From NCBI GenBank assembly GCA_025934485.1, contig JAICXX010000035.1, positions 1 through 40,887 of the forward strand: DNA of 40,887 bases. Reading direction: 5' to 3'. Every line of letters begins with the position of its first letter. Within the stretch, counting starts at the first letter, position 1. The stretch comes from Chitinophagaceae bacterium. Lineage in GTDB: Bacteria > Bacteroidota > Bacteroidia > Chitinophagales > Chitinophagaceae. The notes beneath the pieces are model-generated. The model did no database searches. It was not told the DNA's origin and saw nothing but the letters and a program-made list of their open reading frames with translations. Made by a program: the position numbers and the translations under genes. This document shows positions 1 to 40,887 of the stretch, in pieces.

Positions 1-48
1 ACAGCCAGGAAGCTATGCGTCGCAACAGCCAGGAAGCGATGCGTCGCC
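1..48 (+). repeat. two 24-bp tandem units inside the inositol oxygenase reading frame
   Basis: Bases 1-24 and 25-48 differ at only two positions. In the inositol oxygenase frame each unit encodes an octapeptide of the form QPGS(Y/D)AS(Q/P). The array reaches the window edge, so more copies may lie upstream. It would form a disordered N-terminal extension before the catalytic domain. Confidence 0.8.
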
Positions 49-925
49 CCGCACGCTCAGTGATGCTGAGACCAATCCGCTTTCTTCTCTCGACGTCTGG
101 GAAGACGATCTGTTAGAGCGTTATCCCGACCCCGAGTCGATCGCCCACGGCAAGACCACAGAGGAATATCGTAATTATGAGACCCCCGGCCGCGATTCGG
201 TGCGGGAGTTCTACCGTTTGAATCATATCTATCAGACCTATGATTTTGTGCAGGAGAAAAAGGCCGAGTACCTGCGGTTCGACAAAAAAGAGATGTCGGT
301 GTGGGATGCCTTTCAATTCCTGAATCAGCTTGTCGATGACAGCGATCCCGATACGGACCTGGATCAATTCCAGCATCTGCTGCAGACATCCGAAGCGATC
401 CGCGCGGATGGACATCCGGACTGGATGGTGCTGGCCGGCCTTTTCCACGATATGGGTAAGGTATTGTGTTTGTTCGGCGAGCCGCAATGGGCGGTTGTCG
501 GCGACACCTTCCCGGTAGGATGTGCCTGGAGCGACAAGATCGTTTATCCCGAATTCTTTGCACAGAATCCCGATGCACAAAACGCGCAGTATCAGACCAG
601 GAACGGGGTTTACTCCGAAGGCTGTGGACTAAAGAATGTACATATGTCCTGGGGGCATGACGAGTATGTTTACCACATGGTAAAAGACTATCTGCCGGAG
701 CCTGCTTTATATATGTTGCGCTATCACTCCTTTTATTCGCAACACCGGGAACACGCCTATGAGCACCTGATGGACGATCACGATCGCGAGATGTTCAAAT
801 GGGTCAACCTGTTCAATCCTTACGATCTTTATTCCAAGAATCCGACGCCGCCAAACTGGACGGAGCTGAAGCCTTACTACGAGGCGTTGGTGAAGAAGTA
901 TTTGCCGGAAAAGATAAAGTTCTAA
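2..925 (+). CDS. myo-inositol oxygenase, 5' end outside window
   Basis: Non-haem di-iron enzyme that cleaves myo-inositol with O2 to D-glucuronate. The frame is open from base 2 and has no in-frame ATG before the conserved core, so the true start lies upstream. A GTG at 200 would cut off conserved family sequence (EEYRNYE, then [19 protein letters not shown]), so I reject it. All six metal ligands expected for the family are visible: His in GHPDW, His-Asp in LFHDMGK, His in SWGHDEY, His in LRYHSFY and Asp in NPYDLYSK. The extreme N-terminal part seen here is a low-complexity Gln/Pro/Gly/Ser repeat not expected in the family. A hairpin follows the stop. Its product, glucuronate, is also what the lyase/GH88 enzymes downstream would release, but a functional link is only inferred. 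Confidence 0.93.
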
Positions 926-948
926 ACTTTTTTGTTCCATATTCCACG

Positions 949-986
949 GGCCACTTGTTTCCTTTCGGGAAGTAAGTGGCCTTTGT
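949..986 (+). terminator. hairpin terminator after inositol oxygenase
   Basis: GGCCACTT at 949-956 pairs with AAGTGGCC at 974-981. An inner TTTCC/GGGAA helix closes on a short loop, and a T-rich stretch follows. It lies between the oxygenase stop and the GH2 start, suggesting that the two genes are separate transcription units. Confidence 0.6.
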
Positions 987-1011
987 CTAATCTTCGGTCA
1001 AACGATCTAAC

Positions 1012-3489
1012 ATGATGAAATTGCTGGTATTACTGGTTGCAATGGCTGCTATCGGCGGGCGTGGATTTGCGCAGGACGGAAGAGAACGGCTCAATTTCGA
1101 TGGCGGGTGGAAATTCCATTTGGGGAATGCTTCCGATCCCGCAAAGGATTTCAACTATGGCGTTGGCAATATCCTCGCCAAGACGGGCGACGCCGACAAC
1201 ACGTGTATCAAGGCCAATTTCGATGACAGGAACTGGACGGATGTGCAGCTGCCCCACGACTGGGCGGTAGGTTTACCGTTCGTACATTCCAGTAATGGCG
1301 ATGTCGATGCTCACGGCTATCATGCAATAGGTGGCCTTTTTCCCGAAAACAGCATCGGCTGGTACCGCAAGACCTTCACCGTCGAAAAGCGCGACTCGGG
1401 GCGGCGGTTCGTGCTGCAGTTCGACGGCATCTTCCGGGACAGCAAGGTATGGATCAACAACTGCTATCTCGGTGGTAACTTCAGCGGGTATACCGGTTCC
1501 ACCTATGACATCACCGATTTTGTACATTATGGCGGCAAGAACACGGTGGTGGTGCGGGTCGATGCGAGCCAATACGAAGGTTGGTTCTATGAGGGCGCAG
1601 GCATCTACCGGCATGCCTGGTTGAATGTATATGCCGCAATGCATATTGCCCAGGAAGGTGGAGTATTCGTGCATACGGCTCCGGCAGCGGGTGAAGCGGG
1701 CACGGCGGGTGCGGGGGGGCCTGCGAATGCGGCTACCAGTGGCGGCCCGGTGGATGTGACCGTCGAAACCACGGTGGACAATAACGGGTTGCGTGATGCG
1801 CAGGCGACGATCCTTGCATATGTGACGGACCGGCAGGGGATGCGGGTTGCGCAGGGAAAGGTGATGCCCCTGGCAGTAAGCGCCGGCCGGGAACAGATGG
1901 TGAAAGCGGACCTGCAATTGCCACAGGCGACAAGGTGGTCGCTCGACAATCCCTACCTGTATCGCGCGGTGGTGCTGGTGCGGGATGGCGACAGAACCAT
2001 CGACAGTGTTTGCGTGCGCTTCGGCGTGCGGACGATCAGGATCGATAAAGACAAAGGGCTTTTTCTCAACGGCGAGCCTGTGAAGGTATACGGCGTTTGC
2101 TGTCACCAGGATCATGCCGGCGTAGGCAGCGCCTTGCCGGACTACCTGCAATACTACCGGATCGGGTTATTGAAGGAGATGGGCGTCAACGCCTATCGGA
2201 CGAGTCATAATGCGCCGACGCCCGAACTGCTTGACGCATGTGACAGCCTGGGCATGCTGGTGCTCGACGAGACACGGCTGCTGAACAGCGGTCCGGAGTA
2301 TGGTACGGATTTCGAACGGCAGATCCTGCGGGACCGCAACCACCCCAGCGTGTTTATGTGGAGCATCGGCAACGAAGAGTGGGTGATCCAGGCTTCCACG
2401 ACGGGAAAGCTGATCGCACAGCATCAGATCCAGCGGCAGCAATTGCTCGACCCGACGCGGACCTGTACCTATGCTGCTAACGAAGGGAATGTCTATCGCG
2501 GCGTCAACGAGGTGATACCTGTGCGGGGCTTCAACTATAATCTCACCGGGCTTGATGCCTATCGCAAAGACCATCCCGATCAACCCATCATCGGTACCGA
2601 GGTGGCCAGCACCGTATCGACGCGCAGCATCTTCGAGCGCGACACCGTGAATGCCTATGTTCCGGATTATGACAGCGTGGCGCCGCCATGGGCTTCGACG
2701 GCCGAATACTGGTGGCGGATCGCGGCGGAGCGGCCCTGGTTCATGGGTGGTTTTGTCTGGACGGGTTTCGACTATCGCGGTGAGCCTACACCGTATCGCT
2801 GGCCGGATATCAACAGTCATTTCGGGGTCATGGACATGTGTGGCTTTCCCAAAACCGTATATTATTACTATCAAAGCTGGTGGTCCGGCAAGGATGTGCT
2901 GCACATCGCACCGCACTGGAACTGGAAAGGGAAGGAAGGAAAGCTCATCCCCGTGTGGGTCAACAGCAATGCCGACGACGTAGAGCTGTTCCTCAACGGC
3001 AGGTCGTTAGGAAAGAAAACAATGCCGGTAAATGGCCATCTGGAGTGGATGGTCGCCTATGCGCCGGGAAAGCTCACCGCGATAGCGCATAAGCATGGCC
3101 GAAAACTCACGGCGACCGTCGAAACCACGGGAGCGCCTTACCGTATTGTAGCAACAGCCTCGAAACCCACGTTGACCGGCGACGGCAAGGATGCGGTGGT
3201 CATCAACTGCACTGTGGTGGACAAGGAGGGCAGGGAAGTGCCCGATGCGGCGAATTTATTGCGGTTTGCCGTGAGTGGTCCGGCGAAGATCATCGGCGTT
3301 GGCAACGGGAACCCGAGCAGCCATGAGCCGGATCAGTATCCGGATGGGGGATGGCAGCGGAAACTCTTTGGCGGGAAATGCCAGGTTATCTTACAGAGCG
3401 ATGGCACAGAGATCGGCAACTTAAAACTCACCATAACCGGTGATGGACTCTTGCCGGCGGAGGCGGCGGTGACATGTCGCCAGGGATAA
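1012..3489 (+). CDS. GH2 family glycosidase (beta-galactosidase/beta-glucuronidase type)
   Basis: Secreted or periplasmic exo-glycosidase of 825 residues with a Sec signal (about 1-20, ending GFAQ). Order of parts: N-terminal jelly-roll sugar-binding domain (about 25-210), Ig-like domain (about 240-350), TIM barrel (about 355-640), and C-terminal Ig-like domains of the GH2 C4/C5 type (about 640-825). The acid/base is Glu455 in the SIGNEEW motif and the nucleophile is probably Glu530 in IIGTEVAS. Both are present, so the enzyme should be active. The sugar cannot be fixed from sequence; beta-galactose is most common for this architecture, beta-glucuronate is possible. Its last 16 bases overlap the start of the sensor kinase, so it probably shares a transcript with the two-component pair. 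Confidence 0.92.
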   Translation: MMKLLVLLVAMAAIGGRGFAQDGRERLNFDGGWKFHLGNASDPAKDFNYGVGNILAKTGDADNTCIKANFDDRNWTDVQLPHDWAVGLPFVHSSNGDVDAHGYHAIGGLFPENSIGWYRKTFTVEKRDSGRRFVLQFDGIFRDSKVWINNCYLGGNFSGYTGSTYDITDFVHYGGKNTVVVRVDASQYEGWFYEGAGIYRHAWLNVYAAMHIAQEGGVFVHTAPAAGEAGTAGAGGPANAATSGGPVDVTVETTVDNNGLRDAQATILAYVTDRQGMRVAQGKVMPLAVSAGREQMVKADLQLPQATRWSLDNPYLYRAVVLVRDGDRTIDSVCVRFGVRTIRIDKDKGLFLNGEPVKVYGVCCHQDHAGVGSALPDYLQYYRIGLLKEMGVNAYRTSHNAPTPELLDACDSLGMLVLDETRLLNSGPEYGTDFERQILRDRNHPSVFMWSIGNEEWVIQASTTGKLIAQHQIQRQQLLDPTRTCTYAANEGNVYRGVNEVIPVRGFNYNLTGLDAYRKDHPDQPIIGTEVASTVSTRSIFERDTVNAYVPDYDSVAPPWASTAEYWWRIAAERPWFMGGFVWTGFDYRGEPTPYRWPDINSHFGVMDMCGFPKTVYYYYQSWWSGKDVLHIAPHWNWKGKEGKLIPVWVNSNADDVELFLNGRSLGKKTMPVNGHLEWMVAYAPGKLTAIAHKHGRKLTATVETTGAPYRIVATASKPTLTGDGKDAVVINCTVVDKEGREVPDAANLLRFAVSGPAKIIGVGNGNPSSHEPDQYPDGGWQRKLFGGKCQVILQSDGTEIGNLKLTITGDGLLPAEAAVTCRQG

Positions 3490-4484
3490 AAAAGCAATGC
3501 TGGGTGGCGTTGTATAGTTCCCCGGCGATTGCCGCCTTATCGGTGACGCCCTTGTTCATGCTCACCGGGTTGGAGCTCTCGTTGTATCCTGGCGCCTTGG
3601 GGTTCAGCACACTGATAGTCCTGGTTGTCTGGGCGATCAATATCGGCCTGTATACCCTGGCGGGGAGTAAGAACTGGCGATATAGCGTGAGCGGACTGAT
3701 CTGTGTCCTTTTGGCCGTGGGTTTTATCCACGCGATCTTCAAGCCGCTGCCGGGATGGCGGTTCGGTTCGTGGAGTGCGGGCGCGCATCTGCATCTGATC
3801 ATCTTTCTTTCGGTGGATATGGTGATCATCATCCTCCAGGACCTCACGGTGGTGCGGGAGAAGAAGGCGGCGATGGAGATAGAGAATGCTCAATTGCGGT
3901 TGCGGAATGCAGAGGCTATGAATCTTCAGCTGATGCAACAGGTGCAGCCGCATTTTCTTTTTAACTCGCTGAGCACGTTGAAATCGCTGATCGGCATCTC
4001 CCCGGAGCAGGCGAGCGAATACCTGGTACGGCTGTCGGGTTTCCTGCGGGCTTCGCTGGCTTCGCATACCGCACGCATCGTGCGCGTGGCAGAGGAACTG
4101 GAACTTTGCAGCGATTACCTGGAGATGCAACGGATGCGGTTCGGGAAGGCGCTGGATTTTTCGATCGGCGTACCGGCAGAAGTGCGCGAGTCGGGCTACC
4201 TCCCGGTGTTCTCTTTGCAATTGCTCATCGAGAACGCGATCAAACACAACATCCTGACGCCGGCGCGGCCGCTGTCGGTTTCTGTGGTGTACCGCGACGG
4301 CTGGATCGCGGTCTCCAATAACCTCCAACGCAAACAGTCGGGCGTAGAATCCGCGGGCATGGGGCTGGCGAATCTGCGGGAGCGCTATCGGGGGCTCAGC
4401 GGCGACGAAGTGCGCATCGAAGAAACGGGCGATTCTTTTTCCGTATATATAAAAGTCCTCGCGCATGAACATAGTGATCATTGA
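3474..4484 (+). CDS. LytS/YehU-type sensor histidine kinase
   Basis: Membrane sensor kinase of 336 residues. Four hydrophobic segments lie within roughly residues 10-120, followed by a coiled-coil linker (VREKKAAMEIENAQLRLRN). The His_kinase domain has the phospho-acceptor His160 in QVQPHFLFNSL, an N-box LIENAIKHN and a G-box GMGLANLRERY. There is no periplasmic sensor domain, as is usual for this family. The start at 3474 lies inside the GH2 gene (16-base overlap), and the end overlaps the response regulator by 20 bases. Both overlaps indicate translational coupling. The cognate partner is almost certainly the next gene. The signal sensed is unknown. Confidence 0.93.
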   Translation: MSPGIKKQCWVALYSSPAIAALSVTPLFMLTGLELSLYPGALGFSTLIVLVVWAINIGLYTLAGSKNWRYSVSGLICVLLAVGFIHAIFKPLPGWRFGSWSAGAHLHLIIFLSVDMVIIILQDLTVVREKKAAMEIENAQLRLRNAEAMNLQLMQQVQPHFLFNSLSTLKSLIGISPEQASEYLVRLSGFLRASLASHTARIVRVAEELELCSDYLEMQRMRFGKALDFSIGVPAEVRESGYLPVFSLQLLIENAIKHNILTPARPLSVSVVYRDGWIAVSNNLQRKQSGVESAGMGLANLRERYRGLSGDEVRIEETGDSFSVYIKVLAHEHSDH

Positions 4485-5229
4485 AGACGAGCCGTTGACG
4501 GCGAGAGACCTGGAGTCCTGCATCCGGGCGGCGGAGCCTGCCGCGAAGATCGTGGCAGTCCTGGGGTCGGCAGCCGAGGCGACAGCATTCTTCCGGGAGA
4601 ATGCCTTGCCCGACCTTATCTTTAGCGACATCCAGCTGGGTGATGGGCTTAGTTTTTCCATCTTCGCCGCCTTTGAACAGAGCGTTCCGGTGATCTTTTG
4701 TACGGCCTATGATGCGTATGCGCTGGATGCGTTCAAGGCGGCGGGCATCGATTATATTTTAAAACCTTTCTCGGCCAGGAACATCGCAGCGGCGCTGGCG
4801 AAATACCAGCGTCTGACCGGCAAGACAGCGACCCCTGGTTCAGCCGCGGCCACGCTCATGGATATGGCGGCTTTATTTGGCCCACACGCTTCGCGCCGGA
4901 GCATATTGGTTTATCATAAAGAGAAGATCGTGCCGGTGAATGTGGGCGATATCGCTTTCTTTTATCTCAAGGCCGATGCGGTGCTGTTGGTGACGTTTGC
5001 CAAACAGGCCTATACGGTCCATAAGACCCTCGAGGAGATCGAAAAGATCGTGGGGTCGGACTTTTATCGCGCCAACCGGCAATGTCTCGTAAATCGCGAG
5101 GCGATCCGTGATGTTTCGCAGGATGCGGGAAGGCGGCTGCTGGTTAACCTGCTGGTCCCCTGCGAGGAGAAGGTCACGGTGGGACGGGCGAAGGCGAGTC
5201 ATTTTTTAGAATGGCTGGCCGGTCATTGA
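4465..5229 (+). CDS. LytTR-family response regulator
   Basis: Two-domain DNA-binding response regulator of 254 residues. The receiver domain (1-about 120) has acidic residues EDE near the N-terminus, the phospho-acceptor Asp55 in LIFSDIQLGDG, Thr in FCTAYDAYA and Lys in DYILKPF. The LytTR domain (about 150-252) includes DFYRANRQCLVNREAI, a typical LytTR signature. It starts within the kinase gene and should receive phosphate from it. Target promoters are not evident from the sequence; the GH2 gene itself is the obvious candidate because it lies first in the same overlapping cluster. Confidence 0.94.
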   Translation: MNIVIIEDEPLTARDLESCIRAAEPAAKIVAVLGSAAEATAFFRENALPDLIFSDIQLGDGLSFSIFAAFEQSVPVIFCTAYDAYALDAFKAAGIDYILKPFSARNIAAALAKYQRLTGKTATPGSAAATLMDMAALFGPHASRRSILVYHKEKIVPVNVGDIAFFYLKADAVLLVTFAKQAYTVHKTLEEIEKIVGSDFYRANRQCLVNREAIRDVSQDAGRRLLVNLLVPCEEKVTVGRAKASHFLEWLAGH

Positions 5230-5399
5230 GGCGGTGCACCCGGCCATCGGACTGGCTTTTGGGCATGACCACCCTGACCGTTGACCCGCACCAGCCGACC
5301 ATTCAGCGGCATTTTTGAACAGTTGGGCCGGAGAACGTTGGCAGAGGGAAGGGCCAGGAGTAAATTGGTCCGTTATCCCATTTGTTAACGTAAAATTTC

Positions 5400-5618
5400 A
5401 TGAACATGAAAACGAGTCTTTTGACCCTCGGCGGAGTAGGCTTACTGGCCGCGGGTGTGGCGATCCACCATTCCGGGCATTGCCCGCTGATGGACGCCCG
5501 GGCTGCATTGACACATCATGCGACGCCAACAGTTTCCAATGCACAGACAGCCAAAACGACCACGGCCATCAAGGCGAATACGGTTGTGTTGACTTCGGCG
5601 GAAGACGCTGCGAGGTAG
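5400..5618 (+). CDS. small putative exported or membrane protein, unknown
   Basis: A 72-residue product that I do not recognise. It has a basic N-terminus (MNMKTS), one hydrophobic segment at about residues 6-22 (LLTLGGVGLLAAGVAI), then a His- and Thr-rich tail (HHSGHCPLM; QTAKTTTAIK). Either ATG at 5400 or 5406 could be the start. Support for it being a gene: a plausible signal or anchor segment, an A/T-rich stretch just before the start, and a strong terminator nine bases after the stop. A longer open frame on the same strand (5315-5758) runs through the terminator and lacks any such features. Confidence 0.55.
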   Translation: MNMKTSLLTLGGVGLLAAGVAIHHSGHCPLMDARAALTHHATPTVSNAQTAKTTTAIKANTVVLTSAEDAAR

Positions 5619-5626
5619 GGTTTACA

Positions 5627-5657
5627 AGGGGGCTGCCTGACGCGGCCCCCTCGTTTT
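5627..5657 (+). terminator. strong rho-independent terminator
   Basis: AGGGGGCTGC (5627-5636) pairs with GCGGCCCCCT (5642-5651) around a five-base loop, giving a ten-pair stem with one G-T. CGTTTT follows. It sits between the small rightward gene and the 3' end of the leftward GH27 gene. Confidence 0.8.
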
Positions 5658-5687
5658 GCGGGGCGGGGGCGGAGAGGCAGGCGCTCA

Positions 5688-7256
5688 TTAGCGGGACTTC
5701 GTATCGGCGGGCCGCAGGGCAACGAGCACGACGCCATGCCGGCGGACGAGGGCGGTGAATTCGTGGTCGAAGATGCCGATGTCCTTTTGGCGCCAGCAAT
5801 CACGGACGATATAGTTGCCGGTAATGCCGAGATCGGACCAGCGAACGGTCACGGGTTGCGTGGCGCTGCTGTCGCCGGGATAGAAGAGACCTACGGCCTT
5901 ACTCCCATCTTCGAGGTCTTTGGCCATCACGCCGGCATCGCCCTGGCGCGAGATGACGGTAGCCTGTTTGCCCAACGCATCCTGGTCGAGGGCCAGCACC
6001 TCGTCGTTCGTCAGGAGACCCAGGGTGAAGGTATCCAGTCTCGTAAGATCGCAGCCCAGCAGCAGAGGCACCGACATCAGACACCAGGCGCTGACGTGGG
6101 TATATTGTTCGTCGGGCGTCAGCATGGAGGGACGGGCGCCCTTGCCCCAGCCTACATAACCTACGATCATCATATCCGGGTCGTTCCAGTGACCGGGGCC
6201 TGCATAGGGCGCCCATTTATCCTGGGTAAAGAGCCGGCTTTTAAGACTTTTCCAGTTATCGCGGATATCCCCGCCGGTGCGCCAGCAATTGGACCACTGG
6301 GCCCATTCCGCCACACCATCAAAAGGCGCGCTGTTCGACAAGCTCAACACCACATCACGGCTGCTGTTGCGCAAGGCTTCGTACATGGCTTTGACGTCGG
6401 GCAATTCTATCGGGTTCCAGTCGTATTTTAAATAATCGAATCCCCATGCGGTGAACTGGCTCACGTCGTTTTGAAGAAACGAGTAGGGACCGATAGCATA
6501 AGGCAGCTGTTTTTTGTTGCGCGGGATATTTTCTTTGGTCCGTTCAAACAACCCCTGGGGATTGGTCGCGGAGCCGCCGATGTGATGACCATAGGACTCT
6601 ACCCACGGTGTCGAGTAGATGCCGATCCGAAGGCCCAGCGAGTGCACCTCGTTGCATAGCCCCTGCATATCCGGGAAGATGGTCGAATCGGGCAGGATGC
6701 CGTGGAAAGCGCCGCCACGGGCTCCCTGCCAGCAATCGTCGATATTCATATAGGACCAGCCATGGTCGATAAGACCGCTGGTGGCCATGGCCCTGGCGTT
6801 GGCCGCTACGAGTTCCTGGGTGATCTTCGAAGCATAGATATTCCAGCTATTCCAACCCATGGGCGGCGTCAGCGCAATCTTCTCCCCTACGATAAGCCTG
6901 AAGCGTTTCTCCGTGCGCCCCGCTTTGTTACGCGCATGTAGTGTCAGCAGATATTCCCCCGGTGTGCTGATCGAGCCGGAAAACCGGCCAGTGTTCTTGT
7001 CGAAATGGACGCCGGCTGGAAGACCGGTCATACTAAATTCGATGGGACGGGTGCCGGTGGCAGGAATCGTATAGACAATGGGATGGCCCGGCCGGACGCC
7101 AAAGACGGTTGGGCTATTGATCCGCGGCGCAGGGCCCGGCGGCGGCGTCAGGATACGGGCGGAGTCAATGTCGGCGGGAGCATAAATTTGATTCGCGTTC
7201 TGCGCAGTGGTGTGGATAGCAACGGCCAATAAGACTAGGAAGGCAAGTGTTCTCAT
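5688..7256 (-). CDS. GH27 alpha-galactosidase with N-terminal putative Ig domain
   Basis: Secreted retaining exo-enzyme of 522 residues that removes terminal alpha-linked galactose (some GH27 members act on beta-L-arabinopyranose or N-acetylgalactosamine instead). Signal peptide about 1-19 (ends TTAQ). A putative Ig (He_PIG-like) module spans about 45-125, with TGLPAGVHFDKNTGRFSG. The TIM barrel begins at LTPPMGWNSWN (about 129). The nucleophile is Asp279 in YLKYDWN and the acid/base Asp330 in RTGGDIRDNW. Ordinary family hallmarks such as NIDDCW are present. It is transcribed leftward and diverges from the lyase-GH88 gene over 99 bases that contain motif site A. Confidence 0.94.
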   Translation of the reverse strand: MRTLAFLVLLAVAIHTTAQNANQIYAPADIDSARILTPPPGPAPRINSPTVFGVRPGHPIVYTIPATGTRPIEFSMTGLPAGVHFDKNTGRFSGSISTPGEYLLTLHARNKAGRTEKRFRLIVGEKIALTPPMGWNSWNIYASKITQELVAANARAMATSGLIDHGWSYMNIDDCWQGARGGAFHGILPDSTIFPDMQGLCNEVHSLGLRIGIYSTPWVESYGHHIGGSATNPQGLFERTKENIPRNKKQLPYAIGPYSFLQNDVSQFTAWGFDYLKYDWNPIELPDVKAMYEALRNSSRDVVLSLSNSAPFDGVAEWAQWSNCWRTGGDIRDNWKSLKSRLFTQDKWAPYAGPGHWNDPDMMIVGYVGWGKGARPSMLTPDEQYTHVSAWCLMSVPLLLGCDLTRLDTFTLGLLTNDEVLALDQDALGKQATVISRQGDAGVMAKDLEDGSKAVGLFYPGDSSATQPVTVRWSDLGITGNYIVRDCWRQKDIGIFDHEFTALVRRHGVVLVALRPADTKSR

Positions 7257-7294
7257 GGCTTCAAATTAAGCAAAAACGGCTGCCGGGCGACGGG

Positions 7295-7318
7295 ATGCCA
7301 AGATTGTTTACTAATTAG
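7295..7318 (+). promoter_or_regulatory. shared upstream motif, site A
   Basis: A 24-base element beginning ATGCCAAGATTGTTTACT, matching 18 of 24 bases of site C. It lies 61 bases before the lyase-GH88 start and in the divergent gap with GH27. It is the most diverged of the four copies and is followed by GCCAACTTGG. Confidence 0.45.
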
Positions 7319-7355
7319 CCAACTTGGGGTAGACCGGTTTTCCGGATATTTGAGG

Positions 7356-9722
7356 ATGCAAAAAACATTGGTTTTAACGATCGGTTTGTTCCTGAGCATT
7401 AGCACGTGGGCGCAGGAATTCCGGCCGGACGTCGTTAGTACATTACGGGCATCGGTGATGGCCGAGGCCGCGTGGGCTATGAAACAGAAACCGGTGACCG
7501 TGACGGCGTCGCATTCGGACCGCAGTGCAGGAGGCCGGCATGATTTCTTTTCCGAGGCCGACTATTACTGGCCAAACCCCGCTTCGCCCGACAGCCCTTA
7601 TATCAACAAAGACGGTCAGTCCAATCCCAATAATTTCGTTGCGCACCGGCTGGCGATGATCCGGTTAAGCAGGGTGGTCGGCGCATTAGGGTCGGCATGG
7701 GTGCTGACGCATGACGACCGGTATGTACGGCAGGCGCTGGATCATTGCCGGGCATGGTTTGTCGACACGGCCACGATGATGAATCCCAATTTGGAATATG
7801 GGCAGGCCATCAAGGGACGCGCCACGGGGCGGAGCTATGGGATCATCGACACCATTCAGCTCATGGAGGTGGTGATCGGGCTGGAGGCCATGGAAGGGTC
7901 GAAGGCCATGGATGCGGCGTTGCTGGAAAAGATAAAGGCATGGTTCGAACGTTATCTGCATTGGCTCACGACGCATCCGTATGGAATAACGGAAATGAAT
8001 GCCCTGAACAATCATAGTACCTGCTGGGCGATGCAGGTGGCGGCATTCGCACGGTTCACCGGCGATCACATGCTGATGGACTTCTGCAAGACGCGGTATA
8101 AAACGGTCCTGCTCCCGCGGCAGATGGCGCCGGACGGCAGTTTTCCCCTGGAGATCAGACGCACTAAGCCTTATGGTTATTCGCTTTTCAATCTCGATGC
8201 AATGGCGACTATCTGCCAATTGCTGTCGACTCCCGGCGATGATCTCTGGCATTACCAGGCGGAAAGCGGCCAGTCGATCCAAAAAGGGATCGAATACCTG
8301 TATCCGTATATCGCCAACAAAAACAAATGGCCTTATCCGCATGATATCATGATCTGGGACCAGTGGCCGGTGGCGCAGCCCGCGTTGCTTTTCGGCGCGG
8401 TTGCCTATGGCAATAAGGAATGGCTGGAGACCTGGAAGCGGCTCGATCATGACCCGCAGAATCCCGAGGTCATCCGCAATCTTCCGGTTCGGCATCCGTT
8501 GATCTGGCTAACCGGAGCCGGACATCGGCACGGGGTGGCCTCGGGGTTGCCAGACTCGCCGCCGGTGGACGTCCCGAAGGTGATCGCGGATGCGGAGCGG
8601 CAGACGGAGGTGATGCTCGATTCGGTGAAGGCGATCCGGGAGGCGGACGGGGCGCCGGGCGGAATGGGTGTCGGTGACGGGATGACGCCGTTTAGTCCGC
8701 GGACCATCGGGAATGGCCGGCTAAAGCTCGTGGCTTCGCGGGACTGGACCAGCGGATATTTCCCGGGGGTCTTATGGATGTTGTACAAGTATACCGGTAA
8801 GCCGGAATGGAAACGGGAGGCCGCGCTGTTCACTGCGCCGGAGCAGCGCGAGAGTGTCAACGGAACCTCGCACGATGTCGGCTTAAAGGTCTTCAGCAGC
8901 TTTGGCGCGGGTTATCGTATCACGCGGGATACCGCTTATCGGCGCACCATCGTTACGGCGGCGCGAACGCTGGCTACGCGGTTCAATCCAAAAATAGGCG
9001 TCATCCGAAGCTGGGATCATCATCGCGAGCTCTGGCAATACCCAGTGATCATCGACAATATGATGAACCTCGAACTGCTGTTTGAGGCGACCCGGCTTAC
9101 AGGCGACAGCTCATTCTATCGAATCGCGGTGAGCCATGCCAATACGACCATGAAGAATCACTTCCGCGCCGATTACAGCTCGTATCATGTAGTCGATTAC
9201 GATACGGTCACTGGACAGGTGCGGCGAAGGATGACTTGGCAGGGCTATGCCGATTCCAGCGCGTGGGCGCGGGGGCAGGCCTGGGGGCTTTATGGGTATA
9301 CGGTCTGTTACCGGTATACGCACGACCCCGCTTACCTGCGGCAGGCGGAACATATCGCCGCGTTCATCCTGCATCATCCGCGATTGCCCGCGGATATGGT
9401 GCCGTATTGGGATTTCGATGCGCCGGCGATCCCAAAGGAGCCGCGCGATGCTTCGGCAGCGGCGGTGATCGCATCGGGTCTTTATGAATTGAGCGGATAT
9501 AGCACCAATAGCTCCGCCTATCGAAAGGCCGCGGACCAAATAGTAAAAAGCCTTACCGACCATTACCGGGCGCCGGTAGGGGAGGATAAAGGATTTCTCC
9601 TGTTGCACAGCACGGGTACCAAACCGACGAATCTCGAGGTCGATGAGCCGCTGAGCTATGCGGACTATTACTATATGGAGGCCTTGTTAAGGAGTACCTG
9701 GGTCCCGGAGATGCCAAAATAA
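7356..9722 (+). CDS. bifunctional alginate-lyase-fold polysaccharide lyase + GH88 unsaturated glucuronyl hydrolase
   Basis: Single 788-residue secreted protein (signal about 1-20, ending STWAQ). The N-terminal half (about 22-395) matches the alginate_lyase family (PL5/PL38-like): FSEADYYWPNP and INKDGQSNP near the start, Asn218-Asn219-His220 in ALNNHS, and tyrosines 273/275 in TKPYGYSLFNL as likely catalytic residues. The C-terminal half (about 400-788) is GH88-like: DWTSGYFPG, Asp507 in HDVGL and Asp567 in IIDNMMN. These match the paired catalytic Asp of unsaturated glucuronyl hydrolases in motif and spacing. The lyase would create a 4,5-unsaturated uronate end that the second domain removes. 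ATG 7356 is preferred over a TTG two codons upstream. Whether the backbone is glucuronan, alginate-like or another polyuronide is not resolved. Confidence 0.85.
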   Translation: MQKTLVLTIGLFLSISTWAQEFRPDVVSTLRASVMAEAAWAMKQKPVTVTASHSDRSAGGRHDFFSEADYYWPNPASPDSPYINKDGQSNPNNFVAHRLAMIRLSRVVGALGSAWVLTHDDRYVRQALDHCRAWFVDTATMMNPNLEYGQAIKGRATGRSYGIIDTIQLMEVVIGLEAMEGSKAMDAALLEKIKAWFERYLHWLTTHPYGITEMNALNNHSTCWAMQVAAFARFTGDHMLMDFCKTRYKTVLLPRQMAPDGSFPLEIRRTKPYGYSLFNLDAMATICQLLSTPGDDLWHYQAESGQSIQKGIEYLYPYIANKNKWPYPHDIMIWDQWPVAQPALLFGAVAYGNKEWLETWKRLDHDPQNPEVIRNLPVRHPLIWLTGAGHRHGVASGLPDSPPVDVPKVIADAERQTEVMLDSVKAIREADGAPGGMGVGDGMTPFSPRTIGNGRLKLVASRDWTSGYFPGVLWMLYKYTGKPEWKREAALFTAPEQRESVNGTSHDVGLKVFSSFGAGYRITRDTAYRRTIVTAARTLATRFNPKIGVIRSWDHHRELWQYPVIIDNMMNLELLFEATRLTGDSSFYRIAVSHANTTMKNHFRADYSSYHVVDYDTVTGQVRRRMTWQGYADSSAWARGQAWGLYGYTVCYRYTHDPAYLRQAEHIAAFILHHPRLPADMVPYWDFDAPAIPKEPRDASAAAVIASGLYELSGYSTNSSAYRKAADQIVKSLTDHYRAPVGEDKGFLLLHSTGTKPTNLEVDEPLSYADYYYMEALLRSTWVPEMPK

Positions 9723-9734
9723 TTGAATAAATGG
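9711..9734 (+). promoter_or_regulatory. shared upstream motif, site B
   Basis: Element beginning ATGCCAAAATAATTGAAT, 23 of 24 bases identical to site C. It begins inside the last codons of the lyase-GH88 gene, so CCA AAA TAA of that gene is part of the motif. It lies 139 bases before the GH29 start. Confidence 0.6.
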
Positions 9735-9849
9735 TGAGTTTGCGTGGTCCGCGGTTGGAGAATAAGTAGTTAGTTGCAGGAAATAAAGCGACATATGACA
9801 CGAGGCGATAGCCGACTGCATAACTACATTGAAAAGCAAATAATTCGTT

Positions 9850-11226
9850 ATGAAAAAACTATTGCTGGTATTTTCTTTTATAGCGGGAAGCGTCTGTGTG
9901 ATGGCGCAGCCGCTGATGATCGACATGCGGAAAGGCGACACGCTGACGCGCGACGAACGCATGGCCTGGTGGCGGGAAGCGCGGTTTGGCCTGTTTATCC
10001 ATTGGGGTGTTTATGCGGTATTGGGTGGCGAATACGACGGTCGCCAGATCAATAAGGCCGGCGAGTGGATCATGAACCGGGGAAAAATACCCGTGGCCGA
10101 ATATCGTAAAGTGGCGCGGCAGTTCAATCCGGTAAAGTACGATCCCGAGGCCTGGGTGAAGATGGCAAAGGATGCGGGTATGAAATATATCGTCATCACG
10201 GCCAAACATCACGATGGGTTTGCATTGTTCGAGAGTAAGGCAAGTAAATGGAATGTCGTGGACGCGACGCCGTATGGCAAGGATCTGTTGAAGCCGCTGG
10301 CGGCGGCCTGCAAAAAATATGGCATCAGGCTGGGCTTTTATTACTCCCAGGCGCAGGATTGGAACAACCCCGGCGGTGCCGTATCCCGAAAGGTGACGTC
10401 CGAGGGCTGGCCGAATCCAGACAGCGCCGCTATCGACGCCTATACGGCTGCGCACAATGGCCACTGGGACCCGGCGCAGACCACGGATTCGATGGGCGGC
10501 TATATCGACAAGGTGGCGGTGCCGCAGGTACGGGAGCTGCTCACTCACTATGGCGATGTCGCCGTCTTGTGGTGGGACACGCCCACGGGCATGACCGACG
10601 AATATGCCGAGAAGCTGCATAGCCTGCTGGCCCTGCAGCCGGCGATCATCACCAATGACCGGCTCAAGCGCCCCGATTTTCCCGGCGACTATAAGACACC
10701 CGAGCAAAAGATCCCCAATCCAGGTGAGCTCAATGGCGATTGGGAGACCTGTATGACGATGAACGGCACCTGGGGTTTTAAAAAGAACGATCACCACTGG
10801 AAGACGCCGGCGACGCTGATCCATAACCTCGTCGATATCGCTTCTAAAGGCGGCAATTATCTGTTGAACGTGGGACCTACGCCGGAAGGGGAGATCCCGC
10901 AGCCCAGCATCGACGCACTCAAGGTCATCGGCAGCTGGATGAAGGTCAATGGGGAAGCGATCTATGGCACCAAGGGAAGCCCCATGGGGCCGCTGCCCTG
11001 GGGCCGTTGTACGACCAAGGGGTCGACCTGCTATTTCACCGTTTTCGACTGGCCGGCCGACGGACGTCTGTTGGTGCCAGCGATGCAGGGTGAAGTGAGA
11101 ACGGCGAAATTGCTGGCCGGGGGCACAACCCTGCAAACCGAGAAGACGTTAGACGGATTGGTTATACATGTGCCCGCGACGGCACCCGATGCGCTGGCGA
11201 CGGTGATCAAAGTCGACATGAAATAA
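9850..11226 (+). CDS. GH29 alpha-L-fucosidase
   Basis: Secreted exo-fucosidase of 458 residues with a Sec signal (about 1-20, ending VMAQ). The catalytic barrel carries GLFIHWGVYA, YIVITAKHHDGFALF and GIRLGFYYSQ, all typical of the family. The probable nucleophile is Asp243 in VLWWDTPTG; most relatives have a W-F-D-G form here, so the local sequence is slightly atypical. No carbohydrate-binding module follows beyond the short C-terminal beta domain (about 360-458). The gene stands alone: motif site B lies upstream and a strong terminator downstream. Linkage preference (alpha-1,2/3/4) cannot be read from sequence. Confidence 0.93.
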   Translation: MKKLLLVFSFIAGSVCVMAQPLMIDMRKGDTLTRDERMAWWREARFGLFIHWGVYAVLGGEYDGRQINKAGEWIMNRGKIPVAEYRKVARQFNPVKYDPEAWVKMAKDAGMKYIVITAKHHDGFALFESKASKWNVVDATPYGKDLLKPLAAACKKYGIRLGFYYSQAQDWNNPGGAVSRKVTSEGWPNPDSAAIDAYTAAHNGHWDPAQTTDSMGGYIDKVAVPQVRELLTHYGDVAVLWWDTPTGMTDEYAEKLHSLLALQPAIITNDRLKRPDFPGDYKTPEQKIPNPGELNGDWETCMTMNGTWGFKKNDHHWKTPATLIHNLVDIASKGGNYLLNVGPTPEGEIPQPSIDALKVIGSWMKVNGEAIYGTKGSPMGPLPWGRCTTKGSTCYFTVFDWPADGRLLVPAMQGEVRTAKLLAGGTTLQTEKTLDGLVIHVPATAPDALATVIKVDMK

Positions 11227-11251
11227 ATTCAATAGGGCAAGTATTATGTAG

Positions 11252-11283
11252 GCGCCCCCACGGAAGTGGGGGCGCAGTTTTTT
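11252..11283 (+). terminator. strong rho-independent terminator after GH29
   Basis: GCGCCCCCAC (11252-11261) pairs perfectly with GTGGGGGCGC (11266-11275) around a GGAA tetraloop. AGTTTTTT follows. It separates the fucosidase from the SusC/SusD transcript. Confidence 0.93.
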
Positions 11284-11290
11284 ATAGTGC

Positions 11291-11314
11291 ATGCCAAAAT
11301 AGTTGAATAAATGG
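11291..11314 (+). promoter_or_regulatory. shared upstream motif, site C
   Basis: Element beginning ATGCCAAAATAGTTGAAT, immediately after the GH29 terminator and 108 bases before the first susC start. Its ends carry TGCCA and TGGCA as a loose inverted repeat. Together with site B it defines the motif. Confidence 0.65.
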
Positions 11315-11398
11315 CAATTTGGATGAAAGCGGCATTGCTAAAATATGGCCAAGTTGCAGATAGAAAGAGATTGCTTTTTTCCCAGTTAAACTGCTCAT

Positions 11399-14300
11399 AT
11401 GATATGTCTCCGACGCAGCTATATGCTGTTCTGCTGGCTGCTATGCACTATGCCGATCCTGGCACAGCCCCCTGCCGCAACTATTCATGGCACGATCTCG
11501 TCTGCCGGTGGCGAACCGCTGGCGGGTGCTTCAATCGTTATCAAAGGGACATCCCGCGGCACTACGACGGGCCCGAATGGTTCATTCCAACTGATGGCGC
11601 CGGTAAACAGTACGCTTGTGATCTCGCATACGGGATATCTTGTTAAAGAAATAAAGATCAGATCAGCTGATAACTATACCCTTACAATCAGTCTGGAAGA
11701 GAATAAGAACGATCTTGACCAGGTGATCGTGGTAGGGTACGGTACGCGGCGCAAGAGCGAGGTCACGGGGGCTATAGCTTCGGTGAGTGAAAAATCCATT
11801 CAGGATGTACCGTCCGCTAACCTGAGCCAGGCTTTACAGGGACAGGCCGCCGGCATCGATATCCAGAAATCGAAGGGGAACGCGCATCCCGGGGAGAGCC
11901 CTTCCATATTGATCCGCGGAACCAGGAGTGTTAAAGCGGGTAACAGTCCGCTCTTCGTCGTCGACGGTATTCCCTTTGAAGGCAGTATCGACGATATCGC
12001 TCAGGACGATGTTGCGGCGGTGGAGGTTCTCAAAGATGCCTCTTCCACTGCTATCTATGGATCGCGGGGCGCCAATGGAGTGATCCTCGTGACGACCAAA
12101 CGGGGGCGGGACGGCAAGCCCAGGGTTGCTTATAGCGGGTATGCGGGTTTTACCAAGTCGGCAGGAGAATATCCCATGATGAATGGCCCGGAATATTTCG
12201 AGCTGAAGAAATGGGCTACGTATATCGGTAATAAAGGGGTGTACACCGGTCCTGATGATCCCAAGCTGGTTAACGGCTCGCTGATCCAGCTGGCGCCGGA
12301 AGAAAGGGAAGGCATCTTCCTTGGTCGCAGCACGGACTGGCAGAAGCTGGTCTACAGGACGGGGATCAGTACCGATCACCAGCTTAGCGTATCGGGGGGT
12401 ACGGACATCACGCAATACTCGGTAGGCGGCGGCTATTACCAGGAAACGGGGGTATATCCCGGCCAAAGCTTTACACGCTATTCCTTACGATTGAACGTAG
12501 ATCAGCGAATAGGCAATTACGTGAAGGTGGGCGTGAGCTCGCTGAACACCTATACGGTCACCAAAGGGGAAAGCATCGATCCGCTCCCAGAGGCGCTGAG
12601 AGCCAGTCCGCTGGTGCTGCCCTATGACTCTACAGGGAAGCTCATCAACAATTTCCTGCCGGGGAGCGCCAACCAGGTATGGAATCCGCTGGCCGATTTT
12701 CTGCCGGGTGCAACGGTGGAGAAACGCGACCGGCTGGGCACCTTCAACTCGATGTATGTGGAGGTCAGCCCGATCAAAGGGCTCAAATACCGCTTTAATG
12801 GCGGAGCCGAACTGCGGAGCGATATCTATGGCCATTTTTATGGCGCCAATACCACCGAGAATCTGGGGGTGAGCTCGACGGCGGAGAACGCCACTACGGA
12901 AACGACGAGCTATACGCTGGAGAATATGCTGGTCTATGACAAGACCATCGCGAAATTGCACAAGATCAATTTTACCGCGCTTTACAGCTATCAAAAATAT
13001 GGCTCATCGAATACGACGTTCGACTACACCAATTTACTTTCGGACCAGGCGCAGTTCTATAACCCCGCTTTGGGGGCAAATTTCCAGGCTACCAATAGTA
13101 CGACGAACAACAACAACGAGCTGCTCAACTGGGTGCTGATCTCCTATATGGCGCGGTTGAATTATACGTTCAACGACAAATACCTGCTGACGCTCACGAT
13201 GCGTTCCGACGGCTCGTCCGTGCTGGCGCCGGGGGACAAATATCATCTCTTCCCCAGCGCGGCGGCGGCGTGGAATATCATAAAAGAACCTTTTTTGCAA
13301 CACAGGGGGGCGATCTCGAACCTAAGATTGCGGGCGAGCTACGGGGAGGTAGGGAATCCTGCCATCACCCCTTATCAGACCCTGGGCTCGCTGACGCAGC
13401 AGACCTATAACTATGGAGGGACGACGACTACAGGTCTTTATCCTTATTCCGCCCCCAATCCCAATTTGAACTGGGAGTATACGGCCACAGCCAATGTGGG
13501 TGTCGATTTCGGTTTTTGGCAAAACCGGTTGTCGGGGACTTTAGAGCTCTATCATTCCTATACGCGGGATATGATCATGCCGGTGACGCTGCCGCCCACC
13601 TCGGGCATCCCGGCGCAGATACTCACCAATATCGGCAAGAGCGAGAATAAAGGTATCGAGGTGCATATTGCCGCGGATATCCTGAGGGCGCGGAACAGCC
13701 ATGCTTTTGCGTGGTCGATGGATGTCAACTTCTATATCGACCGGGGAGAGATCACACGGCTATTGCCGAGCATCACCACGACGCTGGATGGCAAGCCGGC
13801 GGATATCGCCAACAAGTGGTTTGTAGGCCGCCCCATAGGCTCTTATTACGACTATATCCGCACGGGCATCTGGCAGGCCACCTCGCAGGACTCGGCCGCG
13901 GCAAAGGCGTTGGGACAAACGATTACGGGGACCAAGTCGGTGATCGGTCAGGCCAGGATACTGGACCGGAACCACAATGGGGTGATCGATGCTGGTGACG
14001 AAGGTATCGTCGGAACGCCGCAGCCCAGGTGGGAGGGCGGTACCACGCAACGATTTGCCTACCGGAATTTCGATCTTACAGTGGTGGCGGCCGTGCGCAT
14101 CGGCGGGATGATCTCTTCCGATCTTTTTGGAGCCGGTTTCACCAGCACGATGCAGGGCAATTACAACAATGTCAATGTACACTACTGGACGACGGTGAAT
14201 CCCACGAACCGATGGTCAGCAGCGAATTCGGCGCAGACCAATCCACCTTATCACAGCACCTTTGGTTATTTCGACGGCAGCTTCTTAAAGATCAGGAGCA

Positions 14301-14509
14301 TGACGTTGGGTTATAGCGTTCCGGGTTCGCTGTTCCGGGGGACGGGATTCAAGACGATGCGGCTCTATGCGACGGCGAAGGATCCTTTTATCCTTTTCTC
14401 CCCATACCGGAGCACTTATCATGGGGTCGACCCCGAATCGGCGGGTACGCTCAATGTGAATACGCCCGCGGTTTGGTCGATGTTGTTTGGACTGAATATC
14501 GGTTTTTAA
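11399..14509 (+). CDS. SusC/RagA-type TonB-dependent outer-membrane transporter (first of tandem pairs)
   Basis: Outer-membrane importer of oligosaccharides, 1036 residues. Signal about 1-23 (CTMPILAQ). A carboxypeptidase-regulatory-like beta domain follows (about 28-105; TISSAGGEPLAGASIVIKG), then a SusC signature QVIVVGYGTRRKSEVTGAI and a plug domain (about 115-230; FVVDGIPFEG, SSTAIYGSRGANGVILVTTK). The rest is a 22-strand-type barrel ending in LNIGF with a terminal aromatic residue, as expected for outer-membrane assembly. It works with the SusD lipoprotein 18 bases downstream, which caps the barrel. Motif site C lies in its 5' region. Confidence 0.96.
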   Translation: MICLRRSYMLFCWLLCTMPILAQPPAATIHGTISSAGGEPLAGASIVIKGTSRGTTTGPNGSFQLMAPVNSTLVISHTGYLVKEIKIRSADNYTLTISLEENKNDLDQVIVVGYGTRRKSEVTGAIASVSEKSIQDVPSANLSQALQGQAAGIDIQKSKGNAHPGESPSILIRGTRSVKAGNSPLFVVDGIPFEGSIDDIAQDDVAAVEVLKDASSTAIYGSRGANGVILVTTKRGRDGKPRVAYSGYAGFTKSAGEYPMMNGPEYFELKKWATYIGNKGVYTGPDDPKLVNGSLIQLAPEEREGIFLGRSTDWQKLVYRTGISTDHQLSVSGGTDITQYSVGGGYYQETGVYPGQSFTRYSLRLNVDQRIGNYVKVGVSSLNTYTVTKGESIDPLPEALRASPLVLPYDSTGKLINNFLPGSANQVWNPLADFLPGATVEKRDRLGTFNSMYVEVSPIKGLKYRFNGGAELRSDIYGHFYGANTTENLGVSSTAENATTETTSYTLENMLVYDKTIAKLHKINFTALYSYQKYGSSNTTFDYTNLLSDQAQFYNPALGANFQATNSTTNNNNELLNWVLISYMARLNYTFNDKYLLTLTMRSDGSSVLAPGDKYHLFPSAAAAWNIIKEPFLQHRGAISNLRLRASYGEVGNPAITPYQTLGSLTQQTYNYGGTTTTGLYPYSAPNPNLNWEYTATANVGVDFGFWQNRLSGTLELYHSYTRDMIMPVTLPPTSGIPAQILTNIGKSENKGIEVHIAADILRARNSHAFAWSMDVNFYIDRGEITRLLPSITTTLDGKPADIANKWFVGRPIGSYYDYIRTGIWQATSQDSAAAKALGQTITGTKSVIGQARILDRNHNGVIDAGDEGIVGTPQPRWEGGTTQRFAYRNFDLTVVAAVRIGGMISSDLFGAGFTSTMQGNYNNVNVHYWTTVNPTNRWSAANSAQTNPPYHSTFGYFDGSFLKIRSMTLGYSVPGSLFRGTGFKTMRLYATAKDPFILFSPYRSTYHGVDPESAGTLNVNTPAVWSMLFGLNIGF

Positions 14510-14527
14510 TGAATAAACTTTTTGAAA

Positions 14528-16246
14528 ATGCAGACGAAATACAGACTACTGTTATTGTTGGCGGGCACGATGGCGACAGCGTGTAACAAGCAGCTTACCG
14601 AGCATCCGCAATCGCAGGTGACGCCGGCTTTTTTTTCTACGGCGCAGGGGTTCCAAAGCGGACTGGACGCGGCCTATGGCGGAATGCGGAATCTGTGGGG
14701 AACGGAAAATCTTTTCACGCTGTTGGTGCCGGGGACCGATGAATTCATCACCGGCAACGACGGCACGGGGAATAACATCAACTATTACAGCAGCGGGTAT
14801 ACGCCTTCCGACAGCCATCTCTCGGGTATATGGACTCCTTGCTATACGTTTATCAACGATTGTAACGGACTTATCGACTATGGTCCCAAGATCACCTCGC
14901 TGGATTCCGCCACGCGGCTGGAGATGATAGCTGAGGCGAAGTTTTTAAGAGCCAACTACTATTTCGTACTGGTGCAATTCTGGGGACCGGTAACACTCAA
15001 TGCGCATTTTCAGGCAACGCCTACGACAGCGGCGCAGCGGTCACCGATAGGCGCCGTCTATGAGCTCATCGTACAGGATCTCAAGGATGCCATTGCGGGA
15101 CTGCCGCCGAGTCCGGTACAGGGCAGCGTACCACCGGGGAAGGCAACAGCTGCTGCTGCACGACATCTTCTCGCAAAGGTGTATCTCACGCGTGCCAGCT
15201 CTTCCGCCGCACAGCCCGACGACTATCAGAATGCTTATAACACGGCTTCGGGTTTGATCAGCAGCAGTGCGAGCCTGGGTCTGGCGCTGCAACAGGATTT
15301 CGGGAGTGTATTCCAGCAGGGGAACGAAAGCAACCCGGAGGTGTTATGGACCGTTCAGCACACCACGGCGCTCGCCTACAATGGGTCGCCGACACAAAAC
15401 AATAGCGGAACGGACAATGTGCTGTTGCATCTGTGGGTGCCGAAATATGAGACCTATGTGCCCGGGATGCAGCGGGACATCGCGGACGGACGGCCGTATA
15501 TCCGGGTGGTGCCGACGCATTGGCTTACAGATACAGTTTTTGCGGACAAGACCGATGATACCCGTTACAACAAGACGTTTCAAACGGTGTGGATCTGCAA
15601 CTATGCCACGAGTATTCCCAAGTGGCCGAATCCTGTTCCGGCCGGCGTCGACCCTTCGCTGGCGGGTAAGCCCAAATTTTCGTTGGGCGATACGGCCTGC
15701 TATATGCCGGGCTATGATGTCTCCAACGCGACTATCGCCGCGACGCGGTATCTGCTGATGCCGCCGCGGACCTACAATATCCAGATGGGGCCGGCGCTGC
15801 GCAAATATTTTGATACGGAACGGCCGGGTGAGAATGCCCCCAGTGTGCGGCCGGTAATCGTGTGGACGTTGAGCGAAACGTATCTCATCGCGGCGGAGGC
15901 GGCGTATCATCTCAACGATCTTGCGGATGCGGTGAGCTTTATCAATACCATCCGGGAACGGGCGGCCTATCCTACGGGGAACAAGGCGGCGATGGATATC
16001 ACGCAGGCGCAGCTCAGCCAGGATTTTATCCTCGACGAACGGTCGCGGGAGCTATGCGGGCAAATGGTGCGGTGGTGGGACCTGGTGCGGACGCATCAGC
16101 TTTTGACGCGGGTGCAGGCGCACAACCCGGACGGACGGTCTAATATAGTACCCAGGGATACACTGCGGCCGATCCCACAGAGCCAGATCAATGCCGTCAC
16201 CAGCGGTCCTGCCTATGGACCGATGAGCGATCCGCTGTGGAACTAG
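14528..16246 (+). CDS. SusD/RagB-type glycan-binding surface lipoprotein
   Basis: Surface lipoprotein of 572 residues that binds glycan and forms a lid on the SusC barrel. ATG 14528 is preferred to a TTG two codons upstream; it gives a lipobox ending in Cys19 (GTMATAC). SusD hallmarks include an N-terminal region with FFSTAQGFQSGLDAAYGGM, the TPR-like AEAKFLRANYYFVLVQFWG, and a C-terminal RagB part with ILDERSRELCGQMVRWWDLVRT. The gap from the susC stop is 18 bases and the gap to the next susC is 36, so it is part of a long transcript. Confidence 0.95.
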   Translation: MQTKYRLLLLLAGTMATACNKQLTEHPQSQVTPAFFSTAQGFQSGLDAAYGGMRNLWGTENLFTLLVPGTDEFITGNDGTGNNINYYSSGYTPSDSHLSGIWTPCYTFINDCNGLIDYGPKITSLDSATRLEMIAEAKFLRANYYFVLVQFWGPVTLNAHFQATPTTAAQRSPIGAVYELIVQDLKDAIAGLPPSPVQGSVPPGKATAAAARHLLAKVYLTRASSSAAQPDDYQNAYNTASGLISSSASLGLALQQDFGSVFQQGNESNPEVLWTVQHTTALAYNGSPTQNNSGTDNVLLHLWVPKYETYVPGMQRDIADGRPYIRVVPTHWLTDTVFADKTDDTRYNKTFQTVWICNYATSIPKWPNPVPAGVDPSLAGKPKFSLGDTACYMPGYDVSNATIAATRYLLMPPRTYNIQMGPALRKYFDTERPGENAPSVRPVIVWTLSETYLIAAEAAYHLNDLADAVSFINTIRERAAYPTGNKAAMDITQAQLSQDFILDERSRELCGQMVRWWDLVRTHQLLTRVQAHNPDGRSNIVPRDTLRPIPQSQINAVTSGPAYGPMSDPLWN

Positions 16247-16282
16247 GCGGCATTTCTTTAGCTAAACCAAAACAGCTGACAT

Positions 16283-19200
16283 ATGAAAAGGATGCTAATG
16301 CAGGCGGTGGCGCTGTTGCTCGTTGCTACCGTGCATGCACAGACGACTAGGATCAAGATCATAGGATACGTGATCGATCCCAAAGGCAGCCCGCTTGCCG
16401 GCGTGAGTGTTACTGTCAAAGGAACGGAGAGCGGGACCCTCTCGGACAGCAGCGGCCGGTTCGAGATCCGCGTACATGGCCCCGGATCGAGGCTGGTGTT
16501 TTCACTCGTGAGCTACGAGACGAAGGAGGAGACCGTAGGGAAACGAATGAAGCTGGAGGTCGTTCTCAACGAGGCTAGCAGCAGCATGAATGACGTGGTC
16601 GTCATCGGCTATGGAACGCAGAGAAAACGGGACCTCACCGGCGCCATCACCACGATCTCCTCGAAACAGCTGGAAGAGCGGCATACCAGCAGCCTCGGTG
16701 ATGCGTTGCAGGGGCTGGCCGCGGGGGTGCTGGTCACCACGGCGGCGGAGCCGGGAGCCCAACCGACCATTCAGATCAGGGGATATTCCACTTTCTCCAG
16801 CGCCGGCAATACGCCGTTGTATGTGATCGACGGGATCCTTTCGGACAACATGAGCTGGGTCAACCCAGACGATGTCCAGTCGGTGGAGATACTCAAAGAC
16901 GCGGCGTCGGCGGCGATCTATGGGTCCCGTTCGGCCAATGGCGTCATCATCATCACGACTAAACGAGGAGTAGAAGGGAAGCCCAGGATAGGAGTGCAGT
17001 ATCTGCATGTATCGGGGGAGCTTGCCCATAAGCTGCCACAGGCCAACTCGAAGGAGGTGCGGCTATACCGCAACGAGCAGGGCAGCTCGGGGGTAAGCAC
17101 CGACTCGCTCAATCCCAGCTATAATGCCGATAACGATTATCAATCCGTGCTGACGCGGATCGCCGCGCGCGACCAGGTAGACTTCAGCGCCAGCGGCGCC
17201 AGCAAGAACACCAATTTCTACACCAGTATCCGCGCGCTCGACGACCAGGGCCTGATTTATAACAGCTATGCCAAATCGCTGTTCTTCCGGACCAATATCG
17301 AATTCTCTCCGTCCTCCCGTTTCCGGTATTTCGGGCGGATGCAATTCGGGTATACTACGGGGAATGTTATCGACGAAGGGAACACGATCTTTCAGGCGTT
17401 TCAGCGTCCCCCCAACTATGCTTTGTACAATCCCGACGGATCGCTTACCGGCTATATCAGCGGGCGACGAAATCCGCTTACGGTTGTACTGGACCAGGTC
17501 AACCTGAACCAAAATTACAACGGCTCGCTTTTCAACCAGGTCGATTTTACCATTGTCCCCGCGCTCAAGCTCACCGCCAATGCCGTCGCTACCTATACAG
17601 AAACGAGGAACCAGCAGTTCCTGCCCAAGATCCTCAGCTCCAACAACCCGCTGACCAATAGCGGCAGCGAAAGCTTCTCCCGTGTCATCGACTGGCAGGC
17701 CCAGAGCTATCTCAATTATTCCAGGACCTTTGGCGGGGATCACCTGGTCACCTTGATGGCCGGGACCAGCGCTGAGTCGTCGCAGACCAATGGCGACAAT
17801 GAATCGGCTGTGAACTACGTCAACGAGCAGGTGTTGACCCTCAATTCGGGGACCATCGTACCCAATGGCACGACGACCACCGCGACGGCGGATTCCCGGG
17901 CCTCGTTGTTTGGCCGGGCCACCTATGGGTATAAGGGCCGGTATCTTTTTGCCACGACGATACGGCGGGATGGCTCTTCGCGTTTCGGTCCCGATAACCG
18001 ATGGGGGGATTTTCTAAGTGCCTCGGCGGCGTGGCGGTTCAGCGACGAACATTTCATGCATTGGTCGGCGGGTTTCCTGGATGACGCGAAGTTCCGTTTC
18101 AGTTATGGGCAAACGGGCAATGAAAGTATCGGTGACTATACCGCGCAGACGACGTACAATTTCGGAAACTATTATTACAATGGTATCTCGGGGATCGCGC
18201 CGAGCACCACACTCGGCAATCCTACCCTGCAATGGGAAGCGACGACACAGCAGGATGCCGGTCTCGATCTGAGCTTCTTCAGGTCCCGGCTGCTCATCGT
18301 GGCGGATGTCTATATCAAGAAGACCAACAACCTGCTCACCCAGAGCCCGCTGCCCGCGGAGACGGGGTTCAGTAACTATGAGGTCAACTATGGAAGCATC
18401 CGTAATCGCGGCTTCGAGCTGTCGATCATCGGGAGGCCAATACTCAGGAGGGACTTCGACTGGTCCATCACCTATAACCTTAGCGTGCAGAAGGGTGTCG
18501 TCACCCAGCTCAATGCCGGGCTGCCGGCTATCCAGGGCAATTCCGCCGATGCCGCGGGCAATGCGGCCTGGCTATTGCAGGCGGGACAGCCGCTGGGCAA
18601 TTTCTATGGCTGGAGACAGCTGAGGGTCTATCCATATGATCTGTCGAATGCTTATAATGCGCAGTGGCAGCCCCTGTCACCCGATTTCGATCAGGCTGGG
18701 AATTTTTCGGGCTATAATTTCCAGGGCAAGGCCTATACCGGCCCCGTCCATAGCCTGTACGGAAAAGGGGTGAAGCTCAAAGGCGGCGATGTCGAATACC
18801 AGAATCTCAACGGGGACAGCGTGATCGACAACAACGACCGGCAGATCCTCGGGAATGCGCAGCCAAAATTCTTTTTTGCCGTGATGAATACCATGCGGTA
18901 CAAGAAGTTCTCCTTGTCGTTCACCATCAACACGCAATGGGGCGATAAGGTCTATAACAATGCGGCGCAGACGCTTGATAATTATGCGACTTCCAATATC
19001 ATTCCGCAGCCGGATGTGATCCTGCATATGTGGCGGCATCAAGGCGATGTCACGCAGGTGCCGGCCTATCTCAAGACGAGTGTGGGTGATATCCGGATGA
19101 GCAATCGATTCCTGGAAGACGGCTCGTTTATCCGGCTGGCCTATGCGCAGCTGAACTATACATTTCCCATCCAGGCGGCTCACAAGATCTTTGCACAGGC

Positions 19201-19360
19201 TGCCAACGCCTATATCTATGGCAGCAACCTGCTGATGTGGACTAACTATAGCTGGTATGACCCGGAGCTGATCTCGACCAATCCGCTCCAGATGGGGCAG
19301 GATAATGGCAGCTATCCCCGCAGACGGGAATTAGGAATCGGATTGAATATAACCTTCTAA
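16283..19360 (+). CDS. SusC/RagA-type TonB-dependent outer-membrane transporter (second of tandem pairs)
   Basis: Second SusC-like importer, 1025 residues, with a signal peptide (about 1-20, ending TVHAQ). Regulatory-like beta domain about 25-100 (YVIDPKGSPLAGVSVTVKG), SusC signature DVVVIGYGTQRKRDLTGAI, plug domain with LYVIDGILSDN and AIYGSRSANGVIIITTKRG, then a barrel ending GIGLNITF. It differs clearly in sequence from the first copy, so the two pairs probably accept different oligosaccharides rather than being a recent duplication. It starts 36 bases after the preceding susD and ends 10 bases before its own susD partner. Confidence 0.96.
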   Translation: MKRMLMQAVALLLVATVHAQTTRIKIIGYVIDPKGSPLAGVSVTVKGTESGTLSDSSGRFEIRVHGPGSRLVFSLVSYETKEETVGKRMKLEVVLNEASSSMNDVVVIGYGTQRKRDLTGAITTISSKQLEERHTSSLGDALQGLAAGVLVTTAAEPGAQPTIQIRGYSTFSSAGNTPLYVIDGILSDNMSWVNPDDVQSVEILKDAASAAIYGSRSANGVIIITTKRGVEGKPRIGVQYLHVSGELAHKLPQANSKEVRLYRNEQGSSGVSTDSLNPSYNADNDYQSVLTRIAARDQVDFSASGASKNTNFYTSIRALDDQGLIYNSYAKSLFFRTNIEFSPSSRFRYFGRMQFGYTTGNVIDEGNTIFQAFQRPPNYALYNPDGSLTGYISGRRNPLTVVLDQVNLNQNYNGSLFNQVDFTIVPALKLTANAVATYTETRNQQFLPKILSSNNPLTNSGSESFSRVIDWQAQSYLNYSRTFGGDHLVTLMAGTSAESSQTNGDNESAVNYVNEQVLTLNSGTIVPNGTTTTATADSRASLFGRATYGYKGRYLFATTIRRDGSSRFGPDNRWGDFLSASAAWRFSDEHFMHWSAGFLDDAKFRFSYGQTGNESIGDYTAQTTYNFGNYYYNGISGIAPSTTLGNPTLQWEATTQQDAGLDLSFFRSRLLIVADVYIKKTNNLLTQSPLPAETGFSNYEVNYGSIRNRGFELSIIGRPILRRDFDWSITYNLSVQKGVVTQLNAGLPAIQGNSADAAGNAAWLLQAGQPLGNFYGWRQLRVYPYDLSNAYNAQWQPLSPDFDQAGNFSGYNFQGKAYTGPVHSLYGKGVKLKGGDVEYQNLNGDSVIDNNDRQILGNAQPKFFFAVMNTMRYKKFSLSFTINTQWGDKVYNNAAQTLDNYATSNIIPQPDVILHMWRHQGDVTQVPAYLKTSVGDIRMSNRFLEDGSFIRLAYAQLNYTFPIQAAHKIFAQAANAYIYGSNLLMWTNYSWYDPELISTNPLQMGQDNGSYPRRRELGIGLNITF

Positions 19361-19370
19361 CCACTCCAAT

Positions 19371-20807
19371 ATGGGACGTCAATTTGTTTTCGTGATGCTG
19401 CTGGCTATGACCGCCGTCACCGGATGTAAGAAATTTCTCACAGAGAAGCCGCAGCAGCAGATCACTGCCGGCAGTTTCTGGAAGACCAACGATGATATCG
19501 TAGCGGGGATTGCAGCCATGTACAATGGGGTACAGCAGCAATGCAGCTACAATTACTTTGCCTATGGAGATGGCCGAACGGACAATTTCTGGGTCTCGCA
19601 ATACGGAAATCTCGCGTATTCGATCAATGGGTTGAGCAATGCCACCAATGGGACGGACTGGGCGCCCATCTACACGACGATCGAGCGGGCGAATGACCTG
19701 TTGATGCACGTGCCCATCATCGCCGCGTCGCAGGAGGGGCAGAGCATCGGCGCCAAGGCCAGCAACAACTATCTGGCACAGGCCTATGGGGTACGCGCGT
19801 TTTGTTATTTCACCTTGCTGCGCATCTTCGGCGGGGCGCCGGTGTGGCGGGTTCCATATGACAGCGTAGGACAGCAAAAATTTATAGCCCGGTCTTCGGC
19901 TGAGTACTTGATGGATAGCCTGGTTTTACCCGACCTGCTCAATGCCGCCAACCTGGCCGATACTACCCAAAACACGGTGTGGTATGTGAACGTGGGGGGA
20001 ATCCGCGCGATGTTGATGGACGCGTATATGTGGAAGCACGATTATCCGGATGCGATCTACTGGTATAGCCGGCTTACGGGGACGAACCGGTATAAACTCG
20101 AACCGACCGCTACCTGGAAGAACCTGTTCATCGCGCCGCAGAGCTCGGCGGAGAGTATCTGGAGTCTCAACTGGGATTGGACCGTCAACGGCGGCGCCAG
20201 CATCTCCGGCGAGATAGGAGCCGGGAATACCAACAGCCAGTGGTGGATCTCGGATGTCATCTGGAGCTATTTCACCAGTGCGGCCAATGCCAAAGACATC
20301 CGGGGACCGCAGTCGATCGACTTCAAGGCAACCAACCACGACAAGGTCAATAAGTTCTATCCGGTGAACCTGAATGCCCAGGGCGTTCAGATCTATCCCG
20401 CGAATAACCAGGCGAATGTCTATTTCGCACTTTACCGGCTGGCCGATCTCCTATTGTTGCGCGCCGAGGCGGCCAATTGTACCTATGATACGGCGACGGC
20501 GATCAACCTGCTCAATGCCATCCATGTTCGGGCGGGTCTTCCGGCCTACACTACGGCGACGCTGGTGGATTCCACCACCATCAGCAATGCGTTATTAGCC
20601 GAAAGACAATGGGAGTTCTTTGCCGAAGGAAAAAGATGGTATGACCTGGTACGCAATGGCGTCGTGAGCTCGGTCCTGGACCCCATCATGCTGAAGAGAT
20701 ATCCGACGGCGCAGACCTTTGCCTCCGATCCCCGCAAGATCCTGTGGCCGGTAAACGCCAATGATCTCAATGCCAACCCGGCGCTTGTTCAAAACCCTCC
20801 TTACTGA
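19371..20807 (+). CDS. SusD/RagB-type glycan-binding surface lipoprotein (second)
   Basis: Partner lipoprotein of the preceding SusC, 478 residues. Lipobox ends in Cys19 (TAVTGC) and is followed by KKFLTEKPQQQIT, a form very common in SusD proteins. Later hallmarks: AQAYGVRAFCYFTLLRIFGGAPV in the TPR region and LLAERQWEFFAEGKRWYDLVRN near the C-terminus. It is shorter than the first SusD. The next lipoprotein gene begins 17 bases after the stop. Confidence 0.95.
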   Translation: MGRQFVFVMLLAMTAVTGCKKFLTEKPQQQITAGSFWKTNDDIVAGIAAMYNGVQQQCSYNYFAYGDGRTDNFWVSQYGNLAYSINGLSNATNGTDWAPIYTTIERANDLLMHVPIIAASQEGQSIGAKASNNYLAQAYGVRAFCYFTLLRIFGGAPVWRVPYDSVGQQKFIARSSAEYLMDSLVLPDLLNAANLADTTQNTVWYVNVGGIRAMLMDAYMWKHDYPDAIYWYSRLTGTNRYKLEPTATWKNLFIAPQSSAESIWSLNWDWTVNGGASISGEIGAGNTNSQWWISDVIWSYFTSAANAKDIRGPQSIDFKATNHDKVNKFYPVNLNAQGVQIYPANNQANVYFALYRLADLLLLRAEAANCTYDTATAINLLNAIHVRAGLPAYTTATLVDSTTISNALLAERQWEFFAEGKRWYDLVRNGVVSSVLDPIMLKRYPTAQTFASDPRKILWPVNANDLNANPALVQNPPY

Positions 20808-20824
20808 TCGTCAATTTTTTCAAT

Positions 20825-21523
20825 ATGAAACGTTTTTTGATCTTTATTAGCCTCTTTTTGATTGCTTCCACAGGCTGTAAGAAATTTCTGGGACTTTCGT
20901 TGCAGACCGATGCCTCCCACACCCCCTACCTGTTAAATCCCAATCTCGATATGACGGCCTGGCAATACCTGAAATACCGGAGCGGAGCGGATACCACGAA
21001 TCCGAACTGGCGCACCGATACCGTGTTCAAGCTGATGTATCAGGCCGTGCTGTATTCGGGTATCGATACCAGCGAATACACGAAGCCCAACAGGACATAT
21101 GTTTTCCTGCATAACCTCGCCGTTCAGACCTTAAATGCCACGGTCCCTGTGACCGTAAGCAACAAGTGTTATTGGGGGTACTATCTCGTGGATTCGGTAC
21201 CTGCCACCTCCTGGAGCCAGTATACGCCGGCGCAGGTCAAGGCCTGGCTGCAGTACCTGATCGTGAATGGAGAGTACAATTTCAATAACCTTACCCCCAA
21301 CGCGGTTACCGTCACGACGTTGCTGCCGCAGGGTGCGGATACCCTGAACCCGTCGGGCATCATGGTGCTGGCACGCAATGATGATCCCAGTTCAGGGTCG
21401 ATCACCATCAATAATTTCGTGGGCTCCTATAGCTCCACGACGGTGCGTTCCGGCGGGTATGTAGCCACGAATGGACCGATACAGGTGGTGGGCAATTTAG
21501 TGATCTTTAAACGAACGCAATAA
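20825..21523 (+). CDS. FAS1 (fasciclin)-like surface lipoprotein
   Basis: Lipoprotein of 232 residues, lipobox ending in Cys18 (IASTGC) followed by KKFLGLSLQT. The remainder resembles one FAS1 domain: VFKLMYQAVLYSGIDTSEYT and TYVFLHN correspond to the early FAS1 core, and YVATNGPIQVVGNLVIFKR to the conserved C-terminal part. Its place directly after susD, where SusE/SusF-type surface glycan-binding proteins usually sit, suggests an accessory binding role at the cell surface. That role is inferred from position; the FAS1 match is by eye. It is the last gene of the rightward transcript and converges with the GH105 gene four bases away. Confidence 0.7.
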   Translation: MKRFLIFISLFLIASTGCKKFLGLSLQTDASHTPYLLNPNLDMTAWQYLKYRSGADTTNPNWRTDTVFKLMYQAVLYSGIDTSEYTKPNRTYVFLHNLAVQTLNATVPVTVSNKCYWGYYLVDSVPATSWSQYTPAQVKAWLQYLIVNGEYNFNNLTPNAVTVTTLLPQGADTLNPSGIMVLARNDDPSSGSITINNFVGSYSSTTVRSGGYVATNGPIQVVGNLVIFKRTQ

Positions 21524-21538
21524 GCCCTTAAGGCTTTT
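21522..21538. terminator. weak possible bidirectional terminator between convergent genes
   Basis: AAGCC and GGCTT form a five-pair stem around CTTAA, overlapping the stop codons of both the FAS1-like gene and the GH105 gene. TTTT follows on the plus strand. It is short, so the call is tentative. Confidence 0.3.
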
Positions 21539-22760
21539 GGGCGCCGCGATCGGCGGCGAGCACCATTTCAGTGCCGGCGAGGAGGAAGGGACCGAGCCCA
21601 TGGGTATCGTTGGTCTCGCGGGGCCGGTCATAGTAAAACCGGATGTTCTCTTCGATGTCGGTGCCGATACAGATATCCCGGACCTCGCCGTCGGCGGTGA
21701 CCTCGCGGCTCAGCCCCTGCCAGCCGTTGCGGGCGATGGACAGGTAGCGCGGGTTGATCCAGCCTTTGTTGACGGCGTGGGCGACGGTATAGATGAACAT
21801 GGCGGTCACGGAAGATTCGAGGTAGGAGTCTGGTTTATCGAGGACCTGATGCCACATGCCGGTGGTATCCTGGTAGCGGGAGAAACCTATGATCTGGCGG
21901 AGCAGGAGCTTGCGAAGTTCTTCCCATTTGGGATGGTTGGCGGGAAGGGCGTCAAGCAGGGCACACTGGGCCAGGGCCACCCAGCCGTTGCAGCGGCCCC
22001 AGTGGGCGACACCGTTCGTGTTCTCGTCGTTATAGAAACAGTGGAAGTAGAGACCGGTGGTGCTGTCGTAGATGTAGTGATTGAATGCTTCGACCTGTTT
22101 TATTGCGAAGTCGAAATAGCTGGCGTCGCCGGTGGTCCTGCCCATGCGGGCGAGGAAGGGGACGCTCATATAGAGATCGTCGGCCCAGAGGGTCATACTA
22201 CGCGGGCGGGTACGGGCGAGGGTGCCGTCGGGGAATTTGACCTGTACGTTCCGGATATAGTCGGCTACCCTTTGCAAATAGTCCATGTAAACCGGCTTTT
22301 TATCGAAGGTATAGACGTCGAGCAGCCCTGCGGCCATGGACCCGCAATCGTCGAGGGAGTTGATCTTGAGCACAGGCCGCCATTCTATGGACTTTACGCC
22401 GGCATCGAATTGCTTTTTGAAATAATCGAGATTACTAAAGATGAAATCATAATTCTTCCGTGCATAGTCGGAATACCGCGGTTCGTGCAACACAGCGGCG
22501 GTTTGCATCATGCCCACGGCCAGGACCCCATTGACATATTGCCATTTGTTGTATTTGCTTTCGGCTTTGATATCGGGTGATAGGGCGAGGCCGCTGGTGG
22601 AAGAAAAGGTCTCATTGGTTTTGGTATTGACAAAACGAAAGGAGGTCGTTTGAAGGATATGGTCTGCCACACGCCGCACCAGCGTCGCAGGATCGTCGCC
22701 GGACTGTTGGGCCCTTGCGACGGAAGAAAGGCCTAAGACGAGGATTAAGAATAGCTTCAT
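21528..22760 (-). CDS. GH105-type unsaturated rhamnogalacturonyl/glucuronyl hydrolase
   Basis: Enzyme of 410 residues with a signal peptide (about 1-18, ending ARAQ), so periplasmic or exported. It hydrolyses the 4,5-unsaturated uronic acid left by polysaccharide lyases. The (alpha/alpha)6 barrel carries the GH105 landmarks: DDCGSMAAG (Asp137/138), the catalytic-type WADDLYMSVPFLARMG (Asp194/195), and GRCNGWVALAQ. It complements the GH88 domain of the lyase fusion: GH105 members usually act on rhamnogalacturonan-derived disaccharides. It is transcribed leftward and diverges from the GH97-GH28 fusion across 125 bases that contain motif site D. Confidence 0.9.
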   Translation of the reverse strand: MKLFLILVLGLSSVARAQQSGDDPATLVRRVADHILQTTSFRFVNTKTNETFSSTSGLALSPDIKAESKYNKWQYVNGVLAVGMMQTAAVLHEPRYSDYARKNYDFIFSNLDYFKKQFDAGVKSIEWRPVLKINSLDDCGSMAAGLLDVYTFDKKPVYMDYLQRVADYIRNVQVKFPDGTLARTRPRSMTLWADDLYMSVPFLARMGRTTGDASYFDFAIKQVEAFNHYIYDSTTGLYFHCFYNDENTNGVAHWGRCNGWVALAQCALLDALPANHPKWEELRKLLLRQIIGFSRYQDTTGMWHQVLDKPDSYLESSVTAMFIYTVAHAVNKGWINPRYLSIARNGWQGLSREVTADGEVRDICIGTDIEENIRFYYDRPRETNDTHGLGPFLLAGTEMVLAADRGAQKP

Positions 22761-22813
22761 ATTACATGATTTTGGCCCTAATATTCTTACAAATTTGACA
22801 CATATGGAAAGGT

Positions 22814-22837
22814 ATGCCAGAATAGTTGAATAGATTG
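22814..22837 (+). promoter_or_regulatory. shared upstream motif, site D
   Basis: Element beginning ATGCCAGAATAGTTGAAT, 21 of 24 bases identical to site C, 72 bases before the preferred start of the GH97-GH28 gene. It contains an in-frame TTG (22826) that could be mistaken for the start codon. Confidence 0.6.
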
Positions 22838-22885
22838 CTAATTATGGGAATTGTTCACCCGGAAAATATCCGTCAATTGCAAACT

Positions 22886-25800
22886 ATGAAGAAATTGCTT
22901 GTCTTATGCCTGGTTTTTCGGTCATTGGTCGTTTTTTCGGCTATGCCCGGAGTCACCGTTTTAAGCCCCGATGGGCGTTTGCAATTTGGGCTCTCCGGGG
23001 GGACGGGCGGGTTGCTTTTTACAGTGGCGGCGGATGGCCGGCCGATGGTCTTACCCTCGCCTTTGCGGTTCTTATTGGATGGGCAATCCGTCACCGAGGG
23101 TGCGAGGCTGACGAGCAGCCGGAAATATACGATTCACGAACGTTACGACTGGCTGGGAGTACATACGCCGGCTGTCGATGACTGCAACGGGGCCGTGGTG
23201 CGGTTGACAAAAGGGAAGACCGGCTATACGATCGATATCCGCGTCTTCAATGATGGTTTGGCCTTTCGGGTCGTGGCGCCGGGGCCGGAGGGTATGCAGC
23301 GGGTTCCGGATGAAGCCACAGTTTTTCGCCTGCCCGCGGATGGTACCATCTGGTACCATGACATCACCGGGCACTATGAAGGGGTTCATGTAAAAAAGGG
23401 GATCGATGCACTGCAGGCCGGGGAATGGGTAGCCCCGCCCGCTGCGATAAAATTGTCTTCGGGGTATTATTTGGCAATCACGGAGGCGAACCTGCAGAAC
23501 TATAGTGGGATGGTGATGCAGGCCGATGGGAAAGACGGTCTGGTGGTGAGAATGGCACATCGCCAGCCGGCTTCCCATCCTTTTGTTTTGCGGTATTCCG
23601 CGGAGGATGTCGCCCGGCTGGCTAAGCCGGCGGTCGTCAGGGGAACGATCACGACCCCCTGGCGGGTGGTGCTGGTTGGCCGGGATCTGAATACGCTGGT
23701 CAACAGCGATGTTATCCATGATCTTTGTCCGGCGCCCGATCCTACGTTGTTCCCGCAGGGGATACACACCTCGTTTATCCGGCCGGGCCGGGCGGTGTGG
23801 AAATACCTCGACGGCGGCGGCGAAGGCACGCCGGAGGTGATGAAGCATTGGACCGATCTCGCGGCGCAGCTGGGTTTCGAGTACAATATCCTGGAAGGTT
23901 TCTGGCGTAAATGGACGGATGCGCAGCTTAAAGACCTTGTGGATTATAGCCGGGGAAAGCATGTAGGTATCTGGGTATGGGTGCATAGCAAGGAACTGCA
24001 TGACTCCGTGGTGCGGCGGGCGCTTTTTGAGCATTGCCATGAGCTGGGCGTCGCCGGATTGAAGATAGACTTCTTCGATCATGAACATAAAGAGGTCATC
24101 GATCTCTACGATGCGATCCTGCGGGAGACGGCTGCGTTGGGGCTGCTGGTCGATTTTCACGGCAGCAATAAGCCTACGGGATTATCGCGGACCTATCCCA
24201 ACGAGATGACGCGGGAGGCGGTGAAGGGAATGGAGTCGAGCAAGCTGATGGACCGGGCTACGCATGAAACGACCTTGCCGTTCACGCGGCTGCTGGCCGG
24301 GCCGGCGGAATATACCGTCGTACATTTTGGTGAACGGCGGCGCAATACGACGATCGCGCATCAGCTGGCCAGCGCGGTGGTTTTAGGTGGGGAGCCAATG
24401 CTGACCTATGCGGCCAACCCGGAGAAGCTGCTGGCCAGTCCGGCCGTGGATATTATCCGGCGCATCCCCGCGGCGTATGATGAAACGATCGTGCTGCCCG
24501 GTTCCGACATTGGCGAATGCGCGGCTTTTGCACGGCGAAAGGGTACCGATTGGTTTATCGCGATCATGAACGGGACTTCTCCTCGACGGCTATGTATTCC
24601 TTTGCGTTTTTTGGGTGCCGCGATGGAGGGGTTGGCGGCGTTGGATCAGCCGGGCGATACGGCCGGCATAATGATGCGGCGTCTGCGGTATTCGCCGGGC
24701 GACAGTCTCTCGCTCGATCTGGCGCCGGGTGGCGGCTATGTGGCGTGGCTGCATGCGCCGGCGGTTAACACCGTCTTCAATGTCCGGGCCTATGGGGCGG
24801 CGGGGGACGGGGTGACCAACGACAGGGAGGCGATCGAAAAGGCCATCGACGCGGCTACTGTTGCCGGCGGCGGGACGGTATATTTTCCCGCGGGCAATTA
24901 TCTCTCGACCACCATTCATTTAAAAAGCAATATTTCGCTGTATATCGATCAGGGAGCGGCATTGATCGCCGCGGCAAACGGCTATGATCTACCGGAGCCC
25001 AATGCCTTCGCGCAATACCAGGATTTTGGCCACAGCCATTGGATGAACAGCCTGCTCTACGGGGAAGGGCTGCATGATATCTCTATTTTGGGGCCGGGTT
25101 TGATCTGGGGCCGCGGCCTTACGCGTAGCACCAATGTCCCTGAAGGAGGAGGCAACAAGACCATCGCGCTCAAGCTTTGTCGCAATGTGACGATCCGGGA
25201 TGTCTCGGTGTTGCATGGTGGACATTTTGCGATCCTGGCCACCGGCGTCGACAACCTCACCATCGACAACATGAAGGTCGACACGGACAGGGACGGGTTC
25301 GATATCGACTGTTGCAAGAATGTACGGGTGTCTAACTGCACCGTAAATTCCCCTTTTGATGACGGCATCTGTTTGAAGAGTTCTTTTGCACTTGGTTATG
25401 CCCGGGCGACGGAGAATGTCACCATCGCCAATTGCCAGGTCAGCGGCTATGACCTGGGGACCCTGCTCGACGGCACCTTTCAGCGCAACTACAGGCATTA
25501 TTCCGACAGCACACCCACTGGACGGATCAAGATGGGGACGGAATCCAATGGCGGGTTTAAGAATGTCACCATCACCAATTGTGTCTTCGATTATTCGCGT
25601 GGGCTGGCGCTGGAAACAGTGGATGGCGGATTGCTGGAAGATGTGACGATCTCCAATATCACCATGCGGGATATCGTCAATTCACCCATCTTTATCCGGC
25701 TGGGGGCGCGTCAACGGGGGCCGGATACGATACCCATAGGCGCCTGCCGAAGGATCATGCTGAGCAATATCATGATCTACAACGCCGATTACCGACACGG

Positions 25801-26119
25801 GGCCATCATCAGCGGACTGCCGGGGCATCCCATCGAGGACCTGCATATGGATAATATTCGCATTTACTATAAGGGAGGCGGAACGGCCGATCTGGCGTCG
25901 CGGGTGGTACCCGAATTCGAAAAGGATTACCCGGAGCCTTACCGGTTCGGGAAGATGCCGGCGTACGGATTTTTCGTGCGGCATGTGAAGGGGCTCTACA
26001 TGCGGGATGTGGAGGTAAGCTTTCTGAGCCCCGAGGGGCGGCCGCCTTTTGTGTTCGAGGATGTAGACGGAAAGACGCTTGATCATGTGGTGGGCGAGCC
26101 ACCTGGCGGAAATCATTAA
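22886..26119 (+). CDS. two-domain glycoside hydrolase: GH97 + GH28
   Basis: Secreted enzyme of 1077 residues. ATG 22886 gives a clean signal peptide (MKKLLVLCLVFRSLVVFSA), whereas an upstream TTG falls inside regulatory site D. Residues about 22-625 are GH97: TVLSPDGRLQFGLSGG at the N-terminus, barrel with Asp395 in GLKIDFF (probable nucleophile of the retaining, alpha-galactosidase-type subgroup) and Glu450 in KGMES, spaced as expected for the acid/base. Residues about 628-1077 are a GH28 right-handed beta-helix: FNVRAYGAAGDGVTND at the start, TDRDGFDID, PFDDGICLK and GRIKMGTE, matching the polygalacturonase catalytic motifs. The usual His-Gly motif is replaced by SGYDLGTLLDG, as I recall from Bacteroidota rhamnogalacturonan-type members. 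Together they could trim alpha-linked galactose and cut or trim galacturonate. Confidence 0.88.
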   Translation: MKKLLVLCLVFRSLVVFSAMPGVTVLSPDGRLQFGLSGGTGGLLFTVAADGRPMVLPSPLRFLLDGQSVTEGARLTSSRKYTIHERYDWLGVHTPAVDDCNGAVVRLTKGKTGYTIDIRVFNDGLAFRVVAPGPEGMQRVPDEATVFRLPADGTIWYHDITGHYEGVHVKKGIDALQAGEWVAPPAAIKLSSGYYLAITEANLQNYSGMVMQADGKDGLVVRMAHRQPASHPFVLRYSAEDVARLAKPAVVRGTITTPWRVVLVGRDLNTLVNSDVIHDLCPAPDPTLFPQGIHTSFIRPGRAVWKYLDGGGEGTPEVMKHWTDLAAQLGFEYNILEGFWRKWTDAQLKDLVDYSRGKHVGIWVWVHSKELHDSVVRRALFEHCHELGVAGLKIDFFDHEHKEVIDLYDAILRETAALGLLVDFHGSNKPTGLSRTYPNEMTREAVKGMESSKLMDRATHETTLPFTRLLAGPAEYTVVHFGERRRNTTIAHQLASAVVLGGEPMLTYAANPEKLLASPAVDIIRRIPAAYDETIVLPGSDIGECAAFARRKGTDWFIAIMNGTSPRRLCIPLRFLGAAMEGLAALDQPGDTAGIMMRRLRYSPGDSLSLDLAPGGGYVAWLHAPAVNTVFNVRAYGAAGDGVTNDREAIEKAIDAATVAGGGTVYFPAGNYLSTTIHLKSNISLYIDQGAALIAAANGYDLPEPNAFAQYQDFGHSHWMNSLLYGEGLHDISILGPGLIWGRGLTRSTNVPEGGGNKTIALKLCRNVTIRDVSVLHGGHFAILATGVDNLTIDNMKVDTDRDGFDIDCCKNVRVSNCTVNSPFDDGICLKSSFALGYARATENVTIANCQVSGYDLGTLLDGTFQRNYRHYSDSTPTGRIKMGTESNGGFKNVTITNCVFDYSRGLALETVDGGLLEDVTISNITMRDIVNSPIFIRLGARQRGPDTIPIGACRRIMLSNIMIYNADYRHGAIISGLPGHPIEDLHMDNIRIYYKGGGTADLASRVVPEFEKDYPEPYRFGKMPAYGFFVRHVKGLYMRDVEVSFLSPEGRPPFVFEDVDGKTLDHVVGEPPGGNH

Positions 26120-26139
26120 TCACCATAAAACCTTGCGTT

Positions 26140-26997
26140 ATGAAAAGAATGTCGATCTATGGCGTGCCCTTGTTGCTCGCCACGCTATTGTCCTGCCGGA
26201 AGCTGCTGATGATCCTGCACAGCGGCATTACGCCGCAACGAGGCGCCCTGCTTCGAGCCGATGGACCGGGCGGAACGTACGAGCTCATCGATAGTGTATT
26301 GGGCGGTACCGCCGAAGAAGTGCCCGATTGTTCGCATCCGGCAATTGGAAGGCATATTGCCGAGATATGGGACAGCACCCTTCGGTGTTATGTCTTCGCC
26401 TTTTATATCCATGTGACGCCGGATAACGACCGGTGTGTGGCATTCGACCGGCAGCGCAACGAGATCAAGACCTATGGCCCGAGTCCGGATAGCCTCAAAG
26501 GTTTTTATGGCGATACGCTGACACATAGGTGGAAGTTCTTATTGGATTCCGGTTTCCAGGCTTCGCCGAATTTCTGTCATATCCATCAAATCAAGGCGGG
26601 TGATGGGGATGATGGCGCACCGATCATCACGCTTACGCCGCGGCATGGCACACCCGATAAAATGCAGGTTATACACACAGGGTCGAGCAGTGCTACGAGT
26701 TTAGGAACGGTATTGTCGGTGCCGTTGGCTCCATTCAAAGGTGTCTGGGTCAAGGCGGAAGAGCATATCATTTATAAAACTTCAGGCTTCTATTCGCTGA
26801 CGATCCGGCGGATGAGCGATGATTCGGTGTTATTGAACTATAGCAATAGCAATATCGATATGTGGCGGAATTCCACGACGTTTGTGCGGCCGAAGTGGGG
26901 CATTTACCGAAGCCTGGACAGCAAGAGCTATCTGCGGGACGAGGTCGTCCGATTCAACGATTTTTATATTTTGAAAGGAAGCTATGGCTCGTTATAG
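26140..26997 (+). CDS. lipoprotein with jelly-roll polysaccharide-lyase-like domain
   Basis: Product of 285 residues with a lipobox ending in Cys19 (ATLLSC). The remainder resembles beta-jelly-roll lyases of the heparin lyase I-like (PF14099) or glucuronan lyase (PL20-like) kind: HRWKFLLDSGFQASPNFCHIHQIK, then PIITLTPRHG, then GVWVKAEEHIIY, and a final KWGIYRS. These follow the family order of strand motifs, but this is recognition by eye and the specific family is uncertain. A surface-anchored endo-lyase would supply oligosaccharides to the SusC/SusD pairs. It lies 20 bases after the GH97-GH28 fusion and overlaps the convergent propeller-lyase gene by six bases at its 3' end. Confidence 0.6.
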   Translation: MKRMSIYGVPLLLATLLSCRKLLMILHSGITPQRGALLRADGPGGTYELIDSVLGGTAEEVPDCSHPAIGRHIAEIWDSTLRCYVFAFYIHVTPDNDRCVAFDRQRNEIKTYGPSPDSLKGFYGDTLTHRWKFLLDSGFQASPNFCHIHQIKAGDGDDGAPIITLTPRHGTPDKMQVIHTGSSSATSLGTVLSVPLAPFKGVWVKAEEHIIYKTSGFYSLTIRRMSDDSVLLNYSNSNIDMWRNSTTFVRPKWGIYRSLDSKSYLRDEVVRFNDFYILKGSYGSL

Positions 26998-28944
26998 TCC
27001 CCACGAAAGCTCGGTGAGGAGATTGCCGCCGCCCGGATGGATCTGCCGGGCGGCGTTTAAATATTCGCTGTCGGAATACACGGGCCACGCCTGAAGCAGA
27101 AGGGCGTAGAGCTCATCCTTGTTATACCGGGAGATCTGCTGATAGGTCCATTTTTTTTCGTCCATCGCAAAGGGGAGGAGCCAGTCGAAGGCCGTGCGGA
27201 TGCCGCTGTTCTGCGTGTTCTTATAGTTCCAGAGATCGACGCCGGCATGGCGGGCGATGGCGGCGAGGGTGAAGAGCGCCTGCAGGTTGTACGTGCTATA
27301 GCCGAGACCGTTCGTACGGGCGAGCTCTTCGGGCATTTTTCCGTCGGGTTCGATCTGATGGTCCATCTTACCCCGTCCTTCCAGGGCGAGGGTGCGGGCC
27401 GTGGCGGTGTCGCCCGTGAACAGGGCGAAGTCGGTAGCCTGGGCCAGGTACCAGGAGCCATGGTTGTTGGCGGCCTTATGTTCCTCCCCGCCGTTCTTGC
27501 TGGTGAGCATCCAGCGCAGGTATTGCGCATACCAGGAATGGAGGGCCTCGTCGTCGGCCGCGGTCCAGGCCTGTGCGCCGTGCAGCAGGGTGACGGCGTC
27601 GGCGATGCCGATGAGGGGGATGGTCTCGATGATGCCGATGCCGCGGCCGGTGTTGATGCCGGGGATGCCCTGACCGAACTCGAGATTGGGGTTCATGCGG
27701 CTGTCCTCGTCGACGAACCAGTGACGCAACAAATTGGCGGCCTTCTCCGAAAAGCGATTGTCGCCGGTGAGCTTCCAGGCTACGGCAAGCGTTTGGAGCC
27801 TGCCGCCCAGCTCACCCAGCTCGCGGTGATCGGTGATCTTGTAGATCTCGGGATTGCGCTCGCCGTCGCGGCGGAGATAGGGCAGACCGTTAGGTTTGGA
27901 GCTGTCATACCAGAAATAGGGCGCCTGGCTCATATAGTCGTGTTTGCTGCCACTGGGCGGCGTGATGGTTTTGTCCATCACGGACAGCGCAGGGAGGTCG
28001 AGGAGGTGATCTGCCTGCTCTCGAAGCCTGTCCACGAGGTCTTTCGCGGTGGCATCGCCGGATATAAGCTTGCTTTTCCATGTATCGAGGCGGTGTTCGT
28101 TCCAGAGCAATGTGGTGGCGCCGGTAGTGAGCCGCCAGGCGGAGACGGCCTTGCCATTGAATTCGGGAATGTAGAGGATATGATTTGCTGCGTCGTAGCA
28201 GATGTCGGCGGTATTCTTTTTGTCGTTATGGGTGTCGAGAAGCAGCTCTTTCCGGCCGTCCGCATAGACGTAGTAGACATAGCCGACCCATTCGCTAACC
28301 ACCAGGTCGCCATTGCCGGCAAGCTCTACGCCGTCACCGCCATTGGGGAGATCGGTGATGGTGCGGAGGTTTTTGTTCGCATCGGCGAAGAGCACCGCTT
28401 TTCTGGCAAGGATATAGAGACCGTCCCTGGTGGCCTTAAGGCCATTCGCGCCTGGGAGGTTGTCTATGTAGAGGGTTGGGACATCTTTTTCGATGCGATA
28501 GACCTTGCCTGCTTTGGAGTCGGAGACATAGACGATGCCGGCGTCGTCCACGGTGATGTCGTTGAGGCCCGTGGCGCCGGCGACTTCGATCTTTTTGATG
28601 ATGCAGCCTTTCGCGATGTCGATCACCGCGACATTGCTGATATCGGCGGCGTAGAGGCGGTTACCGTGGCGGCCTAGCCCTTTGGGGGCATTGAGCCCGT
28701 GTATCCAATAGTCATAGTGGGTGCCGTCGAGTCCCAGTTTGCCGACACCGCCTTTGCCATCCGCATCCCAGCCACCGCCGTCGATGAGCGATACGAAAAG
28801 GAAGGAGTGGGTGGCGTCGGGGAGGACGGATTCCGGCACGGCGATGATGGAATCGGTTTCCCAGAGTCTTTCGAGCTTATGCGTTTGTGCGTGCAGAAAG
28901 ACGGGTGTTGTCAGCAGGATAAGAACCCAATGTATTGGTTTCAT
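26992..28944 (-). CDS. beta-propeller + alginate-lyase-fold fusion protein
   Basis: Exported protein of 650 residues, signal about 1-20 (ending VFLHAQ). Residues about 25-285 form an SMP-30/NHL-like six-bladed propeller (repeats such as GLNDITVDDAGIVYVSDSKAG and ICYDAANHILYIPEFNG). Residues about 290-650 are an alginate_lyase-family (PL5/PL38-like) domain: APYFWYDSSKPNGLPYLRRDG, MNPNLEFGQG, Asn493-Asn494-His495 in AANNHGSW, Arg543 and Tyr549 in NGLGYSTYNL. The lyase residues needed for catalysis appear intact. The propeller could bind or hydrolyse a sugar lactone, or act as a binding module; neither is shown. Its start lies 68 bases inside the preceding AraC-type gene, so it ends the leftward operon. 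Confidence 0.85.
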   Translation of the reverse strand: MKPIHWVLILLTTPVFLHAQTHKLERLWETDSIIAVPESVLPDATHSFLFVSLIDGGGWDADGKGGVGKLGLDGTHYDYWIHGLNAPKGLGRHGNRLYAADISNVAVIDIAKGCIIKKIEVAGATGLNDITVDDAGIVYVSDSKAGKVYRIEKDVPTLYIDNLPGANGLKATRDGLYILARKAVLFADANKNLRTITDLPNGGDGVELAGNGDLVVSEWVGYVYYVYADGRKELLLDTHNDKKNTADICYDAANHILYIPEFNGKAVSAWRLTTGATTLLWNEHRLDTWKSKLISGDATAKDLVDRLREQADHLLDLPALSVMDKTITPPSGSKHDYMSQAPYFWYDSSKPNGLPYLRRDGERNPEIYKITDHRELGELGGRLQTLAVAWKLTGDNRFSEKAANLLRHWFVDEDSRMNPNLEFGQGIPGINTGRGIGIIETIPLIGIADAVTLLHGAQAWTAADDEALHSWYAQYLRWMLTSKNGGEEHKAANNHGSWYLAQATDFALFTGDTATARTLALEGRGKMDHQIEPDGKMPEELARTNGLGYSTYNLQALFTLAAIARHAGVDLWNYKNTQNSGIRTAFDWLLPFAMDEKKWTYQQISRYNKDELYALLLQAWPVYSDSEYLNAARQIHPGGGNLLTELSWGL

Positions 28945-29782
28945 GTGTGAATAGTTTTTGATAGCCGAGGGGACTTTGACCGGTGATCAATTTAAAATAT
29001 TTATAGAAACCGGTGAAATTATTAAATCCACTCTCGAAGCAGATCTGCTTGATGCTAAGATTATTTTCGATAAGCAATTTGCAGGCGTGACCCACGCGCA
29101 GCTCGAGGAGAAAACGGGAATAGGTCTTTCTTGTCCGCGATTTGAAGAAGCGGCAAAAGGAGTTGGGGCTGATATTGGCCACGGCTGCGATCTCTTCCAG
29201 CTGGATGGCGCGGCGGAAATGGCGCAGGCTATAATCATAGATGCAATTTACGCGTTCGTGGCCGGTGCCGGCGAGACTGTGGCGAAACCCCATGGAGGCG
29301 AGGGGATAAAGCTGGTCCGATTCGGCGAGGACATGCATCGCTTCCATCAGGAGGATCATGCGGGGCATGCCTTCCGAGTCCAGCAGGCATTCGAGCAGGC
29401 GGGCGATCTTGCGTTTGGCTTCCCCATCTACCTGGAGACCCCGTCGGGCCTTATCGATAAGGGCCTTGAGCCGGACGTTTTCGGGAAGATCGAGAAAAGA
29501 GCCGCCCCAGCAGTTTTCGGTGAAATGGACGACAAAAACATCCACCGGCCCTTCGTCGAAACGCCAATAATGGGGCAGGTTGGCACCCACCAGTACAACA
29601 TCGCCGGATCGAAACCGGCTGATACTGTCGCCCACGAACTGGGTGCCACGCCCCTGCCTGAAATGAAGGAGTTCTACCTCCGCATGAAAATGCCATTTAT
29701 TGTTGATGTCGGGTGCTAGATCACGACGAACGCTAAAAGAGTGTCCGGGCTGACTGGAAACTTTAAGCAATTGAGGTCGCAT
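28877..29782 (-). CDS. AraC-family transcriptional regulator with cupin sensor domain
   Basis: One-component regulator of 301 residues. The N-terminal cupin-like ligand-binding region (about 20-110) includes WHFHAEVELLHF and GDVVLVGANLPHYW. The C-terminal pair of HTH motifs (about 185-280) includes IQLEEIAAVANISPNSFCRFFK and IKQICFESGFNNFTGFYKYFK with the usual GQSPLGYQK end. The protein carries about 20 extra residues after that, encoded in the overlap with the next gene. It sits between susD and the propeller-lyase gene on the same strand, 30 bases after susD, so it is probably co-transcribed with its targets. It is the best candidate to bind the shared motif at sites A-D, but that is inference. 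Confidence 0.94.
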   Translation of the reverse strand: MRPQLLKVSSQPGHSFSVRRDLAPDINNKWHFHAEVELLHFRQGRGTQFVGDSISRFRSGDVVLVGANLPHYWRFDEGPVDVFVVHFTENCWGGSFLDLPENVRLKALIDKARRGLQVDGEAKRKIARLLECLLDSEGMPRMILLMEAMHVLAESDQLYPLASMGFRHSLAGTGHERVNCIYDYSLRHFRRAIQLEEIAAVANISPNSFCRFFKSRTRKTYSRFLLELRVGHACKLLIENNLSIKQICFESGFNNFTGFYKYFKLITGQSPLGYQKLFTHETNTLGSYPADNTRLSARTNA

Positions 29783-29812
29783 AGTAAGGTTTATTTAGAT
29801 AAGCTTTTCCCT

Positions 29813-31270
29813 TTAGAATCCTTTGTTCTGGGTTAGGTTCGCATTGGCGTCGAGCTCCGTTTGGGGAATGGGCATCAGGAGGTAGTTTGGCTGGAAGTTC
29901 ATGCCGATGCCGGCTTCCACCTGCTGATAGGCGCCGAGCCGGATGAGGTCCCAGCGGCGATGGCCTTCCACGCACAGCTCACGGGCGCGCTCTTTGACCA
30001 GGGTGTCGATGAAATCGCTTTGTGTGGCGACATTGGTGAAGCTGTACTGGTATTGCGCGGGGATGCCTGCGCGGGTGAGAACGGCGTTCACCCCGTTAAA
30101 CTTGCCGGCATCGGTGGGGTCGATATTGTTCATCGCCTCCGACTGCATCTCGAGGACGTCGGCATAGCGGAGCACGATCCAGTTCATCTGCGAGTTATTC
30201 GAGCCCTGTACCCAGGAGGGGTCGCGGTATTTATGGATATAAGGCGTCACGATCTTTCCGCCGGCGGTGTCGCTGAGGTTCCAGTTCTTCCGGATGCTGT
30301 CGTAAGCGGGATAGCCGTTGTTCCAGAAGTTCGTATTGGCCACGAAAGAGCCCGAGCCGCCGAGGGCCGACGGCGAGAACATGCGAACAGTGATGTTCTG
30401 CGTGGTGCCGCTGTTGTTGGAACCGAATTGGACCGCGAAGATCACTTCGGATTGTGCGGGATAATATTTCTTGTTCGAGTTGAACACGTCGGAATAGTTG
30501 GGCATCAGCGAATAGACACCGGAGCTGATCACCGTGTTGCATTCATTGAGAGCGTTCTGGTTGTCGGCAGGATCGGCGTAAGGGGTCGAGGCGCGTTGCA
30601 GATAAACCCTTGCCAGCATCGCGGAGGCGGCGCCGGAGGAGACCTCGCCTTTGTAGGCGGTGGGGATCTTGGGTTCGGGGAAGCAGTTGGCTTCGGCATA
30701 TTTCAGATCGGAGATGATCTGGGTGTATACGGCGGCGGCAGCGGTGCGTTTCGGGAACAGCGAGCTATCGCCGGGGCTGGTGATCGGGTGGAGCAGCAGG
30801 GGGACATCGCCGAAGCTGCGGACAAGATCGAAATAGGCCATGGCGCGAAGGAAATAGGCGTTGCCGACGATATGGTTGCGTGTGGACACGTCCATATTGA
30901 TCTTGGGGACGTTGGTGATCACATCGTTCGCACGGCTGATGAGCTTATAGCTATTTTGCCACCAGTTAGTGATCTCGGGGTTGGTGGCGGTGTATTGCAA
31001 TTTATACATGTCGATGCGTTCCTGGTTCTGGGTCAGGATGGGCGCGAGGAGATCGGCCGGGCATTCCGTCATGATATAGATCGTGCGCTGATAGTAGGCC
31101 TGGGGCTGGAGCGCCGAGAAGGCGCCGTTGATAGCGCTCTGTGCGTCGGCAGCCGTTTTATAAAAGGTCTGGGGTGTCAGAAAGCTGTAGGGCGTCTCGG
31201 TGAGCTCTTTTTTGCAGGAGCCGAAGAGGATTGCGCCGACACCGGAAAGCAATATGATAAAATTTTTCAT
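29813..31270 (-). CDS. SusD/RagB-type glycan-binding surface lipoprotein (third)
   Basis: Surface lipoprotein of 485 residues from the ATG at 31270. A longer reading (to 31378) would extend into susC and has no signal, so it is rejected. Lipobox ends in Cys19 (AILFGSC), followed by KKELTETPYSFLTPQTFYK. Later landmarks: YFLRAMAYFDLVRSFGDVPL and LVKERARELCVEGHRRWDLIRLG. It lies 19 bases downstream of the third susC and 30 bases upstream of the araC-type gene. Confidence 0.95.
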   Translation of the reverse strand: MKNFIILLSGVGAILFGSCKKELTETPYSFLTPQTFYKTAADAQSAINGAFSALQPQAYYQRTIYIMTECPADLLAPILTQNQERIDMYKLQYTATNPEITNWWQNSYKLISRANDVITNVPKINMDVSTRNHIVGNAYFLRAMAYFDLVRSFGDVPLLLHPITSPGDSSLFPKRTAAAAVYTQIISDLKYAEANCFPEPKIPTAYKGEVSSGAASAMLARVYLQRASTPYADPADNQNALNECNTVISSGVYSLMPNYSDVFNSNKKYYPAQSEVIFAVQFGSNNSGTTQNITVRMFSPSALGGSGSFVANTNFWNNGYPAYDSIRKNWNLSDTAGGKIVTPYIHKYRDPSWVQGSNNSQMNWIVLRYADVLEMQSEAMNNIDPTDAGKFNGVNAVLTRAGIPAQYQYSFTNVATQSDFIDTLVKERARELCVEGHRRWDLIRLGAYQQVEAGIGMNFQPNYLLMPIPQTELDANANLTQNKGF

Positions 31271-31289
31271 TTTTGGTAGAGTTTGCGAT

Positions 31290-34200
31290 TTAGAAACCAA
31301 GGCGAATGCCGGCCAGGAAGGTCCTGATATTGGGATAGGGGTTATAATCGGAATTGAGCGAAGTGTTCGAGTTACCATAGGAGTTCACCTCCGGATCGAA
31401 GCCCGTGTAATTTGTGATGGTGATCAGGTTTTGGCCGGTGACATAGATGTTGGCCGATTTAAACACACTGGTGAGCCTGGGCAATGGCAGATTGTAGGAG
31501 AGGGTGATGGTCTTGAACCGCATATAGCTGCCATCCTCGATGATATCGCTGGTCACGCCCAGGGTGCGTCGTAGAGTGCTGACGACGCTTGGCAGGCGGT
31601 TGTTATTGCTGCCGGCAACCCAGCTGTCACGCAACACATAGGCGAACTTATTATCCGAGGTCGTTCCATTCTCCATCTCGATCTTGTTCTCGTTGAGGAT
31701 ATTGTCGCCATAGACGCCCTGGATGAGGACGAAGAGGTTAAAGCGGCCATACGTGAGGTCGCTGGTAAAGCCATAGGTGAATTTCGGCAGGGCATGACCG
31801 ATAATGGTCCTGTCGGCGGCCGTGATATTGCTGTCGCCGCTGATATCTGCATAGTGCGGGTCGCCGGGGCGGACGGCCTCTTTGGTGCCGCTTTTGGCGA
31901 TCTGGTCCTTCGACTGCCAGATGCCGAGAAACTTATATCCATAGAAGGAGCCCATGGGCTTGCCGTCCTGCAGGATACTAGATACCTGGCCGCCGCTGGG
32001 GAAGAGGCTGGTGCTCACACTTCCGATATATTGGTAGGTGACGTTGCCCAGGCTGAGGATCTTGTTGCGGTTGACGGAGAGATTATAGGTCGTGGTCCAG
32101 TGCAGTTTTTTTCCTTCGATATTGTTGGTAGTCAGCAGGAATTCCACACCCTGGTCGCGCAAGGCACCGATATTCTCCAGCAGGTTGGTGAATCCAGAGG
32201 TGGAGGGCAGCGGCACGTTATAAAGGAGCTGGGTGGTCTTTTTGTTATAATAGTCGGCGGTAAGCGTGACCCTGTTGCTAAAGAGGCCGAGATCGAAACC
32301 GGCATCGAATTGAGCCGTTTGTTCCCAGTGAAGATCGGCATTGGCGAGGTTGTTGGCCGAGATACCTACGACGCGGGCGCTGTTGAGATAGTAGGTGTTG
32401 GTACCGTATTGGGACTGGCTGTTGTAATCGCCGATGTCCTGGTTACCCGTTTTGCCATAGCTCACGCGGAATTTGAGGTCGCTGATGGCGTTGATCTTCT
32501 GGATGAATTTCTCGTCCGAGGCGCGCCAGGCGAAGGCGCCCGAGGGAAAGTAGCCCCATTTTTTGTTGGGGCCGAAACGCGAGGAGGCGTCTGCGCGCCA
32601 GCTAAAGGTCACGAGATATTTATCCATCAGCCGGTAGTTAAGACGGGCCAGCCCGGATACCAGCGAGTTCCTGGATTTGTTGGAGGTGGTGGTGACGGAG
32701 CCGGCGACGCCGAGGTTGTCGGTGCCATAGCTATTGGAGCTGAGGGTGGTGCCGGTGACATTGGCGGAGCGATAGGTCCATTCCTGGTTGGTCCAGCCTC
32801 CTACGAAGTTGATGGCATGGATGCCGAAGGTCCTGTCGTAGGTCGCGGTGTATTCCTGCAGCCAATCGTAGTTGTTGTTCGTGTTAACGGCTGCATAACC
32901 GTTCGAGTTGGCGCCGAGATAGGTGGTCGTGGGGCGGAAGATGTCTTCGCGGTAGTTGAGCAGCTCACCGCCGAAGTTTGCGCGGAGCTTGAGTCCGTTG
33001 ATCACTTCATACTCGCCGTAAATGTTGCTCAGCAGGCGAATGTTGTCGCCTTTGGCCGTATTATAGACGGCGGCGGCCACGGGGTTGCCCAGGATATCGA
33101 CATAGGGCTGCGGGCCGTTTTGATAGGTGTAGTTCCCGGTGCTGTCCTTGATGGGGATAATGGGGCTTGCCCGCAGGGCGTCGAGGATGGTGCCGCCGGT
33201 ACTGCCGCCATTCGTGTTGATATTGGCCTTTTGCTGGTAATCGTAAGATGCCTGGGTGTTGAAGCCGACCTTGATCTTCGAACCTACGCGATGGTCCATG
33301 TTAAAGCGGATGACGCCACGCTGGTAGCCCGAGTTGAGGACCACGCCGTTTTGGTTGAAATAGTTGAGGCTGAGATAGTGATGGCCCTCGGCATTGCCAC
33401 CGCTGAAACCCAGACTGTAGTTGGAGACGGGCGCGGTGCGGAAGATGGCCTTCTGCCAATTAGTTCCCGGGCCCATCGCGTTGATCTGTGCCTGGGTATA
33501 GGGCAAGGCCGTGTTGGTCCCGTTGTTGGCGTTGTTGGTGGATGTTACATCGTCGAGATAGGAGGCGAAAGTGGGCGCGTTCATCATTTGGAGCTGACGC
33601 GCTACCGTCTGCCAACCAGTGTAGGCATCTACGGTCACGGCATTCCTGCCGCTGGTCCCCTTTTTCGTGGTGATGATCACGACGCCGTTAGCGCCGCGGC
33701 TACCGAAGATGGCGGTTGCGGAGGCATCTTTGAGTACATCGATGGACGCGATATCCGAAGGGTTGATCGCCGTGATGTCCGCACCGGGGAAGTCGTCGAT
33801 CACATACAGCGGGTCGCTGCCCGAGGAGATGGAGTTGATACCGCGGACGCGGACCATGAAGGAGGAGCCGGGCTGTGCGTTGGTCTGGGTGACCTGGACT
33901 CCGGCGACGGTCCCTTCCAGCAACTGCGCGGTGCCGGTGACGGGTGTTTTGTCCGTATTCGCCAGCGGGACCAGGCCCACGGAGCCAGTGAGGTCCTTCT
34001 TTTTGGTGGTACCATACCCTACGACGACAACTTCGTTGAGGCCTTTGGCGGATTGTTTTAAGACGATGACGAGCTCCTCTTTCATACTAACGGACGGTAT
34101 CTCGCTTGTTTCAAAGCCGATGGCTGAGACTTCCATTACGAAATGGCTTTTTGGTACCTGGATGCAAAAGGAGCCGTCCTCGGCGGCTGCGACGGTCGCT

Positions 34201-34358
34201 GATCTCTTTGCGCCCTGCAAGGAGATCGTAGCGCCGGCAATAGGTTTGTTGTCCGTTGAAGAAACGACTTTTCCGGTGATGGTTCTGACCTGGGCTTGCA
34301 GCGTGGAGCCGAACATGAGCGTCAGTGCCAGCACGAAAAGCAATTTTCGCATAAGCAT
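31290..34358 (-). CDS. SusC/RagA-type TonB-dependent outer-membrane transporter (third)
   Basis: Outer-membrane importer of 1022 residues (or 1020 from a second ATG two codons in). Signal peptide ends near STLQAQ. A regulatory-like beta domain (about 25-100; KVVSSTDNKPIAGATISLQG) precedes the signature EVVVVGYGTTKKKDLTGS and the plug (LYVIDDFPGADI, AIFGSRGANGVVIITTKKG). The barrel ends FLAGIRLGF. It begins a leftward operon with SusD, the AraC regulator and the propeller-lyase, and diverges from the LacI gene. The inverted repeat at 34448-34505 lies in the divergent gap. Confidence 0.96.
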   Translation of the reverse strand: MLMRKLLFVLALTLMFGSTLQAQVRTITGKVVSSTDNKPIAGATISLQGAKRSATVAAAEDGSFCIQVPKSHFVMEVSAIGFETSEIPSVSMKEELVIVLKQSAKGLNEVVVVGYGTTKKKDLTGSVGLVPLANTDKTPVTGTAQLLEGTVAGVQVTQTNAQPGSSFMVRVRGINSISSGSDPLYVIDDFPGADITAINPSDIASIDVLKDASATAIFGSRGANGVVIITTKKGTSGRNAVTVDAYTGWQTVARQLQMMNAPTFASYLDDVTSTNNANNGTNTALPYTQAQINAMGPGTNWQKAIFRTAPVSNYSLGFSGGNAEGHHYLSLNYFNQNGVVLNSGYQRGVIRFNMDHRVGSKIKVGFNTQASYDYQQKANINTNGGSTGGTILDALRASPIIPIKDSTGNYTYQNGPQPYVDILGNPVAAAVYNTAKGDNIRLLSNIYGEYEVINGLKLRANFGGELLNYREDIFRPTTTYLGANSNGYAAVNTNNNYDWLQEYTATYDRTFGIHAINFVGGWTNQEWTYRSANVTGTTLSSNSYGTDNLGVAGSVTTTSNKSRNSLVSGLARLNYRLMDKYLVTFSWRADASSRFGPNKKWGYFPSGAFAWRASDEKFIQKINAISDLKFRVSYGKTGNQDIGDYNSQSQYGTNTYYLNSARVVGISANNLANADLHWEQTAQFDAGFDLGLFSNRVTLTADYYNKKTTQLLYNVPLPSTSGFTNLLENIGALRDQGVEFLLTTNNIEGKKLHWTTTYNLSVNRNKILSLGNVTYQYIGSVSTSLFPSGGQVSSILQDGKPMGSFYGYKFLGIWQSKDQIAKSGTKEAVRPGDPHYADISGDSNITAADRTIIGHALPKFTYGFTSDLTYGRFNLFVLIQGVYGDNILNENKIEMENGTTSDNKFAYVLRDSWVAGSNNNRLPSVVSTLRRTLGVTSDIIEDGSYMRFKTITLSYNLPLPRLTSVFKSANIYVTGQNLITITNYTGFDPEVNSYGNSNTSLNSDYNPYPNIRTFLAGIRLGF

Positions 34359-34447
34359 AATGGCAAGTTTTTTTTAAGTGGGTTGTCGATATTCTGATGC
34401 CAAATTGGAGAAAAGTTTCAGGATAATGTCTTGTGTCTGGGTGCTTT

Positions 34448-34505
34448 ATTTACGGAAACGGTTGCGAAGAAAACACGAAAATTCAACTACAACGTTTTCG
34501 TAAAT
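34448..34505. promoter_or_regulatory. inverted repeat with LacI-like half sites in susC/lacI divergent gap
   Basis: The left arm ATTTACGGAAACGGTTG (34448-34464) matches the reverse complement of the right arm (34490-34505, read ATTTACGAAAACGTTG) with one mismatch and one extra base. Each arm has an AACG core like LacI-family operators. The element lies between the third susC and the LacI regulator and may control both. Confidence 0.5.
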
Positions 34506-34587
34506 AATGCCCGGAGAGGCAGAGGGATTTTGTAATTTTCGGTTTCTGCCGCGAGGGCGGCGACCATTCAAAACATACCGCTTGTCT

Positions 34588-35604
34588 ATGAACTCGGTTA
34601 ACTTAAAACAATTAGCCCGGGAGCTCAATTTGTCTGTTTCCACCGTCAGCCGCGCCTTGCGGGACAGTTGGGAGATCAGCACCCCCACCAAGCAACGCGT
34701 TTTTGCACTTGCAAAGGAAATGAATTTTCAGCCCAATCCTTACGCGAGCAGTCTACGTAAACATCGCAGCCGCACCATTGCCGTCGTGATCCCCGAGGTC
34801 GCCAACAATTTCTTTGCGCTGGCGATCAAAGGCATCGAAACGGTGGCCCGGGCTAAAGGGTATCACGTACTGATCTATCTTACCAATGAAGACGTAGCGG
34901 AGGAGGCAGCCATCGCTTCCAGCCTGCAAAGCGGGCGCGTGGACGGCGTGGTCTTATCGCTTTGTGGGTCGGCGCAGGACACGCGCCACCTGCTCGAATT
35001 GCAGCAGCGGAATATCCCGATGGTATTCTTTGACCGGGTTTCCGAGGGGATTACGGCGCCTAAGGTGATGACCAATGACTATGAAAGCGGTTTCGTGGCT
35101 ACCGAGCATCTGATCAAGTCCGGGTGCAGACGGCTCGCGCATCTCACGATCTCGATGTGCCTGAGCATTTCATTAAAACGGCAGCAGGGATACCTGGATG
35201 CCATGCGGAGGTTCGAGCGGGATGGGGGGATCATCCATTGCGGCAGCGACGACGAGGCCAATTACCGGTTGATCAGGGAACTGCTGGCGCGGGAGGATCG
35301 GCCGGACGGCGTCTTCGCGTCAGTGGAGAAACTAGCAGTGCAGGTATATCATGTATGTCGTGAATTGGGGCTGCGGATACCGGAGGATGTAAAGGTGATC
35401 AGTTTTTCAAATTTGGTGACGGCTTCGCTGCTGAATCCTTCGCTCACCACGATCGCGCAGCCGGCTTTCGATATGGGTAAGGAGGCGGCGACGATCCTGT
35501 TCCGGCGCCTGGAGAAGAAATATATCGTGACGCCGGAGGACCGGGTGATGTTGCCGGCCCGCCTCGAGGTCCGGGAATCTACCGGGGCGGGGCTTTCCCG
35601 TTAA
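34588..35604 (+). CDS. LacI-family transcriptional regulator
   Basis: Repressor-type regulator of 338 residues. The start at ATG 34588 (MNSVNLKQLARELNLS) places the HTH at the N-terminus as usual; an upstream ATG at 34507 would add 27 unrelated residues and overlaps the repeat zone. The HTH is LARELNLSVSTVSRALRD, followed by the hinge NPYASSLRKHRS. A periplasmic-binding-protein-like effector domain spans about 60-330 (IAVVIPEVANNFFALAIKGIE; VFFDRVSEG; DGVFASVEKLAVQ). The ligand is probably a sugar released by the locus. It diverges from susC and its 3' end overlaps the convergent sulfatase gene by 26 bases. Confidence 0.95.
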   Translation: MNSVNLKQLARELNLSVSTVSRALRDSWEISTPTKQRVFALAKEMNFQPNPYASSLRKHRSRTIAVVIPEVANNFFALAIKGIETVARAKGYHVLIYLTNEDVAEEAAIASSLQSGRVDGVVLSLCGSAQDTRHLLELQQRNIPMVFFDRVSEGITAPKVMTNDYESGFVATEHLIKSGCRRLAHLTISMCLSISLKRQQGYLDAMRRFERDGGIIHCGSDDEANYRLIRELLAREDRPDGVFASVEKLAVQVYHVCRELGLRIPEDVKVISFSNLVTASLLNPSLTTIAQPAFDMGKEAATILFRRLEKKYIVTPEDRVMLPARLEVRESTGAGLSR

Positions 35605-36991
35605 GCTCCGAAACGAGCAGCGGCCAGTCTTTATTCGGCCGATGGGCCTGCGCCATGAGCTCTTTTATGTGCTTTACGATGTCGGGATGCTGTGTGGCGA
35701 TGTCCGTGGTCTCCCGCGGATCTTTTTCCAGGTCATATAATTCAATGTGCGGGTCGGCGATGGTATTAACCTTCAGCCGGACGCCTTTCCATTTGCCCCA
35801 GCGGACGGCCTGGCGGCCGCCGTTCTCATGAAATTCCCAATAAAAATAGTCGTGTTGTTTGGCTTTTTCGGGATGTCCTTCGAGAAGCGGAAGGATAGAA
35901 TAGCCGTCGATGTTTTTCGTCACGGGGATGTCTGCAACCCGTTCGAAGGTAGGGAAGAGGTCCCAGAAGGCGAAGGGCCGTTCGCTGCTGGCTCCGGGGC
36001 GGATGGTGCCGGGCCATACCGCTACGAAAGGCTCGCGAATGCCGCCCTCGTAGAGATCGCGTTTGATGCCGCGGAGCGATCCGCTGCTATTGAAGTAAGC
36101 AGGGTCGTTGCCGCCTTCGCGATGCGGACCGTTGTCGCTGCTGAAGAGGATCAGGGTGTTGTTGGCAATGCCGAGGGCTTGTACTTGCTTTCTCACCTCC
36201 CCGACATAACGGTCCAGCCGGGAGACCATCGCGGCGTAGGCGGCTCGGAGGGTATCATGAAATTGCGCGACGTAGTTCTCGTAGACACTGTCGTGGGGCA
36301 CCTGCAGCTCGGCGTGGGGCAGGGTATAGCTCAACCAAAGGAAAAACGGATGGTCTTTGTTGGCCTGTATAAATTGCAGCGCGTGCTGGTGGATGAGGTC
36401 GGCGGAATAGACGCGGTTGCTGCTGCCGGCCGTGCTGCTGCCGCTGGATCGGGCCGTGGCCGGCATGTTGCCCGGCAGCTCGATCTTTTCTGCATTGGCC
36501 CAGAGATGATCGGGATAGTAATTATGGGCGAGCGTCTGACAATTATAGCCGAAGAAATCCGCGAAGCCTTTTTTGCTGGGGGTGCCGGCGGAGCCGGGGT
36601 AGCCCAGGCCCCATTTGCCAAAGTCGCCGGTGACATAACCGTGGCTTTGCAGGACGGTGGCGATGGTCAGGCTGGAATCCGGAAGCGGGAATTGTCCTTC
36701 GGGTTTGAAGCCGCGGTTGCCGCGGATGGGGGTATGGCCGGTGTGGAGGCCTGTCATAAAGCTGGCACGGGATGGGGCGCAGACGGTGGCGCCGGCATAG
36801 CAGTAGGAGAAGCGTATGCCGTCGGCTGCCATCTGGTCGATATTGGGCGTATGGATCTTTCGCTGGCCCTGGTAGCCGACATCACCGTAGCCGAGGTCGT
36901 CCGCAAGGATGAAGATGATGTTGGGCTGTCGCGGCTGCGCGTGAGCCGCGATGGAGAAGACAAGCAGGATACAAAAGGCGATCGGTCTCAT
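35579..36991 (-). CDS. S1-family sulfatase (arylsulfatase type)
   Basis: Secreted sulfatase of 470 residues with a signal peptide (about 1-19, ending AAHAQ). The formylglycine-forming motif is Cys71 in CAPSRASFMTG, preceded by the metal-binding Asp31-Asp32 of FILADDLGYGD. A second metal region is FSSDNGPHREGG. It should remove sulfate esters from sugar residues. A maturation enzyme (FGE or anSME) must come from elsewhere because none lies in the window. Its start overlaps the stop of the upstream oxidoreductase by four bases (ATGA), and its 3' end overlaps the LacI gene on the other strand. Substrate subfamily not determined. Confidence 0.94.
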   Translation of the reverse strand: MRPIAFCILLVFSIAAHAQPRQPNIIFILADDLGYGDVGYQGQRKIHTPNIDQMAADGIRFSYCYAGATVCAPSRASFMTGLHTGHTPIRGNRGFKPEGQFPLPDSSLTIATVLQSHGYVTGDFGKWGLGYPGSAGTPSKKGFADFFGYNCQTLAHNYYPDHLWANAEKIELPGNMPATARSSGSSTAGSSNRVYSADLIHQHALQFIQANKDHPFFLWLSYTLPHAELQVPHDSVYENYVAQFHDTLRAAYAAMVSRLDRYVGEVRKQVQALGIANNTLILFSSDNGPHREGGNDPAYFNSSGSLRGIKRDLYEGGIREPFVAVWPGTIRPGASSERPFAFWDLFPTFERVADIPVTKNIDGYSILPLLEGHPEKAKQHDYFYWEFHENGGRQAVRWGKWKGVRLKVNTIADPHIELYDLEKDPRETTDIATQHPDIVKHIKELMAQAHRPNKDWPLLVSELNGKAPPR

Positions 36992-38028
36992 GATTCCTGA
37001 AAGGTAGGGATTTCCCGCGGGCGAAGTGCAAAGAGGCCGGCCAATAATTCATAGGAGTGAAAACGATCCTCGGCCGTTTCGGTAAACGTGGAAAGCACGA
37101 TCTCGTCGACGCCGAAATCGGTGGCGAGGTTCCCTAGTTTTGTCCGCAGCTGGTCCGGTGTGCCGATGGCGGTACGCTGGCGGTTGTAGAGCACGCGTTG
37201 GTATTCTGCTGGCGTGTACTCATAAGCGGTAGCCGCCGCTACGGTGGGGATCTCGTCATAGCGGCCTTTTTCGAAACCCAGGAGGCGGTAGTCGACGAGA
37301 GCCTGGACTTCCGCCGCTTTTTCGGGGTCTTCGGAACAGAAGGCGAAGACGCCTACACTGGCTTTGGGTTCGGCAAGGGTGGCGGAAGGGCGGAATCGGT
37401 CTTTATACGCGCGCACCGCTTCGGGACCACCTACGGGATTGATGAATTGCGCGAACGAGAGGGCCATGCCGAAATGCGCGGCGAGATGGGCGCTTTCGCC
37501 GGAGGACGTGAGCATCCAGAGCTCGGGTCGGGTGTCGATCTTCGGGATGGCCCGGATCTTCCCTTCAAAGGTGCCGGGTGTGGGCGTGTCGGTGAGAAAG
37601 GCTTCGAGATCGCGGATCTGGCGAATATAATCCTGCGGATCGAAGGTATTGCCGGGGTTGAGCAATTGCGCCGTCAACCGGTCTCCGCCGGGGGCACGGC
37701 CGATGCCGAGGTCGATACGGCCGGGATAAAGTGCTTCCAGCAGGCGAAAGTTCTCCGCTACCTTGAGGGTGCTGTGATTGGGTAGCATGATACCGCCGGA
37801 ACCCAGTCGGATATGTTTTGTCTCCGCGGCGAGCCTGGCTATAAAGACTTCCGGCGCGGCGCCGGCGAGGGTCGAGGTATTGTGATGTTCGCTGATCCAA
37901 TAGCGCGTATACCCCAGCGAATCAGCCAGCCTGGCAAGCCGGATGGACTCCTGCAGGGCGGCGGGTGCGTCTCTGTCTTTGCGGATGGGCGTCTGGTCGA
38001 GGACGCTAAGAAGGATTTTTGTCGGCAT
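36988..38028 (-). CDS. luciferase-like (LLM class) flavin-dependent oxidoreductase
   Basis: Cytosolic TIM-barrel flavin oxidoreductase of 346 residues. Family signs: LSVLDQTP at the N-terminus, YTRYWISEHHN, KHIRLGSGGIMLPNHSTLKVAENFRLLEALYPGRIDLGIGRAPGG, and a late DEIVLSTFT. These match the bacterial-luciferase-like monooxygenase group often annotated only as LLM class; natural substrates are unknown. It overlaps the sulfatase start by an ATGA junction, so translation is probably coupled, though no metabolic link to the sulfatase is apparent. It diverges from the SPFH gene over 92 bases. Confidence 0.93.
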   Translation of the reverse strand: MPTKILLSVLDQTPIRKDRDAPAALQESIRLARLADSLGYTRYWISEHHNTSTLAGAAPEVFIARLAAETKHIRLGSGGIMLPNHSTLKVAENFRLLEALYPGRIDLGIGRAPGGDRLTAQLLNPGNTFDPQDYIRQIRDLEAFLTDTPTPGTFEGKIRAIPKIDTRPELWMLTSSGESAHLAAHFGMALSFAQFINPVGGPEAVRAYKDRFRPSATLAEPKASVGVFAFCSEDPEKAAEVQALVDYRLLGFEKGRYDEIPTVAAATAYEYTPAEYQRVLYNRQRTAIGTPDQLRTKLGNLATDFGVDEIVLSTFTETAEDRFHSYELLAGLFALRPREIPTFQES

Positions 38029-38083
38029 GATCCCCTTCTAACAGGGGGAAAATAAAAAAGTTTGCATTTCCCGGATTTGCAAT

Positions 38084-38108
38084 ATATCTTCGATATCATT
38101 TTGATATT
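38084..38108. promoter_or_regulatory. ATATC/GATAT palindrome cluster upstream of SPFH gene
   Basis: ATATC (38084-38088), three bases, GATATCA (38092-38098), three bases, TGATATT (38102-38108) give two overlapping inverted repeats 13 bases before the SPFH start. This looks like a dyad operator site, regulator unknown. Confidence 0.4.
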
Positions 38109-38120
38109 AAATTAAATTTT

Positions 38121-38987
38121 ATGGACACACAACTAAAAGAAAAGGTCATTAAGCCAGCGGATGGTTATGGGATGTTAGTGGTGTTTTTCGTGTTGGTGCT
38201 TGGGGGAATATTATTATTGGCTAAAGAGATCAGCGGCCCGCTGGGAGCGGCGGCATTCATATTGGCGTTGTTCCTCTCCAAAGGATTGCTGGTGATCCCG
38301 CCGAATACCGCCAAGGTGATGTTGTTGTTCGGGAAGTATCAGGGTACCGTAACGACAAGCGGGCTTTTTTGGGTCAATCCTTTTTACAGTCGCGAGTCCG
38401 TGTCGATGCGGGCCCGGAACTTCGAGAGTGAGCAATTAAAGGTCAACGACAAGATGGGGAATCCGGTGTTGATCAGCGTGATCACCGTGTGGAGGGTAAA
38501 GGATACCTATCGGGCGCTTTTTGAAGTGGATGCCTATGAGAAGTTCGTTAAGATCAACACGGATTCGGCGGTGCGGAAGCTCGCGGCATTGTATCCCTAC
38601 GATCATTTTGAAGACGAGCAGGCCGGCGTCACGTTGAGTACGGATTTCAACGAGGTGAATGCTACGCTGGAGCGGGAGACCTCGGAGCGGTTGGATATCG
38701 CCGGGATAGAGGTGGTGGAGGCCCGGATCACGCATTTGGCCTATGCGCCGGAGATTGCAAGCGCGATGCTCAGGCGGCAACAGGCGTCGGCGGTGGTGGC
38801 AGCGCGGCATAAGATCGTGGAAGGGGCGGTAGGCATGGTGGAGAGTGCGCTGAATTTACTTTCGAGCAAGCAGATCATCGAGCTGGATGAGGAGAAGAAG
38901 GCGGCGATGGTGAGCAATCTGATGGTGGTTTTGTGTGGGGACAGGGACACGCAGCCGATAGTGAATGCCGGGACTTTAAATCATTGA
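38121..38987 (+). CDS. SPFH/band 7 domain membrane protein
   Basis: Membrane protein of 288 residues related to stomatin/flotillin-type scaffolds. Two hydrophobic segments (about 17-34 and 40-58) are followed by an SPFH domain (about 58-220; VIPPNTAKVMLLFGKYQGTV, NPVLISVITVWRVKDTYRALFEV) and a helical tail with RRQQASAVVAARHKIVEGAVGMVE. It likely forms oligomeric assemblies in the inner membrane; the specific role is unknown. Its stop codon overlaps the next start (TGATG), pairing it with an Arc-like DNA-binding protein. A palindrome cluster precedes the start. Confidence 0.92.
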   Translation: MDTQLKEKVIKPADGYGMLVVFFVLVLGGILLLAKEISGPLGAAAFILALFLSKGLLVIPPNTAKVMLLFGKYQGTVTTSGLFWVNPFYSRESVSMRARNFESEQLKVNDKMGNPVLISVITVWRVKDTYRALFEVDAYEKFVKINTDSAVRKLAALYPYDHFEDEQAGVTLSTDFNEVNATLERETSERLDIAGIEVVEARITHLAYAPEIASAMLRRQQASAVVAARHKIVEGAVGMVESALNLLSSKQIIELDEEKKAAMVSNLMVVLCGDRDTQPIVNAGTLNH

Positions 38988-39187
38988 TGATGGCGGAGAA
39001 GAAGCCTTTTGCCTTACGGATAGATGCGGCGACGATGAAGGCGCTCGAGAAGTGGGCTGCCGACGAGTTTCGTAGTGTCAATGGACAGATCGAATGGGTC
39101 TTGCACAAGGCGTTGCGGGAGGTGGGGCGGATCAAGGACAAGCCGCAACGTGAGGGCTCGGGGGACGATGGCTCAGGGGAGCAGTAG
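38987..39187 (+). CDS. small Arc/ribbon-helix-helix-type DNA-binding protein
   Basis: Product of 66 residues, starting at the ATG that overlaps the SPFH stop by one base; a second ATG follows immediately. KPFALRIDAATMKALEKWAADEFRS resembles the beta strand plus helix of the Arc/ribbon-helix-helix fold, followed by VNGQIEWVLHKALREVGRI as the second helix. The C-terminus is acidic and glycine-rich. Coupled translation with the SPFH gene suggests that the two act together, perhaps with this protein regulating the operon. The partner DNA site may be the ATATC palindromes upstream. Confidence 0.85.
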   Translation: MMAEKKPFALRIDAATMKALEKWAADEFRSVNGQIEWVLHKALREVGRIKDKPQREGSGDDGSGEQ

Positions 39188-39247
39188 CGGGCGAATGATA
39201 GGCCGTGATGGGCATGCTCATTGCAGGCATGCTCAAAACGATATTTT

Positions 39248-39691
39248 ATGCCTACGAAAGCAACTATTGACGCAGCTAAACGCGATAAAGCACAGGGGAA
39301 ATCCGCGAGTACACAAGCCGGAGAGTTTGTGAAGGCGGAGATGGACAGCATCCGCAAGGGCCAAACGGGTGCGCGCAGCACAAAGCAGGCGATCGCCATC
39401 GGCCTTTCCGAAGCCCGCAGGGCAGGGGTGGAGCTGAAGCCGCCGGCTAAGGGCAAGACCTCCGAGAAGACGCGGAAGAATGCCCAGCGGGAGCTTGAAA
39501 AGGGAAAGCGCCATGAGCCGGTGAATCCCGTGCGAAGCCGGGCGCGTGTCCAGGTGCAAAAGAAAGAGGGCACGGCGGCCGCTTCACCTGGAGCCTTGTC
39601 CAAACAGGCTAAGGCGGCGGCGCAGCAACGAACTCCCGGCGAGCGGAGTGCAGCCGCAAAAAAAGCAGCGCATACGCGGGCGCAACATTAA
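39248..39691 (+). CDS. DUF6496-type basic protein
   Basis: Highly basic product of 147 residues, start at ATG 39248; nine more residues upstream are possible but look unlike the family. The N-terminal half has FVKAEMDSIRKGQ and the conserved STKQAIAIGLSEARRAGV, typical of a domain of unknown function common in bacteria. The C-terminal half is a lysine/alanine/arginine-rich tail (KGKTSEKTRK, AKAAAQQR, AAAKKAAHTR) resembling histone-like or nucleic-acid-binding tails. A role in DNA binding or stress is possible but not shown. A strong hairpin begins right after its stop. Confidence 0.8.
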   Translation: MPTKATIDAAKRDKAQGKSASTQAGEFVKAEMDSIRKGQTGARSTKQAIAIGLSEARRAGVELKPPAKGKTSEKTRKNAQRELEKGKRHEPVNPVRSRARVQVQKKEGTAAASPGALSKQAKAAAQQRTPGERSAAAKKAAHTRAQH

Positions 39692-39692
39692 A

Positions 39693-39721
39693 AGAGAACC
39701 CGGCCTCAGGCCGGGTTCTCT
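39693..39721. terminator. bidirectional terminator between convergent genes
   Basis: A perfect 13-pair stem (AGAGAACCCGGCC with GGCCGGGTTCTCT) closes on a TCA loop. On the minus strand it is followed by TTTT, so it best fits termination of the leftward heavy-metal-domain gene, but it can also serve the rightward DUF6496 gene. Confidence 0.88.
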
Positions 39722-39729
39722 CATACCTT

Positions 39730-40092
39730 TTATTGTTTCGCGGGGCCGCCGCCGTCTTCCGGTTTCTTACAGCACGTGGGGAGGCGTTTGTAGGAGTCGG
39801 GTTCGGCGGTGACGTCGTCGGCATCATAGCCTACGTTTGCGATATCGGCCTTGATATTTTCGATGTTGGTGCGATCCGTGAGAAAGGTGACGGTAGTAAT
39901 CTTCTTTTTGTAGTCTACATTGATCTTTACGATGCCGTCTTCATGGCTCATGTAGTTCTCTATGCGGGCCTTGCATTTTTCGCATTGTACGGTAGGCGTC
40001 TTGATAACCACCGTTTTCTTAACGGGTGTCTGGGCCGATACCGAGCCAATTAAGGCGAAGAAGGCTAGCAGGAGGAGTTGCATTTTTTTCAT
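39730..40092 (-). CDS. secreted heavy-metal-associated (HMA) domain protein
   Basis: Product of 120 residues with a signal peptide (about 1-20, ending SVSAQ). The mature part is one HMA ferredoxin-like fold (about 26-95) with the metal-binding motif C37-x-x-C40 (QCEKCKARIENYM) and VNVDYKKKITTVTF. Near the C-terminus two adjacent cysteines (107, 108) lie in a Lys/Gly-rich tail, which could add a second metal site. Likely role: binding or transfer of copper or another soft metal in the periplasm; the metal is unproven. It lies downstream of pyrE on the same strand with a 39-base gap. Confidence 0.9.
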   Translation of the reverse strand: MKKMQLLLLAFFALIGSVSAQTPVKKTVVIKTPTVQCEKCKARIENYMSHEDGIVKINVDYKKKITTVTFLTDRTNIENIKADIANVGYDADDVTAEPDSYKRLPTCCKKPEDGGGPAKQ

Positions 40093-40131
40093 ATGTAATG
40101 GAAATTAGATACTGTAAGATACGAAAACTTG

Positions 40132-40779
40132 CTAGCCCTGCCAAGCCGCAGGGTTTGTGCTCCATTTCAGCAGGATGTCCTGTTCCTGGGCGCCGACGAG
40201 GCCTTTTTCCATGGCCAGGCTGATCAGGGTGGGATAGTCGGAGAGCGAGACATAGGGGACGCCCGCTTTTTCAAAGGCCAGGCTTACCGTCGTAAAACCA
40301 TAATTGAAGATCGACACTACCCCCAGTACCGGCATTCCTTCCTGCCGGAGGACATCGACAACCTGCAGGCTGCTTTTTCCAGTGGAGAGGAGGTCTTCGA
40401 TGACCACGGTCGGTTGTCCGGACTGGTAATACCCTTCGATCTGCTGGCCGAGGCCGTGTTCCTTGGGTTTGCTGCGGACATAGACATAGGGTAGCTTGAG
40501 CTGATCAGCGGCCATAGCGCCCCAGGGGATACCGGCCGTCGCCACACCGGCGATGAGGGCCGCTTCGGGGAACTGGGCAAAGATGACATTGCACATTTCG
40601 GACTTGATAAAATCGCGGATATAGGGGAAGCCCAGGATCTTGCGGTTGTCGCAATAGATGGGGCTTTTCCAGCCGGAGGACCAGGTAAACGGTTGACGGG
40701 GGCTCAGCTTGACGGCCTGCGCCTGGAGGAGCTTTTCGGCTACGGCTTTCCCGCTGGTAGTAGTGATCTTTTCTGCCAT
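40132..40779 (-). CDS. pyrE: orotate phosphoribosyltransferase
   Basis: Cytosolic enzyme of 215 residues joining orotate and PRPP to give orotidine 5'-phosphate in pyrimidine synthesis. The PRPP-binding motif is VVIEDLLSTGKSS (about 125-137), and the flexible catalytic loop RSKPKEHGLGQQIEG (about 102-116) is intact. FTWSSGWKSPIYCDNR near the N-terminus matches the orotate-binding part. Length is normal. Just before the start the minus strand reads TACTTTCG, similar to a Bacteroidota -7 element, which would make a very short leader; this is tentative. No other pyrimidine gene is in view. Confidence 0.96.
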   Translation of the reverse strand: MAEKITTTSGKAVAEKLLQAQAVKLSPRQPFTWSSGWKSPIYCDNRKILGFPYIRDFIKSEMCNVIFAQFPEAALIAGVATAGIPWGAMAADQLKLPYVYVRSKPKEHGLGQQIEGYYQSGQPTVVIEDLLSTGKSSLQVVDVLRQEGMPVLGVVSIFNYGFTTVSLAFEKAGVPYVSLSDYPTLISLAMEKGLVGAQEQDILLKWSTNPAAWQG

Positions 40780-40887
40780 AATGCGAAAGTAGGTAAATTG
40801 CGGCTAACTCACCCCATAAGCCGACGAAGGAGGCTTGGTCCGATAGGACAGACATTAGCGTTTTGCCGGTAATTCGCTACATTGCAT

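Follow-up and report, generated by a model that had tools for sequence, protein, structure and literature searches.

We asked whether four copies of a short sequence, each upstream of a glycan gene in a 40,887-nucleotide stretch of DNA from a Chitinophagaceae bacterium (the whole stretch is referred to here as the window), are operators of a single regulon, and which of the regulators encoded in the window would bind them.

Four sites and the genes they precede

The copies begin at 7295, 9711, 11291 and 22814, all on the forward strand, just as the initial annotation had placed them, and belong to one direct-repeat family; compared by hand with the 11291 copy over 24 bases, the first, second and fourth agree at 18, 23 and 21 positions. 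They lie 61, 139, 108 and 72 bases before start codons at 7356, 9850, 11399 and 22886, respectively, and the starts of the encoded proteins are signal-peptide-like. Copy 1 (7295–7323) precedes a gene for a lyase (PF05426) fused to a GH88-like domain (7356–9722), while copy 2 (9711–9739), which overlaps the final codons of that gene (stop at 9722), precedes a GH29 α-L-fucosidase gene (9850–11226). Copy 3 (11291–11319) is found before the first susC of a susC–susD–susC–susD–lipoprotein-like run (11399–21523) with gaps of 10–36 bases that is probably one operon, and copy 4 (22814–22842) before a gene for a GH97–GH28 fusion (rhamnogalacturonidase BT4146-like), which is followed by a gene with a sub-threshold lyase match (22886–26997 for both). 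All of these genes are on the forward strand, as is an intrinsic-terminator-like hairpin with a T run located between the GH29 gene and copy 3 (11252–11285). The region combines susC–susD pairs with glycoside hydrolases and lyases, as expected of a polysaccharide utilization locus (PUL), and the regulon would be best read as one for a pectin-type glycan.

The motif core as first typed, ATGCCA-A-AT-GTTGAATAA, is one position too long and has no matches at up to three mismatches, but the spacing-corrected form ATGCCANAATNGTTGAATAA has exactly four matches in the window where 0.01 would be expected, and four were reached in none of 100 window shuffles. In the organism's own genome (an assembly of 6.75 Mb in 381 contigs, 93% complete) the corrected core has 13 matches at up to three mismatches, four in the window and nine elsewhere, and three at up to one mismatch (the 7295 copy has three mismatches) with none for the reversed-pattern control. 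These three are all window copies, which speaks against a dispersed repeat. Conservation also continues beyond the 24 bases originally described, though relatives show G-n-YAAT here (columns 25–30) and not the A-TTTGG that had been suggested, and the site is better described as a direct repeat of 21-bp period that spans at least about 29 bp. This period was the best among 26 offsets tried, and the half-sites, GCYAA-N6-TGAAT, are in direct orientation 21 bp apart, a strong one upstream and a weak one downstream.

Conservation of the site with an AraC-type regulator

The protein encoded at 28877–29782 on the reverse strand is a 301-residue AraC-type regulator in which only two kinds of domain were matched, a C-terminal HTH_18 (PF12833, E 3.5e-20, covering profile positions 1–79 of 80, with two helix-turn-helix motifs) and an N-terminal cupin-like ligand domain (AraC_binding, PF02311, 24.6 bits against a cut-off of 21.1; Cupin_2 scored 24.1, under its cut-off of 27.2). 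In classic activators of the AraC/XylS family (AraC, MelR and RhaS, for example) a ligand domain is combined with a double helix-turn-helix, and the direct half-sites immediately precede the promoter. The window regulator shares this domain plan and half-site layout, the motif that comparison ties to it having direct half-sites about 21 bp apart, the second of them weak, beside a promoter, but its NCBIfam matches all fall far under their cut-offs, and the operator sequence, the Bacteroidota-type promoter box and the PUL targets are different.

A 24-nucleotide matrix built from the four window copies alone was used to scan 1,112,324 bases around 30 AraC orthologues (the top 30 relatives listed after the window's own, with two more, at 63% and 60%, left out). 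At scores above 20 this gave 28 matches in 20 of the 30 loci and none in the same DNA reversed, and above 16 it gave 45 matches in 23 loci compared with five matches in five loci for the reversed DNA. At this lower threshold there were also three matches in three of 20 regions drawn at random from the same genomes (none above 18), seven in five of ten AraC-paralogue loci, and none in ten loci around relatives of a LacI-type protein from genomes lacking an AraC match of at least 60%. A matrix retrained on the relatives found no sites above 16 in either the random regions or these LacI loci, and in the window, whose copies had seeded it, it returned only the four sites above 9, with scores of 29.2, 25.5, 32.2 and 38.7 for copies 1 to 4. 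Two of the 30 orthologue loci (G185 and G039) had no site above 16 and a third (G114) reached only 16.5; no site above 9 was found at the AraC gene's own operon in the window and none above 15 in 30 kb around the AraC paralogue in the same genome (57%). Ten further named loci that had not been used before, six of them from Mucilaginibacter, included eight with a site scoring at least 20 some 250 bases or less upstream of the AraC match, two of these operators being identical.

The motif adjoins AraC orthologues and also precedes orthologous glycan genes, which supports by comparison the regulon and the AraC-type binder originally proposed. Targets in relatives include GH29, GH97, SusC, GH36, altronate-dehydratase-like and FucP-like genes, and the same types of target bear the site in other genera. 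Of 66 sites collected, 57 fall between genes, in DNA of which a mechanical ORF call assigns 86% as coding, and for 52 an ORF in the same orientation starts no more than 400 bases away (alternative starts were included in these calls). Some of the 66 look spurious, as three overlap an araC start and have no promoter-like box, and a few are intragenic.

In a wider survey, matches to the extended pattern were found in 159 of 294 genomes. All 32 genomes with an AraC match of at least 60% had the pattern (127 matches versus 12 for the reversed control), as did 126 of the 261 others (195 versus 48), and three or more matches were seen in 26/32 compared with 15/261, although the Fisher value for this comparison is overstated because orthologous sites are not independent. 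Four genomes with no such AraC match (G282, G247, G199 and G149) account for 13 of the matches listed, but tblastn (E 1e-15) found no relatives of window genes in the 12 loci of about 3 kb concerned and the matches therefore look like chance, though a tandem pair in G247 scores 24.7. We also fetched ten further stretches around matches with 0–2 mismatches from genomes of the same kind. Five had no site above 15, G055 and G289 each had one (23.8 and 19.2), and G095 had two (33.0 and 29.2), its 13 kb containing no relative of a window gene. In G048, sites precede relatives of the GH29 (68%) and susC (57%) genes on one contig and a site on another scores 38.1; the best AraC match in this genome is 40%, and the assembly is fragmented and 83% complete.

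Promoter layout and the predicted switch

Distances from the copies to start codons do vary, as had been noted, yet the distance to a promoter-like TTTG or TTGC box downstream is nearly fixed in 36 of 54 non-redundant sites, and in all eight of the additional named-locus sites TTTG begins at column 64 or 65. The box is separate from the conserved block, about 31 bp beyond it, and is probably a −7 element. Three of the four window copies have it in the usual place (columns 61–68) on the forward strand, as TTAGTTGC at 9770–9777, CAAGTTGC at 11350–11357 and TCAATTGC at 22873–22880, the last being five bases upstream of the ATG at 22886. Copy 1 has no box at this distance, and here the ATG at 7356 would come before the predicted transcript start. 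The box is also absent at columns 64–66 in five of six sites preceding genes of a 700-residue family, although three of these have the best operator scores. Exact TAnnTTTG is scarce near the sites: the 66 flanks searched, each of 180 bases, contain three matches.

As the four window sites match the site adjoining relatives of the same AraC-type regulator, they are very probably its landing sites, and we consider it very likely that this one-component protein co-activates the lyase–GH88, GH29, susCD and GH97–GH28 units from them. An AraC-type dimer would bind the two direct half-sites, covering about −71 to −32 relative to the expected transcript start and placing it just upstream of the atypical −7 box; a product of target-glycan degradation, perhaps a uronic-acid or fucose-type sugar judging from the targets in relatives, would bind the N-terminal domain, and the four transcription units would then be switched on together. 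Binding, dimerisation, activation as opposed to repression and the transcript starts are all predicted here from sequence. The switch so predicted seems well supported and not unusual in kind, but it offers a concrete layout of operator, regulator and promoter for PUL control by a one-component AraC protein in environmental Bacteroidota, from which regulon members may be predicted in related genera and possibly an inducible promoter developed.

In Bacteroides, AraC-type HTCS motifs are described as having an average spacing of 21 bp, and HTCS and SusR-like regulators make up most of the published motif set (20 of 31) in the available text of PMC3878776. The HTCS operators there resemble our predicted ones in being direct repeats spaced by about 21 bp that lie ahead of PUL genes and are recognised by an AraC-type DNA-binding domain, but an HTCS regulon was rejected here since the window regulator is a one-component protein with no fused sensor, kinase or receiver domains. 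SusR-like proteins are likewise described in that text as PUL regulators with direct-repeat sites, though the spacing between their sites is 67 or 77 bp and they form another protein family (PMC3878776). As to the box, Flavobacterium psychrophilum SM5 promoters are reported with TAnnTTGY at −12 to −5 in the available text of PMC9723704, that is, with TTG plus a pyrimidine one base closer to TA than in TAnnTTTG, which can be compared with our TTGC form, but TA is not conserved at the expected place in the present sites.

Other readings of the sites and a possible division of promoters

The window also encodes a LacI-type regulator (34507–35604, forward strand) that might act at the four sites as a repressor or co-regulator. 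Its relatives (47–60%) occur in many of the AraC loci and may thus have a joint role with AraC, at least one is present somewhere in most of the AraC genomes, and the motif precedes two LacI genes in relatives. We nevertheless regard this as improbable, as ten loci around LacI relatives (52–59%) in genomes lacking the AraC match had no site above 16 with either matrix, and the motif is retained where the stretch fetched around the AraC gene contains no LacI relative (e.g. G004, G016, G172, G216 and G045), although these genomes do have LacI relatives elsewhere. Furthermore, LacI proteins usually read short palindromes and the site is a direct repeat. A distinct LacI operator was sought in an inverted repeat at 34436–34517, but its half-site word had 11 window matches, a number reached in 9 of 100 shuffles and so not above chance.

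Conserved boxes at a fixed spacing and oriented towards the gene could also mean that the block is itself a sigma-factor promoter, for example of the ECF type, and not an activator site, which is very improbable given the separate −7-like box, the way in which the block tracks a single AraC clade, and the absence of any gene for a sigma or anti-sigma factor from the 26 window ORFs that were scanned. It is most improbable that the LytTR response regulator (4465–5229), encoded with a histidine kinase (the pair at 3474–5229, forward strand), is the protein for which the sites serve as operators: the GTT in the motif core has a faint likeness to LytTR sites, but among the 30 AraC loci the kinase was matched in four (31–35%) and the LytTR protein in one (26%), the motif-less G185. 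A dispersed repeat or chance similarity, to which the nine extra genomic matches might point, can be dismissed as scarcely credible, since the loci around them score no more than 18.2 with the relatives' matrix compared with 25.5–38.7 for the four copies, and in other genera the site recurs before target genes of the same types.

Returning to the AraC-type regulon, it is conceivable, though rather unlikely, that its promoters come in two forms. Upstream of altronate-dehydratase-like, FucP-like and GH36 genes most sites carry TTTG, its TTG occupying columns 66–68, whereas GH29, GH97 and SusC genes are preceded by a TTG at columns 65–67, in most cases as TTGC. This one-base offset is as seen between F. 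psychrophilum sigma-A and SM5 promoters, so that a single activator may be paired with two different sigma factors, or may rely on phasing shifted by one base, and the two forms would then set different outputs for parts of one pathway. The split comes from six gene families, making family-level support slight, and the GH36 start is signal-peptide-like, which argues against a simple surface versus cytoplasm division.

The repeated motif and the AraC-type regulator

The four motif copies on the forward strand at 7295, 9711, 11291 and 22814, which precede the lyase-GH88, GH29, first susC and GH97-GH28 genes, form one repeat family in the window, as the initial annotation had observed, and the family exceeds chance; that annotation's base-match counts between copies and its distances to the genes also held, and the core as typed contained one position too many. 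With up to three mismatches allowed, the corrected core hits these four places in the window and no others (0.01 expected). Across the whole assembly it occurs at only three places with up to one mismatch, all of them inside the window, and at nine places outside it with up to three, and a reversed-pattern control gave no matches.

We predict that the copies are operators read by the AraC-type regulator encoded at 28877–29782 on the reverse strand, the binder proposed originally, and this interpretation is supported by comparison with the loci of AraC relatives. Such relatives (E 1e-20 or better) are present in 189 of the 294 genomes of the family, and the 30 closest from outside its own genome (62–67% identity in a first search, 59–65% in a second) were taken with about 20 kb of flanking DNA on either side, contig ends permitting. 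A matrix built from the window copies alone gave 45 matches scoring above 16, spread over 23 of these 30 loci, where the reversed DNA gave five; above 20 it gave 28 matches in 20 loci and none in the reversed DNA. Retraining gave 68 matches (66 distinct) in 28 of the 30 loci, and with this relatives' matrix the window sites score 25.5–38.7 and nothing else there exceeds 9. Above 16, it found no site in ten LacI loci lacking the AraC gene or in 20 random regions from the same genomes, with one match in each of the reversed controls for the orthologue loci and random regions. The same threshold gave 16 matches in eight of ten loci of more distant AraC paralogues (50–59% identity). Among ten further named loci outside the earlier set, eight carry a site of at least 20 upstream of the AraC match, and L233 and L235 have no site above 13. 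Across the 294 genomes, an extended pattern was matched in all 32 with an AraC relative of at least 60% identity (127 matches) and in 126 of the 261 genomes without one (195 matches).

At the paralogue loci (L184–L203) the operator appears in variant forms, which offers a chance to map the residues that set specificity.

Anatomy of the predicted operator and a promoter-like box

Conservation extends over operator columns 2–30, comprising ATGCYARAATWGYTGAATR, then G at 25 and YAAT at 27–30. The best self-match among 26 offsets tried is 21, with GCYAA at columns 4–8 repeated at 25–29 and TGAAT at 15–19 weakly echoed at 37–41. This offset equals the mean of 21 bp between sites given for Bacteroides HTCS motifs, which involve AraC-type domains, in PMC3878776. 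A literature search of titles and abstract openings, with subscription journals mostly outside its reach, found no paper describing this operator.

A second box lies outside the matrix used to find the sites. Of 54 non-redundant sites, 36 have TTTG, TTGC or TTGT beginning at column 64 or 65, against an average of 2.4 sites, and never more than eight, at 100 other offsets. TTGC occupies this position after the copies at 9711, 11291 and 22814. The sigma-A box TAnnTTTG and SM5 box TAnnTTGY of Flavobacterium psychrophilum cover −12 to −5 (PMC9723704), and applying this frame places the predicted transcript starts near 9782, 11362 and 22885. The last is one base ahead of the ATG at 22886, which would be unusual since the same paper gives leaderless messages as 5.5% in that species. 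The copy at 7295 has no box at this position, and GATATTTG lies at 7345–7352, nine bases nearer the operator than the box of the other copies; the ATG at 7356 would precede the predicted transcript start, and translation from it would leave the message almost without a leader.

The box is absent from columns 64–65 in 18 of the 54 sites. These include five of six sites before an unassigned protein family some 700 residues long (loci L074–L133), among which are the best operator scores. Three sites of this family and the GH97 site of genome G175 have TTTAGCA at columns 74–80, roughly one helix turn beyond the usual place.

Box position also varies with target family. TTG lies at columns 66–68 in 12 of 13 altronate-dehydratase-like and all four FucP-like sites, and at 65–67 in eight of ten GH29 sites (another at 64–66), all four SusC sites and five of six GH97 sites, as in the window GH29, susC and GH97 copies. 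GH36 sites have it at 66–68 (five) or 65–67 (one), the ~700-residue family at 65–67 in one and nowhere in five, LacI sites at 67–69 in one and not in the other, and the three AraC sites lack it. As few families are involved, the split may reflect common descent.

Predicted target genes in relatives and in the window

An open reading frame of at least 100 residues starts within 450 bases downstream of 61 of the 66 sites. These cluster as altronate/galactarate-dehydratase-like (13 sites), GH29 (ten), GH97, GH36 and the ~700-residue family (six each), SusC and FucP-like (four each), AraC (three) and LacI (two), with seven sites before singletons or small groups; where a cluster had no relative in the window, its name was taken from one or two members. 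No Pfam match at E 0.001 was obtained with the first 330 residues of the ~700-residue family. The AraC-cluster sites, which run into the start of the gene and have no box, may be spurious. Judged from these target families, the regulon would thus couple glycan breakdown with uptake and uronate-type catabolism, and the AraC protein may respond to a uronic acid or to a fucose-like product. The relatives often carry a site immediately upstream of araC that faces away from it, toward an altronate-dehydratase-like or FucP-like gene; in this genome the regulator's own operon has no site.

The window is a large polysaccharide utilization locus encoding GH2, a kinase and LytTR pair, GH27-like, lyase-GH88, GH29, two susC-susD pairs with a lipoprotein-like gene, GH88, GH97-GH28, lyase-type genes, AraC, a third susC-susD, LacI and a sulfatase. 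The GH28 part of GH97-GH28 scores above the cut-off of the BT4146 rhamnogalacturonidase model, and a pectin-type (rhamnogalacturonan-like) substrate is therefore likely. In this protein (22826–26119) the BT4146-like domain is fused to an alpha-galactosidase-like GH97 that falls below its own cut-off, and tblastn matches in relatives span 0.3–0.6 of the fused query. Directly before the third operator copy is a hairpin resembling an intrinsic terminator, consistent with a separate susC promoter.

An inverted repeat at 34436–34517, with 25-nt arms (80%), lies in the interval that separates the third susC from lacI and is possibly the LacI protein's own site; a word from it was not above chance in the rest of the window. 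The lyase frame at 26992–28944 begins within the end of the AraC gene on the same strand, and this 68-base overlap suggests coupled translation or a later true lyase start.
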